DNA of 64,000 nt from an uncultured Prevotellaceae bacterium (GCA_947167995.1 CAMVKS010000003.1:30609-94608), one strand, 5' to 3'. Shown: positions 1 through 64,000, numbered from the stretch's first letter. Program-made: numbers and translations. Notes: generated by a model not told the origin, from the sequence alone.

Positions 1-812
1 TCACCAAAAATCTTGTGAATGGGTTTGCGCACATTGGGATTCAGGTGCATGGGATAAACAAAGTCAACATCGTGATATTTCTCACTCAAGTGTTTTATAG
101 CCTTGCAAATATTGATAAATCCATCGCCAAAGTTTTCACGTCTGTGACCAGTGATGAGTACCAACCTGCGGTCTTCATCAAGTCTTGAGACATCATAGCC
201 TTGTTCTTTGAGTTTAGAAGTAAGATTATTATTTAATTGCTTGTCGTTTTTAATCTTGTTCACAACAATGTGTAAAGCATCGATAACAGTATTACCTGTA
301 ACAAAAATATGTTCATCCCCTACCCCTTCGTTAAGAAGATTCTGGCGGCTCAGAAAAGTTGGGGCAAAATCGAGTGTGGCTATACGACCTGTGATTTGTC
401 GATTCATTTCCTCGGGCCAGGGGCTGTAGATGTTGTACGTTCTCAGTCCTGCCTCGACATGTCCCACTGGAATCTGTTGATAGAATGCCGCCAAGGCAGC
501 TGCTGTACTTGTAGATGTGTCGCCATGGACAAGAACAATGTCGGGTTTATCAGCATTGAGTACATCACGCATGCCGAGGAGCACCTTTGAGGTAACATCA
601 TATAAATCTTGACCTTGCTTCATTATATTCAGGTCATAATCAGGTTCAATCTCAAAGATTTTCAATACTTGGTCGAGCATCTCTCTGTGTTGCCCTGTAA
701 CACAAACGATAGGCTCAAATTTGTCGCTCTGCTGCTGCAGGCATTTCACAAGAGGAGCCATTTTTATAGCTTCGGGACGAGTGCCGAAAACCAGCATTAC
801 TCTTTTCTTCAT
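1..812 (-). CDS. wecB: UDP-N-acetylglucosamine 2-epimerase (non-hydrolysing), 3' end truncated by window edge
   Basis: Reverse translation from ATG at 812 gives MKKRVMLVFGTRPEAIKMAPLVKCLQQQ...VCVTGQHREMLDQVL...HGDTSTS...VGHVEAGLRT...ITGHRRENFG, typical WecB motifs; runs off window start so absent from the ORF track. Confidence 0.93.
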   Translation of the reverse strand, partial: MKKRVMLVFGTRPEAIKMAPLVKCLQQQSDKFEPIVCVTGQHREMLDQVLKIFEIEPDYDLNIMKQGQDLYDVTSKVLLGMRDVLNADKPDIVLVHGDTSTSTAAALAAFYQQIPVGHVEAGLRTYNIYSPWPEEMNRQITGRIATLDFAPTFLSRQNLLNEGVGDEHIFVTGNTVIDALHIVVNKIKNDKQLNNNLTSKLKEQGYDVSRLDEDRRLVLITGHRRENFGDGFINICKAIKHLSEKYHDVDFVYPMHLNPNVRKPIHKIFG

Positions 813-961
813 ATTATCAATGTAATGAGTTTGTTTAATAATTGTGCAAAATTACTCAAAAAACTTCAAATCAAAAATTTTGTTATGAAAAACTTGAGAT
901 TAGTATTACATAAATTCACATAAACACATGATATAACAGTTTGTGAGTTATTTATTAATAC

Positions 962-1006
962 AAAAACGCTACGATAATGCTTTATAAGCCCATCGTAGCG
1001 TTTTTT
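962..1006. terminator. Bidirectional intrinsic terminator-like hairpin
   Basis: AAAAACGCTACGAT ... ATCGTAGCGTTTTTT inverted repeat with A/T tracts on both sides, just downstream of the 1026-3776 minus-strand gene. Confidence 0.75.
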
Positions 1007-1025
1007 CATGTTATGGAATATAAGG

Positions 1026-3776
1026 CTATTCTTCCAGAAGAATGTTGTAGATTACTGTCACATCGGTACTTGTTATAGATCCGTCTCCATTGACATCGCT
1101 GGTTGTGATGAATGCTTCATCTCCGTTGAGGAGATAATTGTAAAGTGCTGTGATGTCGGCACTTGTCACCACTCCATCGCAGTTTACATCGCCAAGGACA
1201 TGGTTGCTGCCCTTGACTGCGGTCACAATCACCACAAAGTCAGGCACCGATACCTCGGTGTGTGCGTCGGCCGAAGTCAGTACCACATTTTTCACTGTGA
1301 ACTCAGTCGTTCCGGTGAATTCCTCAATTGCCTTCATGTCGATGTTCATTATTGCTCCACTATTTCCTGTGAAGTCGGCTGGCGGAAAGCTCACTGCAAC
1401 CACACGGATGTCACCATTGGCCTTGGAATTGGCAATGATGTAGTGGTTGTCACTCATGCGGTCGGTGAGTTGTATGCTGTAATCGCCATTGTCGGCTTGA
1501 GGAATAGACAGCTCGGACGGCATAGCGATATCAAACTGCACCGCAGCAATATTGGTGATTTCATTATCCATAATCACAGGTATGCTCATCGTCTTTCCTG
1601 GCTCAATGCTGAAGTCATCAATGTAGAGCGTGTCGACTGGCACGTATGGTCCACTTGCGGTAACTACTACCGCAAAGTCATCGATAGTGATGTCTTCACC
1701 ATCGGTCTTAAGAACAACGTTTTTGACATTCATGACTGTCGAACCAGTGAACTCTCTTGTAGCATTGACTTTCAGGTACATGATGTTTCCATCATCGCCT
1801 GTGAAAGCCGCCACAGGATTGCTCGATTCCACAACATGCATCATTGAGCCTTGTGGTGTTAATGTAACCATGTGTCCATTGGCACGCTCTCCAAGTCTTG
1901 CCTGGTTGGCAACAGTAAGCTCCTGGGGAAGTTCAAGGTCAAACTCTACGGCATTAACCAGGACTGTCTCGTTGGTGAGTACTACTGGTACTTGCGTTGA
2001 GCGTCCTGGAGCAATGGCAAAGTCGCTGATGGTTAGATTGTCACTTGGAACATAAACACCATTGGCAGTGACATTAACATCAAAGTCATCAATCACTGTC
2101 TCAATCTCATCGGCACTGGAGAGAACCACATCGGTAACATGTATTGTAGCAGTTCCCGAGAAGTCGCGACTTGCAGTGATGTTGATATACATCACCTCGC
2201 CTGAGTTGCCGGTGAAATTGACTGCTGGGAAGCTGAAGGCGGCAATTGAAAGAATGTTGCCATTCATGTTCGCTACCACCTGGTGAGTCTCGCTCTTCCG
2301 GTCACTCAAAGTTACTCCCTGTGGAGACGCTGTGAGACCATTGGGCAACTCCAACTTGAGCTGGAAGCCTGCAACAGGAGTCGCCTCGTTGTCCATTATA
2401 ACAGGCACTTGCAGAGTTTGTCCCGGCGTGATCTCAAAATCATCAATATAGAAGAGATTCTCTGGTACATACACGCCATCGGCAGTTACAGTAACATCGA
2501 AGTTGTCGAGAGTGGTGACATCGTTGTTTGGCTCAAGCAGTCGCACATTGCTCACATTGATAACTGCCTGTCCCTCGAATGTGCGGTCGGCTGCAACTTC
2601 AATGTTCAGGACTGCACCTGTTGTTCCAGTGAAAAGACGTCCATACTTGCCTTTAACTTCAATCTTGTAGCTATTATCGCTAAGAGCAGTGATATTCAGG
2701 TTGTGATTAGGTGCACGGTCGGTAAGCTCAAAGGCATCTTCGGCAACAGTCAGGCCGTCGGGGATGACTATCTCAAAGCTGATACCGCTAAACTGTGTCA
2801 CTTCATTCTCGAGCAGAACTGGCATGATTTTAGTCTTTCCGGGCTTAATAGAGAAGTCCTCGATAATCAGATGATCACTTGGGACATACACGCCATTGGC
2901 AGTGACGTTAACATCAAAGTCGTCAACTGGGCTTTCGTGAGCATCGCTGGTGGCGAGAATAACATTGCGGAACGAAATTATTGCATTGCCAGTAAACGAC
3001 TTGCTTGCAGTGAGGTCGATATACATAATGTCGCCACTGTCGCCACTGAAATCGGTTGTAGGAAATCCAAATGCCACTACGCTCCAGTGGTCGCCATTTC
3101 TGTTGGCAACCAGTTGGTGGGTTTCTCCTTTTCGGTTGCTCAGGGTGAAAGAACTGGCATTAGTTGAAATGCCTTCAGGCAGATACATGTCGAACTGGAA
3201 TCCTGCTATCGCACTCGCATGATTATCAAGGACAACAGGCACATGGAGAGTGGAGCCTGGTGCAATGTCAAAATCATTCATATAGAACTCATTGCCCAAC
3301 ACGATGAAACCTTGGGCAGTCACATTCACGGCAATGTTGGGATGACTGTGCTCATGAGCATCGGCTGTTGTGAGTGCGATGTTTTTAACATTGATAACAG
3401 CTTGACCATCAAAGTCGGGCGCTGCTACTACATCGATGGTCAGCACTGCCCCACTCTGTCCTGTGAAATTGGTGGCAGGGAAACTGAAAGCCATCACCGT
3501 AGTGTGGTCGCCGTTGACATTTGTCATAAGTTGGTGCGAACTTGATGCGCGTTCGCCCAGTTTGAACCCACCTTCGGCAACGCTAAGTCCCGTAGGCATA
3601 TAAAGATCAAACTGGAAGGCGGCAAAGTCGTTGTCGGGATTGTCAAGCAAGACTGGCACGGTAATTGTGTCGCCAGCCTGAATGGAAAAATCATCGATAT
3701 GCAACTGATTAGCCGCCTGAGCATTCACTGCTCCAGCCACCAACATTATGGTTAAAATATGAAATAGCTTTTTCAT
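1026..3776 (-). CDS. Secreted protein with six tandem cohesin-like modules and a C-terminal dockerin-like domain
   Basis: Signal peptide MKKLFHILTIMLVAGAVNAQA; six repeats beginning xxIxDFxIxPGxTxxxPVxxxN; C-term LGDVNCDGVVTSADITALYNYLL...SDVNGDGSITSTDVTVIYNILL (two Ca-binding-type dockerin segments). Confidence 0.82.
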   Translation of the reverse strand: MKKLFHILTIMLVAGAVNAQAANQLHIDDFSIQAGDTITVPVLLDNPDNDFAAFQFDLYMPTGLSVAEGGFKLGERASSSHQLMTNVNGDHTTVMAFSFPATNFTGQSGAVLTIDVVAAPDFDGQAVINVKNIALTTADAHEHSHPNIAVNVTAQGFIVLGNEFYMNDFDIAPGSTLHVPVVLDNHASAIAGFQFDMYLPEGISTNASSFTLSNRKGETHQLVANRNGDHWSVVAFGFPTTDFSGDSGDIMYIDLTASKSFTGNAIISFRNVILATSDAHESPVDDFDVNVTANGVYVPSDHLIIEDFSIKPGKTKIMPVLLENEVTQFSGISFEIVIPDGLTVAEDAFELTDRAPNHNLNITALSDNSYKIEVKGKYGRLFTGTTGAVLNIEVAADRTFEGQAVINVSNVRLLEPNNDVTTLDNFDVTVTADGVYVPENLFYIDDFEITPGQTLQVPVIMDNEATPVAGFQLKLELPNGLTASPQGVTLSDRKSETHQVVANMNGNILSIAAFSFPAVNFTGNSGEVMYINITASRDFSGTATIHVTDVVLSSADEIETVIDDFDVNVTANGVYVPSDNLTISDFAIAPGRSTQVPVVLTNETVLVNAVEFDLELPQELTVANQARLGERANGHMVTLTPQGSMMHVVESSNPVAAFTGDDGNIMYLKVNATREFTGSTVMNVKNVVLKTDGEDITIDDFAVVVTASGPYVPVDTLYIDDFSIEPGKTMSIPVIMDNEITNIAAVQFDIAMPSELSIPQADNGDYSIQLTDRMSDNHYIIANSKANGDIRVVAVSFPPADFTGNSGAIMNIDMKAIEEFTGTTEFTVKNVVLTSADAHTEVSVPDFVVIVTAVKGSNHVLGDVNCDGVVTSADITALYNYLLNGDEAFITTSDVNGDGSITSTDVTVIYNILLEE

Positions 3777-3809
3777 ATCTAACAGAACTTTTCAATTAAG
3801 GTGTGTCAA

Positions 3810-5531
3810 TTATTTTACAAGCACCTTCTTGCCGTTAATTACATAAACTCCGGTTGGGAGACCCTTAGTGGCCTCGGCAGGGTTTACTCCTTGACGCAGG
3901 AGTACGCCCTTCATGTCATAGACATTAACGCCCTCACCGTCGGTACCAACTTGAGCGATTGCGGTGACAACAGTAGTATTGGCAGTCACATTAGGCAACA
4001 CGCTCTCCACCGCGTTGTACTGAGTGAAGAATATATCGCTGATGGTGATATTGTCGTTAGCATTAAGCGAAGAGTTGTTTTTAACTTTCAAGGTTATAAT
4101 GGCATCGCTGCCAGCAGCTATCTCAGCATTGTCGAGCGAGAAGCCAAGCAAGCGCACCGAGCCGTCGGGATTAACACCGGTCATCAACATGTGAGATGCG
4201 GCGCGCCCAGTAAGCTCGACATCCTCAAGTGTGAGACCTTGTGGCAGGGTGATGTCCATCTGGAAGCCAGCGTAAGCAGTGGCGTTGTCAAGAGCAATAG
4301 CGATAGTGCCTGTGGCGGGGTCGTAATCGCCGAGGCTAAGCACATCGCTAGTGGCGGCCTTAGGAGCATTCAGTGCTGGTGCCGCAGTATTGCCCACAGC
4401 AATGTTGGCGATAGCAATCAAGTCGGTGATGTTGATTGAGCCGCTTGCGTTCACGTCGGCAGCTTCCTCGACAAACACCTCGGGAGTGATGCCCACGATA
4501 TAGTTAGCCACGCACATCACATCGGTGACGTTAACTTTCTTGTCGGCATTCACATCGCCAGGAATAATTGGTTCCTCAAAGGGCAAAGTTCCGCTGCTGA
4601 GCACAACCTTAGCATTTCCACCAATGAAGCCCATTCCATCTTTCACTGGATCGGCAAGGGTGATGTTGCCCATGTCAAACACCGTCTCCGATGTCACCAC
4701 CGCCTTAGCGTCATCAGTGGTTACGACATCGGCATAGCCATCAGCATTCTGCACCCAATTATATAGACCGAAGTCATAGGTAATGCCCGTCTGGTTGTCT
4801 TTATAGCTGGTGAGCACTTGGTTGGGGTTAAGCCATGTGTTCTTGTCCTCTCCAGGAGTGAACTCCGGCACAAAACCATAGTCGAGGAAGTTGTAAATCG
4901 TCACCTTATTATTATAGTAATATAGGTAAACGGGAAATGAAGCCACGTTACCTGTGTTGTAAACGTGGTCATCACTGTCGAAGTCAACCTCATCATAGCT
5001 CATAGTTGCATTGCTGGCAATGAACTGGGTGTACATGCCGTTGTTATACATCGCTCCAGCATTCACATAGGCGTCATTGTCGGGGTCGTAATATATCAAA
5101 GCCAGGTTCCAAGTGGTGGAAATAGTGAAACCGCTGGAGTTAACACGACCTGAGAGAGAAGTATTGAGAATAGTGTTCACATTTTCATTGTTCACCACCG
5201 ACTGAGCAACCACATAAAGGTAGCAAGTGTATTGCTCATACTGGTAAGTGTAAACCGCCTGTGGCATAAACTGAATGGTGTTGGCGGCCCAGTTCACACT
5301 GAACGTGAGGTCGCTACCTTGAGCGAAATAGTTAGAAACCGTCACGCGACTGGTGCCTCCAGTATAGGCCATCGACACGCGGTTGCAACCGGTTGTGGCA
5401 CCCGTCTGGATGTCACGGTCCATCTCGATGTTGATGCTTGCAAGCTTCTCGGCAGTAAATGCCGAAGCAGCCCACGACACATTGGTCGTAGCCAACGCAA
5501 GCAGTAAGATAAGAAACAGATGTTTTTTCAT
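3810..5531 (-). CDS. Secreted protein with internal dockerin-like domain, cohesin-like module and T9SS-like C-terminal sorting tail
   Basis: Signal peptide; PGDVNADKKVNVTDVMCVANYIVG...ADVNASGSINITDLIAIANI; then cohesin-like ATAYAGFQMDITLPQGLTLEDVELTGRAASH; ends NVYDMKGVLLRQGVNPAEATKGLPTGVYVINGKKVLVK. Confidence 0.75.
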   Translation of the reverse strand: MKKHLFLILLLALATTNVSWAASAFTAEKLASINIEMDRDIQTGATTGCNRVSMAYTGGTSRVTVSNYFAQGSDLTFSVNWAANTIQFMPQAVYTYQYEQYTCYLYVVAQSVVNNENVNTILNTSLSGRVNSSGFTISTTWNLALIYYDPDNDAYVNAGAMYNNGMYTQFIASNATMSYDEVDFDSDDHVYNTGNVASFPVYLYYYNNKVTIYNFLDYGFVPEFTPGEDKNTWLNPNQVLTSYKDNQTGITYDFGLYNWVQNADGYADVVTTDDAKAVVTSETVFDMGNITLADPVKDGMGFIGGNAKVVLSSGTLPFEEPIIPGDVNADKKVNVTDVMCVANYIVGITPEVFVEEAADVNASGSINITDLIAIANIAVGNTAAPALNAPKAATSDVLSLGDYDPATGTIAIALDNATAYAGFQMDITLPQGLTLEDVELTGRAASHMLMTGVNPDGSVRLLGFSLDNAEIAAGSDAIITLKVKNNSSLNANDNITISDIFFTQYNAVESVLPNVTANTTVVTAIAQVGTDGEGVNVYDMKGVLLRQGVNPAEATKGLPTGVYVINGKKVLVK

Positions 5532-5555
5532 TGTTTTGATGTATTTATGATTTGG

Positions 5556-7478
5556 TCATTTATAAAGTTTCTTAGATGTGGTGCGATTGCCATTGTCGTA
5601 TGTGGTTACAACAACGTTCACACCGTTGAAAGGAGTAGAGCTCTCAATGCCAAGCATGTTGTAATATTTAATGCTAACAATCTTGCCTGATGTCTCAACA
5701 GTGTTGATGGCGGTGGGAACATCTATTAAGCGTAATGGATAAACTATATACTCGGCCGATAGGTCATCAGTAACAGGCTCACTCTGATTGCCATCTTTAA
5801 GAAGCGGAGCACCACTGGCAGCAGGCGCCACTTTTCTCAATATTGCATCAAACTCATAGACATATCCATCTTGAGGATTTCCTGCTGGGTAATAATCCCA
5901 GTTCACCTTGATACCACCTGTGAGATTGCTGGTATTACCGTCACTCATAGTGTAGAAATTGCCGTCGGCAGCGTTGTAGCATGCCCAAGTAATGTAGGCA
6001 TATTCCTGAACCTTAGGTGTCACGAAGAAGAAATGGCTATTGGATTCATAGTAATCCTCATTAAAACTTGGCATAATATAGATGTTGGGTTCGTAAGGGG
6101 TATCATCACCGACCACCGGAGTCGAAGTCACTGCAATAGTGGGGTTAACCTTGTCAACGAGCTTGCCAGTGATGCTCTTGCCCTTGATTATCTTTCCCAC
6201 ATAGTCGTCGGGATCGGCAACTCCAGTAAGCATCACCCAGTTGCTCTGGTCAAAATCGGCAACTGGCTGAAGTTTGGTGTTTCCAGCATATTCAGCTGCT
6301 ACTTGACCTAAAAAATCAATTTGTCCGTCACTAATCTGCGATGGATATTTATACTTACCCAAGTCCTTTGCAAAGAGAACAGCACCCAAAGTCACGGTAT
6401 AGTCATTATAAGAGGGACCAAGACGGCAAGAACCATTAACATAATCCCAACCACCTTGATCGTTATTCTGTGCCAATCCACTGGTGAGGCTGAAAGTATT
6501 CTGATTGTCGCTACGACCATCAAAATTCACAACCGCACTATAATGCACACCATCGGTGGTCGCCATTGGCTGGCCAACAGTTGGGTTCCAGTCATTTTCA
6601 TTTGCTTGGCCAAGAACATAGTAAGTGGGATGACTTCCATTATCAACGAAACCTGTAATTTCATCGGCACTTTGTGAAACAGTGAGAGAGTTGTTGCTTA
6701 GGTCCAAGTCAAGTTTATATCGACCCTTGTCAATCAAGAACGCATTAGAATTCCTACTCACTCCCATTGGCGCACTAAGCACACCATCAACTGTTGTAAC
6801 ACCCACAAGGTCGTCATAAACCTCATATTCCTCACCGACTGTGCCATCGTTTACAATATCGACGAGATCGGTTTTGATAATTGTCATCTTTGAGCGTTCA
6901 AAATACTCAACCACACGAGAACTACTGGGTGTATACCAATAAGTACCTTGAGCAATCACACATCCCCAAGGGTTATCAAGTGTTATCTCTCCTTTTTCTA
7001 AATCTATTGTACCATGACAATCAGTTCCTCCTGAATAAGTATAATAAATTCTCTCATTATAAATTGTTGTAACACCTTGCTGATAATAAATCATGTGAGA
7101 AACAAGAGCATGTTGATAACCAGTCCAACTGAATTTCGTGGTTTTGCCCAAATATGCAACTCGCCAAGTGAAAGAAGCTTTAGTATCACTCTCCCAAGTC
7201 AGTGATGTTGTACTTGCCCCATAATTAATGGGCAAATTCACAACTGCCGAAGAAGTATTTACAATATCAGTATTCCTATAAAAGTTATTAAATGTCAATT
7301 GCTGGGTTGATGCATCCCAAACAACAGTTACAGTATTTGTTCTCACAACTTGGCCGTTACGGTAATCTTCCTGCAAGAAGTCCTGTGTAAACGAAGCTGG
7401 TTGTGCCTTTGCTATATTATTTGTCACAAGTATTGCAAACAAAGCGACAAAAAACGATAAAGAAAAGAATTTTCTCAT
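5556..7478 (-). CDS. Secreted multidomain protein with C-terminal sorting-like tail (paralogue of 7627-8427 at both termini)
   Basis: ORF 5556..7496; likely start is the internal Met before RKFFSLSFFVALFAI signal peptide; N-terminal domain TLTWESDTKASFTWR and tail KYYNMLGIESSTPFNGVNVVVTTYDNGNRTTSKKLYK. Confidence 0.7.
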   Translation of the reverse strand: MRKFFSLSFFVALFAILVTNNIAKAQPASFTQDFLQEDYRNGQVVRTNTVTVVWDASTQQLTFNNFYRNTDIVNTSSAVVNLPINYGASTTSLTWESDTKASFTWRVAYLGKTTKFSWTGYQHALVSHMIYYQQGVTTIYNERIYYTYSGGTDCHGTIDLEKGEITLDNPWGCVIAQGTYWYTPSSSRVVEYFERSKMTIIKTDLVDIVNDGTVGEEYEVYDDLVGVTTVDGVLSAPMGVSRNSNAFLIDKGRYKLDLDLSNNSLTVSQSADEITGFVDNGSHPTYYVLGQANENDWNPTVGQPMATTDGVHYSAVVNFDGRSDNQNTFSLTSGLAQNNDQGGWDYVNGSCRLGPSYNDYTVTLGAVLFAKDLGKYKYPSQISDGQIDFLGQVAAEYAGNTKLQPVADFDQSNWVMLTGVADPDDYVGKIIKGKSITGKLVDKVNPTIAVTSTPVVGDDTPYEPNIYIMPSFNEDYYESNSHFFFVTPKVQEYAYITWACYNAADGNFYTMSDGNTSNLTGGIKVNWDYYPAGNPQDGYVYEFDAILRKVAPAASGAPLLKDGNQSEPVTDDLSAEYIVYPLRLIDVPTAINTVETSGKIVSIKYYNMLGIESSTPFNGVNVVVTTYDNGNRTTSKKLYK

Positions 7479-7562
7479 AAAAGTATAAAAATACAAATTA
7501 AAATTTTGAAATCAGAGAAAAACATGAAAACGCTTCATATTTATTCTCATCTATTTGCAATA

Positions 7563-7611
7563 AAAGGGTGTGCCAAAATGCATGATAATCAACATTCTGA
7601 TACACCCTTTT
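7563..7611 (-). terminator. Intrinsic terminator-like inverted repeat downstream of 7627-8427
   Basis: AAAGGGTGT ... ACACCCTTT inverted repeat with flanking A/T tracts and a ~30-nt loop. Confidence 0.5.
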
Positions 7612-7626
7612 ATTGATTGATTAAAA

Positions 7627-8427
7627 TTATCTAATTATCTGCTTTGAAGTAGTTTTCTGTCCGTTGCTGTACTCTTTAACGATGATGTTTACTCCATCGA
7701 AAGGAGTGGCTGACTCAACACCGAGAGTGTTGAAGTAACGAATGCTTACTACTTGAGCATCAGTATTTATGCCATTAATTGCGGTTGTAGTGCGTGACAT
7801 GTGAGAGCGTTCAAAATACTCAATTACTACAGATGCACTCATGTTGTTCCAGTTATTGTTGCCAATCACGCATCCCCAGGGGTTGGTGATATCAATAGTT
7901 CCAGCCTCTAAGTCGATAGTACCGTGACAATCTTGGCCACCATAGTAAGCATAATTGCTGGTGGCTGGGAGAGTGTTGGTAGTGGGGTCATACATTCTTA
8001 CCGGAGAGTTTACATGCTGGAAGCGAGCTACTACAGCAGCCTTGTAGGTGCGGAATGAGGCATAAGAGAAAGGCAAACTTTCAAACAAATCGCTCTGCCC
8101 CATCGAGTAGGCGCGCCAGGTGAAGTTGGCCTTGGTGTCGCTTTCCCAAGTGAGGGTAGTGGGACTTGAGGTCTCAGTAGCGTAAGATGGGATTACGAGA
8201 TTAACAACTTGGTCATTGACCATTTCATTAGAATAGAAATTGTTAATTGTCAACACACCTGTAGCGTCATCCCAAACAACATTGACTGTATTAGTTCTTA
8301 CAACCTCTTCACCACGATAGTCTTCCTGGGTGAATTCGGCATTAAACGAAGCACGTTGTGCATTAACTTTGTTAGCACCAATCAACAAGAGTGCGAACAA
8401 TCCAAATAGAGTAATTAATTTTTTCAT
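7627..8427 (-). CDS. Secreted protein with C-terminal sorting-like tail, short paralogue of 5556-7478
   Basis: Signal peptide MKKLITLFGLFALLLIGANKVNA; shares QEDYRxxxVVRTNTVxVVWD, TLTWESDTKAxFTWR, DCHGTIDLExGxIxxxNPWGCVI, VVEYFERSxM and the tail with the neighbour. Confidence 0.72.
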   Translation of the reverse strand: MKKLITLFGLFALLLIGANKVNAQRASFNAEFTQEDYRGEEVVRTNTVNVVWDDATGVLTINNFYSNEMVNDQVVNLVIPSYATETSSPTTLTWESDTKANFTWRAYSMGQSDLFESLPFSYASFRTYKAAVVARFQHVNSPVRMYDPTTNTLPATSNYAYYGGQDCHGTIDLEAGTIDITNPWGCVIGNNNWNNMSASVVIEYFERSHMSRTTTAINGINTDAQVVSIRYFNTLGVESATPFDGVNIIVKEYSNGQKTTSKQIIR

Positions 8428-8616
8428 ATCAATACATATTAGTTATTAAATAAGTTGGTTATGTCTTTGTCCTTTTATTTTTTCCTAAAAACAAGCAAAA
8501 TTACAAATTTTCACACAAACGACAAAGAAAAAACAACAAAAAGTGATAAACACACACAAAAAATAGTGATGATTCTATTAATTTCAAAGAAAATACATGT
8601 CTTATCAAGAATGCTT

Positions 8617-8647
8617 TTTGTTATGTCGTCGATTTTGTGTAATTTTG
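8617..8647 (+). promoter_or_regulatory. Bacteroidetes-type promoter for trpS
   Basis: TTTG (8617-8620), 19-bp spacer, TAATTTTG (8640-8647), 37 bp before the ATG. Confidence 0.7.
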
Positions 8648-8683
8648 CACTTTCTTTAGAATTAGAATTAAAATATTATTTAT

Positions 8684-9772
8684 ATGAAGAAAGTAATTCT
8701 TACAGGCGACCGCCCTACCGGTAAGCTCCACTTAGGTCACTATGTGGGCTCGCTTCGCCGACGTGTTGAACTGCAGAACGCAGGTGATTATGAGAAAATG
8801 TTTGTCTTTATGGCCGATGTTCAGGCCTTGACCGACAATGCCGACAACCCCGAAAAGATACGTCAGAATATCATTGAGGTTGCTCTCGACTATCTCTCGG
8901 CAGGTCTTGACCCCGAGAAATGCATCATTTTCATCCAGAGTCATATTCCTGAGCTCGCCGAACTCACAACTTACTTGATGAACCTCATTACAGTGAGTCG
9001 TGTGGAGCGCAACCCAACGGTGAAGACAGAGATTAAGATGCGCAACTTCGAAGCAAACATACCATTAGGATTCTTCTGTTACCCTGTGAGTCAAGCTGCC
9101 GACATCACTCTTTTCAAAGCCGATATCGTTCCTGCTGGTGAGGACCAAAAGCCAATGCTTGAGATAACCCGCGAGCTTGTCCGCCGCTTCAATAGCACCT
9201 ATGGTGAAGTGCTTGTGGAACCAGACATCATGCTGCCCGAGAACGAGACTGCCCGTCGCCTGCCTGGTACCGATGGCAAGGAGAAGATGAGCAAGAGCTT
9301 GGGCAACTGCATCTACCTGAGTGATGACGCCGACACCGTTTGGCAGAAGGTGCGCTCGATGTTCACCGACCCTAACCACTTGAACGTGAGTGATCCTGGA
9401 ACTGTTGAAGGTAATGCTGTGTTCACCTATCTTGATGCATTCTCAAATGATGAGCACTTCGCTAAGTATCTGCCCGATTACCAGAACCTAGATGAGATGA
9501 AAGACCATTACCGTCGTGGTGGCTTGGGAGATATGAAATGCAAGAAACTCTTGAATAGCATACTCAACGAAATGCTAGAGCCCATTCGCCAGCGTCGTCA
9601 CGAACTGGAACAGGATATTCCCGAAATTTACAATATCCTGCGCCGTGGCACCGAGAAAGCTCGCGAGACAGCATCCAAAACAATGGAAGAGGTGCGCAAT
9701 GCAATGAAAATTAATTATTTTGACGATGCCGAGCTCATTCGTCAGCAGTCGGAATATTTCAAAACTAAATAA
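8684..9772 (+). CDS. trpS: Tryptophanyl-tRNA synthetase
   Basis: TGDRPTGKLHLGHYVGSL (HIGH-type) and KMSKSLGN (KMSKS); class I TrpRS layout. Confidence 0.96.
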   Translation: MKKVILTGDRPTGKLHLGHYVGSLRRRVELQNAGDYEKMFVFMADVQALTDNADNPEKIRQNIIEVALDYLSAGLDPEKCIIFIQSHIPELAELTTYLMNLITVSRVERNPTVKTEIKMRNFEANIPLGFFCYPVSQAADITLFKADIVPAGEDQKPMLEITRELVRRFNSTYGEVLVEPDIMLPENETARRLPGTDGKEKMSKSLGNCIYLSDDADTVWQKVRSMFTDPNHLNVSDPGTVEGNAVFTYLDAFSNDEHFAKYLPDYQNLDEMKDHYRRGGLGDMKCKKLLNSILNEMLEPIRQRRHELEQDIPEIYNILRRGTEKARETASKTMEEVRNAMKINYFDDAELIRQQSEYFKTK

Positions 9773-9809
9773 TTGGGAATTAGCCCCATAGCTATTAAAA
9801 ATTCAAAGA

Positions 9810-9838
9810 CGAGCAAGACCTTCAAATGGTCTTGCTCG
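9810..9838 (+). terminator. Intrinsic terminator-like hairpin after trpS
   Basis: CGAGCAAGACC-TTCAAAT-GGTCTTGCTCG perfect 11-bp stem followed by CTTTAAT. Confidence 0.75.
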
Positions 9839-9862
9839 CTTTAATAATAGATAGATGTATCG

Positions 9863-10135
9863 TTAACGAATGACGATTTTTTTATCACCAATGATATAAA
9901 CGCCTGGAGGAAGCCCAGCCAAGCCTTGGGCTGCTGTTCTCACTCTCACGCCGTCAAGGCGATAGACATCGGCAGGCTTTTCGTCAGTCGTGACTGTTGT
10001 GATGCCTTCAAACTCTTTGTAGGTGAAATAACCTGGGTTCTCAGGCCCATCGTCAATGTGAGCAAATTCTACTCCATGATTATCGACAGTTAAATTATTC
10101 TGAAAGATATTGCTTGATATAGAGTTCGCAGTTTG
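9863..10135 (-). pseudogene. Remnant of a secreted protein: C-terminal sorting-like tail with no start codon
   Basis: Minus-strand frame reads ...NHGVEFAHIDDGPENPGYFTYKEFEGITTVTTDEKPADVYRLDGVRVRTAAQGLAGLPPGVYIIGDKKIVIR*; no Met in the open frame; upstream part overlaps the next CDS; not in the ORF track. Confidence 0.65.
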
Positions 10136-10685
10136 CTACTAACTCATCATACCACTTCTGTCCAAAACGCCTGATAAGAGGTTCTTTCAAAAATTGATAC
10201 ACACGCATTCCTTGCCTTCGTCCTAATACTTCGGCACTTTTGCATATCTTCCAGCGATGGTAGTTCACAGCCACATTTCCATTGCTCAATGTCTTGAGTC
10301 TCAAAGGATATAAGGCACATGAGATGGGTTTGATGAAGTTTATTCGCCCTTCGCGATAAGCCTTCTCTATTGCGCAGATGCATTTTCCTCCAGTCGCATA
10401 GCACGAAAAGACACAGTTGCTATTGTCAAGTATTTGCGTCACAAGTTCGCCTTCGGGGTCAAGATAGGAGATGCCATTATTTTCAATCTCTTGTTGAGCT
10501 CTTGGCAACAAATCATCCCAAATATCGGGTAGAATTCTCTTGATCTCAGCCTCTTCTTCGGCCGTGAGAGGCGCACCAGCATCACCATCGATGCAACATT
10601 GACCCAGACAAGCATCAATATCACAACAGAAGAAACGTTCTACAACGTCGAGCGTGACGAGAGTATTTTCGTTGATTAGAAACAT
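10095..10685 (-). CDS. DUF3109 family protein (Cys-rich, YkgJ-like)
   Basis: FFCCDIDACLGQCCIDGDAGAPL...CVFSCYATGGKCICAIE...PISCALYPLR. Confidence 0.85.
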   Translation of the reverse strand: MFLINENTLVTLDVVERFFCCDIDACLGQCCIDGDAGAPLTAEEEAEIKRILPDIWDDLLPRAQQEIENNGISYLDPEGELVTQILDNSNCVFSCYATGGKCICAIEKAYREGRINFIKPISCALYPLRLKTLSNGNVAVNYHRWKICKSAEVLGRRQGMRVYQFLKEPLIRRFGQKWYDELVANCELYIKQYLSE

Positions 10686-10691
10686 CGAAGA

Positions 10692-11456
10692 TCAAGAAAC
10701 AAGATTAGACAGCGCATGCTCAAGGTCGGTGCTCGAGAGCTTGAGGTGCATCTCACCGCGATGCGCATAAGAGATATTTCCGGTTTCCTCACTCACCACA
10801 ACAGCAATGGCATCGGTTGCTTGCGAGATGCCAAGGGCCGAGCGGTGACGAAGTCCTAAGTACTTGGGAAGATTGGTGTCGTGCGATACTGGCAAAATAC
10901 ATCCTGCAGCCTTGATTTTGCCGTCATCGATAATTACTGCTCCATCGTGCAGTGGGCTGTTCTTGAAGAAGATGTTCTCAAGGAGACGGTTGTTGACCTC
11001 GGCGTTGATGAAGTCGCCTGAGTGCTCATAATCTTCGAGCGAGAGGTTCTGCTTGATGACTATCAAAGCTCCAGTTTTTGATTTCGACAGACTCATACAA
11101 GCGTAGACAATGGGAACAATCCATTTTTTATGAGCATCTTTTGATTGACTTCCTTGCCACAATTTTGCAATCGACTTCCAACCGCGCTTAGAGCCCAACT
11201 CGGTCAGGAATCGTTTTATCTGGTCTTGGAAAATGATGATGAGAATGAAGATACCGCTATCAATGATGCGGTCCATTATTGTCCCTAAGAGTCTCATGTC
11301 AAGGAGTTTGTCAACAACAACCCATGCAACAATGAAAGCAAACACGCCCACAAAGATGTTGAGCGCCCCACTCTCTTTCATGGTGCGGTAGATGTAGTAC
11401 AACAATACTCCTACGAGAAGAATATCAATTATATCTTTTATGCCAAATGAAATCAT
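10692..11456 (-). CDS. cdaA: Diadenylate cyclase CdaA
   Basis: N-terminal TM helices; LHDGAVII (DGA) and RHRSALGIS (RHR) motifs. Confidence 0.93.
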   Translation of the reverse strand: MISFGIKDIIDILLVGVLLYYIYRTMKESGALNIFVGVFAFIVAWVVVDKLLDMRLLGTIMDRIIDSGIFILIIIFQDQIKRFLTELGSKRGWKSIAKLWQGSQSKDAHKKWIVPIVYACMSLSKSKTGALIVIKQNLSLEDYEHSGDFINAEVNNRLLENIFFKNSPLHDGAVIIDDGKIKAAGCILPVSHDTNLPKYLGLRHRSALGISQATDAIAVVVSEETGNISYAHRGEMHLKLSSTDLEHALSNLVS

Positions 11457-11510
11457 TTAGTTATCAATTGTTGGTTATCAGAATTATTGGTTGTTTTTGA
11501 ACATGCAAAG

Positions 11511-12365
11511 TTATTGATTTCTTAACAAAGAAACAATAGTTCGGGCCTCAACTGCAGCTTTTATATCATGAACACGCAACAGGTGAGCACCTTTTATCAT
11601 AGCGATGGTGTTAACTACTGTTGTGCCGTTGAGGGCTTCGCTTGCTGAACAATCAAGCACTTTTTGAATCATTGATTTTCTTGACACTCCAACCAGCAAT
11701 GGTACTTCAAGTGCATGAAAGACTTCGAGGCTCGAAAGCATACGATAGTTCTGCTCCAAAGTCTTGGCAAAGCCAAAACCAGGATCGGCTATTATGTCGT
11801 TGACACCCTTTTGATGAAGGTTGTCAATCTTGTGCGCCAAATCCTCAAGAACAGCCGACAATACATCACCATTGTAGTTGGTGAGTTGTTGCATTGTGGC
11901 AGGTGTGCCGCGCATGTGCATCACAATGTAGGGCACCTGCAATTGAGCAACGGTGTTGTGCATGTCTGGATCCAAGTCGCCTCCTGAGATGTCGTTGATA
12001 ATGTCGGCACCAAGTTCCTCGATGCAATGGCGTGCTACATTGGCACGGTAAGTGTCGATTGAGAGAATCATCTTGTCACCGGCAGCTTTACGTGCAGCGG
12101 TTACGGCAATATTCAAGCGTTCAATCTCTTGTTCGGAAGTAGCGACTTCGGCGCCAGGACGTGTTGAACAAGCACCAATATCGATTATGTCGGCCCCTTG
12201 TTCCACCATCTCACTGACACGCTTGGCAATTGCCTGGGGGTCAAGCAGACGGCTTCGGTCATAAAACGAATCGGGGGTGGCGTTGATAATGCCCATTATC
12301 AATGGCTCGTCAATTTCAAGCAGTCGTCCTTTTATATTAAGGCTATATTTTTTGAATTCAGTCAT
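11511..12365 (-). CDS. folP: Dihydropteroate synthase
   Basis: IMGIINATPDSFYD, DIIDIGACSTRPGA, INDISGG, DPGFGFAKT motifs. Confidence 0.95.
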   Translation of the reverse strand: MTEFKKYSLNIKGRLLEIDEPLIMGIINATPDSFYDRSRLLDPQAIAKRVSEMVEQGADIIDIGACSTRPGAEVATSEQEIERLNIAVTAARKAAGDKMILSIDTYRANVARHCIEELGADIINDISGGDLDPDMHNTVAQLQVPYIVMHMRGTPATMQQLTNYNGDVLSAVLEDLAHKIDNLHQKGVNDIIADPGFGFAKTLEQNYRMLSSLEVFHALEVPLLVGVSRKSMIQKVLDCSASEALNGTTVVNTIAMIKGAHLLRVHDIKAAVEARTIVSLLRNQ

Positions 12366-12366
12366 A

Positions 12367-13716
12367 TCAAATTAATCCAACATAATACAAGAAGATGATG
12401 ATTATGGCCACAGGAGATATAAATCGCAGACAGATGGTTATGTAAGGTTGCACGAATCGAGAGCGATGCATCCCTCCATTGGTGAGCTGATCATGTATTA
12501 CATATTTCTTAATAATCCATCCCACATAGACAGCAGTAACAAGTCCTCCAAGAAGCATGAAGAAGTTTGGTCCCACAAAGTCGAGGAAATCAAAAATGTT
12601 CTTTCCAGCGATGGTTATATCGCCAAGTGTGCTGAACGACAATGCGCTCAACACGGCGACAACAGTCATCAGAACAGCGGTTAGAATAATAGCTTTTCCA
12701 CGTGAAAATTTATATTCATCAATCAAAAAGGTAATGGGTATCTCGCTCAACGATATAGTAGAAGTGATGGAAGCAAAAAACAGTAAGATAAAAAACAGTG
12801 TGGCCCAGATTGTACCACCAGGCATCTGCTGGAATATGGTTGGAAGAGTAATGAATATTAAATCGGGACCTGCTTGGGGGTCTAATCCAAAGGAAAATAC
12901 AGCTGGGAATATGACAATACCGGCAAGAATGGCAACGAGCGTGTCGAGAGTCGATATTGTCACTGCGTCTTTCATTAAATTGCTATCGTCTTTGAAATAG
13001 GAAGAATAGGTGATTAGGCATGTAACACCCAGCGATAACGACATGAATGCTTGTCCCATTGCATCCACAACGCCTTTCCACCCGAGTTTATCAAAATTTA
13101 TGTTGAACAAGAAACTTAAACCTTTAGTTGAATCAGGCATCAAAAGAGAGTTCACACAGAACACTATAAGCAGAGCAAAGAGTAAAGGCATCATAATATT
13201 TGCCATACGCTCTACCCCCTTTTGAATACCACGGCTCAAAACCAAGAAGTTGAGTGCCAAAAAAAGTAACGTCCACATTACACAGCGGTCGGGAGAGCCT
13301 ATGAAAGTGGTAAAGATTTGAGGGAATTGCTCAGGGTTGGACTCAAGCAAACTACCACTAACCGAACTCCACAAGTATTCTATTACCCATCCACACACTA
13401 CACTGTAGTATCCGCAGATGAGCAATGCGCCAAACACTCCAATGTAAGAGAAAATCTTGAATGGTGAACCCGGTGTCAACTGCTCTATTGCACCTTTCAT
13501 GTTCTTGTGAGTCGAACGGCCAATGATGAACTCTGACATCATAATTGGTATTCCAAGCAAGACTATGCATAGAAGATAAACAAGAATATATGCGCCCCCG
13601 CCATTAACTCCGGCTTGATAAGGGAAACGCCAAATGTTTCCAAGGCCAACAGCACTGCCCACGGTAGCAGCGATTGCTCCCATGCGCGTTGCAAATCCTA
13701 TTCTTTTTTCTTTCAT
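12367..13716 (-). CDS. Sodium-dependent transporter, NSS (SNF) family
   Basis: MKEKRIGFATRMGAIAATVGSAVGLGNIWRFPYQAGVNGGGAYILVYL, classic NSS TM1 signature. Confidence 0.93.
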   Translation of the reverse strand: MKEKRIGFATRMGAIAATVGSAVGLGNIWRFPYQAGVNGGGAYILVYLLCIVLLGIPIMMSEFIIGRSTHKNMKGAIEQLTPGSPFKIFSYIGVFGALLICGYYSVVCGWVIEYLWSSVSGSLLESNPEQFPQIFTTFIGSPDRCVMWTLLFLALNFLVLSRGIQKGVERMANIMMPLLFALLIVFCVNSLLMPDSTKGLSFLFNINFDKLGWKGVVDAMGQAFMSLSLGVTCLITYSSYFKDDSNLMKDAVTISTLDTLVAILAGIVIFPAVFSFGLDPQAGPDLIFITLPTIFQQMPGGTIWATLFFILLFFASITSTISLSEIPITFLIDEYKFSRGKAIILTAVLMTVVAVLSALSFSTLGDITIAGKNIFDFLDFVGPNFFMLLGGLVTAVYVGWIIKKYVIHDQLTNGGMHRSRFVQPYITICLRFISPVAIIIIFLYYVGLI

Positions 13717-13756
13717 ATCTTTTTATCGTTTTCTGTTATCAATTATTAGTATCGAG

Positions 13757-14554
13757 TTATTTCTTGACCAACCATGCACTCAATTCATATAGAAAGTAGA
13801 TGGGAAGGAATACTATTGTGAGTGTGAATGGATCTCCTGTGGGAGTGATAAAAGCTGCCAGGATGAGAAGCGCCACAATAGCGTGACGACGATACCTCTT
13901 GAAAAAGTCACGCTTTAATACTCCAATGTTGCCTAATAGCCATGCCAGCAAAGGTAGCTCGAAGATTATGCCCATAATAAAGATTAGCATCAGGAACGTA
14001 TCCATATAGCTGTCGAGTGAAATCTGGTTAGGAACCATTGCACTCACATGATAGTCGGCAAGGAAACGTAAAGTCACAGGAAAAACCACAAAATAGCCTA
14101 CCGATACACCCAAGAAGAACATTAGATTACCGAAGCCGAATGCTCGCTTGATGCCTCGTTTCTCGTGGGCGTAGAGGGCTGGCGACACAAAGGTCCATAG
14201 CAGATAGATCACCACTGGGAAAGAAAACACGAGAGCAAGCCAGAATGAGGTGCTCATGTGAATGAAGAACTGCGATGCAAGCTGGATGTTGATGAGCTCA
14301 ACATGAAATCCTTGGGTGGAGAATTGAGGAAGCCCGGGAATACCTGATGTTATTTTCTCGAATAGTTGATAGAGGACAAAGTTGCCTTTACATGGTGCAA
14401 GAATAACATTGTCGAAAATGCTGGGCATGAGTGCAAAAAACACAATAGCCATAGCCACTACAACAATAGCTATCTTAATGAGCACACCACGCAACACGTC
14501 GAGGTGGTCCCAGAACGACATTTCCTGCAACTGTTCCTTGTTTTCCCCTTCCAT
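13757..14554 (-). CDS. tatC: Twin-arginine translocase subunit TatC
   Basis: MSFWDHLDVLRGVLIK; multi-pass; FGFGNLMFFLGVSVGYFVVFP; ITPTGDPFT. Confidence 0.93.
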   Translation of the reverse strand: MEGENKEQLQEMSFWDHLDVLRGVLIKIAIVVVAMAIVFFALMPSIFDNVILAPCKGNFVLYQLFEKITSGIPGLPQFSTQGFHVELINIQLASQFFIHMSTSFWLALVFSFPVVIYLLWTFVSPALYAHEKRGIKRAFGFGNLMFFLGVSVGYFVVFPVTLRFLADYHVSAMVPNQISLDSYMDTFLMLIFIMGIIFELPLLAWLLGNIGVLKRDFFKRYRRHAIVALLILAAFITPTGDPFTLTIVFLPIYFLYELSAWLVKK

Positions 14555-14568
14555 CGAGAGGTGAAGTG

Positions 14569-14823
14569 TTACTCGTTAGACTTTAACTCTTCGGTTTTTT
14601 CTTCGGCTTTCTTCTCAGCTTCTTTTACGCCTTCATTGATAGGTTTCTCAATCTCGTTTTTTACATCATTCAGACCTTCCTTGTAGCTGCGAATACCTTT
14701 CCCGATGCCTCTCATAAGTTCGGGTATCTTTCTGCCACCAAAAAGCAACAAGATGATGACCACGATAATTATCAACTCTGGAGCGCCAAAGTTTCCAAAG
14801 AGCAATAAAATTGAATTCAACAT
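14569..14823 (-). CDS. tatA: Twin-arginine translocase subunit TatA/E
   Basis: FGAPELIIIVVIILLLFGGRKIPELMRGIGKGIRSYKEG, single TM plus amphipathic helix. Confidence 0.92.
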   Translation of the reverse strand: MLNSILLLFGNFGAPELIIIVVIILLLFGGRKIPELMRGIGKGIRSYKEGLNDVKNEIEKPINEGVKEAEKKAEEKTEELKSNE

Positions 14824-14967
14824 AATTTAGTCGTTAAATTGTTATTTTAAATCGCAAAGTTAATGAGAATTTCTGAGAAAACATTCAACAGCTCAAAAAA
14901 AATGATGAATCATCAATATCTCTCAATAATATTTTAATTATGACTTCATGAGAAATAGCTGTTAAAT

Positions 14968-14998
14968 TTTGTAGTATTGAAGAAAAATAGTAATTTTG
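14968..14998 (+). promoter_or_regulatory. Bacteroidetes-type promoter for the Crp/Fnr regulator
   Basis: TTTG (14968-14971), 19-bp spacer, TAATTTTG (14991-14998). Confidence 0.65.
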
Positions 14999-15026
14999 CA
15001 TGTTTTAAAGCATAATTTTGTAGCAG

Positions 15027-15728
15027 ATGAATATAAAGAGTACCCTCGAGAAGGTCATAAGTGAAGATTTAGCGGCGATCTGGAGCTTGCTCAAACCTGA
15101 AGAAAAGCGTCAGATTACCGACAATTTTGAGATACATTCATTCAAAAAGAATCAGATTATTTATGCCGAAAAAGACAATCCTGTATACTTGTGGTGCCTC
15201 CTTAAGGGTAAAGTGAAATTGTATAAGGACGGAATAGGTGGTCGACAGCAAATCTTGCGCCTCTATCGCCCTATCCAGTACTTTGGTTATCGTGCTTTTT
15301 TCGCCAAAGAGCCTTACGTGTCGAGTGCTGCCGCTTTTGAACCATCAACGGTGGGTTCATTGCCTATGGAATTGGTAAAAAACATGATTGACAATAACCG
15401 CGACTTGGCTTGGTTCTTTATTCATGAGTTGTCAAAGAATCTGGGTGGAAGCGACACAAAGATTGTGACATTGACCCAGAAGCATATTCGTGGTCGTCTT
15501 GCCGAGGCATTGATACTACTGATTGATAATTATGGCTTTGAAGACGATGGTAAGACATTAAAGATATATATGGCGCGAGAAGATATTGCCAACTTGTCTA
15601 ACATGACAACAAGCAATGCCATCCGCACCCTGTCGGCTTTTGCTCAAGAGAGGATTATCACTGTTGATGGTCGTCGCATTAAAATTGTTGATGAGATGAA
15701 GTTGAGACAGATTAGTAAATTTGGTTAA
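15027..15728 (+). CDS. Crp/Fnr family transcriptional regulator
   Basis: Cyclic-nucleotide-binding-like N-terminal (FKKNQIIYAEKDNPVYLWCLLKGKVKLYKDG) and winged HTH (MAREDIANLSNMTTSNAIRTLSAFAQERIITVDGRRIKIVD). Confidence 0.9.
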   Translation: MNIKSTLEKVISEDLAAIWSLLKPEEKRQITDNFEIHSFKKNQIIYAEKDNPVYLWCLLKGKVKLYKDGIGGRQQILRLYRPIQYFGYRAFFAKEPYVSSAAAFEPSTVGSLPMELVKNMIDNNRDLAWFFIHELSKNLGGSDTKIVTLTQKHIRGRLAEALILLIDNYGFEDDGKTLKIYMAREDIANLSNMTTSNAIRTLSAFAQERIITVDGRRIKIVDEMKLRQISKFG

Positions 15729-15739
15729 TACTTTGCAAG

Positions 15740-16297
15740 ATGAGAATAGCACAAGCTAAGCGTGAAGAGAATATAGCAGAATACCTTCTGTACATGTGGC
15801 AGGTGGAAGATATCATTCGTGCTTTTGACTTAGACATCGAGAAAATAAAAAAAAGCATTATCGACCGTTATGAAGTAAAAGAAGAATCCCGCAAAGAGCT
15901 AATTGACTGGTGGGAAGGACTTATAATGATGATGCAACACGAGGGCAAGAAAGAGAAAGGTCATCTTCAAATTAATAAAAATGTGCTGATTCGTCTTAAC
16001 GACTTGCACAACCAATTGATGAAGAGTACAAGATATCCAGAATATGGTGCCGAGTTTTATAAAACTTTGCCTTTTATTGTGGAACTGCGAGCCAAAACGC
16101 CTGAGCAGGAGCAAGTGGGTGAACTTGAGACTTGTTTCAATGCGCTTTATGGCACTCTCATGCTTAGGCTCCAAGGCAAAGAGATTGGGAAGGATACGCA
16201 AACTGCCATAAATCAAATTTCTCATTTTATTGGGCTGCTTGCGGCTTATTTCAAGAAAGACGAAGAGAAACCCCTATTTGATGAGAATTCAAACTAA
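15740..16297 (+). CDS. DUF4924 family protein
   Basis: MRIAQAKREENIAEYLLYMWQVEDIIRAFDLDIEKI, resembles DUF4924 proteins of Bacteroidales. Confidence 0.75.
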   Translation: MRIAQAKREENIAEYLLYMWQVEDIIRAFDLDIEKIKKSIIDRYEVKEESRKELIDWWEGLIMMMQHEGKKEKGHLQINKNVLIRLNDLHNQLMKSTRYPEYGAEFYKTLPFIVELRAKTPEQEQVGELETCFNALYGTLMLRLQGKEIGKDTQTAINQISHFIGLLAAYFKKDEEKPLFDENSN

Positions 16298-16308
16298 TCA
16301 GAACAATC

Positions 16309-17181
16309 ATGCAGATCAAAAAAACTATACTTATAACTGGAGCGAACGGACAGTTGGGACGCGAAATGAGAATCGTGCTTGAAGGCGACATCTTTGTAAA
16401 TGCCATCTATACCGACGTCGAAGAGCTCGATATCACTAATGCAAAAGCGATTGAGGATTGCTTGACGAGCAATAAAGTCGACTATATTGTCAACTGTGCT
16501 GCCTACACTGCCGTTGATGCTGCCGAAAGCAATGTTGACATGTGCACTAAGCTCAACGTCGAGGCTCCCACACTGTTGGCTCAGGCCGCTCATAAACATG
16601 GCGCAAAATTCATTCATGTATCTACCGACTATGTTTTTGACGGAACAAGCTGTCGCCCCTATCGTGAAGACGACCCAGTGTGCCCAGTATCGGTTTATGG
16701 AGCCACTAAACTTGATGGTGAGAGGCATATAATGGATGTCGCCCCCGATAGCATCATTGTGCGAACTGCTTGGCTTTATTCACCTTATGGAAAGAATTTT
16801 GTCAAAACAATGCTTGAGCTTGGCCGCAGTCGTGATAGTCTTCGCGTAGTGTGTGATCAGATTGGCACTCCAACCTATGCACTTGATCTTGCCAGTGCCA
16901 TAAAATCTTTTATAGACTGTGAGCAGTGGAACCCAGGAATCTATCACTTCAGCAATGAAGGTGCTATATCATGGTATGATTTCACAATCGCTATTCATCG
17001 CTTGGCTGGTATCACAACCTGCCATGTGCTTCCTTGCATGACCGAAGACTACCCTACAGCCGCCAAACGTCCACATTACAGCGTGCTTGACAAGAACAAG
17101 ATAAAATCGACACTTGGCTTTGAAATCCCTTATTGGGAAGATAGTCTTGAACAATGCATTTATATGATAGACAATCCATAA
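16309..17181 (+). CDS. rfbD: dTDP-4-dehydrorhamnose reductase
   Basis: ILITGANGQLGREMR; HVSTDYVFDGTSCRPYREDDPVCPVSVYGATKLDGER; VVCDQIGTPTYALDLA. Confidence 0.93.
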   Translation: MQIKKTILITGANGQLGREMRIVLEGDIFVNAIYTDVEELDITNAKAIEDCLTSNKVDYIVNCAAYTAVDAAESNVDMCTKLNVEAPTLLAQAAHKHGAKFIHVSTDYVFDGTSCRPYREDDPVCPVSVYGATKLDGERHIMDVAPDSIIVRTAWLYSPYGKNFVKTMLELGRSRDSLRVVCDQIGTPTYALDLASAIKSFIDCEQWNPGIYHFSNEGAISWYDFTIAIHRLAGITTCHVLPCMTEDYPTAAKRPHYSVLDKNKIKSTLGFEIPYWEDSLEQCIYMIDNP

Positions 17182-17231
17182 TAATGAACTTATTTGACAA
17201 ATTAGAAACTAAATAATAACAACTATATATC

Positions 17232-18812
17232 GTGGCTTTTAACGACGAAATAACCAAGCGACGTACGTTCGCAATTATCTCGCACCCCGATGCGGGAAAG
17301 ACCACTTTGACCGAGAAATTGTTGCTCTTTGGTGGAGCTATTCATGTGGCAGGTGCCGTGAAGTCCAACAAAATCAGGAAAACAGCAACCAGCGACTGGA
17401 TGGACATTGAGAAACAACGTGGTATCTCGGTTGCTACATCGGTAATGGGGTTCAACTATGAGGACTATAAAATCAATATCCTCGACACACCTGGACACCA
17501 GGACTTTGCCGAGGACACTTATCGCACTTTGACTGCTGTCGACAGTGTTATTATAGTTGTCGATGTGGCTAAAGGTGTTGAGACCCAGACGCGTAAACTC
17601 ATGGAGGTGTGCCGCATGCGCAGCACTCCGGTTATAATCTTTGTCAACAAGTTGGACCGCGAGGGTCGCGACCCATTCGACATCCTTGACGAACTGGAAC
17701 AAGAGCTGAAAATCTCGGTGCGTCCACTCACCTGGCCCATCAACATGGGCGCAAGATTCAAAGGGGTTTACAATATTTACGAGCAGAGCCTTGACCTATT
17801 CAAGCCCGACAAGCAGCATGTTACCGAGCGTGTGGAGATTGACGACATCAACTCGCCCGAGATTGACCGACAGGTGGGTGCCGACGATGCGTTGAAGCTG
17901 CGCGATGACATAGAGCTCGTTGACGGAGTTTATCCCGAATTCAATCCCGACGATTATCTCGAAGCTAATGTGGCGCCCGTATTCTTTGGTTCGGCACTTA
18001 ACACTTTCGGTGTGAAAGAATTGCTTGACTGCTTCATCAAGATTGCTCCGTCGCCCAAGTCGGTCCAAGCCATTGAACGTGTGGTTGATCCCGGCGAGGA
18101 GAAGTTCACCGGCTTTGTGTTCAAGATACAGGCCAACATGGATCCCAATCATCGCAGCTGCATCGCATTTGTGAAGATTTGTTCTGGAGTATTTCATCGC
18201 AACAGCACTTATCTGCATGTGCGCAGTGGCAAGACCTATCGATTCAGTGCTCCTACAGCTTTCATGGCTCAACGCAAGGACGTGGTCGACGAGGCCTATC
18301 CCGGCGACGTAATAGGCCTTCCCGACAGTGGAAGCATATTCAAGATTGGAGACACATTGACCGAGGGCGAAAACCTGCACTTCAAGGGTCTGCCAAGCTT
18401 CTCTCCCGAGATGTTCAAGTATATCGAGAACAGTGACCCCATGAAAACCAAGCAGCTTAACAAGGGTATTACCCAGCTCATGGACGAGGGTGTGGCTCAG
18501 CTATTTGTAAACCAGTTCAACAACCGCAAGATTATTGGTACCGTGGGGCAGCTGCAGTTTGAGGTTATCCAGTACCGCCTGCTGCACGAGTATAACGCCC
18601 AGTGCCGCTGGGAACCAATAAGCCTTTATAAGGCTTGCTGGATAGAGAGTGATGACGAAGAAGCCCTCGAAGCCTTCAAGCACCGCAAGCATCAGTTCAT
18701 GGCGCTCGATACCGAGGGACGCGACGTTTTCCTTGCCGACTCGGGTTATGTGCTTCAAATGGCACAGCAGGATTTCCCTAAAATCAAGTTCCATTTCACA
18801 AGCGAATTTTAA
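17232..18812 (+). CDS. prfC: Peptide chain release factor 3 (GTG start)
   Basis: [61 protein letters not shown]. Confidence 0.96.
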
Positions 18813-18820
18813 GCATTATT

Positions 18821-18852
18821 TTTGAAATATCATCGAGTTATTAGTACCTTTG
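18821..18852 (+). promoter_or_regulatory. Bacteroidetes-type promoter for the AmgK-RapZ-C / MurU pair
   Basis: TTTG (18821-18824), 20-bp spacer, TACCTTTG (18845-18852). Confidence 0.6.
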
Positions 18853-18890
18853 TCACCTCAAAACAAGACAAAGAATAAAGAAAACAAGAT

Positions 18891-20363
18891 ATGAACCCTC
18901 ACGAGAGCTTAATTGAGTTATATAAGCAATACGTTGGCAGTGAGCCTACCGAAATAAAGTTAATGGACAAAGCCGGTTCAAACCGCAGCTACTACCGCCT
19001 CTCGGGCGAGAAATCGGTTGTTGGAGTCATTGGCGAGTCGAGAGAGGAAAATGACGCTTTCATCTATATTGCCAGTCATTTCAAAAAGCAAGGTCTGTCG
19101 GTGCCCACAGTCTATGGCGTGAGCCAGGACCACATGGTATATATTCAAGAAGACCTTGGCGGCAAGCCTGAAAACATCTTGTGGAATAGAATTCGTCGCA
19201 GCAGCATCACTCATGCTTTCACCAACGAGGAAAAAGAACTTCTTCGCCGAACGATGAGAGACTTGTGTGACATTCAGTTTCGCGGGACTAAAGACTTTGA
19301 CTATAGCAAGTGCTATCCAGCCGAGTGCTTCGACGAGCGTTCCATCAAGTGGGACCTGAACTATTTCAAGTATTGTTTCTTGAAAGCTACAGGTATAGTA
19401 TTCAATGAAAACAAGCTCGAGAACGACTTCGAGCTTCTTACAAGTGATTTGCTGTCGGTCCCGAGCGACACATTCATGTATCGTGACTTCCAGTCGCGCA
19501 ATGTGATGCTCGTTGGCGATACCGAACACCCCAACAATTGTCAGCTGGCTTATATTGACTTCCAGGGAGGACGTCGTGGCCCCTACTACTACGACGTGGC
19601 TTCGTTTGTGTGGCAGTCTCGTGCCAAGTATCCCGAAGATTTGAAAAAAGATCTCGTCCAAGTTTATCTTGAACAGCTCAAAACTTATAAGCCCGACCTT
19701 GATGAGAAAGAATTTTATGACAATCTGCGTCTTTTCGTTCTCTTCCGCACCCTCCAGGTGCTGGGTGCCTACGGCTTCAGAGGATACTTTGAGAAGAAGC
19801 CCGACTTCATGAAGAACAGCATTGTGCCTGCCATTGCCAACCTGCGGCGTCTGGTCGCCAAGAGCTCATTTGAAAACTATCCTTATTTGAGTGAAGTAAT
19901 CAATGAATTGGTGAACATGAAAGACTTCACCAGCGAAGACAAGACACTCACCGTCAGAGTGATGAGCTTTGCCTACAAGAAGGGCATTCCACATGACCCA
20001 TCGGGCAACGGTGGCGGCTATGTGTTTGACTGCCGTGCCCTGAACAACCCAGGCAAGTATGACAAGTACAAAGCGTTCACCGGCCTTGACGACAATGTAA
20101 TCAAGTTCCTCCAGAAAGAAAGTACTATCGACCAATGGCTCGTACACGTTTATGCTATGGTTGACGAATCGGTTGAACGCTACAAGAAACGCAATTTCAC
20201 CGATTTGATGGTTTGCTTCGGCTGTACAGGCGGACAGCACCGTTCGGTCTATGCCGCACAGCATCTGGCAGAGCACATCTATAAAAAATTCAATGTGCGT
20301 GTCGAGCTCTCGCACCGTGAGCAGAGTGGTCACGACCGCACCTTCAATCCTGTGCAAGAATGA
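18891..20363 (+). CDS. Fusion: AmgK-like sugar kinase (aminoglycoside phosphotransferase fold) + RapZ C-terminal domain
   Basis: Kinase motifs FMYRDFQSRNVMLV and YIDFQGGRRGPYYYDVAS; C-terminal FAYKKGIPHDPSGNGGGYVFDCRALNNPG...VCFGCTGGQHRSVYAAQHLAEHI is RapZ-C-like. Confidence 0.85.
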   Translation: MNPHESLIELYKQYVGSEPTEIKLMDKAGSNRSYYRLSGEKSVVGVIGESREENDAFIYIASHFKKQGLSVPTVYGVSQDHMVYIQEDLGGKPENILWNRIRRSSITHAFTNEEKELLRRTMRDLCDIQFRGTKDFDYSKCYPAECFDERSIKWDLNYFKYCFLKATGIVFNENKLENDFELLTSDLLSVPSDTFMYRDFQSRNVMLVGDTEHPNNCQLAYIDFQGGRRGPYYYDVASFVWQSRAKYPEDLKKDLVQVYLEQLKTYKPDLDEKEFYDNLRLFVLFRTLQVLGAYGFRGYFEKKPDFMKNSIVPAIANLRRLVAKSSFENYPYLSEVINELVNMKDFTSEDKTLTVRVMSFAYKKGIPHDPSGNGGGYVFDCRALNNPGKYDKYKAFTGLDDNVIKFLQKESTIDQWLVHVYAMVDESVERYKKRNFTDLMVCFGCTGGQHRSVYAAQHLAEHIYKKFNVRVELSHREQSGHDRTFNPVQE

Positions 20364-21100
20364 AAGCAATGATATTTGCAGCCGGGCTCGGAACCCGGCT
20401 GCGTCCTTTAACTAACGATCGCCCAAAGGCACTGGTAGAGATTGGCGGCAAAACAATGCTTGAACGAGTAATTACAAAACTCTCTACTACAGGTTTTGAC
20501 GACATTACTATCAACATCCACCACTTTGGAGAGAAAATCATCGATTTTCTAAGGAAAAATGACAATTTTGGTCTCAACATTCACATCAGCGACGAACGCG
20601 ACTTGCTGCTCGACACTGGCGGAGGGATTCTGAAGGCACGCCATCTTCTCGATGGAGATGAACCTTTTCTCGTGCACAATGCCGACATTCTTACCGATAT
20701 CGACCTGAATGCTATGTATCAGAGCCATTTAGAGAGCAAGGCCATGGCGACAGTGCTGGTTAAAGACCGCAAGACAAGTCGCTATTTCGTCTTCGATAAC
20801 GACCACCGCCTGCAAGGGTGGATAAACCGTTCTACCGGTGAGACACGCCCCGATGGTTTTGTGCATCGTGAAGGGATGCACGAACTCGCCTTTGGAGGCA
20901 TTCATATCATCTCGCCAAGCATTTTCAACGAACTGGAGAAGTACTCGAAAGGGCAACCTAAATTCTCCATCACACCGTTCTACGTTGACGAGTGCCACAA
21001 CCACCTTATTAAAGGATATGTGCAAAGCACACCCTACAATTGGCTCGACGTAGGCAAGCCCGAGACACTGAAAGAAGCCGAGATATTATTAAGCAAATAA
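20360..21100 (+). CDS. Nucleotidyltransferase, MurU-like (N-acetylmuramate-1-P uridylyltransferase type)
   Basis: [59 protein letters not shown]; 4-bp ATGA overlap with preceding gene. Confidence 0.8.
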   Translation: [246 protein letters not shown]

Positions 21101-21167
21101 TATAATAAACCCATTGACAACATTATCAACGGGCTTACTATTATTAGATCAATAAACACTTAATACT

Positions 21168-22676
21168 TCATGCATCAAAGTCGTCATCAATAATGTTGCT
21201 GTTGGGGTCTTTCCAACACAAGAGTTTGAGAACTGAGATAACAATATTGCATTTCTCATCTTCCGAGAAATAGAATCCTTCGCCATTGGCTTTGTCGGTC
21301 TGTCCCCAATTGAAAAATCCTTCTACATTGTTTCCTATCGAGAGCATCTTGAACACAACTATTGAGCATTTATCTAAATTCTGTGGCAACACTGGCAGTT
21401 CGATGGCACTGTATTGAGTCTCAAAATCCACACAACGCAGGTAGAAGGCATTGTCGGTCTCACCCATGGCAATACCTTGGTTTTTATATTCATAAAAAAT
21501 TTCATCATCGCGTTCAAGTGGACTTTGGCCTCTGTTCTCGGCCAATTCTACTATTTGGTCGGTTATCTGTTGGGGCTGTGATGACTGCAATGCCACAACA
21601 ACGTTGTCACCTACTTGTCCTTCGTCAGCACCAAATACCAAAGCACCATCAACGTTTTTGATTATCTCTTCACTTTTCAAGCCTTTACTGAGCGGATTGG
21701 CTTCAAGTGACTGATATATTTTTTTCATCTGAGGCAAGTGGGAAAGTTCAGAGCCTTTGATCTTCAATCCCACATAATTAGCAAGTTCTCCAGGAATCAA
21801 GTCTAATGTGGATGAAGCGTTACTTGTTTTAGATGCTATTACCTTGTCATAAATCTTGCTATACTGCCCCTTGTCATCAAAAATCAAGTGTGTCTTTATT
21901 TTAGCCAACTCGCCGTCTTTATTTTCAATGTCGAAAATGACCGATGCAGTAACTGCCTTAACATCGGTTTCGGCAATAAAGTTGAAGATAGGACGGCTCA
22001 ACAAGAATGAGTTCAATGTTGAATCTCCGTTCAGCAAGGAATCTATTCCCCGAGCATTTAAATAAATGTTCACATCACTGCCTTTGGTATCAACCACTTG
22101 TGCAACAACTTTTTTAGAAAGCAGGCTTGGTTTCTTGCCCCTAAAGATGTCAGCAGCAGCCTTTGCAGCCTCTTCGGGTTTTACATCCTTGCTGCAATGA
22201 GCGATTAACAGCACATTGTTATCGATGGCATAAGCATAGTCGAGATGTGTCGCAATATTCACATCGGCCAATGGTTTCATCTTGCCCGATGCTATTTTAG
22301 CAACAAAGGCCGAAGCCTTTTTCTCGTCGGTGAGAGGCAAGAGAGCCACCGTCTTTAAGATTCCTGACGAGAAGAACAGATAACATGTGTCGTCCAAGTT
22401 CACACCCGAGTTGGGCAGATTACTAATGACATCGGCGATAATTGATGGGTCACCGTCTTCAATGACCTTATTGAGCGCATCAGGGATTTTTATGACACCT
22501 GTGCTGTCGACCATTTTGCTTTTTTTGATCAAAGATGGTACATCAACACTAATGACGCCAACGGCATCTTCGGGAATCATTTCTCTTATTCCTTTTTTTT
22601 CGGGAGTTGTTGGAGCACAAGAAACTATCAAACCAACCGTAAATAATAGCGACAGAAAACACTTAATTTTATTCAT
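21168..22676 (-). CDS. DUF4836 family lipoprotein
   Basis: Lipobox LIVSCAPT; IREMIPEDAVGVISVDVPSLIKKS resembles DUF4836 proteins. Confidence 0.75.
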   Translation of the reverse strand: MNKIKCFLSLLFTVGLIVSCAPTTPEKKGIREMIPEDAVGVISVDVPSLIKKSKMVDSTGVIKIPDALNKVIEDGDPSIIADVISNLPNSGVNLDDTCYLFFSSGILKTVALLPLTDEKKASAFVAKIASGKMKPLADVNIATHLDYAYAIDNNVLLIAHCSKDVKPEEAAKAAADIFRGKKPSLLSKKVVAQVVDTKGSDVNIYLNARGIDSLLNGDSTLNSFLLSRPIFNFIAETDVKAVTASVIFDIENKDGELAKIKTHLIFDDKGQYSKIYDKVIASKTSNASSTLDLIPGELANYVGLKIKGSELSHLPQMKKIYQSLEANPLSKGLKSEEIIKNVDGALVFGADEGQVGDNVVVALQSSQPQQITDQIVELAENRGQSPLERDDEIFYEYKNQGIAMGETDNAFYLRCVDFETQYSAIELPVLPQNLDKCSIVVFKMLSIGNNVEGFFNWGQTDKANGEGFYFSEDEKCNIVISVLKLLCWKDPNSNIIDDDFDA

Positions 22677-22853
22677 TATTAATTATTATTTAGTATTTAC
22701 GTGCAAATGTAGCACATTATTTAATTATAACAAGAAAAATAATCTATAATTTTTATAGTTGTTGATAAGTTTTTTTATAAAACCATTGTCGAAAAAAATA
22801 TAATTACTATTTTTGAAATCTAAAACTATTATCTTACATCTTAAAATAATGTT

Positions 22854-23078
22854 ATGAACGATATTTCCGAAATATTAAGAACTCTTATTGACCAGCTGGC
22901 ACGTACAAGCGAGGTAGAACAAGAGTTTGTTAACATGATGAACAACGATCCTCAGCTCAGTGAAGACTACAAGTTGTGGTGTGACGAAATGGGCTATGAT
23001 ATGAAAACTGGATACCAAGATTTCATTGATGAACAACTTCAAGATAGAGATGAATTTTGGGATGAAATGTCGGAATAA
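22854..23078 (+). CDS. Small acidic hypothetical protein (74 aa)
   Basis: Intact ORF between two genes, strongly acidic; no overlapping better ORF. Confidence 0.6.
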   Translation: MNDISEILRTLIDQLARTSEVEQEFVNMMNNDPQLSEDYKLWCDEMGYDMKTGYQDFIDEQLQDRDEFWDEMSE

Positions 23079-23112
23079 AAAACTCAAGTCCCTAATGTAA
23101 GTTTCCTTTTCT

Positions 23113-23242
23113 AAGACAATTAATGACAAGATATTTTGCGATATATACAGTTTCCATTAAAGACAATTATAAATGTGTGCCAGAGGCGTGCGGCAATTGT
23201 CTGTAATAAAAAAATGTACTTAATATTGCCCTTAATTGTCTT
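23113..23242. repeat. Nested inverted repeats built on AAGACAATTA upstream of aguA
   Basis: AAGACAATTAA (23113-23123) vs TTAATTGTCTT (23232-23242); inner AGACAATT (23161-23168) vs AATTGTCT (23195-23202). Confidence 0.6.
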
Positions 23243-23286
23243 GTTTGAAGAGATGTGATCATTTTATTTAAAACTTGAGTTAAAAA

Positions 23287-24336
23287 ATGTCATTTATCTA
23301 CAAGTTCTCCACCCCTATGATGCCAGCCGAATGGGAACCCCAGGACGCTATATTGGTGGCATGGCCACATCGCGGCACCGACTGGAATTATATGCTTGAT
23401 GAAGCACAGGCGTGCTTCAAGAACGTTGTCGCGGCCGTTGCCCGAGAAATGAGGGTTGTCGTTGTCGCTCCACATCCTGACGAGGTGATGGCCCTGCTCG
23501 GCGACATCGACAACATAGACAATATCATCTGTCAAGCAATTGATACCAACGACACTTGGGCGCGCGACTTTGGCCCTATCTCTGTTCTCGACAATGACAA
23601 AAAGTTGATGCTTGACTTCAAATTCGACGCATGGGGCATGAAATTTGCAGCATGTCATGACAATCTCATTTGCCGCAAAATCGCAAAGAACGGGATTTTC
23701 GACGCACAATATGTTAATTGCCAGGATATAGTTCTTGAAGGAGGCTCTATAGAAAGCGATGGCAAAGGAACCATACTCACCACATCTCAATGCCTGCTCT
23801 CACCCAACCGCAACGGTGCTCTCGAAAAAGAAGATATAGAAAATGTGCTCAAACAAAGACTTGGCGCACGAAAAGTGCTGTGGTTGAACCATGGCGAACT
23901 CAAAGGTGATGATACCGATGCCCATATCGACACATTGGCCCGCTTTGCCCCTGGCAATACGATTCTCTATGTGAAAAGCAACAACGAAAACGACGAGCAA
24001 TATGAGTCGTTGTGGTCGATGGAACAGCAGCTCAAGAGCTTTACCAATGCTCTTGGAGAAAAATTCAACTTAGTACCACTCCCCTGCCCCGAGGCTATCT
24101 TTGATGAAGATGGTAACCGGTTGCCAGCAACCTATGCAAATTTTCTTATCACAAACAATCAAGTGCTGGTTCCGGTTTATGGCCAGCAAGAGAATGACGA
24201 CCTTGCACTGGGCACAATAAGCAAAGTATTTTCTACGCGACGAGTTGTCGGCATCGACTGTAACGCACTCATCAAACAACATGGTTCATTACACTGCATC
24301 ACAATGCAGATTCCCAATAAATTCTTGAAACAATGA
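23287..24336 (+). CDS. aguA: Agmatine deiminase
   Basis: MPAEWEPQDAILVAWPHRGTDW; TWARDFGPISV; LEGGSIESDGKGTILTTSQCLLSPNRN; HIDTLARF. Confidence 0.94.
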   Translation: MSFIYKFSTPMMPAEWEPQDAILVAWPHRGTDWNYMLDEAQACFKNVVAAVAREMRVVVVAPHPDEVMALLGDIDNIDNIICQAIDTNDTWARDFGPISVLDNDKKLMLDFKFDAWGMKFAACHDNLICRKIAKNGIFDAQYVNCQDIVLEGGSIESDGKGTILTTSQCLLSPNRNGALEKEDIENVLKQRLGARKVLWLNHGELKGDDTDAHIDTLARFAPGNTILYVKSNNENDEQYESLWSMEQQLKSFTNALGEKFNLVPLPCPEAIFDEDGNRLPATYANFLITNNQVLVPVYGQQENDDLALGTISKVFSTRRVVGIDCNALIKQHGSLHCITMQIPNKFLKQ

Positions 24337-25208
24337 AAATAGGAATAATTCAACAACACAACAGCATCGAAGTCAACCTCAACCAAGAAAGGCTGCTGAA
24401 AAAAATCAACAAGCTTGCCAGTGATGGAGCCGAGCTCATTGTTCTGCAAGAACTTCACAATTCGCTCTACTTCTGTCAAGAGGAGAATGTGGAAAACTTT
24501 GAACTTGCCACTCCAATTCCTGGCGATGTAACCCAAATCTACGCTCAAGCTGCAAAAGAAAACAATGTAGTTCTTGTCACATCACTTTTTGAGCGTCGTG
24601 CTGCAGGATTGTATCACAACACAGCTGTCGTCTTTGAGAAAGATGGCTCCATAGCAGGGAAGTACCGCAAAATGCACATTCCAGATGACCCGGCCTATTA
24701 TGAGAAGTTTTATTTCACACCTGGAGACATTGGATTTGAGCCAATAAACACCAGTGTGGGCAATCTTGGCGTTCTTGTGTGTTGGGATCAGTGGTATCCT
24801 GAGGCAGCTCGTCTCATGGCCTTGCGTGGCGCCGAGATTCTAATATACCCCACAGCTATAGGATTTGAAAGCAGTGATAATGATAGCGAGAAAAACAGGC
24901 AACTTAATGCATGGATGACTGTGCAGTTGGGGCATGCTGTGGCAAATGGCATTCCTGTTGTCACGGTAAATCGTGTGGGGCATGAGCCTGACCCCAGTGG
25001 ATTGACTGGCGGAATTCAGTTCTGGGGAAGCAGCTTCATTGCTGGTCAACAAGGTGAAATTCTGCATTGCGCATCAAGCATCGATGAAGAAGAGGCCGTT
25101 GTCGATGTCAATCTTGAGCGAACCGAGCGAGTGCGGCGTTGGTGGCCATTCCTGCGTGATCGTCGCATCGATTACTACAAAGGGCTTGACAAGAGATTTA
25201 TTGACTAA
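24333..25208 (+). CDS. aguB: N-carbamoylputrescine amidase
   Basis: Nitrilase fold: LIVLQELHNSLYFCQ; GKYRKMHIPDDP; LGVLVCWDQWYPEAARLMALRGAEIL; ATGA overlap with aguA. Confidence 0.94.
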   Translation: MKIGIIQQHNSIEVNLNQERLLKKINKLASDGAELIVLQELHNSLYFCQEENVENFELATPIPGDVTQIYAQAAKENNVVLVTSLFERRAAGLYHNTAVVFEKDGSIAGKYRKMHIPDDPAYYEKFYFTPGDIGFEPINTSVGNLGVLVCWDQWYPEAARLMALRGAEILIYPTAIGFESSDNDSEKNRQLNAWMTVQLGHAVANGIPVVTVNRVGHEPDPSGLTGGIQFWGSSFIAGQQGEILHCASSIDEEEAVVDVNLERTERVRRWWPFLRDRRIDYYKGLDKRFID

Positions 25209-25334
25209 TACAAATCTCATGAAAAAGACTCGTGTCTCAAGCTGTATAAAACAACAATTACAACAAGCTAACAACCAAAACATCAAATAAAAAAACTTGT
25301 AACTCTCGAGAGAAGTCCTGATACTGCTCTCTCT

Positions 25335-25373
25335 AAAGACATTATGTTTGCAATCGGAAAACATAATGTCTTT
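25335..25373. terminator. Long AT-rich hairpin between convergent aguB and ettA
   Basis: Perfect 15-bp stem AAAGACATTATGTTT / AAACATAATGTCTTT, 9-nt loop; weak T tract. Confidence 0.5.
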
Positions 25374-25504
25374 AATGAAAACTGCATCTAAAGCAAAGTG
25401 CTTTGTCCTTGATTGTCTTAAAAATCCCTCTCTCTCTATAAAAGACTAAGGGCGGCATAAAAATATGTTCTTATGTCTAAAAAAAGAGTGGCAAGAAATT
25501 ATAG

Positions 25505-27202
25505 TTAGATGGTATTTAATTTTCGATATCGCACGCGAGTGGGTTCCTCTTTGCCTAAACGTTTTAATTTGTTTTCTTCATATTCCGAATAGGAACCCTC
25601 AAAGAAAAACACATTGCTGTCACCCTCAAAAGCAAGGATGTGAGTACAGATGCGGTCAAGGAACCATCGGTCGTGGCTGATTACCACAGCACAACCCGCA
25701 AAGTCGTCAAGACCTTCTTCAAGAGCGCGAAGAGTATTCACATCAATATCGTTGGTTGGCTCGTCAAGAAGCAGCACATTTCCTTCTTCTTTGAGGGCAA
25801 GTGCCAATTGAAGACGGTTGCGCTCTCCGCCACTGAGCACACCACATTTCTTCTGCTGATCCACTCCTGAGAAATTGAAGCGAGACAGATAGGCACGAGC
25901 GTTCACGTCACGCCCGCCCATGCGCAACAGTTCAACGCCACCCGAAATCACATCATAGACCGTCTTGTCAGGATCGATGCTCGTGTGCTGCTGGTCAACG
26001 TATACAGCCTTCACGGTCTCTCCCACCTCAAAGGTGCCACTGTCGGGCTTTTCAAGCCCCATGATAAGGCGGAACAGCGTGGTCTTGCCAGCTCCATTGG
26101 GACCAATGACCCCCACAATGCCGTTAGGCGGCAACATAAAGTTGAGGTCGTCAAAGAGCAGTTTGTCACCATAGGCCTTTGCCACATGTTGAGCTTCTAT
26201 CACCTTGTTGCCCAAGCGGGGGCCATTAGGAATAAATATCTCAAGTTTCTCCTCTTTTTCTTTGACGCTCTCATTGAGTAACTTGTCATAGCTGTTCAAT
26301 CGGGCCTTTCCCTTGGCTTGACGTGCTTTAGGAGCCATTCTCACCCATTCGAGCTCACGCTGCAAGGTCTTGCGACGCTTGCTTTCGGTCTTCTCTTCCT
26401 GCGCCAGTCGCTGAGTTTTCTGCTCAAGCCAGCTACTATAGTTGCCTCGCCAGGGTATTCCCTCACCACGGTCAAGCTCTAAAATCCATCCTGCCACATG
26501 GTCAAGGAAGTAGCGGTCATGTGTCACGGCGATAACTGTGCCTTCATACTGCTGCAAATGCTGCTCAAGCCAGTCGATGGACTCAGCATCAAGATGGTTG
26601 GTGGGCTCATCAAGCAAGAGCACATCGGGCTTTTGAAGCAACAGTCTACACAGTGCCACACGACGGCGTTCACCACCACTCAAATGCTCGGTGAGTTGGT
26701 CACCCTCGGGACAGCGAAGAGCATCCATAGCACGCTCAAGTCGGCTATCAAGATTCCAGGCATCGGTCGAATCTATAATATCTTGAAGCTCGCCTTGACG
26801 AGCAAAGAGCTCATTCATTTTATCTTCATTCTCATAGTACTCAGGTAAACCAAATTTTTGGTTTATTTCTTCATATTCCTTGAGAGCATCAACAATGTGC
26901 TGTACTCCTTCCTGGACAACCTCTTTAACGGTCTTGGCAGGGTCAAGCTGAGGATCCTGAGGTAGATACCCCACACTGTAACCTGGCGCAAACACCACCT
27001 CGCCCTGATACTGTTTCTCGATGCCTGCTATGATTTTCATCAATGTGGATTTGCCTGCACCATTGAGGCCAATAATACCTATCTTCGCTCCATAGAAAAA
27101 CGAGAGATAAATGTTTTTGAGTATATGTTTCTGGTTTTGTTGGATAGTTTTACTAACCCCCACCATTGAGAAGATGATTTTCTTGTCGTCAACTGTTGCC
27201 AT
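25505..27202 (-). CDS. ettA: ABC-F protein EttA (energy-dependent translational throttle)
   Basis: Two ABC domains (GLNGAGKSTLMKIIAG; GPNGAGKTTLFRLIMG; two LSGGERxR); EttA-like start IFSMVGVSKTI and linker EWVRMAPKARQAKGKARL. Confidence 0.93.
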   Translation of the reverse strand: MATVDDKKIIFSMVGVSKTIQQNQKHILKNIYLSFFYGAKIGIIGLNGAGKSTLMKIIAGIEKQYQGEVVFAPGYSVGYLPQDPQLDPAKTVKEVVQEGVQHIVDALKEYEEINQKFGLPEYYENEDKMNELFARQGELQDIIDSTDAWNLDSRLERAMDALRCPEGDQLTEHLSGGERRRVALCRLLLQKPDVLLLDEPTNHLDAESIDWLEQHLQQYEGTVIAVTHDRYFLDHVAGWILELDRGEGIPWRGNYSSWLEQKTQRLAQEEKTESKRRKTLQRELEWVRMAPKARQAKGKARLNSYDKLLNESVKEKEEKLEIFIPNGPRLGNKVIEAQHVAKAYGDKLLFDDLNFMLPPNGIVGVIGPNGAGKTTLFRLIMGLEKPDSGTFEVGETVKAVYVDQQHTSIDPDKTVYDVISGGVELLRMGGRDVNARAYLSRFNFSGVDQQKKCGVLSGGERNRLQLALALKEEGNVLLLDEPTNDIDVNTLRALEEGLDDFAGCAVVISHDRWFLDRICTHILAFEGDSNVFFFEGSYSEYEENKLKRLGKEEPTRVRYRKLNTI

Positions 27203-27250
27203 AATATAAAAATGTTAATTTCTAAAAATCAAGAGAAAACTTATTACCGT

Positions 27251-28057
27251 TCACTTATCGCTATCTACCGTAATTGTCATGCCGTCGTAGGCAAGGGCCA
27301 CTCCTACGGGAAGAGATTTCGACGTTACGGCATGGAGCCCTATTCCATGGCTCATGTGGATGAGAATAGCCTTGTCGGGCTTTATTTGTTCTATGATTTC
27401 GAGTGCTTGTGAGAGAGAGATGTGCGATAGGTGCTCATCAAAGCGTAGTGCGTTCAATACAAGCAACGGAACTCTACGAATGCGCTCTATCTGTTCTTGT
27501 GCGATAGTTTTGCAATCGGTTATATAAGCCAATGGACCTATCTTGAATCCTAAAATTGGTAAACGGTAATGCAGCACCGGAATGGGTTCAACTTTGATTC
27601 CTGCACAATCAAAGGCATCTTTTTCGTTTATTTCGACCAAATTGAAATGAGGTACACCAGGATAAGGATGCTCGGCAAAGCAGTATGAGAGCCGTTCACG
27701 CAGAGCCTTAATCACATCATGACGCGCAAAAATGGGTAAATCGTCGTAACCACGCAGTTCTTCTAAGCCTCCCACGTGATCATAGTGGATGTGGGTGATG
27801 AGCAACGCATCAAGATGAGAATCTCCAGTCGAAAGAATCTGTTGACGGAAGTCAGGACCACAGTCAATCATGATGCGTTTGCCACACCACTCGACCAACG
27901 CCGATTGGCGTAGACGCTTGTCGTGAGGATCGCCTGAACGGCAAACCTCACATTGGCAACCAATCTGTGGCACTCCAGTACTCGTGCCGCTACCAAGTAT
28001 CGTCAATTTGAGTCTGTCGTCTTTCATATTGTAGTTTTCTTTAAGCTCATCACTCAA
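27251..28057 (-). CDS. MBL-fold metallo-hydrolase (PhnP-like)
   Basis: LTILGSGTSTGVPQIGCQCEVCRS; LLITHIHYDHVGGLEELR; start may be the internal Met at 28027. Confidence 0.85.
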   Translation of the reverse strand: MSDELKENYNMKDDRLKLTILGSGTSTGVPQIGCQCEVCRSGDPHDKRLRQSALVEWCGKRIMIDCGPDFRQQILSTGDSHLDALLITHIHYDHVGGLEELRGYDDLPIFARHDVIKALRERLSYCFAEHPYPGVPHFNLVEINEKDAFDCAGIKVEPIPVLHYRLPILGFKIGPLAYITDCKTIAQEQIERIRRVPLLVLNALRFDEHLSHISLSQALEIIEQIKPDKAILIHMSHGIGLHAVTSKSLPVGVALAYDGMTITVDSDK

Positions 28058-28322
28058 ATAATAACATTGGCACTATATCACATCGGTCGGAGTAGTTTCG
28101 TCTATTGACCGATTGGGTTGTTTATAGTTTACAAAGTTACTCTTTTAGCATTAATATTCTACTATAAAACACTATTTTTTCATTTTTTTATCACAAAAGA
28201 TTTATTTTATAATGTTTTTCAAAAAAAAAGACAATTAGAATATGATAAATTAAAATAAAATTCTTATCTTTGCTTTTTGTAGTTTAAATATACCGAAATA
28301 TAAATTTTAAATTCTTATCTAT

Positions 28323-29207
28323 ATGTCAAAAAGATTCATTCCCGACTCTGAGATGATCATCAACGATGATGGTTCCATCTTCCACATCCATCTGAAACCA
28401 GAACAACTCGCCGACAATATTATCATCTGTGGCGATCCTGGACGTGTTAACATGATTGCATCCTACTTCGACACTAAAGACTTTGAGGTGTCGAGTCGTG
28501 AGTTCCACACTATTGGTGGCACCTATCATGGAAAACCCATTATGGCATTGTCTCATGGTATTGGTGGTGACAATATCGACATTGTGATAACCGAGCTTGA
28601 CGCACTTGCCAATGTTGACTTTTCCACACGCACAGTGAAAGAAGAACACCGCACTTTGAATATTGTGCGCATTGGCACCAGCGGTGGACTACAACCCTAT
28701 GTGCCCGTTGGAACTCCTGTTATTGCCAGCAAGGCTTTGGGCTTTGACGGTGTTATGAACTACTACGCTGGTCGCAACGAGGCATGTGATCTTGAGTTTG
28801 AGCACAAGTTCTGTGAGTTTGTGAAGTGGAATCCATTGTTCTGCAAACCTTACATCGTAGAAGCCGATCCAATGCTTGTTGAGAAAATTGGTCGCGACGA
28901 CATGGTGCGTGGCTATACAATCTCAGCAGTGGGTTTCTACGGCCCGCAAGGTCGCGAGGTGCGTCTTCCATTGGCCGAGCCAGAACTCAACAAGCGCATT
29001 GAGGCATTTGAATATGAAGGTGGACATATCACAAACTATGAGATGGAAGGTGCCGCACTTCAAGGTCTTGCCAAGCTCATGGGTCACCGTGCCATTACCA
29101 TTTGTTCTATTATTGCCAATCGAGTGGCTACGGTTGCCAACCCCAATTATAAAACAGCGGTCAACGACCTGGTGAAGACCGTGATTGAGCGATTGATGGA
29201 AGATTAA
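28323..29207 (+). CDS. Nucleoside phosphorylase (uridine phosphorylase type)
   Basis: IICGDPGRVNMIASYFD; IVRIGTSGGLQPYVPVGTPVIAS; ITNYEMEGAALQGLA. Confidence 0.88.
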   Translation: MSKRFIPDSEMIINDDGSIFHIHLKPEQLADNIIICGDPGRVNMIASYFDTKDFEVSSREFHTIGGTYHGKPIMALSHGIGGDNIDIVITELDALANVDFSTRTVKEEHRTLNIVRIGTSGGLQPYVPVGTPVIASKALGFDGVMNYYAGRNEACDLEFEHKFCEFVKWNPLFCKPYIVEADPMLVEKIGRDDMVRGYTISAVGFYGPQGREVRLPLAEPELNKRIEAFEYEGGHITNYEMEGAALQGLAKLMGHRAITICSIIANRVATVANPNYKTAVNDLVKTVIERLMED

Positions 29208-29228
29208 TTTCTATACAATTAAATTATT

Positions 29229-30833
29229 ATGTACAAAGATAATCAATTATACGTTGCACATAGCTCTAATGGGCCAATATACATCAATGGCAAGATGGCA
29301 AATCGCCACGGCCTGATTGCCGGAGCTACTGGTACAGGAAAGACTGTTTCGCTTCAAGTGCTTGCCGAGAGCTTCAGCAACGCTGGAGTGCCTTGTTTTA
29401 TGGCCGATATAAAGGGCGACCTCTCGGGCATCAGCCAACCAGGTAAAATCTCGGGGTTTATCGAGAAAAGGTTACCCGAATTTGGCCTAAACGAAGCAGA
29501 ACTTCAATTTGAGGGATGCCCTGTGAGGTTTTATGATGTCTTCGGCACTCAGGGTCACCCCATGAGAACTCGCATCTCTAACATGGGGCCATTGCTGCTC
29601 TCACGGCTTTTGGGACTGAACGATGTGCAAAGTGGTGTGCTCAACATCGTTTTCAAGGTTGCCGACGAACGAGGACTGCTTCTTGATGACCTTAAGGACT
29701 TGCGTGCCATGATTGACTATGTGGGAAAACATGCATCGGAGTACACAACAAAGTATGGTAATGTTTCAAGCGCGAGTATTGGCGCCATACAACGTTCGTT
29801 GCTCGCCCTTGAAGATCAAGGCGGTGACAAATTCTTTGGTGAACCGTCATTCGATATTCAAGATCTCATCGCACGCGAAGGCGGTAAAGGTGTAATGAGC
29901 ATTCTTGCTGCCGATGAACTACAGCGCAACCCCAAGCTCTATTCCACTTTCCTGTTGTGGCTTTTGTCAGAACTATATGTCACTCTTCCTGAGGTTGGTG
30001 ACATGGACTTGCCTAAACTCATCTTCTTCTTTGATGAAGCACACATGCTCTTTGATGACACATCAAAGGCACTTGTTGATAAAATTGAACAAGTAATACG
30101 CCTGATGCGAAGCAAGGGTGTGGGAATATATTTTGTCACACAAAGCCCAGCCGACTTACCTGAGATTGTCCTTGGACAGCTTGGAAATCGTATTCAGCAT
30201 GCTATGCGCGCCTACACTCCACGTGACATCAAAGCAGTGAAGGTTGCTGCCGAAACATTCAGAGCAAACCCAGACTTTGACACGTCAGAGGCCATCTCAA
30301 ACCTTGAGACTGGTGAGGCTCTTGTATCTTTCCTTGACGAGAAAGGTGCTCCTGCTGTGGTGGAACGTGCCAAAATCCTGTTCCCTCTCAGCCAGATAGG
30401 CCCCATCGATGCCATGACACGCAATTCATTTATTAATCGTTCGTCTATCTATGGTAAATATGACGAGTTGAAAGAGCGTGAGAGTGCCTTCGAGGTATTG
30501 TTGGCCGAGAGTGAGAAAGCCGAAAAGGAGGCCGCCGAAGCCGCTGCTGCCAAGGAAGCTGAAAAACAAGCCGAGAAAGAGGCTAAAGAGGCTGAAAAAG
30601 AGAAAAAGAAACCTGGAATCTTCAGTAAGGTGTGGAAAGCTATTGTCACGGCTGTCACTGCCGCTATTGCTACCATTGTGGGGACAAAGATAGGAAACGC
30701 AGTTTCGGGCACCAAGAGCCGTAAAAGTTCGACCACCACAACAGGCAAGATTGCAAAAAGTGCCACAAGTGCCGCCACACGCACTATTACGAGAGAGCTA
30801 ACTCGAAGCATTCTTGGCAACCTCGGTAAGTAA
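29229..30833 (+). CDS. HerA-like ATPase, DUF853 family
   Basis: HGLIAGATGTGKTVSLQVLAESFS (Walker A), IFFFDEAHMLFDD (Walker B), FVTQSPADLPEIVLGQLGNRIQHAMRAYTP; Ala/Lys/Glu-rich C-terminal. Confidence 0.88.
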   Translation: MYKDNQLYVAHSSNGPIYINGKMANRHGLIAGATGTGKTVSLQVLAESFSNAGVPCFMADIKGDLSGISQPGKISGFIEKRLPEFGLNEAELQFEGCPVRFYDVFGTQGHPMRTRISNMGPLLLSRLLGLNDVQSGVLNIVFKVADERGLLLDDLKDLRAMIDYVGKHASEYTTKYGNVSSASIGAIQRSLLALEDQGGDKFFGEPSFDIQDLIAREGGKGVMSILAADELQRNPKLYSTFLLWLLSELYVTLPEVGDMDLPKLIFFFDEAHMLFDDTSKALVDKIEQVIRLMRSKGVGIYFVTQSPADLPEIVLGQLGNRIQHAMRAYTPRDIKAVKVAAETFRANPDFDTSEAISNLETGEALVSFLDEKGAPAVVERAKILFPLSQIGPIDAMTRNSFINRSSIYGKYDELKERESAFEVLLAESEKAEKEAAEAAAAKEAEKQAEKEAKEAEKEKKKPGIFSKVWKAIVTAVTAAIATIVGTKIGNAVSGTKSRKSSTTTTGKIAKSATSAATRTITRELTRSILGNLGK

Positions 30834-30863
30834 AAACGGTGATTGTTGCTTAAAACAATATGA

Positions 30864-30889
30864 GGGTGTGGTATTATTTTACCATACCC
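30864..30889 (+). terminator. Intrinsic terminator-like hairpin after the HerA-like gene
   Basis: GGGTGTGGTA-TTATTT-TACCATACCC (one G-U) followed by TTAATCTTTT. Confidence 0.6.
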
Positions 30890-30902
30890 TTAATCTTTTA
30901 AT

Positions 30903-30938
30903 GATAAAAAATCCCCAGCGTCGAAGCACTGGGGATTT
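30903..30938 (-). terminator. Intrinsic terminator of the PPi-PFK gene
   Basis: Minus strand AAATCCCCAG-TGCTTCGACG-CTGGGGATTT followed by TTTATCAT; perfect 10-bp stem plus T tract. Confidence 0.8.
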
Positions 30939-31009
30939 GCAAGCTGTAAAAAAGGTTTGTAAAAATGAGACACACGTCTCACTGGTAGCGGTCTTTCGAC
31001 AAGCTACCT

Positions 31010-32683
31010 TTATTCTCCACCTTGCTCGTAATAGAGGGTACAAGATGTTTGGTCGCACATCTCTGGAGAACCAAAGTACTGAATTGGCCCTGGATAGATG
31101 TAGCAAGTCTCCTTAGCCCAAAGTTTGCGGCTGTTGGCAAACACTCTGAAAGGTTTACCCTTTAGGTCAACAAGAGCCTTCTTGATAACAGGCTTTTGCT
31201 TGCCGTTGCGGTGCTCCATGTTCATCATCATGGTGATGGGTATTCCACCAACCTCCCACTCTGCTGCAGGCTTAGCGAGATGACGAATAGATGACATATA
31301 GCCAGTTGCGCCTGCATTGATGAGCATTGTAGCATTAAATCCCAATGCATAGCAGTAGTCGGCGTCGAAGTTCGATGGATCGGCACAGCGACCTTCGTAA
31401 CCGAAGAAGTGGTGCTGAGTCTTGAACTTACCCACAAAGCGACCTTCATCTTTCATTTTTTGGAGTTTCTTGGCAACCATCTCGCTGAGCAGTTTCTCTG
31501 TCTCGATGAGTGAAAGCTGCACGTTGCCGTGAGGATCGCGATCGAGAGTGAGCTGGCGTGCCACAGTTGGAGGTAATGTCTCAAAACGCTGCTTGTTCTC
31601 GGGGGTCAATTTCGATAGCACGAAATCCCGTTGCTCGTCGAGATGTAGCTTCGAAAAGTCGGGGTGCTCAGCAAGGATGTCGTTGAGTTCGTCGATAAGC
31701 TTCTTCATTGCTGGCATAAATTCCACGAGACCTTCAGGAATAAGGACGATACCAAAATTCTTGCCCTTGGCGGCACGAGCAGCAACCACCTGTGCGATGT
31801 CGTTAACAACATCGTCGAGATACATTCCCTTAGCTGCCACTTCCTCGCCAATCACACAGTAGTTGGGCTGAGTCTGCAGTGCACACTCAAGAGCGATGTG
31901 CGATGCCGAGCGTCCCATGAGTTTGATGAAGTGCCAGTACTTCTTGGCGCTATTACAGTCACGCTCCACGTTACCTATGAGCTCACTGTAAAGCTTAGTC
32001 GCAGTGTCGAAACCGAATGAGATCTCCACCTTTTCATTCTTCAAGTCACCATCGATGGTTTTGGGTACGCCAATCACTTGAACGGGGACGTTCTTGGCCT
32101 TGTAATACTCGGCAAGCACAGCGGCGTTTGTATTGCTGTCATCGCCTCCAATAATTACGATAGCCTTGATGTTTAGCTCATTGATGATTTGCAGTCCCTT
32201 CTCAAATTGCTCGGGCTTCTCAAGCTTGGTGCGGCCCGAACCAATCATATCAAATCCACCGCAGTTGCGATATTCATCAATGATTTCACGAGTGAGCTCC
32301 TTGTAATCATGGTCAATAAGACCCTCAGGACCCATCAGGAAACCATAAAGTCGGCTGTTCTCGTTAAGAGCTTTGATGCCGTCGAAAATACCACAAATCA
32401 CATTGTGACCACCAGGTGCCTGACCACCCGACAGGATCACACCAACATTGCAAGGCTCATCGCTGTGCATAGTTGTTGCATTCTCATCTCTCACAAAAGT
32501 GAGCTCGGGAAGACCGTAAGTGTTAGGGAACAACCTCTTAATATCTTCCTGATTGCCTGCCGACTTTGTCGCAGCACCCCTTACAACCTTTACCGGTCCC
32601 TGCAAAGCAGCAGGGAGTTTGGGCTGATATGACGAACGCAATTGTTGAAGAATACTTTTCTGCTTGAATTTTAAAATATCCAT
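31010..32683 (-). CDS. Diphosphate-fructose-6-phosphate 1-phosphotransferase (PPi-PFK)
   Basis: VILSGGQAPGGHNVICGIFDG; IIGGDDSNTNAAVLAEYY; VPKTIDGDLKN; LMGRSASHIALECALQ. Confidence 0.93.
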   Translation of the reverse strand: MDILKFKQKSILQQLRSSYQPKLPAALQGPVKVVRGAATKSAGNQEDIKRLFPNTYGLPELTFVRDENATTMHSDEPCNVGVILSGGQAPGGHNVICGIFDGIKALNENSRLYGFLMGPEGLIDHDYKELTREIIDEYRNCGGFDMIGSGRTKLEKPEQFEKGLQIINELNIKAIVIIGGDDSNTNAAVLAEYYKAKNVPVQVIGVPKTIDGDLKNEKVEISFGFDTATKLYSELIGNVERDCNSAKKYWHFIKLMGRSASHIALECALQTQPNYCVIGEEVAAKGMYLDDVVNDIAQVVAARAAKGKNFGIVLIPEGLVEFMPAMKKLIDELNDILAEHPDFSKLHLDEQRDFVLSKLTPENKQRFETLPPTVARQLTLDRDPHGNVQLSLIETEKLLSEMVAKKLQKMKDEGRFVGKFKTQHHFFGYEGRCADPSNFDADYCYALGFNATMLINAGATGYMSSIRHLAKPAAEWEVGGIPITMMMNMEHRNGKQKPVIKKALVDLKGKPFRVFANSRKLWAKETCYIYPGPIQYFGSPEMCDQTSCTLYYEQGGE

Positions 32684-33033
32684 TTTATTACCTTAAATAT
32701 TTTTTAACTATTACCTTATTTTTTTGCAAAGTAATAAAATAATGATATTTTATGCAATAATAAAATATATAAAAAATCTTTATTGGGCTGGTTTACCGAT
32801 TGCATAAACAGTCTTGAGTGCCACCACAAAGAGGTTAAACGACTAAAATCACCCAACGTTCTCCGAACCTCATAAGATTTTCTCAGCTCTTTTTTTGTGA
32901 TGGCGTGCGTAAGTCGTAAGCCTCAAACCGACCTATGACATTCTCTACCACAAAACAAACAACTAAATAACAAAAACTAATAACTGTTTTGAAAAAAATG
33001 TGTAATTTTGCCACATTAATTGCAATAAGTACA

Positions 33034-34494
33034 ATGGAAGACAACCCACGCCCACTGAAAGAACGCACTGAGCAGAGCCTGTTCTGGAGCATGCTGAACA
33101 ATGGCACGCTGCAGGTGCTGAACATACTCTTTGGTGTGGTGCTGGCGAGACTTCTCACCCCAGGCGACTATGGCATTGTGGGAGTGCTCACCATTTTCAC
33201 TCTTATTGCCGGAAACTTGCAAAGTAGCGGTTTCACACAAGCACTCATCAACCTAAAGGAGCCTAAACACGAAGACTACAACTCTGTGTTCTGGTTCAAT
33301 GTTACGACCAGTGTCATTCTTTATACTGTTCTTTGGTTCTGCGCTCCGTTGATTGCTGATTTTTTCCATCAACCAGTGCTTACTGATGTGTCAAGGTTTG
33401 TCTTTCTCGCATTCCTCTTCTCGTCGTTAGGTATTGCCCATGCAGCCTTTATGTACAAAAACATGATGAACCGCGAGATTGCAATCATTAACCTCATAGC
33501 ACTGCTGTGTTCTGGAGGAATCGGTATCGTACTGGCTTTCAACGGATATGCCTATTGGAGCCTTGCATGGCAACAAGTCATCTACATCAGCATACTAAAC
33601 CTGGGGCGATACTACTTCGTAAAGTGGAGGCCTTCATGGCATATTGATTTTGGACCAGTGAAAAGAATGTTTGGCTTTGCCGTCAACATCCTATTCACCA
33701 ACATAATCAACACACTGAGTGGTCAGATTCTCACTTTTATCTTTGGGCGCTTTTTCCCTATCGCTCAAGTTGGGAACTTCACACAAGCCAACAAATGGAA
33801 CACTCAAGCCAACACTTTTGTTAGTGGCACAATGGGGCAAGTGGTTCAACCTGTGCTGGTGAAGGTTGTCGATGACAAAGAGCGTCAGAAGCGTGTGTAT
33901 CGCAAGCTGTTGCGTTTCACAGCTTTTTTTGCCTTCCCTGTGATGTTAGGCCTGGCGTTTGTGGCTAAGGAGTTTGTTGAAGTAGTGCTTGGAAGCAAGT
34001 GGATTGAATGTGTCCCTTTGCTGCAAGTGCTGTGTGTTGCTGGTGCCTTTATGCCATTCTATACTGATTACCAGCATTTGGCGATAGGATGCAAGCGCAG
34101 TGATCTTTACCTTTGGTGCAACGTAGGCCAGATTGTTTTGCAAATTGGTCTAATCTTGCTGTGCTACTACCAGTTCTCGCAGTCAATCCTTGTAGTTGTA
34201 ACGGTCTATTCTGTTTTCATGATATTGTGGCTTGCAGCATGGCAAGCCGTAGCCCGACACTTGATTGGTCTAAAATGGAGAGAAGCGATTCTTGACATTG
34301 TGCCATTCATGCTTATAACAGTTGCGGTGTTTGCGATAACATATTTTGCTACAATATGGATTGAAAACAATGTGCTGCTTTTGATAGCTAAAGTTTTGAT
34401 AGGAGCAACTTTATATATCATTGTAATGAAACTGGCAAAAGTGAGGATATTCGCCGAATGCCTGGAATTCATTCAAAAGAAACTAAAACGATGA
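33034..34494 (+). CDS. Polysaccharide flippase (MATE/Wzx-type)
   Basis: LKERTEQSLFWSMLNNGTLQVLNILFGVVLARLLTPGDYGIVGVL; ~12 TM; start MEDNPRP within ORF 32989..34494. Confidence 0.88.
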   Translation: MEDNPRPLKERTEQSLFWSMLNNGTLQVLNILFGVVLARLLTPGDYGIVGVLTIFTLIAGNLQSSGFTQALINLKEPKHEDYNSVFWFNVTTSVILYTVLWFCAPLIADFFHQPVLTDVSRFVFLAFLFSSLGIAHAAFMYKNMMNREIAIINLIALLCSGGIGIVLAFNGYAYWSLAWQQVIYISILNLGRYYFVKWRPSWHIDFGPVKRMFGFAVNILFTNIINTLSGQILTFIFGRFFPIAQVGNFTQANKWNTQANTFVSGTMGQVVQPVLVKVVDDKERQKRVYRKLLRFTAFFAFPVMLGLAFVAKEFVEVVLGSKWIECVPLLQVLCVAGAFMPFYTDYQHLAIGCKRSDLYLWCNVGQIVLQIGLILLCYYQFSQSILVVVTVYSVFMILWLAAWQAVARHLIGLKWREAILDIVPFMLITVAVFAITYFATIWIENNVLLLIAKVLIGATLYIIVMKLAKVRIFAECLEFIQKKLKR

Positions 34495-35273
34495 AACGCA
34501 TAACCAACATAGATGAATTACGCTCAATACAGATGGCGATTCTTGATTCCATACATGAATTCTGCCAACGTGAAGAGATTACCTATTTTCTTTCAAGCGG
34601 TACGCTAATTGGCGCAGTTAGGCACAAAGGATATATTCCATGGGATGACGACATCGACCTCTACATGCCACGTGATAGTTATGATAGATTCATAAACTCC
34701 TATTCCTGTGAGTCTGGAAAATATCGCGTTATAGATCCACATACCGAGCAAAATTACTATTATACCTTTGCCAAAGTGGTTGATACCACTACCCTAATGA
34801 TTGAGACCGAGACTCCAGGCTATGAAATTGGAGTGTATATCGACATTTTTCCTGTTGATTACATAAGCGATGACCTCGAAGAAAGAACTAATGTCTTCAA
34901 GCGCAAGCACCTTCTGTATAAGATTAGGCGCTGCAAGATTTCACACAACAACCCACTATACTCAAAGTTTGCTTATGTCGTGTATAAGCACTGGCCTCGC
35001 TCGCTCAAGAGTCTAAATAATGAGATAGAGCACCTCATCACAAGCTGCAAGAAGTCGTCTACCGTGTGCAACCTCACCGAGGCCGGGCCCAAAATAGGTG
35101 GATGCTTCCCAGCAAAATGCATCGAGAGCGATGTGGACATCGAGTTTGAGGGCAAACTATATAAAACAATGGTGGGATATAAAGAATATCTCACCAAGAC
35201 CTACGGCGACTATATGACATTGCCGCCCGAGGACAAACGAGTCCATCACGACTTTGAGGCTTACTGGCTTTGA
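34491..35273 (+). CDS. LicD family phosphotransferase
   Basis: SSGTLIGAVRHKGYIPWDDDIDLYMPRDSYDRF; ATGA overlap with flippase; true start likely Met12 of the listed ORF. Confidence 0.92.
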   Translation: MKRITNIDELRSIQMAILDSIHEFCQREEITYFLSSGTLIGAVRHKGYIPWDDDIDLYMPRDSYDRFINSYSCESGKYRVIDPHTEQNYYYTFAKVVDTTTLMIETETPGYEIGVYIDIFPVDYISDDLEERTNVFKRKHLLYKIRRCKISHNNPLYSKFAYVVYKHWPRSLKSLNNEIEHLITSCKKSSTVCNLTEAGPKIGGCFPAKCIESDVDIEFEGKLYKTMVGYKEYLTKTYGDYMTLPPEDKRVHHDFEAYWL

Positions 35274-36286
35274 GCAATCATGTTCATGCCCCACCGATAA
35301 ACCTCTTCAATGACAGGAGTTTTAAAGTTTATATCTCTTGCCACTTTCACAATAGAATATAGGCCATAAGGAAAATCTTCGGTAAAATAACGGCTATTGA
35401 AATCGGGCTCATAACCGTCATTTTCATTGCCAATCATTGGGGCCTTTATATTCTTAAAAGCAGGAATAGATGCAAGTTTGTCACAGAGCGACTGCTCATC
35501 GTGACTGTCATAGTAGTCGAGTACATTGGGAATTGCTCCATTAGAAATAGGAAGCAGCTTGAGCATTGCTTGAAATTCTCGGTCCATTTCAATATAATAA
35601 TGAGCTGCCTCAATGGTCCAATCGGCATAAAATGACGGACAGTGGTCATACTTCACCCCTGGCTTCCAATTTTTCCAAAGAGAATAGATACGGGAGGTGT
35701 GAAGTAATGGGTTGCTGTTGGTGAGACTCACTTCAAAATGGCTACTCAACAATTTGATTGGGACTTGGAAAATGTGCTCGAGCATTAATAGCAATTCTTG
35801 CTTTTTTGCATCGGATGTGTTTTCAATAGCAACACTAAGACTTGGCTTATAACCTAATAGACTTGCACTCTTCCCATATTCTTTTGTACGGGCAATAAAC
35901 GGAACTCGTTGAAATCCAAAGATTGGTATATCAGATGACAACACTTGAGCCGCCATAAAGAAAAATCCAGTGCTCGACACCACTGTCCCAACAAATGTAG
36001 AAGGACTCAAATATGGTTTTATCTGTTGCAACACATCTTTGATAGCATATCCTGGTAAGCAAAGCAGCACAATGTTGGCGTTGGAAATAGCTAATGAAGG
36101 GGTATTTGTCACATATAACAATTCCCCATGATAATGGTGATTATCCAAATCGGTAACATCGATTGCTTTACTCCATTTTTCAGGATTACGTGTCAAGACA
36201 CTAACGTTGTAATCTTCTTTTGATGCCACAAAGCCTGCTATCGTATGACCAAGTGAGCCACCCCCGCATATACAAATGTTTGTCAT
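35261..36286 (-). CDS. NAD/NADP octopine/nopaline (opine) dehydrogenase-like protein
   Basis: Rossmann start MTNICICGGGSLGHTIAGFVASKEDYNVSVLTRNPEKW; opine-DH-like C-terminal region. Confidence 0.75.
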   Translation of the reverse strand: MTNICICGGGSLGHTIAGFVASKEDYNVSVLTRNPEKWSKAIDVTDLDNHHYHGELLYVTNTPSLAISNANIVLLCLPGYAIKDVLQQIKPYLSPSTFVGTVVSSTGFFFMAAQVLSSDIPIFGFQRVPFIARTKEYGKSASLLGYKPSLSVAIENTSDAKKQELLLMLEHIFQVPIKLLSSHFEVSLTNSNPLLHTSRIYSLWKNWKPGVKYDHCPSFYADWTIEAAHYYIEMDREFQAMLKLLPISNGAIPNVLDYYDSHDEQSLCDKLASIPAFKNIKAPMIGNENDGYEPDFNSRYFTEDFPYGLYSIVKVARDINFKTPVIEEVYRWGMNMIAQSQ

Positions 36287-38091
36287 AGTGATTGCAATGC
36301 ATTAATTAATTTGTCATTTTCCTCACTTGTGCGAATTGCAATACGAATATAGTTCTTGCCCTGAAGCCCTGTTTTGTTATTGCAATCTTTGATAAGAATG
36401 TTAAAATTGTTAAGAAGTAATTCGGTCAGTTCATTGGCACTATATCGGTCTACCACTTCACACAAAAAATAGTTGGCTTGAGAAGGTATTACCCGCAAAA
36501 AAGGTATATTTTTTAACTTTGCAGCAAAACGACTTCGCTCTTCAACAAACTTGCAGCAGGCTACTTTGTAGAACTGTTCATATTTGTTGAAAATCTGCAT
36601 GTAAAACTCGGCAAATGAGTTTATGTTCCAAATACTAACGTCCTTCTTGACTGTGGCTATTATCTGGATGTCACTACTCGCCATAACTCCAAGCCTGAGT
36701 CCTGGCACTCCATAACTCTTGCTGATGCTTTTAATAACTACCATGTTTGGATTTTTCAGCAATGTGTCGTTTTCGAGCAATGAACTGGTTGCGGATTCGT
36801 CGGTAAAATCAACAAACGATTCATCTACGATAAGTCTCAAACCTCGTTGATGGCACCAGTTGGCCAAATCCAGCACTTCTTTTTTATTAATGAAGTTTCC
36901 TGATGGGTTGTCGGGATTAATGAGTAGCAGTGTGCTTATCTCCTTACAGTCAAAAAAGGATTCAAGATCTTCGGCAGTATAACGTAAATCGGAATTATTG
37001 GGAATGAATGCAACAAGACGTGAGCGGTCAACTCGGTTTGGGTATTCCTCAAAAGTGGGAAATACGACTCCTATATCTCCCTCGATACTCTCCATCAGAC
37101 TCTTTATCAGTTCGGCAGCTCCATTGCCCACTACCACAAAATCCTGCCTTATGTTAAAGTATTTACCAGCCAATAGAGAATTAACTTGCATTCCCGAAGG
37201 ATACTCGGTGAGCAAAACATCGAAATTAGCACGCAACTCATCTTTCATTCGAGATGGAGGAAAATAGGGATTAACCAAATAACAGAAGTCAAGCATTTTT
37301 GGGAAACGCCAGTAGCCTCCAAAACGTTTATTATATTTCCCCAAGCGTTCATGCTCGTTGGCAAAGATGTTTTCAGCGATATCAAGATCTTGAATGTCAT
37401 CAATCTCATACCATCGCTTATTACCTACAGGAAGAGCTTTCAGGTTTGCCCCGTCAAGCAAAGTTATGACACGGAGCACCTGTTCATAGTACTCATTGTT
37501 GCCCATCACTCGGCAGTAAGCATCAAGGAATGGCACATACACTTTCTCGCTGAACTCACGACTGAATTTGTAAATATTCACAGTCTTATAGTAGGAACTC
37601 ACCTCATCGTAGTTGAACGCCTTCTTAGGTACGAAGTTGACGATATTGTTGTCGCTGTCGATTCGCACCATAGTGCCGTCCATCCATGTCTCATATTTTG
37701 CCACGAGAGCCAGATTGGGATAATGGTCGGCAAGAATCATATCAAACATCGCATCGTCAAAAATCAAATCACTTTCAATCAACAAAGTGTCATCCTTGAC
37801 AAGTTCGTCTTTGGCAAGTGCGAGAGAATAGATATTGTTGGTCTTGTCATAAATGGGATTGACAATCCATTGTATAGGTATTCCCTCATAGCTGTCGCCC
37901 ACGTGAGCCATAAGCGACTCTCGGCAATAGCCAGCTACAATAACAATACGGTTTATGTCTTGTGCTTTAAGCTGACCGAGCATGCGGTCGATGAGCTTCA
38001 CGCCATTAACCTCAATCATGCACTTGGTGTTGTTTCGGGTTTTCTCACCCAAGCGGCGACCCATTCCTGCCGCCAATATCAATGCTTGCAT
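36283..38091 (-). CDS. Fusion: LicC-like nucleotidyltransferase + CobD/HisC-like PLP-dependent enzyme
   Basis: N-term MQALILAAGMGRRLGEKTRNNTKCMIEVNGVKLIDRML; C-term LDFCYLVNPYFPPSRM, LLINPDNPSGNFI, LIVDESFVDF, SISKSYGVPGLRLGV (PLP lysine). Confidence 0.85.
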   Translation of the reverse strand: MQALILAAGMGRRLGEKTRNNTKCMIEVNGVKLIDRMLGQLKAQDINRIVIVAGYCRESLMAHVGDSYEGIPIQWIVNPIYDKTNNIYSLALAKDELVKDDTLLIESDLIFDDAMFDMILADHYPNLALVAKYETWMDGTMVRIDSDNNIVNFVPKKAFNYDEVSSYYKTVNIYKFSREFSEKVYVPFLDAYCRVMGNNEYYEQVLRVITLLDGANLKALPVGNKRWYEIDDIQDLDIAENIFANEHERLGKYNKRFGGYWRFPKMLDFCYLVNPYFPPSRMKDELRANFDVLLTEYPSGMQVNSLLAGKYFNIRQDFVVVGNGAAELIKSLMESIEGDIGVVFPTFEEYPNRVDRSRLVAFIPNNSDLRYTAEDLESFFDCKEISTLLLINPDNPSGNFINKKEVLDLANWCHQRGLRLIVDESFVDFTDESATSSLLENDTLLKNPNMVVIKSISKSYGVPGLRLGVMASSDIQIIATVKKDVSIWNINSFAEFYMQIFNKYEQFYKVACCKFVEERSRFAAKLKNIPFLRVIPSQANYFLCEVVDRYSANELTELLLNNFNILIKDCNNKTGLQGKNYIRIAIRTSEENDKLINALQSL

Positions 38092-38119
38092 ATAATATCT
38101 TATTATTTGTAGTTGTATT

Positions 38120-39079
38120 TTAACGACTTGCTAATGCCAAATAAATTCGTCTTGTCGACCTATAAAGGAAGTTCGCCAAACCGAATGGAAATTTCCCGTT
38201 TTTCATTATCGAAAAAAGGGTCTTTGCAATAATGCTCTCAGGCCTTAATGAGAAATGCTCGTCAACAAGAACTTTGTCTACATTGAATCTCCTGGCAAAG
38301 CGCCAAACGTTCACCCAACCAATCTGTGCCGCTGTCGAATAGTCGCTCCACTTTGGGTGGCTTTGAAGATAAGAACCTACTATGTTCTGAGCCTTCAAAA
38401 ACGACACCGCATTCTTGGTTGAGAGATTGTTGGTATAGGACTGAGGATTATCGTCTTTATAATAATAAAGAATCTCATCAACCCACGAACGTTTAGCATT
38501 GATTAGCAGCAATGGCAGGACCGAAAAGTCCTCACTATAATCCACGCCCCGATGAAATGATATGGCATTGACGGCGAATAAAGACCTCCTTATTAGCCTT
38601 CCCCAAATGCGGTTAGCCTCAACATTCTGGCATAAAATAGTTTTCAGATAGGATTTCTCTCCTAAATGCAAAGGCACACACCGTTTTACAATATTGCCAT
38701 CATTCTCAATCGCATATCCGCCATCTACTATATCAGCGCCACTTTGATGCATTTCGACGGCAAGCGACTCAACCAAATTGCGGTCAACATTGTCATCGCT
38801 GTCGACAAAGACAATCGCGTCGCCTGTAGCAGCATCAATGCCAGTTTGCCTGGCCATTGCCACGCCCATATTCACCTTGTGGTCAATAATTCTAACTTGT
38901 GTCTTGCGTTCAGGATATTTGTCTACTACCTCCTTGAGCCGTTCAATAGAGCTGTCGCATGTGCAATCGTTCACAAAAATGTATTCCACATCCTTGTAAG
39001 TCTGCTCCATGAGAGAAGTCGCACATTTTGCGATATAACTCTCAACACCATATACAGGAACAAGCACCGATACTTTCAT
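38120..39079 (-). CDS. Glycosyltransferase family 2
   Basis: KVSVLVPVYGVESYIAKCATSLMEQTYKDVEYIFVNDCTCDSS; IVFVDSDDNV. Confidence 0.9.
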   Translation of the reverse strand: MKVSVLVPVYGVESYIAKCATSLMEQTYKDVEYIFVNDCTCDSSIERLKEVVDKYPERKTQVRIIDHKVNMGVAMARQTGIDAATGDAIVFVDSDDNVDRNLVESLAVEMHQSGADIVDGGYAIENDGNIVKRCVPLHLGEKSYLKTILCQNVEANRIWGRLIRRSLFAVNAISFHRGVDYSEDFSVLPLLLINAKRSWVDEILYYYKDDNPQSYTNNLSTKNAVSFLKAQNIVGSYLQSHPKWSDYSTAAQIGWVNVWRFARRFNVDKVLVDEHFSLRPESIIAKTLFSIMKNGKFPFGLANFLYRSTRRIYLALASR

Positions 39080-39205
39080 TTCTCACATGCATTCTATGTT
39101 TATGCAAAATTAATTATTCTTGACCAATATCTAACAATTATACCTTCTTTTTTTTTCAAATCATCAAAAAAAAGTAACTTTGCACCTGATTTTAAAAAAA
39201 CACTA

Positions 39206-40651
39206 ATGGCAGAAGTTAAACAACAAAGTCGCAAAAAGAAGTTCATCAAGGATTTTGGAATATATGCAATAGGCAACTTGGGCTCCAAACTCATCACATT
39301 CTTGATGATTCCTCTCTATACCTATTTTGTTGAGAAGCCCAGCGATTATGGCTATTTCGACTTGTGCCTTCAGGTGTGTATGCTCATGTTCCCTATTGTT
39401 ACACTACAATTACGCGATGGAGCATTCCGTTTTCTTCTTGACACTCAAGACAAGCTCGAGCGCACACGCATTATCACATTTGTATATCGCACACTTGGAA
39501 CATCAATAGTCTCCACCATTGCTTTTGCTCTGTGCCTGTCATTATTTATTCACATCGAGTACTTGTGGAGTACAGTAGCATTACTGGTAGTTCTGTCAAT
39601 CTATGAGTTTCTTGCGCAAATCTCAAGAGGTCTGGGAAACAACAAGGCATTTATTGCGGTTGGACTCATTGCTTCATTTGGAGTGTGCTTGTTTAGCCTT
39701 ATATTTGTGGCATGGTTCAAGATGGGTATTGCAGGCATTTTCCTTGCTAATATATTAGCACGCGTGCTGTCAATTGTTGTTGTTGAATATAAGATGAAGA
39801 CATTCAGTCGATTCTTTAATATCAAGATTGAACTGAAAGACATCTCAAAACAAATGTTGAAATACAGCATACCACTCGTTCCTGTATCTTTGTGCTGGTG
39901 GCTAACAACAACAAGCGATCGTTTCTTTGTCAATTATTTTCTTGGACTTGGAATGACAGGCATTTATGCGGTAGCTGTGAGATTTGGTGCTGTAATCCAC
40001 ACATTGTCTAATATTTTCCTTCAAACATGGCAAGAAAATGCAATCCAGCAATATAATAGTCCAGACAGAGATGATTACTTTTCTAAAGTTTTCAACTATT
40101 ATATATATGTGTTATCATTTACATTAATAGCGTTTACTTTTACAATAAAAATATGCTATGGATGGATAGTTGGAGCAAACTATCAAGAAAGCCTTGAGTT
40201 CCTCTATCTAATAAACTTGAGCACGATGCTCTTTGCCATCACTGTCTACTTTGAGCTTCCATATCAATGCGCAAAAGACACAAAACGTGCAATTCCTTCA
40301 ATCATTCTTACAGCAGTTGTAAATATAACATTGAACTTTATACTCACACCATTTTTACACATCTATGGAGTAATTCTAACCGCAATTATTTCCTATCTGA
40401 TTTTAATAATTTATCGCTGGATTGACACTCGACGTTATTTTACACTGCATTTTAATAAGCGGACACTCATTCCACTTGCCCTCACGGGTGTAGGCGTTGT
40501 TCCTTTTTATTTAAGTAACAATCATTTAATTGATGGACTTTTTATCTTAGTTTCATTAATTTTACTTTTCTTCTCGGCATCTCCTAATATGCGTAATGAT
40601 ATTCTTGGTAAAATAAAAAAGAAAGTGACCCCGTCGCACAGGACCACTTGA
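39206..40651 (+). CDS. Polysaccharide flippase (MATE/Wzx-type)
   Basis: MAEVKQQSRKKKFIKDFGIYAIGNLGSKLITFLMIPLYTYFVEKPSDYGYFDL; TAACTTTG promoter-like motif lies between the divergent GT2 and this ATG, so the 38666 start is rejected. Confidence 0.88.
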   Translation: MAEVKQQSRKKKFIKDFGIYAIGNLGSKLITFLMIPLYTYFVEKPSDYGYFDLCLQVCMLMFPIVTLQLRDGAFRFLLDTQDKLERTRIITFVYRTLGTSIVSTIAFALCLSLFIHIEYLWSTVALLVVLSIYEFLAQISRGLGNNKAFIAVGLIASFGVCLFSLIFVAWFKMGIAGIFLANILARVLSIVVVEYKMKTFSRFFNIKIELKDISKQMLKYSIPLVPVSLCWWLTTTSDRFFVNYFLGLGMTGIYAVAVRFGAVIHTLSNIFLQTWQENAIQQYNSPDRDDYFSKVFNYYIYVLSFTLIAFTFTIKICYGWIVGANYQESLEFLYLINLSTMLFAITVYFELPYQCAKDTKRAIPSIILTAVVNITLNFILTPFLHIYGVILTAIISYLILIIYRWIDTRRYFTLHFNKRTLIPLALTGVGVVPFYLSNNHLIDGLFILVSLILLFFSASPNMRNDILGKIKKKVTPSHRTT

Positions 40652-40703
40652 TTAGTTACATTTCTTGTGATATTTCAAAATTGTTTTGTCGCAGTACAGT
40701 CTC

Positions 40704-41402
40704 TCAGACTTGTCTGAAAAGAAGTTTTCGTGCAAGTGTCAAAAGATGAATCTGACGCTTGATGCGCTTTGGCTCCTTAAATAAACGATAGGCAAACTCC
40801 AAGTTATGATCAACCCACCACTTTGGTGCACGCTCCACATTGCCAGTATAAACATCAAAGCTTCCACCAAGCCCCTGATATATAGCACTGTGACGCTTCT
40901 TCATCTCACCCATGAGCAATTCCTGCTTGGGGCTCCCCATAGCCACAAACACCACATCGGGTATCTTAACTGCGACATCATCAATCAATTCATTGCGTTC
41001 CTCGTCGTTTTTTAAATAACCATTGCGATATCCCACAATGTTGATTCCGGGAAAATCCTCATGTAGTTTTGAGATGGTTGCTTCAATAATTTCTTGTTTT
41101 CCACCTATAAGATAGAAACTCTTGGTTCTGTAATATCGCTTTACTATATCAAGCCACAATTCACAGCCTGGTATCTTAACAACATTTTTAGCACCTCGTT
41201 GCTTGAGAGCCCAAACAGCACCAATTCCATCACAATAACCTGTGTTGTTGTTAATGATTTCACGTGTTAATTGAGTGGCGTTGACAATTTTCTCGGCATT
41301 AACTGCAACAAGAATTGATTTGTTTTCTTCGAGATAGACCATTAGTTCTTCTCGTGAAGAAAAAGGGCAAATATCAATTCCGTTTATTGTTATCTTGTTC
41401 AT
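40704..41402 (-). CDS. WecG/TagA/CpsF family glycosyltransferase
   Basis: NAEKIV; YCDGIGAVWALKQRG; FYLIGGKQEIIEAT; VFVAMGSPKQELLM; GLGGSFDVYTGNVERAPKWW. Confidence 0.93.
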   Translation of the reverse strand: MNKITINGIDICPFSSREELMVYLEENKSILVAVNAEKIVNATQLTREIINNNTGYCDGIGAVWALKQRGAKNVVKIPGCELWLDIVKRYYRTKSFYLIGGKQEIIEATISKLHEDFPGINIVGYRNGYLKNDEERNELIDDVAVKIPDVVFVAMGSPKQELLMGEMKKRHSAIYQGLGGSFDVYTGNVERAPKWWVDHNLEFAYRLFKEPKRIKRQIHLLTLARKLLFRQV

Positions 41403-41472
41403 TTAGTTTTAAATGTAATAAGTTCTAATTGTTTTTTGCATAATGAACATGATAGCCATCTAAACATAAATA

Positions 41473-42435
41473 TTAATCTCTTGATTGCAAATCTTGTTTT
41501 ATAACATCAATACGATCAATAAGCGATTTGGTCACGCGATGCTTTCCATAGATTGAGTAACCACTGGCAAGATAATCTAAATAGGCCATTGTATAGCTAT
41601 AACAATCAAAAATCATAATGCTTGACTCGCCAATGGTCGATGATTGAATTGCATCATAATCTTTGAGTAACTTTGTCATTATTGAACAATCGCGATAGGC
41701 TCCTGCCCAAGGTGAATGCACTGTTGTTTGCACCGAAAGGGAATTTCCATTACTATCAACACATTTTATATTATACTTTTTCTTGCTATAGACCGTTACA
41801 GGGTGTGCATCTCCCAACATGTCCTCTATTGCATGAATAAATGTCACATTATTCTGTGTAGCACCCAATAAAAGAATCTTTGCTCTTCGTTGTAATAATT
41901 TGTAATATGGGCTATGACTACCAAACGGCGTAGTATCCAAATGATGCTCATCTGTGTAAAAATGTGAGTCTTTGCCAATAGCAACAACCGAGTGTGTAGG
42001 ATGAATGCTACGCACTGCATCAGGATTAGCAGCCAATCTTTCATTAATCACTCCCATGGCGATGGGAGCTGTCCTGACATCAAAGACATAATCATCTTTT
42101 AGCCAAGCAGCAAAGCTTCCACGATAAGGTAAAGCCGATATGAGTAATGTGTGTTGATTCAAGTCAATTTTTTCCAGTAAGCTTGATGCTATAAATTTTG
42201 CTCCTCCCTGAATTTTACCTATGTTGACCATAGAGCTATGAAGCATTATATCAGAGTCGAAATCAAAATCATGTAAAGCTGTCAAGAAATCTTCTTTGCT
42301 TACATAAGAACGATGCGCAATGTCCATTGCACGTTGTAACTCCATTTGCTGCATTCTTGCTTGGATTTTATTTTTTATAAATGCAGGTGAATAGAAAAGT
42401 GCAAGTTTAGCACATGCCTTAACCGTCTTGTTCAT
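41473..42435 (-). CDS. AAC(3)-family N-acyltransferase-like protein
   Basis: DIMLHSSMVNIGKIQGGAKFIASSLLEKI; NPDAVRSIHPTHSVVAIG; TPFGSHSPYYKLLQRRAKILLLGATQNNVTFIHAIED. Confidence 0.8.
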   Translation of the reverse strand: MNKTVKACAKLALFYSPAFIKNKIQARMQQMELQRAMDIAHRSYVSKEDFLTALHDFDFDSDIMLHSSMVNIGKIQGGAKFIASSLLEKIDLNQHTLLISALPYRGSFAAWLKDDYVFDVRTAPIAMGVINERLAANPDAVRSIHPTHSVVAIGKDSHFYTDEHHLDTTPFGSHSPYYKLLQRRAKILLLGATQNNVTFIHAIEDMLGDAHPVTVYSKKKYNIKCVDSNGNSLSVQTTVHSPWAGAYRDCSIMTKLLKDYDAIQSSTIGESSIMIFDCYSYTMAYLDYLASGYSIYGKHRVTKSLIDRIDVIKQDLQSRD

Positions 42436-43429
42436 TCAAATAATCACTTATTGTAAAAAATCGATCTCTATTGCCAACAACACTTTGAGCAAACTCATCT
42501 AATTTCATTACCGAAAAAGGTGTCGCGAGTTTTGGGTGACCAAGTACCGTTATTGCCTCTTTACCATCTTTTTTGGCTTTTTTATAAGCTTTTTCAAGAA
42601 AGTTTATTTTATAGCCATCGATAGTAGTGTGACAGTTCTGCCACCAAAGGAGACGGCTTAGAATGCTGTTGGTCGTAGTTTTAACAGAAATGCCATCGCC
42701 ATAAGGCACATGTTTTGACTGCTTTGCAAACCGATTATATACCAGTCCCCAATGAAATATTGGTGGCACTCTGTACATAGAAATTGGAATTTCAGTAAAC
42801 TGTCCTTTCGCTGAGTGAATACAAATATCACTTTCAAATCTATAAATAGATTTTTGTGTAGGTGCAGAACTGAAATCATACTCTTGCTGTGGGGAATTAT
42901 AACAAGCTCCTGGAATCACTGAAGAATCAGCGACTAATCCTGTGGCAAGAAAAATGTCGGTCAATAACGGTGTAGGTTGTGCTGAGAATCCACCAGCACG
43001 AAATACTGTCGTTTTTGACCCGATGATTTCGTCAAGGAAATCTTTAGCGTCCTGTGTGAGTTGAATTGCTTCAGTTCTTGATAAATCTTTGAGCTTATAG
43101 TGCCCTGTATCGGTAATCCATGCCCCATTATTATAATCAGAATGAGCCCAGTGAGGATGAATGTGAAGTTGAATATCATGCCCTTGCTCCTTTAACAAAC
43201 GTAAATGATTAACTATTCTATTAAAATCATGTTGCAGTTGGGAATGAGTTGAAGACAATTGCTTTAGTCGGAGCAAATAGGTAGCATCGACGAAAATTGT
43301 GAACCGTCCGTCATATTTGAGTAATGTCTCGCTTAGCAAAGACATTGGTTTAATCAAGCAATTCTCAATCGTGCCAGTTTTTTGCCCGAGAAACAATTCA
43401 TAATCAAGTGTAATAAGTACTTTCATCAA
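42419..43429 (-). CDS. Polysaccharide deacetylase-like (NodB-type) protein
   Basis: LITLDYELFLG, HIQLHIHPHW..FRAGGFS..DSSVIPG..VLGHPK fit the five NodB motifs loosely. Confidence 0.6.
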   Translation of the reverse strand: MMKVLITLDYELFLGQKTGTIENCLIKPMSLLSETLLKYDGRFTIFVDATYLLRLKQLSSTHSQLQHDFNRIVNHLRLLKEQGHDIQLHIHPHWAHSDYNNGAWITDTGHYKLKDLSRTEAIQLTQDAKDFLDEIIGSKTTVFRAGGFSAQPTPLLTDIFLATGLVADSSVIPGACYNSPQQEYDFSSAPTQKSIYRFESDICIHSAKGQFTEIPISMYRVPPIFHWGLVYNRFAKQSKHVPYGDGISVKTTTNSILSRLLWWQNCHTTIDGYKINFLEKAYKKAKKDGKEAITVLGHPKLATPFSVMKLDEFAQSVVGNRDRFFTISDYLNEQDG

Positions 43430-43498
43430 TTCATAATAAATGTACAGTTAATATCACACAAAGCTACAGGTAGCCAAAGAATTATAATGTAAAAATTA

Positions 43499-43726
43499 TT
43501 ATCTAATCATTGACAACTTATAAACATCCTCTACCGTGACACATTCTCTCAATTCGGCGGGAGAAATTGTCCTTCCTGTTATAGATTTAACATAGGCAAG
43601 AACTGCCATTCCCGTAAGAGAACTCCACTCATCTAAATCGTGGAACACTGTAGTTGCTTGAATTTCGTCTGGTTCGGTTTCGTCAAACAGTTCTGCAAAA
43701 CCTTTTACAAATTCTTCTAAAGTCAT
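43499..43726 (-). CDS. Acyl carrier protein
   Basis: MTLEEFVKGFAELFDETEPDEIQATTVFHDLDEWSSLTGMAVLAYVKSITGRTISPAELRECVTVEDVYKL; start taken at Met16 of the listed ORF. Confidence 0.8.
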   Translation of the reverse strand: MTLEEFVKGFAELFDETEPDEIQATTVFHDLDEWSSLTGMAVLAYVKSITGRTISPAELRECVTVEDVYKLSMIR

Positions 43727-43868
43727 TTGAATAATTAAAATTTGCTCTTTTTTATTATTATTTTGGCGCAAACAAGGCAGAGCTATTTCCTCATTTGTTT
43801 ATCCATCAAGTAATTATATTTAATCTATTTGTATATGCCAACACTTTTGGCACTGAGATAAATAATGG

Positions 43869-44873
43869 TCACTTAGTAAAGGACAATATAGTCCCACCCC
43901 ATGACAATCCCACACCAAAACCAGCAATCATAACTTTCATGCCAGGCTTGATGTCGCAGCGCTCCATGGCATCCTTTAATCCTATAAACACGGTTGAGGA
44001 TACAGTATTTCCTGTCTCTTCCATATTAATATAGAATTTCTCTTTAGGAATTTGCACAATCTTGCGAAGTGCATTCAACATAAAAGCATTGGCTTGATGA
44101 AAAACATAGTAATCCACGTTGCTGGTCGTCATTTTATTTTTTTCCAACAATTCATTTAGCAATCTTGGAACAGTATCTAAGGTGAAATTAAAAATAGCCC
44201 CGCCGTTCATATACAAATAATCATCTCGCCAAATGTGTTCCTGGTCGTCGACAACACATTTACCTGTGGGCTGTGGATTTCGTGATGCTCCCGTCTTGAG
44301 TATAAGGTTATTTGCTCCACTACCATCAGTCCCTAAAACAAATTTTTCTATCTTGGCAAACCCATTGTTTGAGACAAGGCAAGCCGCAGCACCATCGCCA
44401 AAAATCGAACGATTGCTTTTGTCTTGAGGATGCAGATATTTATTGTAAGTCTCAGAAGTGATTAGCAAAACATTGTGAGCAATACCAGCTTCAATCAGTC
44501 CTGTTGCCATCGCTAAACCATATACACACCCTGAGCAACCCAAGTTATAATCAAACGCACCAGAACTTGAGGGTATTCCAAGTCTATTTTGTAGCAGACA
44601 TGCAGTTGAAGGTAAAAAATAATCTGGACTCTGTGTACACAACATGATGAAATCGATGTCTTGTGGGTTGATGTCATGCTCTTCAAATAGTTTTCGAGCC
44701 GCTTTCTCGGCCATATCGCCAGCTGTTTCATCTTCAGCAGCGACATGACGGCTGTATACTCCTATTTTTTTAGCAACTTTATCTACGCTCCACTCTGGGA
44801 ATTCTGCTATGAGGTCTTCATTAGTCACCACATGCTCTGGCAGATAGTATGATATAGCTTTTATATATGCCAT
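43869..44873 (-). CDS. 3-oxoacyl-ACP synthase III (KASIII/FabH-like)
   Basis: Catalytic residues present: YNLGCSGCVYGLA (Cys), YVFHQANAFML (His), EETGNTVSS (Asn). Confidence 0.9.
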   Translation of the reverse strand: MAYIKAISYYLPEHVVTNEDLIAEFPEWSVDKVAKKIGVYSRHVAAEDETAGDMAEKAARKLFEEHDINPQDIDFIMLCTQSPDYFLPSTACLLQNRLGIPSSSGAFDYNLGCSGCVYGLAMATGLIEAGIAHNVLLITSETYNKYLHPQDKSNRSIFGDGAAACLVSNNGFAKIEKFVLGTDGSGANNLILKTGASRNPQPTGKCVVDDQEHIWRDDYLYMNGGAIFNFTLDTVPRLLNELLEKNKMTTSNVDYYVFHQANAFMLNALRKIVQIPKEKFYINMEETGNTVSSTVFIGLKDAMERCDIKPGMKVMIAGFGVGLSWGGTILSFTK

Positions 44874-44917
44874 AATTGAAAAATGTCTTATTTAAATAAT
44901 GATGATTGCATCAAATA

Positions 44918-46021
44918 TCAATATAAATCAAAGATGCGAGAGTACAAATCGAGATAATCTATTTCTTGTGAAGTTGAATCAATTTCTTGATTATTATTTT
45001 CACAAGACAAAACAACGTCAATAAGACTATTGATGTCGCGAGTTTTAAATAGCAACACTCCTTTGGGCCTTTTGACAACATCACTTGCTATGACTGTTTT
45101 TTTCATATAAAGGCCTTCGCGAATTGAAATAGCATCGCCGTCGGTGTTGGTGGTACGCAACACTATGTCAGACATTGTTATCAGTCGCACGTAGGATAAT
45201 TGCTCATTTAAAATCAAGAAATTATTTTCAATTTTAAGTTCAGCGACTTTCTGCTTATAGGACTCAAGCATTTGATTTTGAACATCAGAATAGGTCATAG
45301 CAATGAAAACCAAATAATAATTGCTTTTCCCCATTTCAAGAAGCTTGGATATTAAGTCAATACACATATCCATGCCATAAAGATCCTCACCGTTACGCAT
45401 AACGAGCCTTGAGGCATTCGAAATCATCAAAATTGAATTTTCACTTTTCCGTGCATTGTTTATCCAATCTTTTACATGTGACGGTATTTCGGGCTCTTCA
45501 TCCATAATAGGAGGTAAAAATGCCGGAATTAGATGTAATTTAGAGGCATTGATATGTTTTTTTAAAAAATCAAGAGTTTTATCATTTACCACAATCACAT
45601 CATCGCACAATTTAAGTGCTGCAATAGTAATTCTTTTGTGTTTCTCTATTGTTAAATCACGGTGAATAGTAACTATGGTTTTGCGAAATAACAGTCGGCT
45701 TGCCAGGATGTTGCATATCCTCAATATAAAAACACTGCTATTAATATATACTACATTAGACTTGAGAATTTTGCCTAAATATTTAAATAAGTTAAGACTT
45801 CTTATGTTAAACACTCCATCCCAGCGAATTCTCCCCTCATCAACATAATCAATCAATGCAGCATCTTTTAATAAGCTGACTAAACGTCTTAGATGAATCG
45901 AAACGCCACCTACATTGTTGTGAGGTGCTGGTCCTATAATGAGCAGTCGTTTCTTTTTAGCAACATTCTTGCGCATGTTTATAATAGCTGAAATCTTTCT
46001 AATAAATTGGTCTCCAACCAA
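44918..46021 (-). CDS. Glycosyltransferase (GT4-like)
   Basis: LLIIGPAPHNNVGGVSIHLRRLVSLLK; NTDGDAISIREGLYMKKTVIASDVVKRP; start may be the internal Met at 45973. Confidence 0.75.
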   Translation of the reverse strand: MVGDQFIRKISAIINMRKNVAKKKRLLIIGPAPHNNVGGVSIHLRRLVSLLKDAALIDYVDEGRIRWDGVFNIRSLNLFKYLGKILKSNVVYINSSVFILRICNILASRLLFRKTIVTIHRDLTIEKHKRITIAALKLCDDVIVVNDKTLDFLKKHINASKLHLIPAFLPPIMDEEPEIPSHVKDWINNARKSENSILMISNASRLVMRNGEDLYGMDMCIDLISKLLEMGKSNYYLVFIAMTYSDVQNQMLESYKQKVAELKIENNFLILNEQLSYVRLITMSDIVLRTTNTDGDAISIREGLYMKKTVIASDVVKRPKGVLLFKTRDINSLIDVVLSCENNNQEIDSTSQEIDYLDLYSRIFDLY

Positions 46022-47246
46022 AGTCCTTCACAGTCTCAAGAGTGCTATCCCAAACACTAAAGAAATTACCGAAAATTAAATCTAAATGAAATAAATACTC
46101 ACGCTGTTCAACAATTGGTGTTGCTGCGGCATAAAGCAATGGAGGCACTACAAAAATAGAAATAAGATATACTTTGTTATGTATTTGGTTAGCATGAATA
46201 ACGGACATAGCAAATAAATAGGTATAGAAAAATAATACGGCAACTTGATAAAAACGATCGTAAAAAATTAAATCTCCATATCCGAAATTTGCTATTGTAT
46301 AGGCTGTCAACGCATAAGTAAACAAGGCAACATACCTGCGGTCTTTAAAAGCCTTGTATTTCCATAGAAAGTATAGAATAATTAAACCTGCAAAAAAGAG
46401 AATATCATTTCTATGACGATAGAAGAAATTGCCATTAGCGCGTACCTCGGCCATTGTATCTCTTACGTTATTACGGATTCTCTCATCGGTAATACCTTCT
46501 CCTAAATTTCTTGTTATGGGCACATACTTTAGCATTAATGGTACGAAGTCAATGTCCTGGAAATGAACAATAATTGATGCCACCAGCAACAAAATTCGAC
46601 TTAGCACCCCAGTATACCTCAAGACAAAGTCAAGTAAGAAAATCAAAACAAGAGTAATAAGGCTAAAATGAAAAAGAGGTGTTACTAAAAGTGCTAATAA
46701 GTAAATCTTTTTATTTGTATTTATATATTTTAAATAGAAAGCCGCAAAATAAAACACACCAGTTCTGAATCTTAAACCAAGGAACCAATAGTATTCAATA
46801 ATAAAAGTTATCGTTAACATCAACAAAGCATTTAAGATTGTTAATTTGTAATTATTATAGAACACCTTAAGTTGCCTGAAGAAGAATATGAAAAATGCAG
46901 CATATACAGCGCAAGCAGCACCACCAAAGATTCTTGGGGAATAAGAAATACGAGACATAATCAATTTAAAAAATACATGATATATATCTTTCCCCATTAT
47001 AAAAATACGTTCATCGTTTAAGATTTCATTAATGCCCCTGCCTGCATAAAGAATCATCATATCATTATGATGATGCAACAAGTCTGATACATAGTGAATA
47101 TGAGAGCCAAAATAAAATGCAAAGATTATGAAAAAGAGCTGCGAAATCTCACTTTTGTAGAATCTTATACTTACAAACAGGCTTGTGATTGGAGATATGA
47201 GCATCACAATACACTGAAATATAAAATATTTACCTTTACTATACAT
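45999..47246 (-). CDS. Multi-pass membrane protein, candidate polysaccharide polymerase (EpsG/Wzy-like)
   Basis: ~10 hydrophobic segments; position inside a polysaccharide operon between glycosyltransferases. Confidence 0.6.
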   Translation of the reverse strand: MYSKGKYFIFQCIVMLISPITSLFVSIRFYKSEISQLFFIIFAFYFGSHIHYVSDLLHHHNDMMILYAGRGINEILNDERIFIMGKDIYHVFFKLIMSRISYSPRIFGGAACAVYAAFFIFFFRQLKVFYNNYKLTILNALLMLTITFIIEYYWFLGLRFRTGVFYFAAFYLKYINTNKKIYLLALLVTPLFHFSLITLVLIFLLDFVLRYTGVLSRILLLVASIIVHFQDIDFVPLMLKYVPITRNLGEGITDERIRNNVRDTMAEVRANGNFFYRHRNDILFFAGLIILYFLWKYKAFKDRRYVALFTYALTAYTIANFGYGDLIFYDRFYQVAVLFFYTYLFAMSVIHANQIHNKVYLISIFVVPPLLYAAATPIVEQREYLFHLDLIFGNFFSVWDSTLETVKDFGWRPIY

Positions 47247-47254
47247 AATATTTA

Positions 47255-48265
47255 TTAGGCCTTCGATGTATTCTTGCTCTTATTATAACCAGAATATAGA
47301 TCTATCATATACCTTATTATTGAAACAATCCATGGCATGCCAAGTTTTTTAGCATATAATGCGACTTTATAATAGAATGGAATATAATTATTGGTCTTAA
47401 TAAGCGAAATGGGCATTTCTTTCAACAAAACCTGTAAATCTTTATCATCTGGTTTATATATTAGTAAAGATGCAGTGACGCCAACTTTGAATGTTTTAAT
47501 GCCACTAACAATCACTTCATCGGCTTCATGAGTCTTGAAAAAATCCTCAACAAGTCTCAGAACGGCTTTAAGCATAGGCATCAAAACACGCTGATTAACT
47601 TTCGACAGAGAGTTTTTTCTTTTGCGATAATAATACAGTGATTCGTCGACAAATTCAACTTTATTTGCAAAATAAACCATTCTAAAGGTTATTGATTTAT
47701 CTTCCAATAATCGAAAACAGTCGTCGGGATATAAATTATTTTCGGCAATTATCGCTTTTTTTACTAATTTATTCCACAAGCCATTGTGAATTGAACCGAT
47801 TAGCAGACGTCTAATTAACTCATTGCATCCCACTTGCTGAAGATGTGTATTTAACTTTATCTTATCTTCATAGACATTGGAAAAATTACAAATGACTATA
47901 TCGCTTTGAGATTCCAATGCTTTATCAAGCATTCTTTCAATAAATCTGGAGTCAACATAATCATCACTGTCTACATGAATAAGGTATTCTCCAGTAGCAT
48001 TCTTCATACATATTCGTCTGCTATAGGCTACTCCTTTATTTTCATCATTCTCAAAAATCCTGCATTGCTTTTCACGTTGTGGGTATTCATGAATCAAAGC
48101 CTTTAGCAAATCCACACTACCATCGGTTGAGGCATCATCGACAAATAAATACTCAATATTGGGATGAGTCTGTTTCATGAGAGATCTTACGCATTGCTCC
48201 AAATATTGCGTAGAGTTATAGATGGGAACGATGATTGAAACCTTTACCGCATTAGATTGTTCCAT
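47255..48265 (-). CDS. Glycosyltransferase family 2
   Basis: KVSIIVPIYNSTQYLEQCVRSLMKQTHPNIEYLFVDDASTDGS; IHVDSDDYVD. Confidence 0.92.
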   Translation of the reverse strand: MEQSNAVKVSIIVPIYNSTQYLEQCVRSLMKQTHPNIEYLFVDDASTDGSVDLLKALIHEYPQREKQCRIFENDENKGVAYSRRICMKNATGEYLIHVDSDDYVDSRFIERMLDKALESQSDIVICNFSNVYEDKIKLNTHLQQVGCNELIRRLLIGSIHNGLWNKLVKKAIIAENNLYPDDCFRLLEDKSITFRMVYFANKVEFVDESLYYYRKRKNSLSKVNQRVLMPMLKAVLRLVEDFFKTHEADEVIVSGIKTFKVGVTASLLIYKPDDKDLQVLLKEMPISLIKTNNYIPFYYKVALYAKKLGMPWIVSIIRYMIDLYSGYNKSKNTSKA

Positions 48266-48274
48266 TATATATAA

Positions 48275-49444
48275 TTATAACGAGGTGTTTAAAAATAAAT
48301 GATAAAGAAATGGCACTGCAGTGCGCGTGGGATGATATACGGCCTTGAATACTGCAATATAAGAATAACTGAAATTTAAAACTGATACAAAAACAAGCAT
48401 CAGGTAATTCTTGGTCTTAAGCAAATAACAAAGAATGTAGGCAGTAATAATAATTTTGAAAATCAAAAAGTACTCAACTGGCCGCAAGATGAAATGTGTT
48501 GTGTTCATCAGCAGATTACTCACACACATTCCCACAAATGCCATCAGAAAATAAAAAGGCAACAATGAGTCTTCTTTAAAATACTTTTTTATATTTGGAT
48601 AAAACCATATTATTGCTATCTCACTTATTAATACCAAGATGCGAAGTCGTCCCCATTTAAAAGTTCTCAACTGGTTCTTGACATTAGGGTCGTCAAGATT
48701 ATTATAATTCTCATAACCAGTTAGATTCAAGAACCATTCATAATTGGTGAAATATTTTATCCAAAATGGGAAAGCCCCAACAAGTACAAAAGCAGCAAAA
48801 ATTGCAAGGAGGCCCCATTTGTTTGGTGACTTTTCTCCAAACCTAATAAATGCAAAGAAATAAATGGGAAGGAGCATCAATGCCGACTTGTGAAGAAATG
48901 CACAAAGAATTACAATCAAGGCATATAACCAAAACTTGCGATTCTGTATTAATGGTATAATTGCTACAAATATACTTATCACAACACTTTGCCGCACCAT
49001 ATTCATCCAGGTCACGAAATAAGGACCTAACATTAATCCAAGCCCAACCCAGCACAACAAGTGTTTATGATTTCGGAGTCCAAAGTAGAGAAAACCTATC
49101 TGCAACAACGCCCAAAATGCAAAGTAGAAAAAATAATGTGCATGACACCAAGCAAAGAGTTTTGAAATCCACTCAAAGCCATATTCAAAGTTATGACGAC
49201 TGAATTCCCCAGTCTCTTGTAAATGCAGATACTGATTAAGATACATTGCATGATCATAACCTGTGTGGTAGCGCGCACCAGCTACGACAGCAAAGATAAA
49301 GATAGACAATAGTATCTCCCAGCTGTAGAACGGCAGCACCTCCCCTCCATTCACAAGGAGCTGTTGTTCTCTTTTATTGACATGCCACCCTAAGAAAAAC
49401 AAGATTGCACCAGTCAAACTATATACTAACAAGCTTAGCAGCAT
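48275..49444 (-). CDS. EpsG family membrane protein, candidate polymerase
   Basis: VAGARYHTGYDHAMYLNQYLHLQE..NFEYGFEWISKLF; ~10 TM segments. Confidence 0.78.
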   Translation of the reverse strand: MLLSLLVYSLTGAILFFLGWHVNKREQQLLVNGGEVLPFYSWEILLSIFIFAVVAGARYHTGYDHAMYLNQYLHLQETGEFSRHNFEYGFEWISKLFAWCHAHYFFYFAFWALLQIGFLYFGLRNHKHLLCWVGLGLMLGPYFVTWMNMVRQSVVISIFVAIIPLIQNRKFWLYALIVILCAFLHKSALMLLPIYFFAFIRFGEKSPNKWGLLAIFAAFVLVGAFPFWIKYFTNYEWFLNLTGYENYNNLDDPNVKNQLRTFKWGRLRILVLISEIAIIWFYPNIKKYFKEDSLLPFYFLMAFVGMCVSNLLMNTTHFILRPVEYFLIFKIIITAYILCYLLKTKNYLMLVFVSVLNFSYSYIAVFKAVYHPTRTAVPFLYHLFLNTSL

Positions 49445-49536
49445 CCGCTTTTTAAGAACTTACTAATGAATAATTAGAATCGCTACACCCCCACCCATTC
49501 TATTTTTTAGTAAACCGCTTTTTGCGACATCTTTTT

Positions 49537-50595
49537 TTATAGAAATTTCGTTATGAGTGCATTAACTGTCAGCCATAATATAAGCATAATTGTTAAAACA
49601 ACTGTAACTCCCAAATAATTTGACAAATATATAGAAGTTCCGGTCAAGAAAATAAAAACCAGTAACTCCACAATTAATGTTACATGTTGGGAAAGACCTA
49701 ACCTGAGCAACTTGTGGTGAAAATGATTGTCATCTGCATTAAAAGGATTCCGCCCATTTATTAAACGATATAATACAACATTAACAACATCAAAGCATGG
49801 AAGAATAAGAGGAGAAAATGCAACAATAAATGAATTTTTATGTATTAACACAGGTGTTTGAGGAGCACAGTTGACCACTATAGCCAAGACACAAAGTACA
49901 AGCCCAAGCACTGTAGAGCCTGTATCACCCATAAATGTCTTATTATGACTGGATGCTTTGCCCTTAAAGTTAAAATAGAAGAAAGGCAACAAAACACCAA
50001 TAAATGATACAGGTAGAAGAACTTTATAGTCACCATTTGTGTATAATATCACCGAATAATATATAAAAGACAGAATTGCTATACTTGAAGATAGGCCATC
50101 GATTCCATCAATAAAATTAAACGCATTGATACTCAAAATTATTAGAAATATTGTTACACATAATCCAAACGTATATGGAAGATCATATAGTCCTAAGAGT
50201 CCATGAAAATTATTCAATAAGAACCCCGTCAAGCACAAAACAAGTCCAGCAATAAACTGGAATATGAATTTTGTACGATAACGAAGTCCTTTAATATCAT
50301 CAGCTATGCCTAAGATATACAAGATAAATATCGATGCTACCAAACCTAATACAGGCATAGTACTTCCAACAGAAAATCCTTTACTGCCAAGAATTAAGCA
50401 ACCAGTAATGAATGATACAATAGCGACTGGCACAAAAGCCACTCCACCAAGTCGTGGGATATCTCCTTTATGAATTTTTCTCTTTGTGTGTAAATCAAAC
50501 AAATTATGATTATAAGCATATTTCATAATCAACCTTATCAAAAATGCTGATAAAGAACAACTTATAATCAAAACTACTATGATTGAAGATAACAT
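49537..50595 (-). CDS. Undecaprenyl-phosphate sugar-1-phosphate transferase (WecA/MraY family)
   Basis: HKGDIPRLGGVAFVP; LGIADDIKGLRYRTKF; NAFNFIDGIDGLSSS; FMGDTGSTVLG; NPFNADDNHFHHKLL. Confidence 0.93.
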   Translation of the reverse strand: MLSSIIVVLIISCSLSAFLIRLIMKYAYNHNLFDLHTKRKIHKGDIPRLGGVAFVPVAIVSFITGCLILGSKGFSVGSTMPVLGLVASIFILYILGIADDIKGLRYRTKFIFQFIAGLVLCLTGFLLNNFHGLLGLYDLPYTFGLCVTIFLIILSINAFNFIDGIDGLSSSIAILSFIYYSVILYTNGDYKVLLPVSFIGVLLPFFYFNFKGKASSHNKTFMGDTGSTVLGLVLCVLAIVVNCAPQTPVLIHKNSFIVAFSPLILPCFDVVNVVLYRLINGRNPFNADDNHFHHKLLRLGLSQHVTLIVELLVFIFLTGTSIYLSNYLGVTVVLTIMLILWLTVNALITKFL

Positions 50596-50725
50596 GATTA
50601 CTATTTTATAACCTTAAATTTCTTTTCTTAGAGTTTAAATTTAAATGATTTTATCCAAATTAATCTCACTCTTATCTCAGGCACAACAAGATATAATTCA
50701 GTGTTAAAATGAATGTCAGTTGCTT

Positions 50726-50869
50726 TTATAGAAACCAACAACAAGAGAACAACCTCACACTTACGAACAGCACTTTATAACTGCCCTTAAGCAGAGATTG
50801 TAACTCAGATTTATTGACATGCCACCCAAAGAAAATCAGGTTGCTATATAATTGTAGGCTTAGTAACAT
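50726..50869 (-). pseudogene. Vestigial duplicate of the 5' end of the epsG-like gene
   Basis: Reads MLLSLQLYSNLIFFGWHVNKSELQSLLKGSYKVLFVSVRLFSCCWFL*, matching MLLSLLVYSLTGAILFFLGWHVNKREQQLLVNGG of the gene at 48275-49444; nucleotide identity also visible (ATTTATTGACATGCCACCCAAAGAAAATCAGG vs TTTTATTGACATGCCACCCTAAGAAAAACAAG). Confidence 0.75.
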
Positions 50870-52075
50870 CTATTTTTTGAAGATGCCACAAAAGTCAAGA
50901 ATAACCTTATCATCACGCCATTCAAGCTGCTTGAACTCATCATGAGCTGTCAAGAATACTACAATGTCTGCTTTCTCGTAGGCCTCTTTAAATGGCGTGA
51001 GTTTGAACACTTTATGTTCATTGATATTGGGCTCAACAACGAGAAAATCAGCATTGTTCTTGCTCTGCATAACCTCGGTAGTAATTCGTTTGGCAGGAGA
51101 TTCACGCAGGTCATCAATATTTGGCTTGAAGGCAAGGCCCATCATTGCAACGACTGGCTTGCGATGGTTCTCAAGTTCAAACTCAAGCATCGCGTTCTTC
51201 ACACGCTCAGCACACCATTGTGCTTTGTAGTTATTAATTTCACGGGCTTGAGCAATGATTCTTGCCTGTTTGGGATAAGCAGCAGTGATAAAATAAGGAT
51301 CCACAGCTATGCAGTGCCCTCCAACTCCACATCCAGGCTGAAGGATATTTACACGCGGATGCTTGTTGGCTAGATTAATCAAATCCCACACGTTGATGCC
51401 AGCCTGTTCGCATATCATCGATAGCTCATTGGCGAATGCAATCTGCACATCACGGCTTGAGTTCTCGGTTAGTTTGCATAACTCTGCGGTGCGAGCATTG
51501 GTTCGGTGAAGCATGCCAGTTACAAACTGTGAATAAAATTCTATAGCATGAGTAGTTGATTCTTCATCAATGCCACCAATCACACGGTCATTGTTAACAA
51601 GCTCATAGATCACATTGCCAGGCAGTACACGTTCTGGACAGTAAGCTATATGAATAGATCCTTTTAATTCTGGACGCTCACTGAATATATACTCAGCCAT
51701 CTGCTCAGTAGTGCCCACTGGTGATGTCGATTCTATAACAAACAAATCGCCAGGTTTAAGAAGTGGCATCACCATGCTTGTTGCATTTTTGACATAAGAA
51801 ATATCAGGCTCATGATCGCCCTTAAATGGAGTGGGTACAACAATAAAATAAGCATCACTCACAACTGGGCTTGATGTGGCTGTGAATTTCCCTGACGCCA
51901 GTACTTGTTGCAGTAATTCCTCCAATCCAGGTTCTACGATGTGCAGATGTCCTTTTAAAGTTTCTTCAACAACTTTTGCATTGATATCAACACCAGTCAC
52001 ATCAACACCATGTTTTGCTGCTATTATCGCTGTGGGAAGGCCAATGTAGCCCAGTCCCATGAAACAAGCTTTCAT
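50870..52075 (-). CDS. wecC: UDP-N-acetyl-D-mannosamine dehydrogenase
   Basis: ACFMGLGYIGLPTAIIAAKHGVDVTGVDIN; VESTSPVGTTEQ; NVYLxLANKHPRVNILQPGCGVGGHCIAVDPYF-type block; AFKPNIDDLRESPA. Confidence 0.93.
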   Translation of the reverse strand: MKACFMGLGYIGLPTAIIAAKHGVDVTGVDINAKVVEETLKGHLHIVEPGLEELLQQVLASGKFTATSSPVVSDAYFIVVPTPFKGDHEPDISYVKNATSMVMPLLKPGDLFVIESTSPVGTTEQMAEYIFSERPELKGSIHIAYCPERVLPGNVIYELVNNDRVIGGIDEESTTHAIEFYSQFVTGMLHRTNARTAELCKLTENSSRDVQIAFANELSMICEQAGINVWDLINLANKHPRVNILQPGCGVGGHCIAVDPYFITAAYPKQARIIAQAREINNYKAQWCAERVKNAMLEFELENHRKPVVAMMGLAFKPNIDDLRESPAKRITTEVMQSKNNADFLVVEPNINEHKVFKLTPFKEAYEKADIVVFLTAHDEFKQLEWRDDKVILDFCGIFKK

Positions 52076-52117
52076 TTTATAAATGCAATTTATTTAACTT
52101 ATTTATTTGTGTTACTT

Positions 52118-54493
52118 TTAACTATTACCATAACCATAGCCATAACCATAACGACGATAGCCATAGCCATTTGACTCTTCAGTAGTTCCATTGAGCAACA
52201 ATACCATGTTATTGAAACGTTTCTCGGTATAGTACTTCTCTACTTCGGGTAACATATGGCGATCAAGCAAACCTGAACGTAAGACATAAATAGTTACATC
52301 CGTTAAATTGTTTATAATTGATGCATCGGCTACAATATCAATTGGAGGACAGTCAATAACAATGATATCATAAAGGTCACGCATGCTTTTGAGCATTGAC
52401 GATAACCTCTCGCTAAACAGCAATTCAGTAGGATTCGGTGGAATAGTACCCACAGGCAAAACATCTAAATTATTGTGAATTCGCCCATTGACAATTACAT
52501 CATCTATTTTCTCATACTGTCCATTAAGATAGTCAGAAATACCTCGTTGAGGTGAATCAACAAAGGTAGACATAGATGCTTTACGGAGGTCCAAATCAAT
52601 GAGAAGAGTTTTCTTCCCTTTTATTGCAAAGCTTGTTGCCAAGTTGGTAGAAATAAAGGTTTTACCTGAACCAACATTCGAAGAAGTAAGCATAACCACT
52701 TTTTGGTCCTTGCCAAGAACAAATTCAAGATTTGTTCTAACAACACGGAATGCTTCATTAATATTGTTACCATTCTTTTCTTGAACTACAATTTCACGAA
52801 CTTCCTTACGGCGATTGAACAAGGCCAACAGACCTTTGCGTTTACGATAAGACAATGGAATTTCGCCAATAAATGGCATGCTTAGATCTTCTATGTCTTT
52901 GCGACCATATACCTTTGTGTTCAAATTATTAACAACGAACAATATAATCATAGGTATCAACAAACCTAAAACTATTGCTACAATAAGAACATTAATTTTA
53001 ACTGGCGATGTTGGGAATCTTGAACCGGAAGGGGGATTAAGCAACTTAGAATTGTAGGCTGTATAGGCTTTAGACAATTGATTCTCTTCGCGTTTTTGCA
53101 GCAAAAAAAGATATAGCTGTTCCTTTACCTTTTGTTGACGCTCCACACTAAGTAGGTCTTTCTCTAAACCGGGACTTGCCGCGATTTTATCGCTTGTTAT
53201 AGACTTCGAAGACTCTAATGCACGCTTACGGTCATTTAAAGTCGCAACAACAGTATTAAGTGAAGTTATTATCGCTGAACGAGTAGCATTAATTTGCTCA
53301 TCAAGAGATTGTACAAGAGGGTTGTTTATACCACTATTTTCTAAAAGGCTATTTCGTTGTAAAACCTTTTCATTATAATCTTTGATTTGACTGGCGACTG
53401 CATTATTATCAATTCCCGAATTTGCAGGCAAGACTTCAAATTTCTTTCCTGCCAACTGAGATTTAATCAGATTTGCCATGTAAATCTGGTTGTCAAGATC
53501 CAACAACTGTGAACTCGTGTTTTCAACCTTGGAGAGATTAATTTGTGTAGCAACACCTAAATCTGGTGCAGCATTACTTTGTTTTTGCTGAGCTATATTA
53601 GCGTCTACACTTCCTAGTTGGCTTTCTATAGTTTTTAACTCGTCATCAATGAAGGAACTAGTACTAATGGCCTGTTTATTAATGTCCTCAATCCAACGAT
53701 TGTTATATACTTCAAAGAGTTTATTTAATAAATCTGTTGCACGTTCAGAAGACACATCGCTAATTGATATATCAACAACAGACGCACGTTCTTGACTGAG
53801 GTCAACATTCAACATATTTGAATATTTGTCAGCAATATCTGATATTCGATTTTTCTTCACTCGAATGGGAGTGTCAAATTTGCCTACATAATTTTTCGTA
53901 GGAGTGACCAAAATTTGACCGATAGGCGTTTTTGCTACCTTCCCAAGCATTCCCTTGACAATCTTTTGGGAAGGAGATTTCATGTTAGAATCTAAAAAAT
54001 CGGTCATCTCTATTGAATTGTTTTTCTTAATAGTAAGAGTGAATGCTGCCCATTCATCAGGGTCAATATCTGGTAGTGTAACAACCATCGGCAGGTTACT
54101 TCCGTACAATGTGATATCATGAAATCTACCATCAGTCTTGTAGTCAATATCGAGATGTAAGTCTTTAACCACATCCTCCATATAAGAAGGAGACTTAAGT
54201 GTAATCATCTCATTAAATAAATTAGTCTTGCCACCTACAATTCCCATGTCAGAAAATTGACTGAATTCACTGGACAATGAACGGCTTTTGTCATCGTCCT
54301 TGATTAAAATCGACATCTTACGTGTGTAAGAAGGTGTTGTAAACATCAAGTAAAGCACAGCCAAGCCAAGTGCGATAACAAGAGAAATTGCAAACCAGTA
54401 CCAACGCGATAAGCAAAGATAAAGCCACTCTTGAATTTTCTCGAAATCCTCGTTTTTGGTGGTTGGATATTGTTTAGGGGTTTCTTCCGCCAT
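52118..54493 (-). CDS. Polysaccharide biosynthesis tyrosine autokinase (Wzc-like)
   Basis: Wzz-like N-terminal, coiled coil, LTSSNVGSGKTFISTNLATSFA, LLIDLDLRKASMS, DIIVIDCPPID; Tyr-rich tail NGYGYRRYGYGYGYGNS. Confidence 0.95.
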   Translation of the reverse strand: MAEETPKQYPTTKNEDFEKIQEWLYLCLSRWYWFAISLVIALGLAVLYLMFTTPSYTRKMSILIKDDDKSRSLSSEFSQFSDMGIVGGKTNLFNEMITLKSPSYMEDVVKDLHLDIDYKTDGRFHDITLYGSNLPMVVTLPDIDPDEWAAFTLTIKKNNSIEMTDFLDSNMKSPSQKIVKGMLGKVAKTPIGQILVTPTKNYVGKFDTPIRVKKNRISDIADKYSNMLNVDLSQERASVVDISISDVSSERATDLLNKLFEVYNNRWIEDINKQAISTSSFIDDELKTIESQLGSVDANIAQQKQSNAAPDLGVATQINLSKVENTSSQLLDLDNQIYMANLIKSQLAGKKFEVLPANSGIDNNAVASQIKDYNEKVLQRNSLLENSGINNPLVQSLDEQINATRSAIITSLNTVVATLNDRKRALESSKSITSDKIAASPGLEKDLLSVERQQKVKEQLYLFLLQKREENQLSKAYTAYNSKLLNPPSGSRFPTSPVKINVLIVAIVLGLLIPMIILFVVNNLNTKVYGRKDIEDLSMPFIGEIPLSYRKRKGLLALFNRRKEVREIVVQEKNGNNINEAFRVVRTNLEFVLGKDQKVVMLTSSNVGSGKTFISTNLATSFAIKGKKTLLIDLDLRKASMSTFVDSPQRGISDYLNGQYEKIDDVIVNGRIHNNLDVLPVGTIPPNPTELLFSERLSSMLKSMRDLYDIIVIDCPPIDIVADASIINNLTDVTIYVLRSGLLDRHMLPEVEKYYTEKRFNNMVLLLNGTTEESNGYGYRRYGYGYGYGNS

Positions 54494-54501
54494 TTTATTA
54501 A

Positions 54502-55299
54502 TTATTTAAAGATAAGAACCGATACAGATGTTAGCAAAGACGCAAGCGAAATCCACAATGTGGGTTGTAAAAACGCATTGCCAGCAGCAGTTGACTCGCG
54601 AGCTTTCTTCTCATTGGGTTCAACATAGATCATATCGCCTTGTTTCAAATAATAAACTGGCGAATTATATATACTCTGAATATTAGTGAGGTCCACACGA
54701 TAAGCCATCTGTTTGCCACCATCCTCACGCATGACAAGGACATTATCACGCTTTCCATTAATAGTAAGGTCGCCTGCGCGGCTAAGAGCGTCAATCAATG
54801 TAGTCTTATCATGGTCCATCAAGAATCGACCTGGAGAATTAACCTCACCCATTACCGAGAAGTACAGGTCGAGAAAATCTACAGTCACAACAGGATCATT
54901 AAGTAATTGTCTACTAATCAACTCATTTTTTATGTAGGCAGCAACTTCACTACGAGTCTTGCCTTTTAGATTGATTTTGCCTAAAACGGGGAAATCAATA
55001 TCTCCATTTTCATCAAGAGTGTAACTTGCAACTTGACTAGTAGACAAGTTAGCATCGGATTGTGATGTTTTATATCTTCCAACAATCTGAAGATTGAAGA
55101 GGTAGGCCAATCCAGGATCTTTACTCCCAACGAGAATTGAAAGTTTGTCGCCTGGTTGTATTGTAACCAATTTTACGTCCATTAGTTGCTGTGTTTGTCC
55201 TGATTGTACATCTTGAAAATAACCTAACTTAGGGGTATTGCAAGATGAAAAAACAAAAAACAATAGCAACAGTAAATAAAAATAATTTTTTGTCTTCAT
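54502..55299 (-). CDS. Polysaccharide export lipoprotein (Wza-like, SLBB)
   Basis: Lipobox FVFSSCNTPK; IQPGDKLSILV; VMGEVNSPGRFLMDHDKTTLIDALSRAGDLT; start at internal Met of ORF 54502..55326. Confidence 0.93.
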   Translation of the reverse strand: MKTKNYFYLLLLLFFVFSSCNTPKLGYFQDVQSGQTQQLMDVKLVTIQPGDKLSILVGSKDPGLAYLFNLQIVGRYKTSQSDANLSTSQVASYTLDENGDIDFPVLGKINLKGKTRSEVAAYIKNELISRQLLNDPVVTVDFLDLYFSVMGEVNSPGRFLMDHDKTTLIDALSRAGDLTINGKRDNVLVMREDGGKQMAYRVDLTNIQSIYNSPVYYLKQGDMIYVEPNEKKARESTAAGNAFLQPTLWISLASLLTSVSVLIFK

Positions 55300-55652
55300 A
55301 CTTATAATTGTTTTTTTATTTATCAAAAAAGAATTTTATTTATTTTGATTCGTTCAAATATCGTATAGTAATTATTAAAAATAATAATCTACAAAAACGA
55401 AAGGATATAATTAAAGTATAATAATTTAGGACGTCAAATGACATGTATAAAACTGTCATTCAGCGAATTAATTGTATTTGTCACATTTTTGCTTTCAGTG
55501 CTAACATCAATTTAGACTGACATATGCACATTTTTAAGCCCACAAAAATACAAACAAATATGAGAATATGCAATTTTTCAAACAAAATGTTTTCAACAAA
55601 AAAAAACGTTAAAACGCAAACTTTCGATTGGTTTCAACGATTCTTTTCTTTG

Positions 55653-55727
55653 TCGGGGTACCAGGATTCGAACCTGGGACCTCCTGCTCCCAAAGCAGGC
55701 GCGCTAACCGGACTGCGCTACACCCCG
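55653..55727 (-). tRNA. tRNA-Pro (anticodon TGG)
   Basis: Minus strand CGGGGTG TA GCGC AGTCCGGTTA GCGC G CCTGC TTTGGGA GCAGG AGGTC CCAGG TTCGAAT CCTGG TACCCCG A folds as a full cloverleaf. Confidence 0.95.
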
Positions 55728-55758
55728 AATAATCATATTTCATCTGATTAAAGCGTTG

Positions 55759-55788
55759 CAAAGGTACAACTATTTTTCGTAATGGCAA
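55759..55788 (-). promoter_or_regulatory. Promoter of tRNA-Pro
   Basis: Minus strand TTG, 19-bp spacer, TACCTTTG. Confidence 0.6.
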
Positions 55789-55965
55789 GTTTTTTGTTGA
55801 AAAAAATGCGAAAAAAGCGAGTTTTTTACTTTAATGATGTTTTTTAACCTCAAAATGAATGTTATTTTGAACAATAATTACTAATTTTGTGAGATTCTTT
55901 TTCGATTAAATATATGATTATATTTATTGCGTAAACAATATTAATTATATACACATATTTATATT

Positions 55966-57741
55966 ATGTACAGAACGAAAACATGTGGAGAGTTGCGTCT
56001 TGCCAATGCAGGTGAGAATGTAACACTGGCAGGATGGGTTCAACGCACACGTAAGATGGGCGGTATGACCTTCGTGGACTTAAGAGACCGTTATGGTTTA
56101 ACTCAACTGGTGTTTAATGAATCTAATGACGCTGAACTGTGTGCGCGCGCCAACAAACTCGGGCGTGAGTATTGCATTCAAGTAGTTGGTTCCGTAAGTG
56201 AGCGACAGAGCAAAAACCCTAATATGCCTACTGGCGATATCGAGATTATCGTTAGCTCGCTAAACATATTGAGTGAAAGTGCTACTCCTCCATTTACGAT
56301 CGAAGACAACACCGATGGTGGCGATGACTTGAGAATGAAGTACCGTTACCTTGACCTTCGTCGCCCCAGTGTTCGTCAGAACCTTGAATTACGTCACCGC
56401 ATGACAATTTTGATTAGAAATTTTCTCGACAGCCGTGATTTTATCGAAGTCGAGACGCCTATTCTTGTTGGTAGCACACCCGAAGGCGCTCGCGACTTTG
56501 TGGTTCCGAGTCGAATGAATCCTGGTCAATTCTATGCTCTACCTCAAAGCCCACAGACATTGAAACAACTTCTCATGGTCAGCGGATTTGACCGATATTT
56601 CCAGATTGCGAAATGTTTCCGAGACGAAGATCTTCGCGCCGACCGTCAGCCCGAGTTTACCCAAATTGACTGCGAGATGAGCTTTGTAGACCAGGAAGAT
56701 GTACTTGAAATATTCGAAGATCTTGCACGCCATCTCTTCAAAGAGGTGCGAGGTGTTGAATTGCCTGAGAAGCTTCAACAAATGACATGGCATGATGCTA
56801 TGAAATATTATGGTAGCGATAAACCAGACTTGCGTTTTGGTATGACTTTTGTTGAACTAATGGATGAACTTAAAGGCACAAGCGACTTCGCTGTATTTAA
56901 CGATGCCGTCTACATTGGTGGCATATGTGCAAAAGGTTGCGCCGACTACAGCCGCAAGCAACTTGACCAGCTCACCAACTTTGTAAAAAGCCAGCAAGTT
57001 GGCGCTAAAGGGTTGGTATATATCAAACTCAACAGCGACGGTTCTATAAAGAGCAGCATAGACAAATTCTTCACCACAGAACAATTGCAGAAGGTTGCCG
57101 ATAAGATGGACGCCAAACCTGGCGACCTCATCCTTATTCTTAGTGGCGACAATGCCAACAAGACTCGAGTGCAACTATGTTCGCTGCGTCTTGAGATGGG
57201 CGAAAGACTTGGACTGCGCGACAAGAACAAGTTTGAATGTCTCTGGATTGTCGACTTCCCGCTGTTTGAGTGGAGTGACGAGGAACAACGCCTTATGGCA
57301 ACCCACCATCCGTTCACTATGCCAAACCCAGACGACATCCCATTGCTTGAGGATCATCCAGAGCGAGTTCGTGCCAAAGCTTACGACTTTGTGTGCAACG
57401 GCATTGAGGTGGGAGGTGGAAGCCTTCGTATCCATGAAGGATCATTACAAGAGAAGATGTTCCGCATCTTAGGGTTCACCCCCGAACGCGCCACAGCTCA
57501 ATTTGGGTTCTTGATCAACGCATTCAAATATGGTGCACCTCCTCATGCAGGTCTCGCATTCGGTCTTGATCGCTTCGTGTCGATTATGGCAGGACTCGAC
57601 AGCATTCGCGACTGCATTGCTTTCCCAAAGAACAACAGCGGGCGCGATGTGATGCTCGATGCACCAAGTGTGCTTGAGCCAGGACAACTTGAGGAACTGT
57701 TCCTCAAAGTTGATGAAGACAGTATCAATGCAACAAAATAA
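55966..57741 (+). CDS. aspS: Aspartyl-tRNA synthetase
   Basis: [81 protein letters not shown]. Confidence 0.97.
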
Positions 57742-57749
57742 AAAGGAAG

Positions 57750-58961
57750 ATGATGATAGCCGGTCATCAAGTAGATGATGCGATGTTCTCTTACATCGCA
57801 CAGAATATTGATGCCGACACTTGTAAACTCTTGTTGAAGGCTGAGCCACAACTCTCCTTCGACAAGAGTTTTGCTATCACACAAATTGATTGCCGTCGCA
57901 AGTCAATCAACAAAATTCCCGACCTGCTTTCACATGTAAGATTTCTTTTCCCCAAGCCGATCAGCGCCGAGCAATGCACTCACCAACTTGTGGCTCAATT
58001 TCACGCATCATTATTTGACCCTGACGACGGAGTTCTTGACATGACTATGGGTCTCGGGGTTGATGATTATTATATTTGTCAACGAGTAAAATCTGTAACG
58101 GCAATAGAGATCGACAATGAGATTGCAGCAGTGGGAAAATACAACTTTTCTTTTCTCTCAACCAATGTCGAAGTTATTAATGGTGACTCTGTTGAATATC
58201 TTGAGAATCTTGATATTAGCAAGAAATTTGACTCCATCTTTATCGACCCGGCTCGGCGTTCCAATACCGGAAAACGACTCTATGGACTTTGCGATTGTCT
58301 TCCCGATGTTATTTCACTTTTGCCGCTCATTAAAAAACATTGCACATCTTTATTTATAAAAGCCTCACCAATGCTTGATGTTGCACAGTCGGTTCGTGAT
58401 TTGGATGGTGGACTTACCGATATATGGGCTGTGAGCGTTAAGAATGAATGTAAAGAATTATTTTTCAAACTGGACTTCAAAAAAGAAACTTCACCAATAA
58501 ATCTTCATGCAATCAACCATAACGGTGAAGATTGGATAGAATTCTCTACCAACTACTCTCCTATTTCCTATCAAGAAAAACATGTGTTGATTACACCTGG
58601 GTCATACTTATATGAACCGAATTCAAGCATCATGAAACTTGGGTGTTACCAGGATGTCGAAAGGGCTTTTAACGCATATCAGATATCTAAAAACTCTCAT
58701 TTGATAGTAAGCGACAAGCTTCTTAGCGATTTTCCAGGTCGGCAATTCTCGGTGGTTGAAGTAATCCCATTCAAAGATAAAGAGATAAAACAGTTGCAGA
58801 AACAAATAAAACAAGCCAATATTGCAACACGCAATTTCCGTCTAAAAGCCGATGTACTAAGAAAACGTTTGGGAATTAATGAAGGTGGTGATATTTATAT
58901 CTTTGCCACGACCCTTTCTACAGGACAACAAGTTCTTATTTTGTGCAAGAAAATCATTTGA
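57750..58961 (+). CDS. Class I SAM-dependent methyltransferase with THUMP-like C-terminal domain
   Basis: DDGVLDMTMGLGVDDYYICQRVKSVTAIEIDNEIAAVGKYN; FIDPARRSNTGKRLYGL. Confidence 0.8.
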   Translation: MMIAGHQVDDAMFSYIAQNIDADTCKLLLKAEPQLSFDKSFAITQIDCRRKSINKIPDLLSHVRFLFPKPISAEQCTHQLVAQFHASLFDPDDGVLDMTMGLGVDDYYICQRVKSVTAIEIDNEIAAVGKYNFSFLSTNVEVINGDSVEYLENLDISKKFDSIFIDPARRSNTGKRLYGLCDCLPDVISLLPLIKKHCTSLFIKASPMLDVAQSVRDLDGGLTDIWAVSVKNECKELFFKLDFKKETSPINLHAINHNGEDWIEFSTNYSPISYQEKHVLITPGSYLYEPNSSIMKLGCYQDVERAFNAYQISKNSHLIVSDKLLSDFPGRQFSVVEVIPFKDKEIKQLQKQIKQANIATRNFRLKADVLRKRLGINEGGDIYIFATTLSTGQQVLILCKKII

Positions 58962-59328
58962 CCCTCTCAAGAAACTTCTTACGGTCAACAATGAAACGAC
59001 AGTGACATCCTTCACCAATAAGCACATTGTTGCTGAAAGCTTGCACTTTGAACTCGATTTTCTTGCCTTCGATTTTTGTTACTGCTGCTGTAGCTGAAAT
59101 CTTATCACCTTGTTTCGAAGGGAGCAGATGTGACACTTCTATATATCCTCCTACCGTGGTACAACCATCTTCGAGCAATGGTGCAACAGCCAGCATGGCA
59201 GCATTTTCCATAATCGATACCATTGCGGGTGTTGCAAGCACTTTCATATCTCCTGAGCCCATTGCCGATGCTGTCATTTCTTCACTTACCGTGAACTCGC
59301 TTGTGTGTTTCAATTCTTCAATTATCAT
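58954..59328 (-). CDS. Thioesterase-family (hotdog fold, FlK-like) protein
   Basis: MIIEELKHTSEFTVSEEMTASAMGSGDMKVLATPAMVSIMENAAMLAVAPLLEDGCTTVGGYIEVSHLLPSKQGDKISA; start at internal Met of ORF 58954..59361. Confidence 0.8.
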   Translation of the reverse strand: MIIEELKHTSEFTVSEEMTASAMGSGDMKVLATPAMVSIMENAAMLAVAPLLEDGCTTVGGYIEVSHLLPSKQGDKISATAAVTKIEGKKIEFKVQAFSNNVLIGEGCHCRFIVDRKKFLERVK

Positions 59329-59550
59329 AATCTTACTATATTTTGTTGCAAAAATAAACATAATATTTCTATTGACACAATAATTATTGTTTGTTCTTTA
59401 GACACTAAAAAATCATAAATTGCTTAAAAGGGTTTAAAAGTGGGTAAATAAATGGCTCAAATTGTGACTAAGTAATTATTTATGAGTAATTTTGCATTCG
59501 TTTATAAAAAGTTAATATATTGCAAATAATAAAAACAACATTTTTTCGAC

Positions 59551-61398
59551 ATGTTAGGAAAAACTAACGTAAAATTCCGTCAGAGTATTGTAGTTCGCTT
59601 CTCTGGCGACTCAGGCGACGGAATGCAACTGGCAGGAAACATTTTTTCAAGTGTTTCGGCCGAGATGGGTGAGATTATTTCTACTTTCCCCGACTATCCA
59701 GCCGAGGTTCGCGCTCCTCAAGGTTCACTGAGTGGTGTGAGTGGTTTTCAAGTTCACATAGGCCATGGTGTACACACGCCAGGCGACGAGTGCGACGTGC
59801 TTGTAGCCATGAACCCAGCAGCCCTTAAGCAGAACGTGAAGTTCTTGAACAAGAATGGTGTTGCAATTGTCGATATCGATTCATTCAAGGAAATCGACCT
59901 TAAGAAGGCTGAATTTAAGACTAATGAGCCTTACAAAGAAATTGGGTTGAAGACTCAGATTGTTGAAGTGCCCATGACCTCTATGGTGAAAGCCGCTCTT
60001 GAGGATAGCGGTATGGACTTCAAGTCGCAAATGAAGTGTCGCAACATGTTTGCTCTGGGCCTCATCTGCTGGCTTTTCAATATGCCATTGCCGAGCGCCC
60101 GTCGTTTCCTCCAGCACAAGTTTGGCAACAAACCAGCTGTGTATGAAGCCAACTGCAAGGTGCTTGAAGGCGGCCACGATTATGGCCACAACATCCATGC
60201 ATCGGTATCGAAATACCGAATCGAGACCGAAGATATGCGCCCAGGCATCTATGTAGATGTTAACGGCAACAAAGCCACCGCATGGGGGCTCATCCTCGCC
60301 AGTGAGAAGAGCGGCCGCCCATTGTATTTGGGCAGCTACCCTATCACTCCCGCAACCGATATCCTTCATGAGCTCGCCAAGCGCCGCGACCTGGGTGTGA
60401 AAGCATGCCAGATGGAAGACGAGATAGCCGGCATTTGCTCGGCAATCGGTGCTGCCTATGCCGGCAACCTTGCTGTGACAAGCACCAGTGGCCCAGGCCT
60501 CTCGCTCAAGAGTGAGGCAATGGGTCTGGCGGTGATGTCGGAGCTTCCATTGGTAATCATCGACGTTCAGCGTGGTGGCCCATCGACCGGCATGCCCACT
60601 AAGACTGAGCAGACCGACTTAATGCAAGCCCTTTATGGCCGCAGCGGCGAGTGTCCACTTGTTGTGCTTGCAGCAACCTCTCCAACCGACTGCTTCCATA
60701 TGGCATTTGAGGCAGCACGCATCGCTATTGAGCACATGACTCCTGTCATCCTGCTTACCGATGCGTTTATCGCCAATGGTTCCAGTGCATGGCGCGTGCC
60801 CGAAGTTGGCGACTATCCCGAGATTCATCCCAATTTCGTTCCCGAGGACAAGGAGGAAACTTGGCATGCCTATAGCCGCAACGATGAACTCGTGCGCTAC
60901 TGGTCGTTCCCTGGAGTTCCTGGAAAGATGCACCGTGTGGGCGGCTTGGAGCGAGACTACGACACAGGCGTCATCTCCAATAGCCCCGAGAACCACCAGC
61001 GCATGGTCAACACTCGTGCTCAAAAGATTGCCAACGTTGCCAATCACATCCCCGAGCTTGAGGTTAAAAGCGAGAACAAGAATTGCGACACTATCTTGAT
61101 TGGTTGGGGTGGCACCTATGGTCACATCCTCACTGCCTATGAGCACCTGAACAATGCTGGCAAGAAAATCGACTTCGCCCAGTTCCAGTACATCAACCCA
61201 CTCCCCCTGAACACACGTGAAGTACTCACTAAGTACAAGACCGTGATAGTGGCTGAGTTGAACAATGGCCAGTTTGCTACCTACTTGCAGAGCCAGATAC
61301 CTGAGCTCAACATCAAGCGCATCAACAAGACACAAGGTCAACCATTCCTTGTTAACGAGATTGAAGAAGGTGTAATTAACATTATGGAGGGCAAATAA
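59551..61398 (+). CDS. korA: 2-oxoglutarate:ferredoxin oxidoreductase subunit alpha (fused gamma-alpha)
   Basis: VRFSGDSGDGMQLAGNIFSS; YLGSYPITPATDILHELAK; MEDEIAGICSAIGAAYAGNLAVTSTSGPGLSLKSEAMGLAV. Confidence 0.92.
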   Translation: MLGKTNVKFRQSIVVRFSGDSGDGMQLAGNIFSSVSAEMGEIISTFPDYPAEVRAPQGSLSGVSGFQVHIGHGVHTPGDECDVLVAMNPAALKQNVKFLNKNGVAIVDIDSFKEIDLKKAEFKTNEPYKEIGLKTQIVEVPMTSMVKAALEDSGMDFKSQMKCRNMFALGLICWLFNMPLPSARRFLQHKFGNKPAVYEANCKVLEGGHDYGHNIHASVSKYRIETEDMRPGIYVDVNGNKATAWGLILASEKSGRPLYLGSYPITPATDILHELAKRRDLGVKACQMEDEIAGICSAIGAAYAGNLAVTSTSGPGLSLKSEAMGLAVMSELPLVIIDVQRGGPSTGMPTKTEQTDLMQALYGRSGECPLVVLAATSPTDCFHMAFEAARIAIEHMTPVILLTDAFIANGSSAWRVPEVGDYPEIHPNFVPEDKEETWHAYSRNDELVRYWSFPGVPGKMHRVGGLERDYDTGVISNSPENHQRMVNTRAQKIANVANHIPELEVKSENKNCDTILIGWGGTYGHILTAYEHLNNAGKKIDFAQFQYINPLPLNTREVLTKYKTVIVAELNNGQFATYLQSQIPELNIKRINKTQGQPFLVNEIEEGVINIMEGK

Positions 61399-61400
61399 TC

Positions 61401-62414
61401 ATGACAAATAAAACATACGAACCCAAAGACTATAAGAATGATATAGCAGTGCGCTGGTGTCCCGGCTGTGGCGACCACGCCATCCTTAACGTGCTTCACA
61501 AGGCCATGGCCGAACTGGGCATTCCTCCTCACATGATTGCTGTGGTTTCGGGCATTGGATGCAGCTCACGTCTACCCTATTACATGAACACCTATGGCTT
61601 CCACACCATTCATGGTCGTGGCGGAGCCATAGCTACTGGAGTGAAAGTGGCAAATCCACAACTCACAGTATGGCAAATATCGGGCGACGGTGACTGCCTC
61701 GCTATTGGTGGTAACCACTTCATCCATGAGGTGCGTCGCAATGTTGACCTCAACTTGCTGCTGCTCAACAACAAGATTTATGGTCTTACCAAGGGCCAGT
61801 TCAGTCCCACAAGCGACCGTGGCTACATTTCTAAGTCTTCGCCTTATGGCACAACCGAGGATCCTTTCATCCCCGCTGAGCTCGTCTTCGGTGCTCGTGG
61901 CACATTCTTTGCCCGTGGAATCGATGTGGAACTGAAAATTAATCAGGAGATTATGGTTGAGGCGGCTGGTCACAAGGGCTGCTCGGTTGTTGAGATTCTG
62001 CAAAACTGTATGATTTTCAACAATGGCATCCACAACCGCATCACCGATAAGGCCGTGCGTGCCAACCGCACCATCCACCTCGTGCATGGCGAGAAGATGC
62101 TCTTTGGCAAGAACATGGACATGGGTATTGTTCAAGACGGATTTGGACTCAAAGCTGTGCGCCTCGATGACGGCGAGTACACCATTGACGACGTGCTCAT
62201 CCACGACGCTCACTGCCAGGACAACTTCCTGCACCAGCAGCTTGCCATGATGGACGGAACCGACCTACCAGTGGCATTAGGTGTAATCCGCGACGTTGAC
62301 GCTCCAAGCTACGAGACCGACGTCACAGTTCAGATGCGCAAGATCCAAGCCAAGCATCACTACAAGAGCTTGCGTGACATGATTCTCGACGGCGACACCT
62401 GGGAGAGGAAATAA
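61401..62414 (+). CDS. korB: 2-oxoglutarate:ferredoxin oxidoreductase subunit beta
   Basis: WCPGCGDHAILN; GIGCSSRLPYYMNTYGFHTIHGRGGAIATGVK; ISGDGDCLAIGGNHFIHEVRRNVDLNLLLLNNKIYGLTKGQ. Confidence 0.94.
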   Translation: MTNKTYEPKDYKNDIAVRWCPGCGDHAILNVLHKAMAELGIPPHMIAVVSGIGCSSRLPYYMNTYGFHTIHGRGGAIATGVKVANPQLTVWQISGDGDCLAIGGNHFIHEVRRNVDLNLLLLNNKIYGLTKGQFSPTSDRGYISKSSPYGTTEDPFIPAELVFGARGTFFARGIDVELKINQEIMVEAAGHKGCSVVEILQNCMIFNNGIHNRITDKAVRANRTIHLVHGEKMLFGKNMDMGIVQDGFGLKAVRLDDGEYTIDDVLIHDAHCQDNFLHQQLAMMDGTDLPVALGVIRDVDAPSYETDVTVQMRKIQAKHHYKSLRDMILDGDTWERK

Positions 62415-62448
62415 GCGCTTTGCACTTGTCTCAAGTCTCCATCAAGAA

Positions 62449-62496
62449 ACAAGCTGACCGATGCAATGGCATTTTTGCTCGTCAGCTTGTTCTTTT
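62449..62496 (+). terminator. Intrinsic terminator-like hairpin after korB
   Basis: ACAAGCTGAC ... GTCAGCTTGT followed by TCTTTT. Confidence 0.7.
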
Positions 62497-62551
62497 AAGG
62501 CTTAGTGTCTCGCTATAAAAGTTGAAAACGGCACTGATAATTCTTTTAAGC

Positions 62552-63643
62552 TTAGTCTTCGCGCAGCCTGTAATCACTGGGCGAGATTCCTTGCGAGCGT
62601 TTAAATGCGCGGTAAAAGCTGCTGCGGTTGGCAAAACCCGATTCACTGGCAATGGCGTCGATGGTGCGCTTGTTGCTCTTGTCCTCGTCGAGCAGCCGCT
62701 TAGCCTCGGCAACTCGGTAGCCGTTGATGTAGGTCTTGAAATTCACTTGCCTGCAGGCGCTTATAACCATCGACACCATGCGGGGGCGCTCTCCCAACTG
62801 TGCAGCAATGTCGGCGACCGAGAGGTCGCTCTTGCGATATAGCCTTTCCTCATCCATGAGTGCGTCGATGCGCTGCATCATCTCATTATCGGCAAGCCCA
62901 TTGCGTTCATCCACCAGTTCCACATCGGTGGCAATTGCCATCTCAATACTGTGGAAATGCAGCACATAATTAATGAATCTCACCCCAAAGGCGGCATAGA
63001 ACACTATCACTATCGCCATGAAAATGATGCCAACCACCGTTGCCGGAATCAGGGCATAGAGCAGCGCCAGCACGCCCACCGCAAGCGAGATGTAGAAAGA
63101 GCGTTTCACCCAGTAGAGCCTGCGTGTGTCCTCATCGCTATAGAAATTGTCCATCTGCGACTCATAGCGCCGATACTCACGGCCGAACATCAACACATAG
63201 CGCACAAGCATTGCGACATAGAAAGCCATATACATCCACGACCCCCACTGCGCAATAGTACCCGGATAGCACAAATGAACAACAAACAATGTCAACGAGA
63301 CAGACATAATTAACACAAGCTCCATAATCGCCTGGTGTAGAGATATATAATTGACACGGATTAAAGTAATCATTGTATAAGTGAAAAGAAAAGCTTGAAA
63401 ACAAGCTATAAATAGAATTATTGGCTGTGCAAGCGCTACCGACTCGCTGGTACTGAACACATTGTACTCAAGAGAGATGCACATGGCATAGAAAAGATAG
63501 GCTCCCCCCATCACATAACGAGCTATGCGATAGTTGCGAAGCGCAGCCTTGGGAGGAATGTAAAGAAATATAAGACACACCGCCAGACCGACCAAAATGC
63601 CTGGAGCAAAAAATGCGTCGAGCAGATGATACAACTGTTCCAT
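62552..63643 (-). CDS. AraC-family transcriptional regulator with N-terminal multi-TM domain
   Basis: N-terminal ~6-7 hydrophobic segments; C-terminal VADIAAQLGERPRMVSMVISACRQVNFKTYINGYRVAEAKRLLDED...IASESGFANRSSFYRAFKRSQGISPSDYR. Confidence 0.92.
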   Translation of the reverse strand: MEQLYHLLDAFFAPGILVGLAVCLIFLYIPPKAALRNYRIARYVMGGAYLFYAMCISLEYNVFSTSESVALAQPIILFIACFQAFLFTYTMITLIRVNYISLHQAIMELVLIMSVSLTLFVVHLCYPGTIAQWGSWMYMAFYVAMLVRYVLMFGREYRRYESQMDNFYSDEDTRRLYWVKRSFYISLAVGVLALLYALIPATVVGIIFMAIVIVFYAAFGVRFINYVLHFHSIEMAIATDVELVDERNGLADNEMMQRIDALMDEERLYRKSDLSVADIAAQLGERPRMVSMVISACRQVNFKTYINGYRVAEAKRLLDEDKSNKRTIDAIASESGFANRSSFYRAFKRSQGISPSDYRLRED

Positions 63644-63647
63644 GTTG

Positions 63648-63678
63648 CAAAATTAGTGCAAGCCGAGTGAAATACAAA
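63648..63678 (-). promoter_or_regulatory. Consensus Bacteroidetes promoter abutting the AraC-type start codon
   Basis: Minus strand TTTG (63678-63675), 19-bp spacer, TAATTTTG (63655-63648), then CAAC-ATG. Confidence 0.75.
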
Positions 63679-63789
63679 ATCAAAAACTATGTTTTTAGAT
63701 TTTTATTAAAGAGGCGTAGCCAAATATTTATCCAGAATTAGTGATTTCATGTCAATTTAACAAAAGAAAAACACGATAGCACAACAAAA

Positions 63790-63847
63790 CTGGTTGCGCT
63801 TTTGTCAAAATTGGTTGCAGTTTTGTCTATTTGGTTGCAGTTTTGCG
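63790..63847. repeat. Three phased direct repeats TGGTTGCrsTTTTGtc
   Basis: TGGTTGCGCTTTTGTC (63791), TGGTTGCAGTTTTGTC (63812), TGGTTGCAGTTTTGCG (63832); 21- and 20-bp periodicity. Confidence 0.8.
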
Positions 63848-64000
63848 AATTGCAACTAAGTTTAATTATTACTGTTCTTTTATTTTAACTATTTATTGTA
63901 ATTTTGATTGGTTATTTTTTTGATTAATAATTTAAAATAAAAAAATACTACTGATGCATTAAATTTTATAAATCATCAAATAAACTGAGTTCATTGAAAT

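Follow-up and report, generated by a model that had tools for sequence, protein, structure and literature searches.

A putative N-acyl exchange cassette with a CE4-like deacetylase and an AAC(3)-fold acyltransferase in a Prevotellaceae capsule operon

Why should a capsule operon carry, side by side, genes for a ketoacyl-ACP synthase, an acyl carrier protein, a deacetylase-like protein and a relative of the aminoglycoside acetyltransferases? The question is posed by a 64,000-nt stretch of DNA, here called the window, from an uncultured Prevotellaceae bacterium (GCA_947167995.1, CAMVKS010000003.1:30609-94608), in which the four lie as tandem minus-strand ORFs, spanning 41473-44873, within a surface-polysaccharide operon (Table 1). 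A preliminary description of the window had reported four consecutive genes, the last two overlapping by 17 bp, and had suggested that together they swap the N-acyl group of a polysaccharide sugar; the ORF coordinates bear out both the arrangement and the overlap. The CE4-like deacetylase, named DEAC here, has a TTG start codon with an alternative ATG one codon on, while the ACP ORF encodes 75-90 amino acids, an internal ATG probably being the real start and giving 75. Recurrence in other genomes excludes chance as the source of the grouping, and we propose that the four genes probably constitute a cassette that acts in the cytoplasm to exchange the N-acyl group of an amino sugar destined for a polysaccharide.

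Table 1. Cassette genes and selected neighbours in the window (positions from its first nucleotide)
Feature	Coordinates	Strand	Basis
KASIII (FabH-like ketoacyl-ACP synthase III), extra copy	43869..44873	-	NCBIfam PRK09352, Cys-His-Asn triad
Acyl carrier protein, dedicated	43499..43771	-	NCBIfam ACP weak match, invariant phosphopantetheine Ser
DEAC, NodB/CE4-fold deacetylase (predicted), uncharacterised family	42419..43429	-	90-sequence alignment, XrtA-type CE4 profile, AF2/Foldseek
AAC(3)-fold (PF02522) N-acyltransferase (putative)	41473..42435	-	Pfam, conserved His/Glu, sequence match to AAC(3) structures
WecG/TagA/CpsF-family glycosyltransferase, next gene downstream	40704..41402	-	PF03808 1.9e-50
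UDP-ManNAc dehydrogenase (WecC), same operon	50870..52075	-	NCBIfam PRK11064, 509 vs 459 bits
WecA-like polyprenyl-phosphate GlcNAc-1-phosphate transferase	49537..50595	-	NCBIfam TIGR02380 2.5e-38, below exception cut-off
UDP-GlcNAc 2-epimerase (WecB), cut by window edge	1..803	-	TIGR00236 at G000:C3:30269-31411; window from C3:30609
Aminotransferase-domain protein, same region	36283-38091

The two genes that would supply an acyl group can be assigned to their families. KASIII scores 275 bits against NCBIfam PRK09352 (cut-off 249), its closest solved relative is 3GWA, and the catalytic triad that it had been said to retain (Cys113, His259, Asn289) is invariant in 13/13 homologues. Only one further KASIII was found in the genome, with 28% identity and a position next to rpmF and era, which marks that copy as the housekeeping FabH and the operon copy as dedicated; assignment of the operon gene as housekeeping FabH was therefore rejected. 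A Pfam search returned no ACP match for the window's ACP itself. The protein weakly matches the NCBIfam ACP model (8e-5), its close relatives exceed the PF00550 cut-off and the 4'-phosphopantetheine serine is conserved in all 17 sequences compared, identifying it as a genuine ACP.

The identity of DEAC required closer analysis. It scores 18.1 bits against PF01522, below the gathering score of 23.1, while a relative from Aquimarina latercula (L129) lies above it at 25.6, and an HMM search of the PDB gave no significant match. Four motifs, D-Y-E, QLHxHP[HQ]W, RAGG and GHPK, characterize the family. Residues D9, E11, H89, H91, R144 and H298 are invariant among 90 homologues. At position 93, where CE4 enzymes have their canonical second metal histidine, 81 homologues carry His and 9 carry Gln, a point against the exchange model even with H91 invariant. 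The second of these motifs (MT2, HxHP[H/Q]W) is unlike the HTxxH of CE4 enzymes; when the family was profile-aligned with XrtA-type CE4 deacetylases of the same loci, the Asp, His and Arg motifs fell in register. These conserved residues and their register point to a metal site that is predicted to be present but of a variant type. The preliminary description had named absence of metal-binding residues from an alignment as evidence against its proposal, and across the 90 homologues the residues are conserved.

An AlphaFold2 model built from 73 sequences reached a pLDDT of 97.6, a model from 6 sequences having been poor in residues 174-209. Foldseek comparison of the model with the PDB returned ArnD (8T0J) as the top match, together with 3RXZ, 3QBU, HP0310 and PgdA/peptidoglycan deacetylases, at E values down to 4e-7. 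The first β-strand of the model begins at residue 3, leaving no space for a signal peptide, and DEAC is thus expected to be cytoplasmic. The search also returned GH57 enzymes, the same fold taking in GH57/GH38 and PuuE, and this breadth, the departure of MT2 from the CE4 sequence and the aminotransferase-domain protein nearby (Table 1) would all suit a scheme in which DEAC is some other amide or ester hydrolase or glycan enzyme of the fold (an O-deacetylase, or allantoinase-like or GH57-like) and the amine that the AAC(3)-like protein modifies by acylation comes from an aminotransferase. We consider this improbable, given that the invariant D-x-E, His, Arg and His of DEAC fit the XrtA-type CE4 profile, that its closest structural match is a deformylase of a lipid-linked amino sugar, and that the formyl-, sulfo- and acyltransferases found near DEAC are all candidate amine cappers. 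The candidate assignment of DEAC as VimE was rejected after the VimE equivalog NF053580 gave no match at E<=0.01; VimE-like proteins occur only as products of neighbouring genes in other loci.

The fourth protein matches PF02522 (Antibiotic_NAT) at 134.7 bits (gathering score 25; E 4.9e-39) and solved AAC(3) structures by sequence. Among AAC(3) members paired with DEAC, H145 of the HP motif is conserved in 37/38, H201 in 38/38 and E204 (TxxHxxE) in 37/38. Shared membership of PF02522 is what could be said for a true aminoglycoside-resistance gene that entered the operon by chance, an explanation that we find hardly credible: the protein scores 86.3 bits against the NCBIfam AAC_3 resistance equivalog, whose cut-off is 270, and linkage of AAC(3)-like genes to DEAC recurs across tens of genomes, inside polysaccharide operons. 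An AAC(3)-annotated gene also accompanies ManNAcA genes in a Porphyromonas gingivalis capsule locus (PMC8003790). In the open-access literature searched we found no description of AAC(3) in polysaccharide N-acylation, and nothing on the Vibrio vpsG/vpsH genes.

To what extent do the four genes travel together? A scan of genome contigs with the single DEAC sequence gave no match, and homologues were obtained with the DEAC alignment as query. Among 61 relatives, the 7 genomes with a full-length DEAC match were the same 7 that carry an AAC(3)-like gene, and the two genes were neighbours in every examined case of those 7; in one genome, G169, an AAC(3)-like gene and DEAC lie on different contigs. 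Locus counts were taken from the best 80 of 322 DEAC relatives in named genomes, kin included and MAG names taken over from the deposits. An AAC(3)-like gene directly adjoins DEAC in 31 of these 80 loci, and in further genomes, always co-directionally and in either order, with overlapping ORFs in about half of the adjacent pairs. The distance matrices of the two proteins correlate at r = 0.88, a value reached in 0/2000 permutations and owed partly to shared ancestry. At least 7 changes are needed to place AAC(3) pairing on the DEAC tree, indicating that the pairing has been repeatedly gained or lost.

KASIII tracks the AAC(3) gene in its distribution, occurring in 11/37 AAC(3)-paired and 0/52 unpaired DEAC loci (Fisher 2e-5, kinship ignored). 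The order of genes varies: KAS-ACP-DEAC-AAC3 in the window, KAS-ACP-SDR-(KAS)-DEAC-AAC3 in L051 and L052, DEAC-AAC3-..-ACP-SDR-KAS in L054, L055 and L056, DEAC-AAC3-x-KAS-ACP-SDR in L039, and a compact ACP-KAS-AAC3-DEAC block in four loci of Flavobacteriaceae (Flavobacteriia; L058, L070, L085, L107). The full cassette is rearranged between lineages, beyond mere inheritance, and the possibility that the genes might fail to co-occur elsewhere, raised as a counter-argument in the preliminary description, is answered by these genomes.

The same counts bear on a different division of labour, in which DEAC and the AAC(3)-like protein form a swap pair working on ordinary acyl-CoA while KASIII and ACP serve another product of the operon, such as an O-acyl ester or a lipid. 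To our knowledge, all characterised AAC(3) enzymes use acetyl-CoA; about 26 of the 37 AAC3-DEAC pairs lack a KAS, many having no KAS or ACP nearby; and some 19 pairs, from environmental Bacteroidota, belong to a locus of VimE type that lacks nearby genes for acyl synthesis, suggesting that an ordinary acyl-CoA may at times serve the pair. As a general account this is nonetheless unlikely in view of the restriction of KASIII to AAC(3)-paired loci and the tight flavobacterial blocks. Moreover, some KAS-less pairs are flanked by another acyl-activation system: an AMP-ligase with ACP and SDR (L029, L037), FkbH with ACP (L026), or a PaaK-like ligase (L027, L028). The PaaK-like ligase is present on a Pseudoalteromonas plasmid as well, in the order wecB-wecC-..-AAC(3)-DEAC-PaaK ligase-..-WecG family. 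We therefore retain the reading in which acyl supply and amine exchange belong to one system.

DEAC loci that lack AAC(3) were also informative. A formyltransferase, a sulfotransferase or a GNAT/FemAB-type gene is often found within two genes of DEAC in such loci, and in 60 of the 80 loci a transferase of one of these types or of acyl type lies that close, the families having been confirmed by Pfam on examples. A C5-epimerase assignment for one neighbouring cluster, initially labelled 'C5epi', was dropped, as the cluster gave only weak Pec_lyase/GH88-like matches. The exchange of partners is seen most directly in two Aquimarina loci of common order, that of A. latercula and L085 from another Aquimarina, in which DEAC (66% identity), the WecG protein (70%), an XrtA-type deacetylase (76%) and a WecA-like protein (80%) are shared; the upstream cassette differs, being a formyltransferase in the former and ACP-KAS-AAC3 in the latter. 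On the simplest reading, DEAC would uncover an amine and the cassette would set which group caps it.

Which sugar bears this amine? A WecG-family gene lies within two genes of DEAC in 30/80 loci, and Microbulbifer loci have the order WecB-WecC-DEAC-WecG. WecB supplies UDP-ManNAc, from which WecC makes UDP-ManNAcA. The WecC, WecA-like and WecG-family genes of the window and the WecB gene at its edge, taken with this linkage and the Microbulbifer order, lead us to favour ManNAcA, UDP- or lipid-linked, which could well be the DEAC substrate; WecG and WecC are common in capsules, which makes the identification a soft one.

These considerations suggest a model for the pathway, in which we infer each chemical step, the acceptor and the role of ACP as direct donor from sequence, building on the gene content, the conservation of active-site residues, the predicted fold and the recurrent linkage with exchanging partners. 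KASIII would condense a short acyl-CoA with malonyl on the dedicated ACP to give a 3-ketoacyl-ACP, acetoacetyl being the product if acetyl-CoA is the primer. A FabG-type enzyme, or the cell's own FabG, may reduce this to 3-hydroxyacyl; no ketoreductase or SDR gene was found in the window's operon, and related loci have an SDR of their own. DEAC, as a metal enzyme of the NodB/CE4 fold, would strip the N-acetyl group from the sugar precursor. Its leading candidate substrate is ManNAcA, either still in the form of UDP-ManNAcA or once a WecG-type enzyme has joined it to GlcNAc-PP-undecaprenol. The freed amine would then receive the special acyl group through the AAC(3)-fold enzyme, with ACP the probable donor. 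The simplest conjecture for the group itself would be 3-hydroxybutyryl or acetoacetyl. The swap first suggested in the preliminary description is thus strengthened by DEAC's metal residues, by co-occurrence and by partner switching; the donor (ACP or CoA), the acyl group and the acceptor proposed for it are provisional.

A broader view may also be entertained, more tentatively: DEAC may be the fixed core of a general platform for sugar-amine exchange on a ManNAcA-type capsule precursor, into which different lineages plug an AAC(3) fed by KASIII/ACP, an AAC(3) fed by an AMP-ligase or FkbH, a formyltransferase, a sulfotransferase or a FemAB-type aminoacyl transferase. If so, resistance enzymes of the AAC(3) fold would have kin among polysaccharide N-acyltransferases that draw on acyl-ACP, and the variant with a sulfotransferase would amount to a bacterial N-deacetylase/N-sulfotransferase. 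On the cassette model itself, swapping of cassettes could change the N-substituent of one capsule sugar while leaving the glycosyltransferase backbone unchanged. Two gene types that are common in polysaccharide loci and so far named only by homology ('hypothetical' or 'deacetylase-like', and 'aminoglycoside acetyltransferase') gain a testable function, and the findings caution against taking AAC(3) matches in capsule operons for resistance genes.

How far is this logic new? The preliminary description, aware of no precedent for the four-gene arrangement, was right only for this set of protein families; the four roles are those of Nod factor synthesis, and an N-acyl swap is already known in Bacteroidota. 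What appears new is the family to which DEAC belongs, the acyltransferase of AAC(3) fold that partners it and the modular exchange, of which we found no description in the open-access literature searched.

The known systems differ from the cassette in instructive ways. ArnD removes formyl from Ara4FN, as the 4-deoxy-4-formamido-arabinose-phosphoundecaprenol deformylase. It shares with DEAC the NodB-like fold and N-deacylates a lipid-linked amino sugar, but is only ~13% identical and has no AAC(3)-type acyltransferase partner. The AAC(3) aminoglycoside N-acetyltransferases, YokD and FrbF have PF02522 and the conserved His/Glu motifs in common with the window's protein, which differs from the resistance enzymes in falling far under the NCBIfam cut-offs, in its polysaccharide operon and in its proposed acyl-ACP donor. 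In Flavobacterium psychrophilum, wfpC-wfpG (a KAS, an ACP, a ketoreductase and an N-acyltransferase) are proposed to add a hydroxyacyl group to an amino sugar of the O-polysaccharide (PMC6519341). This is likewise a Bacteroidota polysaccharide with proposed amino-sugar acylation via KAS and ACP, but there the amine comes from an aminotransferase rather than a deacetylase and the acyltransferase is PglD-like. The Wbp/Vim pathway of P. gingivalis and Tannerella forsythia, in which the deacetylase VimE is followed by VimA of FemAB/GNAT type (PMC7468200), is also a Bacteroidota N-acyl swap on a uronic acid derived from a nucleotide sugar, with a CE4-type deacetylase and then a transferase changing the C-2 N-substituent. 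It differs in that VimE belongs to another family, VimA adds Ser/Gly and there is no KAS or ACP; VimE-like, AAC3 and DEAC genes stand side by side in ~19 related loci. The closest parallel in roles is offered by Nod factors, where NodB exposes the amine of GlcNAc, ACP-fed NodA re-acylates it and NodE/NodF are the KAS and ACP (PMC5080398). N-deacetylase, N-acyltransferase, dedicated KAS and dedicated ACP would all be represented in both systems, but the enzymes are NodA and a KASI/II-type NodE in one and an AAC(3)-fold protein and KASIII in the other, the window's cassette matching only PF02522 and KASIII models and neither the NodA family nor KASI/II-type NodE. The acceptor of the Nod system is a chitooligosaccharide signal, which receives long acyl chains, whereas that of the cassette is a proposed capsule precursor.

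The gene for DEAC, the NodB/CE4-fold deacetylase-like protein, is found beside different partners in different loci. Across genes −3 to +4 relative to DEAC, the sister Aquimarina loci L085 and L129 carry the same genes downstream, whereas upstream L085 has ACP-KAS-AAC(3), the genes for an acyl carrier protein, a KASIII and an AAC(3)-fold acyltransferase, and L129 a formyltransferase. In a conserved locus of environmental Bacteroidota, the VimE-like gene beside AAC(3) and DEAC matches the VimE equivalog model NF053580 in the member tested, and this locus may have to do with the linking sugars of type IX secretion, on which a second exchange of N-acyl groups would take place. The AAC(3)-DEAC pair also occurs outside Bacteroidota, in the VPS-like locus L144 of the Pseudoalteromonas plasmid pTHAF3_a, together with wecB, wecC and a phenylacetate-CoA-ligase-like gene; DEAC is annotated there as hypothetical. 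A small conserved protein adjoins AAC(3) at two loci, and its L039 copy (149 aa) had no match in Pfam.

Within the window, the nucleotidyltransferase/aminotransferase fusion lies in the same polysaccharide region as the DEAC cassette. The octopine-dehydrogenase-like protein, a relative of which is encoded near the AAC3-DEAC pair of another locus, L027 (phmmer, 2e-33), points to a possible opine-type decoration of the polysaccharide. Upstream of the capsule region, some of the repeat proteins have dockerin-like C-terminal repeats, as read from ORF translations only.

Features of the window and of DEAC-containing loci
Feature	Location	Strand	Remarks
Sugar-1-phosphate nucleotidyltransferase and CobD/HisC-like aminotransferase domains, fused	window 36283-38091	−	
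Octopine-dehydrogenase-like protein	window 35261-36286	−	adjoins the fusion
Run of large, secreted-looking repeat proteins	window 1026-8427	−	ORF translations only
WecB-like/VimE-like/AAC(3)/DEAC/GNAT/uracil-phosphoribosyltransferase-like	L071, L072, L089, L092, L102, L104, L106, L110, L113, L114, L124, L126, L127 and others		conserved locus
Small conserved protein	L039 12144-12593; L037 10884-11318		
VPS-like polysaccharide locus	L144 8162-11337		plasmid pTHAF3_a
Sulfotransferase, gene −1	L030/L086, L060, L061, L063, L065, L066, L077, L083		
Sulfotransferase, gene −2	L062, L068, L076, L091, L109		

Sulfotransferases of family PF13469 (Pfam, in the members tested) also neighbor DEAC, with a heparinase II/III-like gene close by in some of these loci. 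Because the sulfotransferase stands directly or one gene upstream of DEAC, this arrangement suggests a possible bacterial N-deacetylase/N-sulfotransferase pairing.
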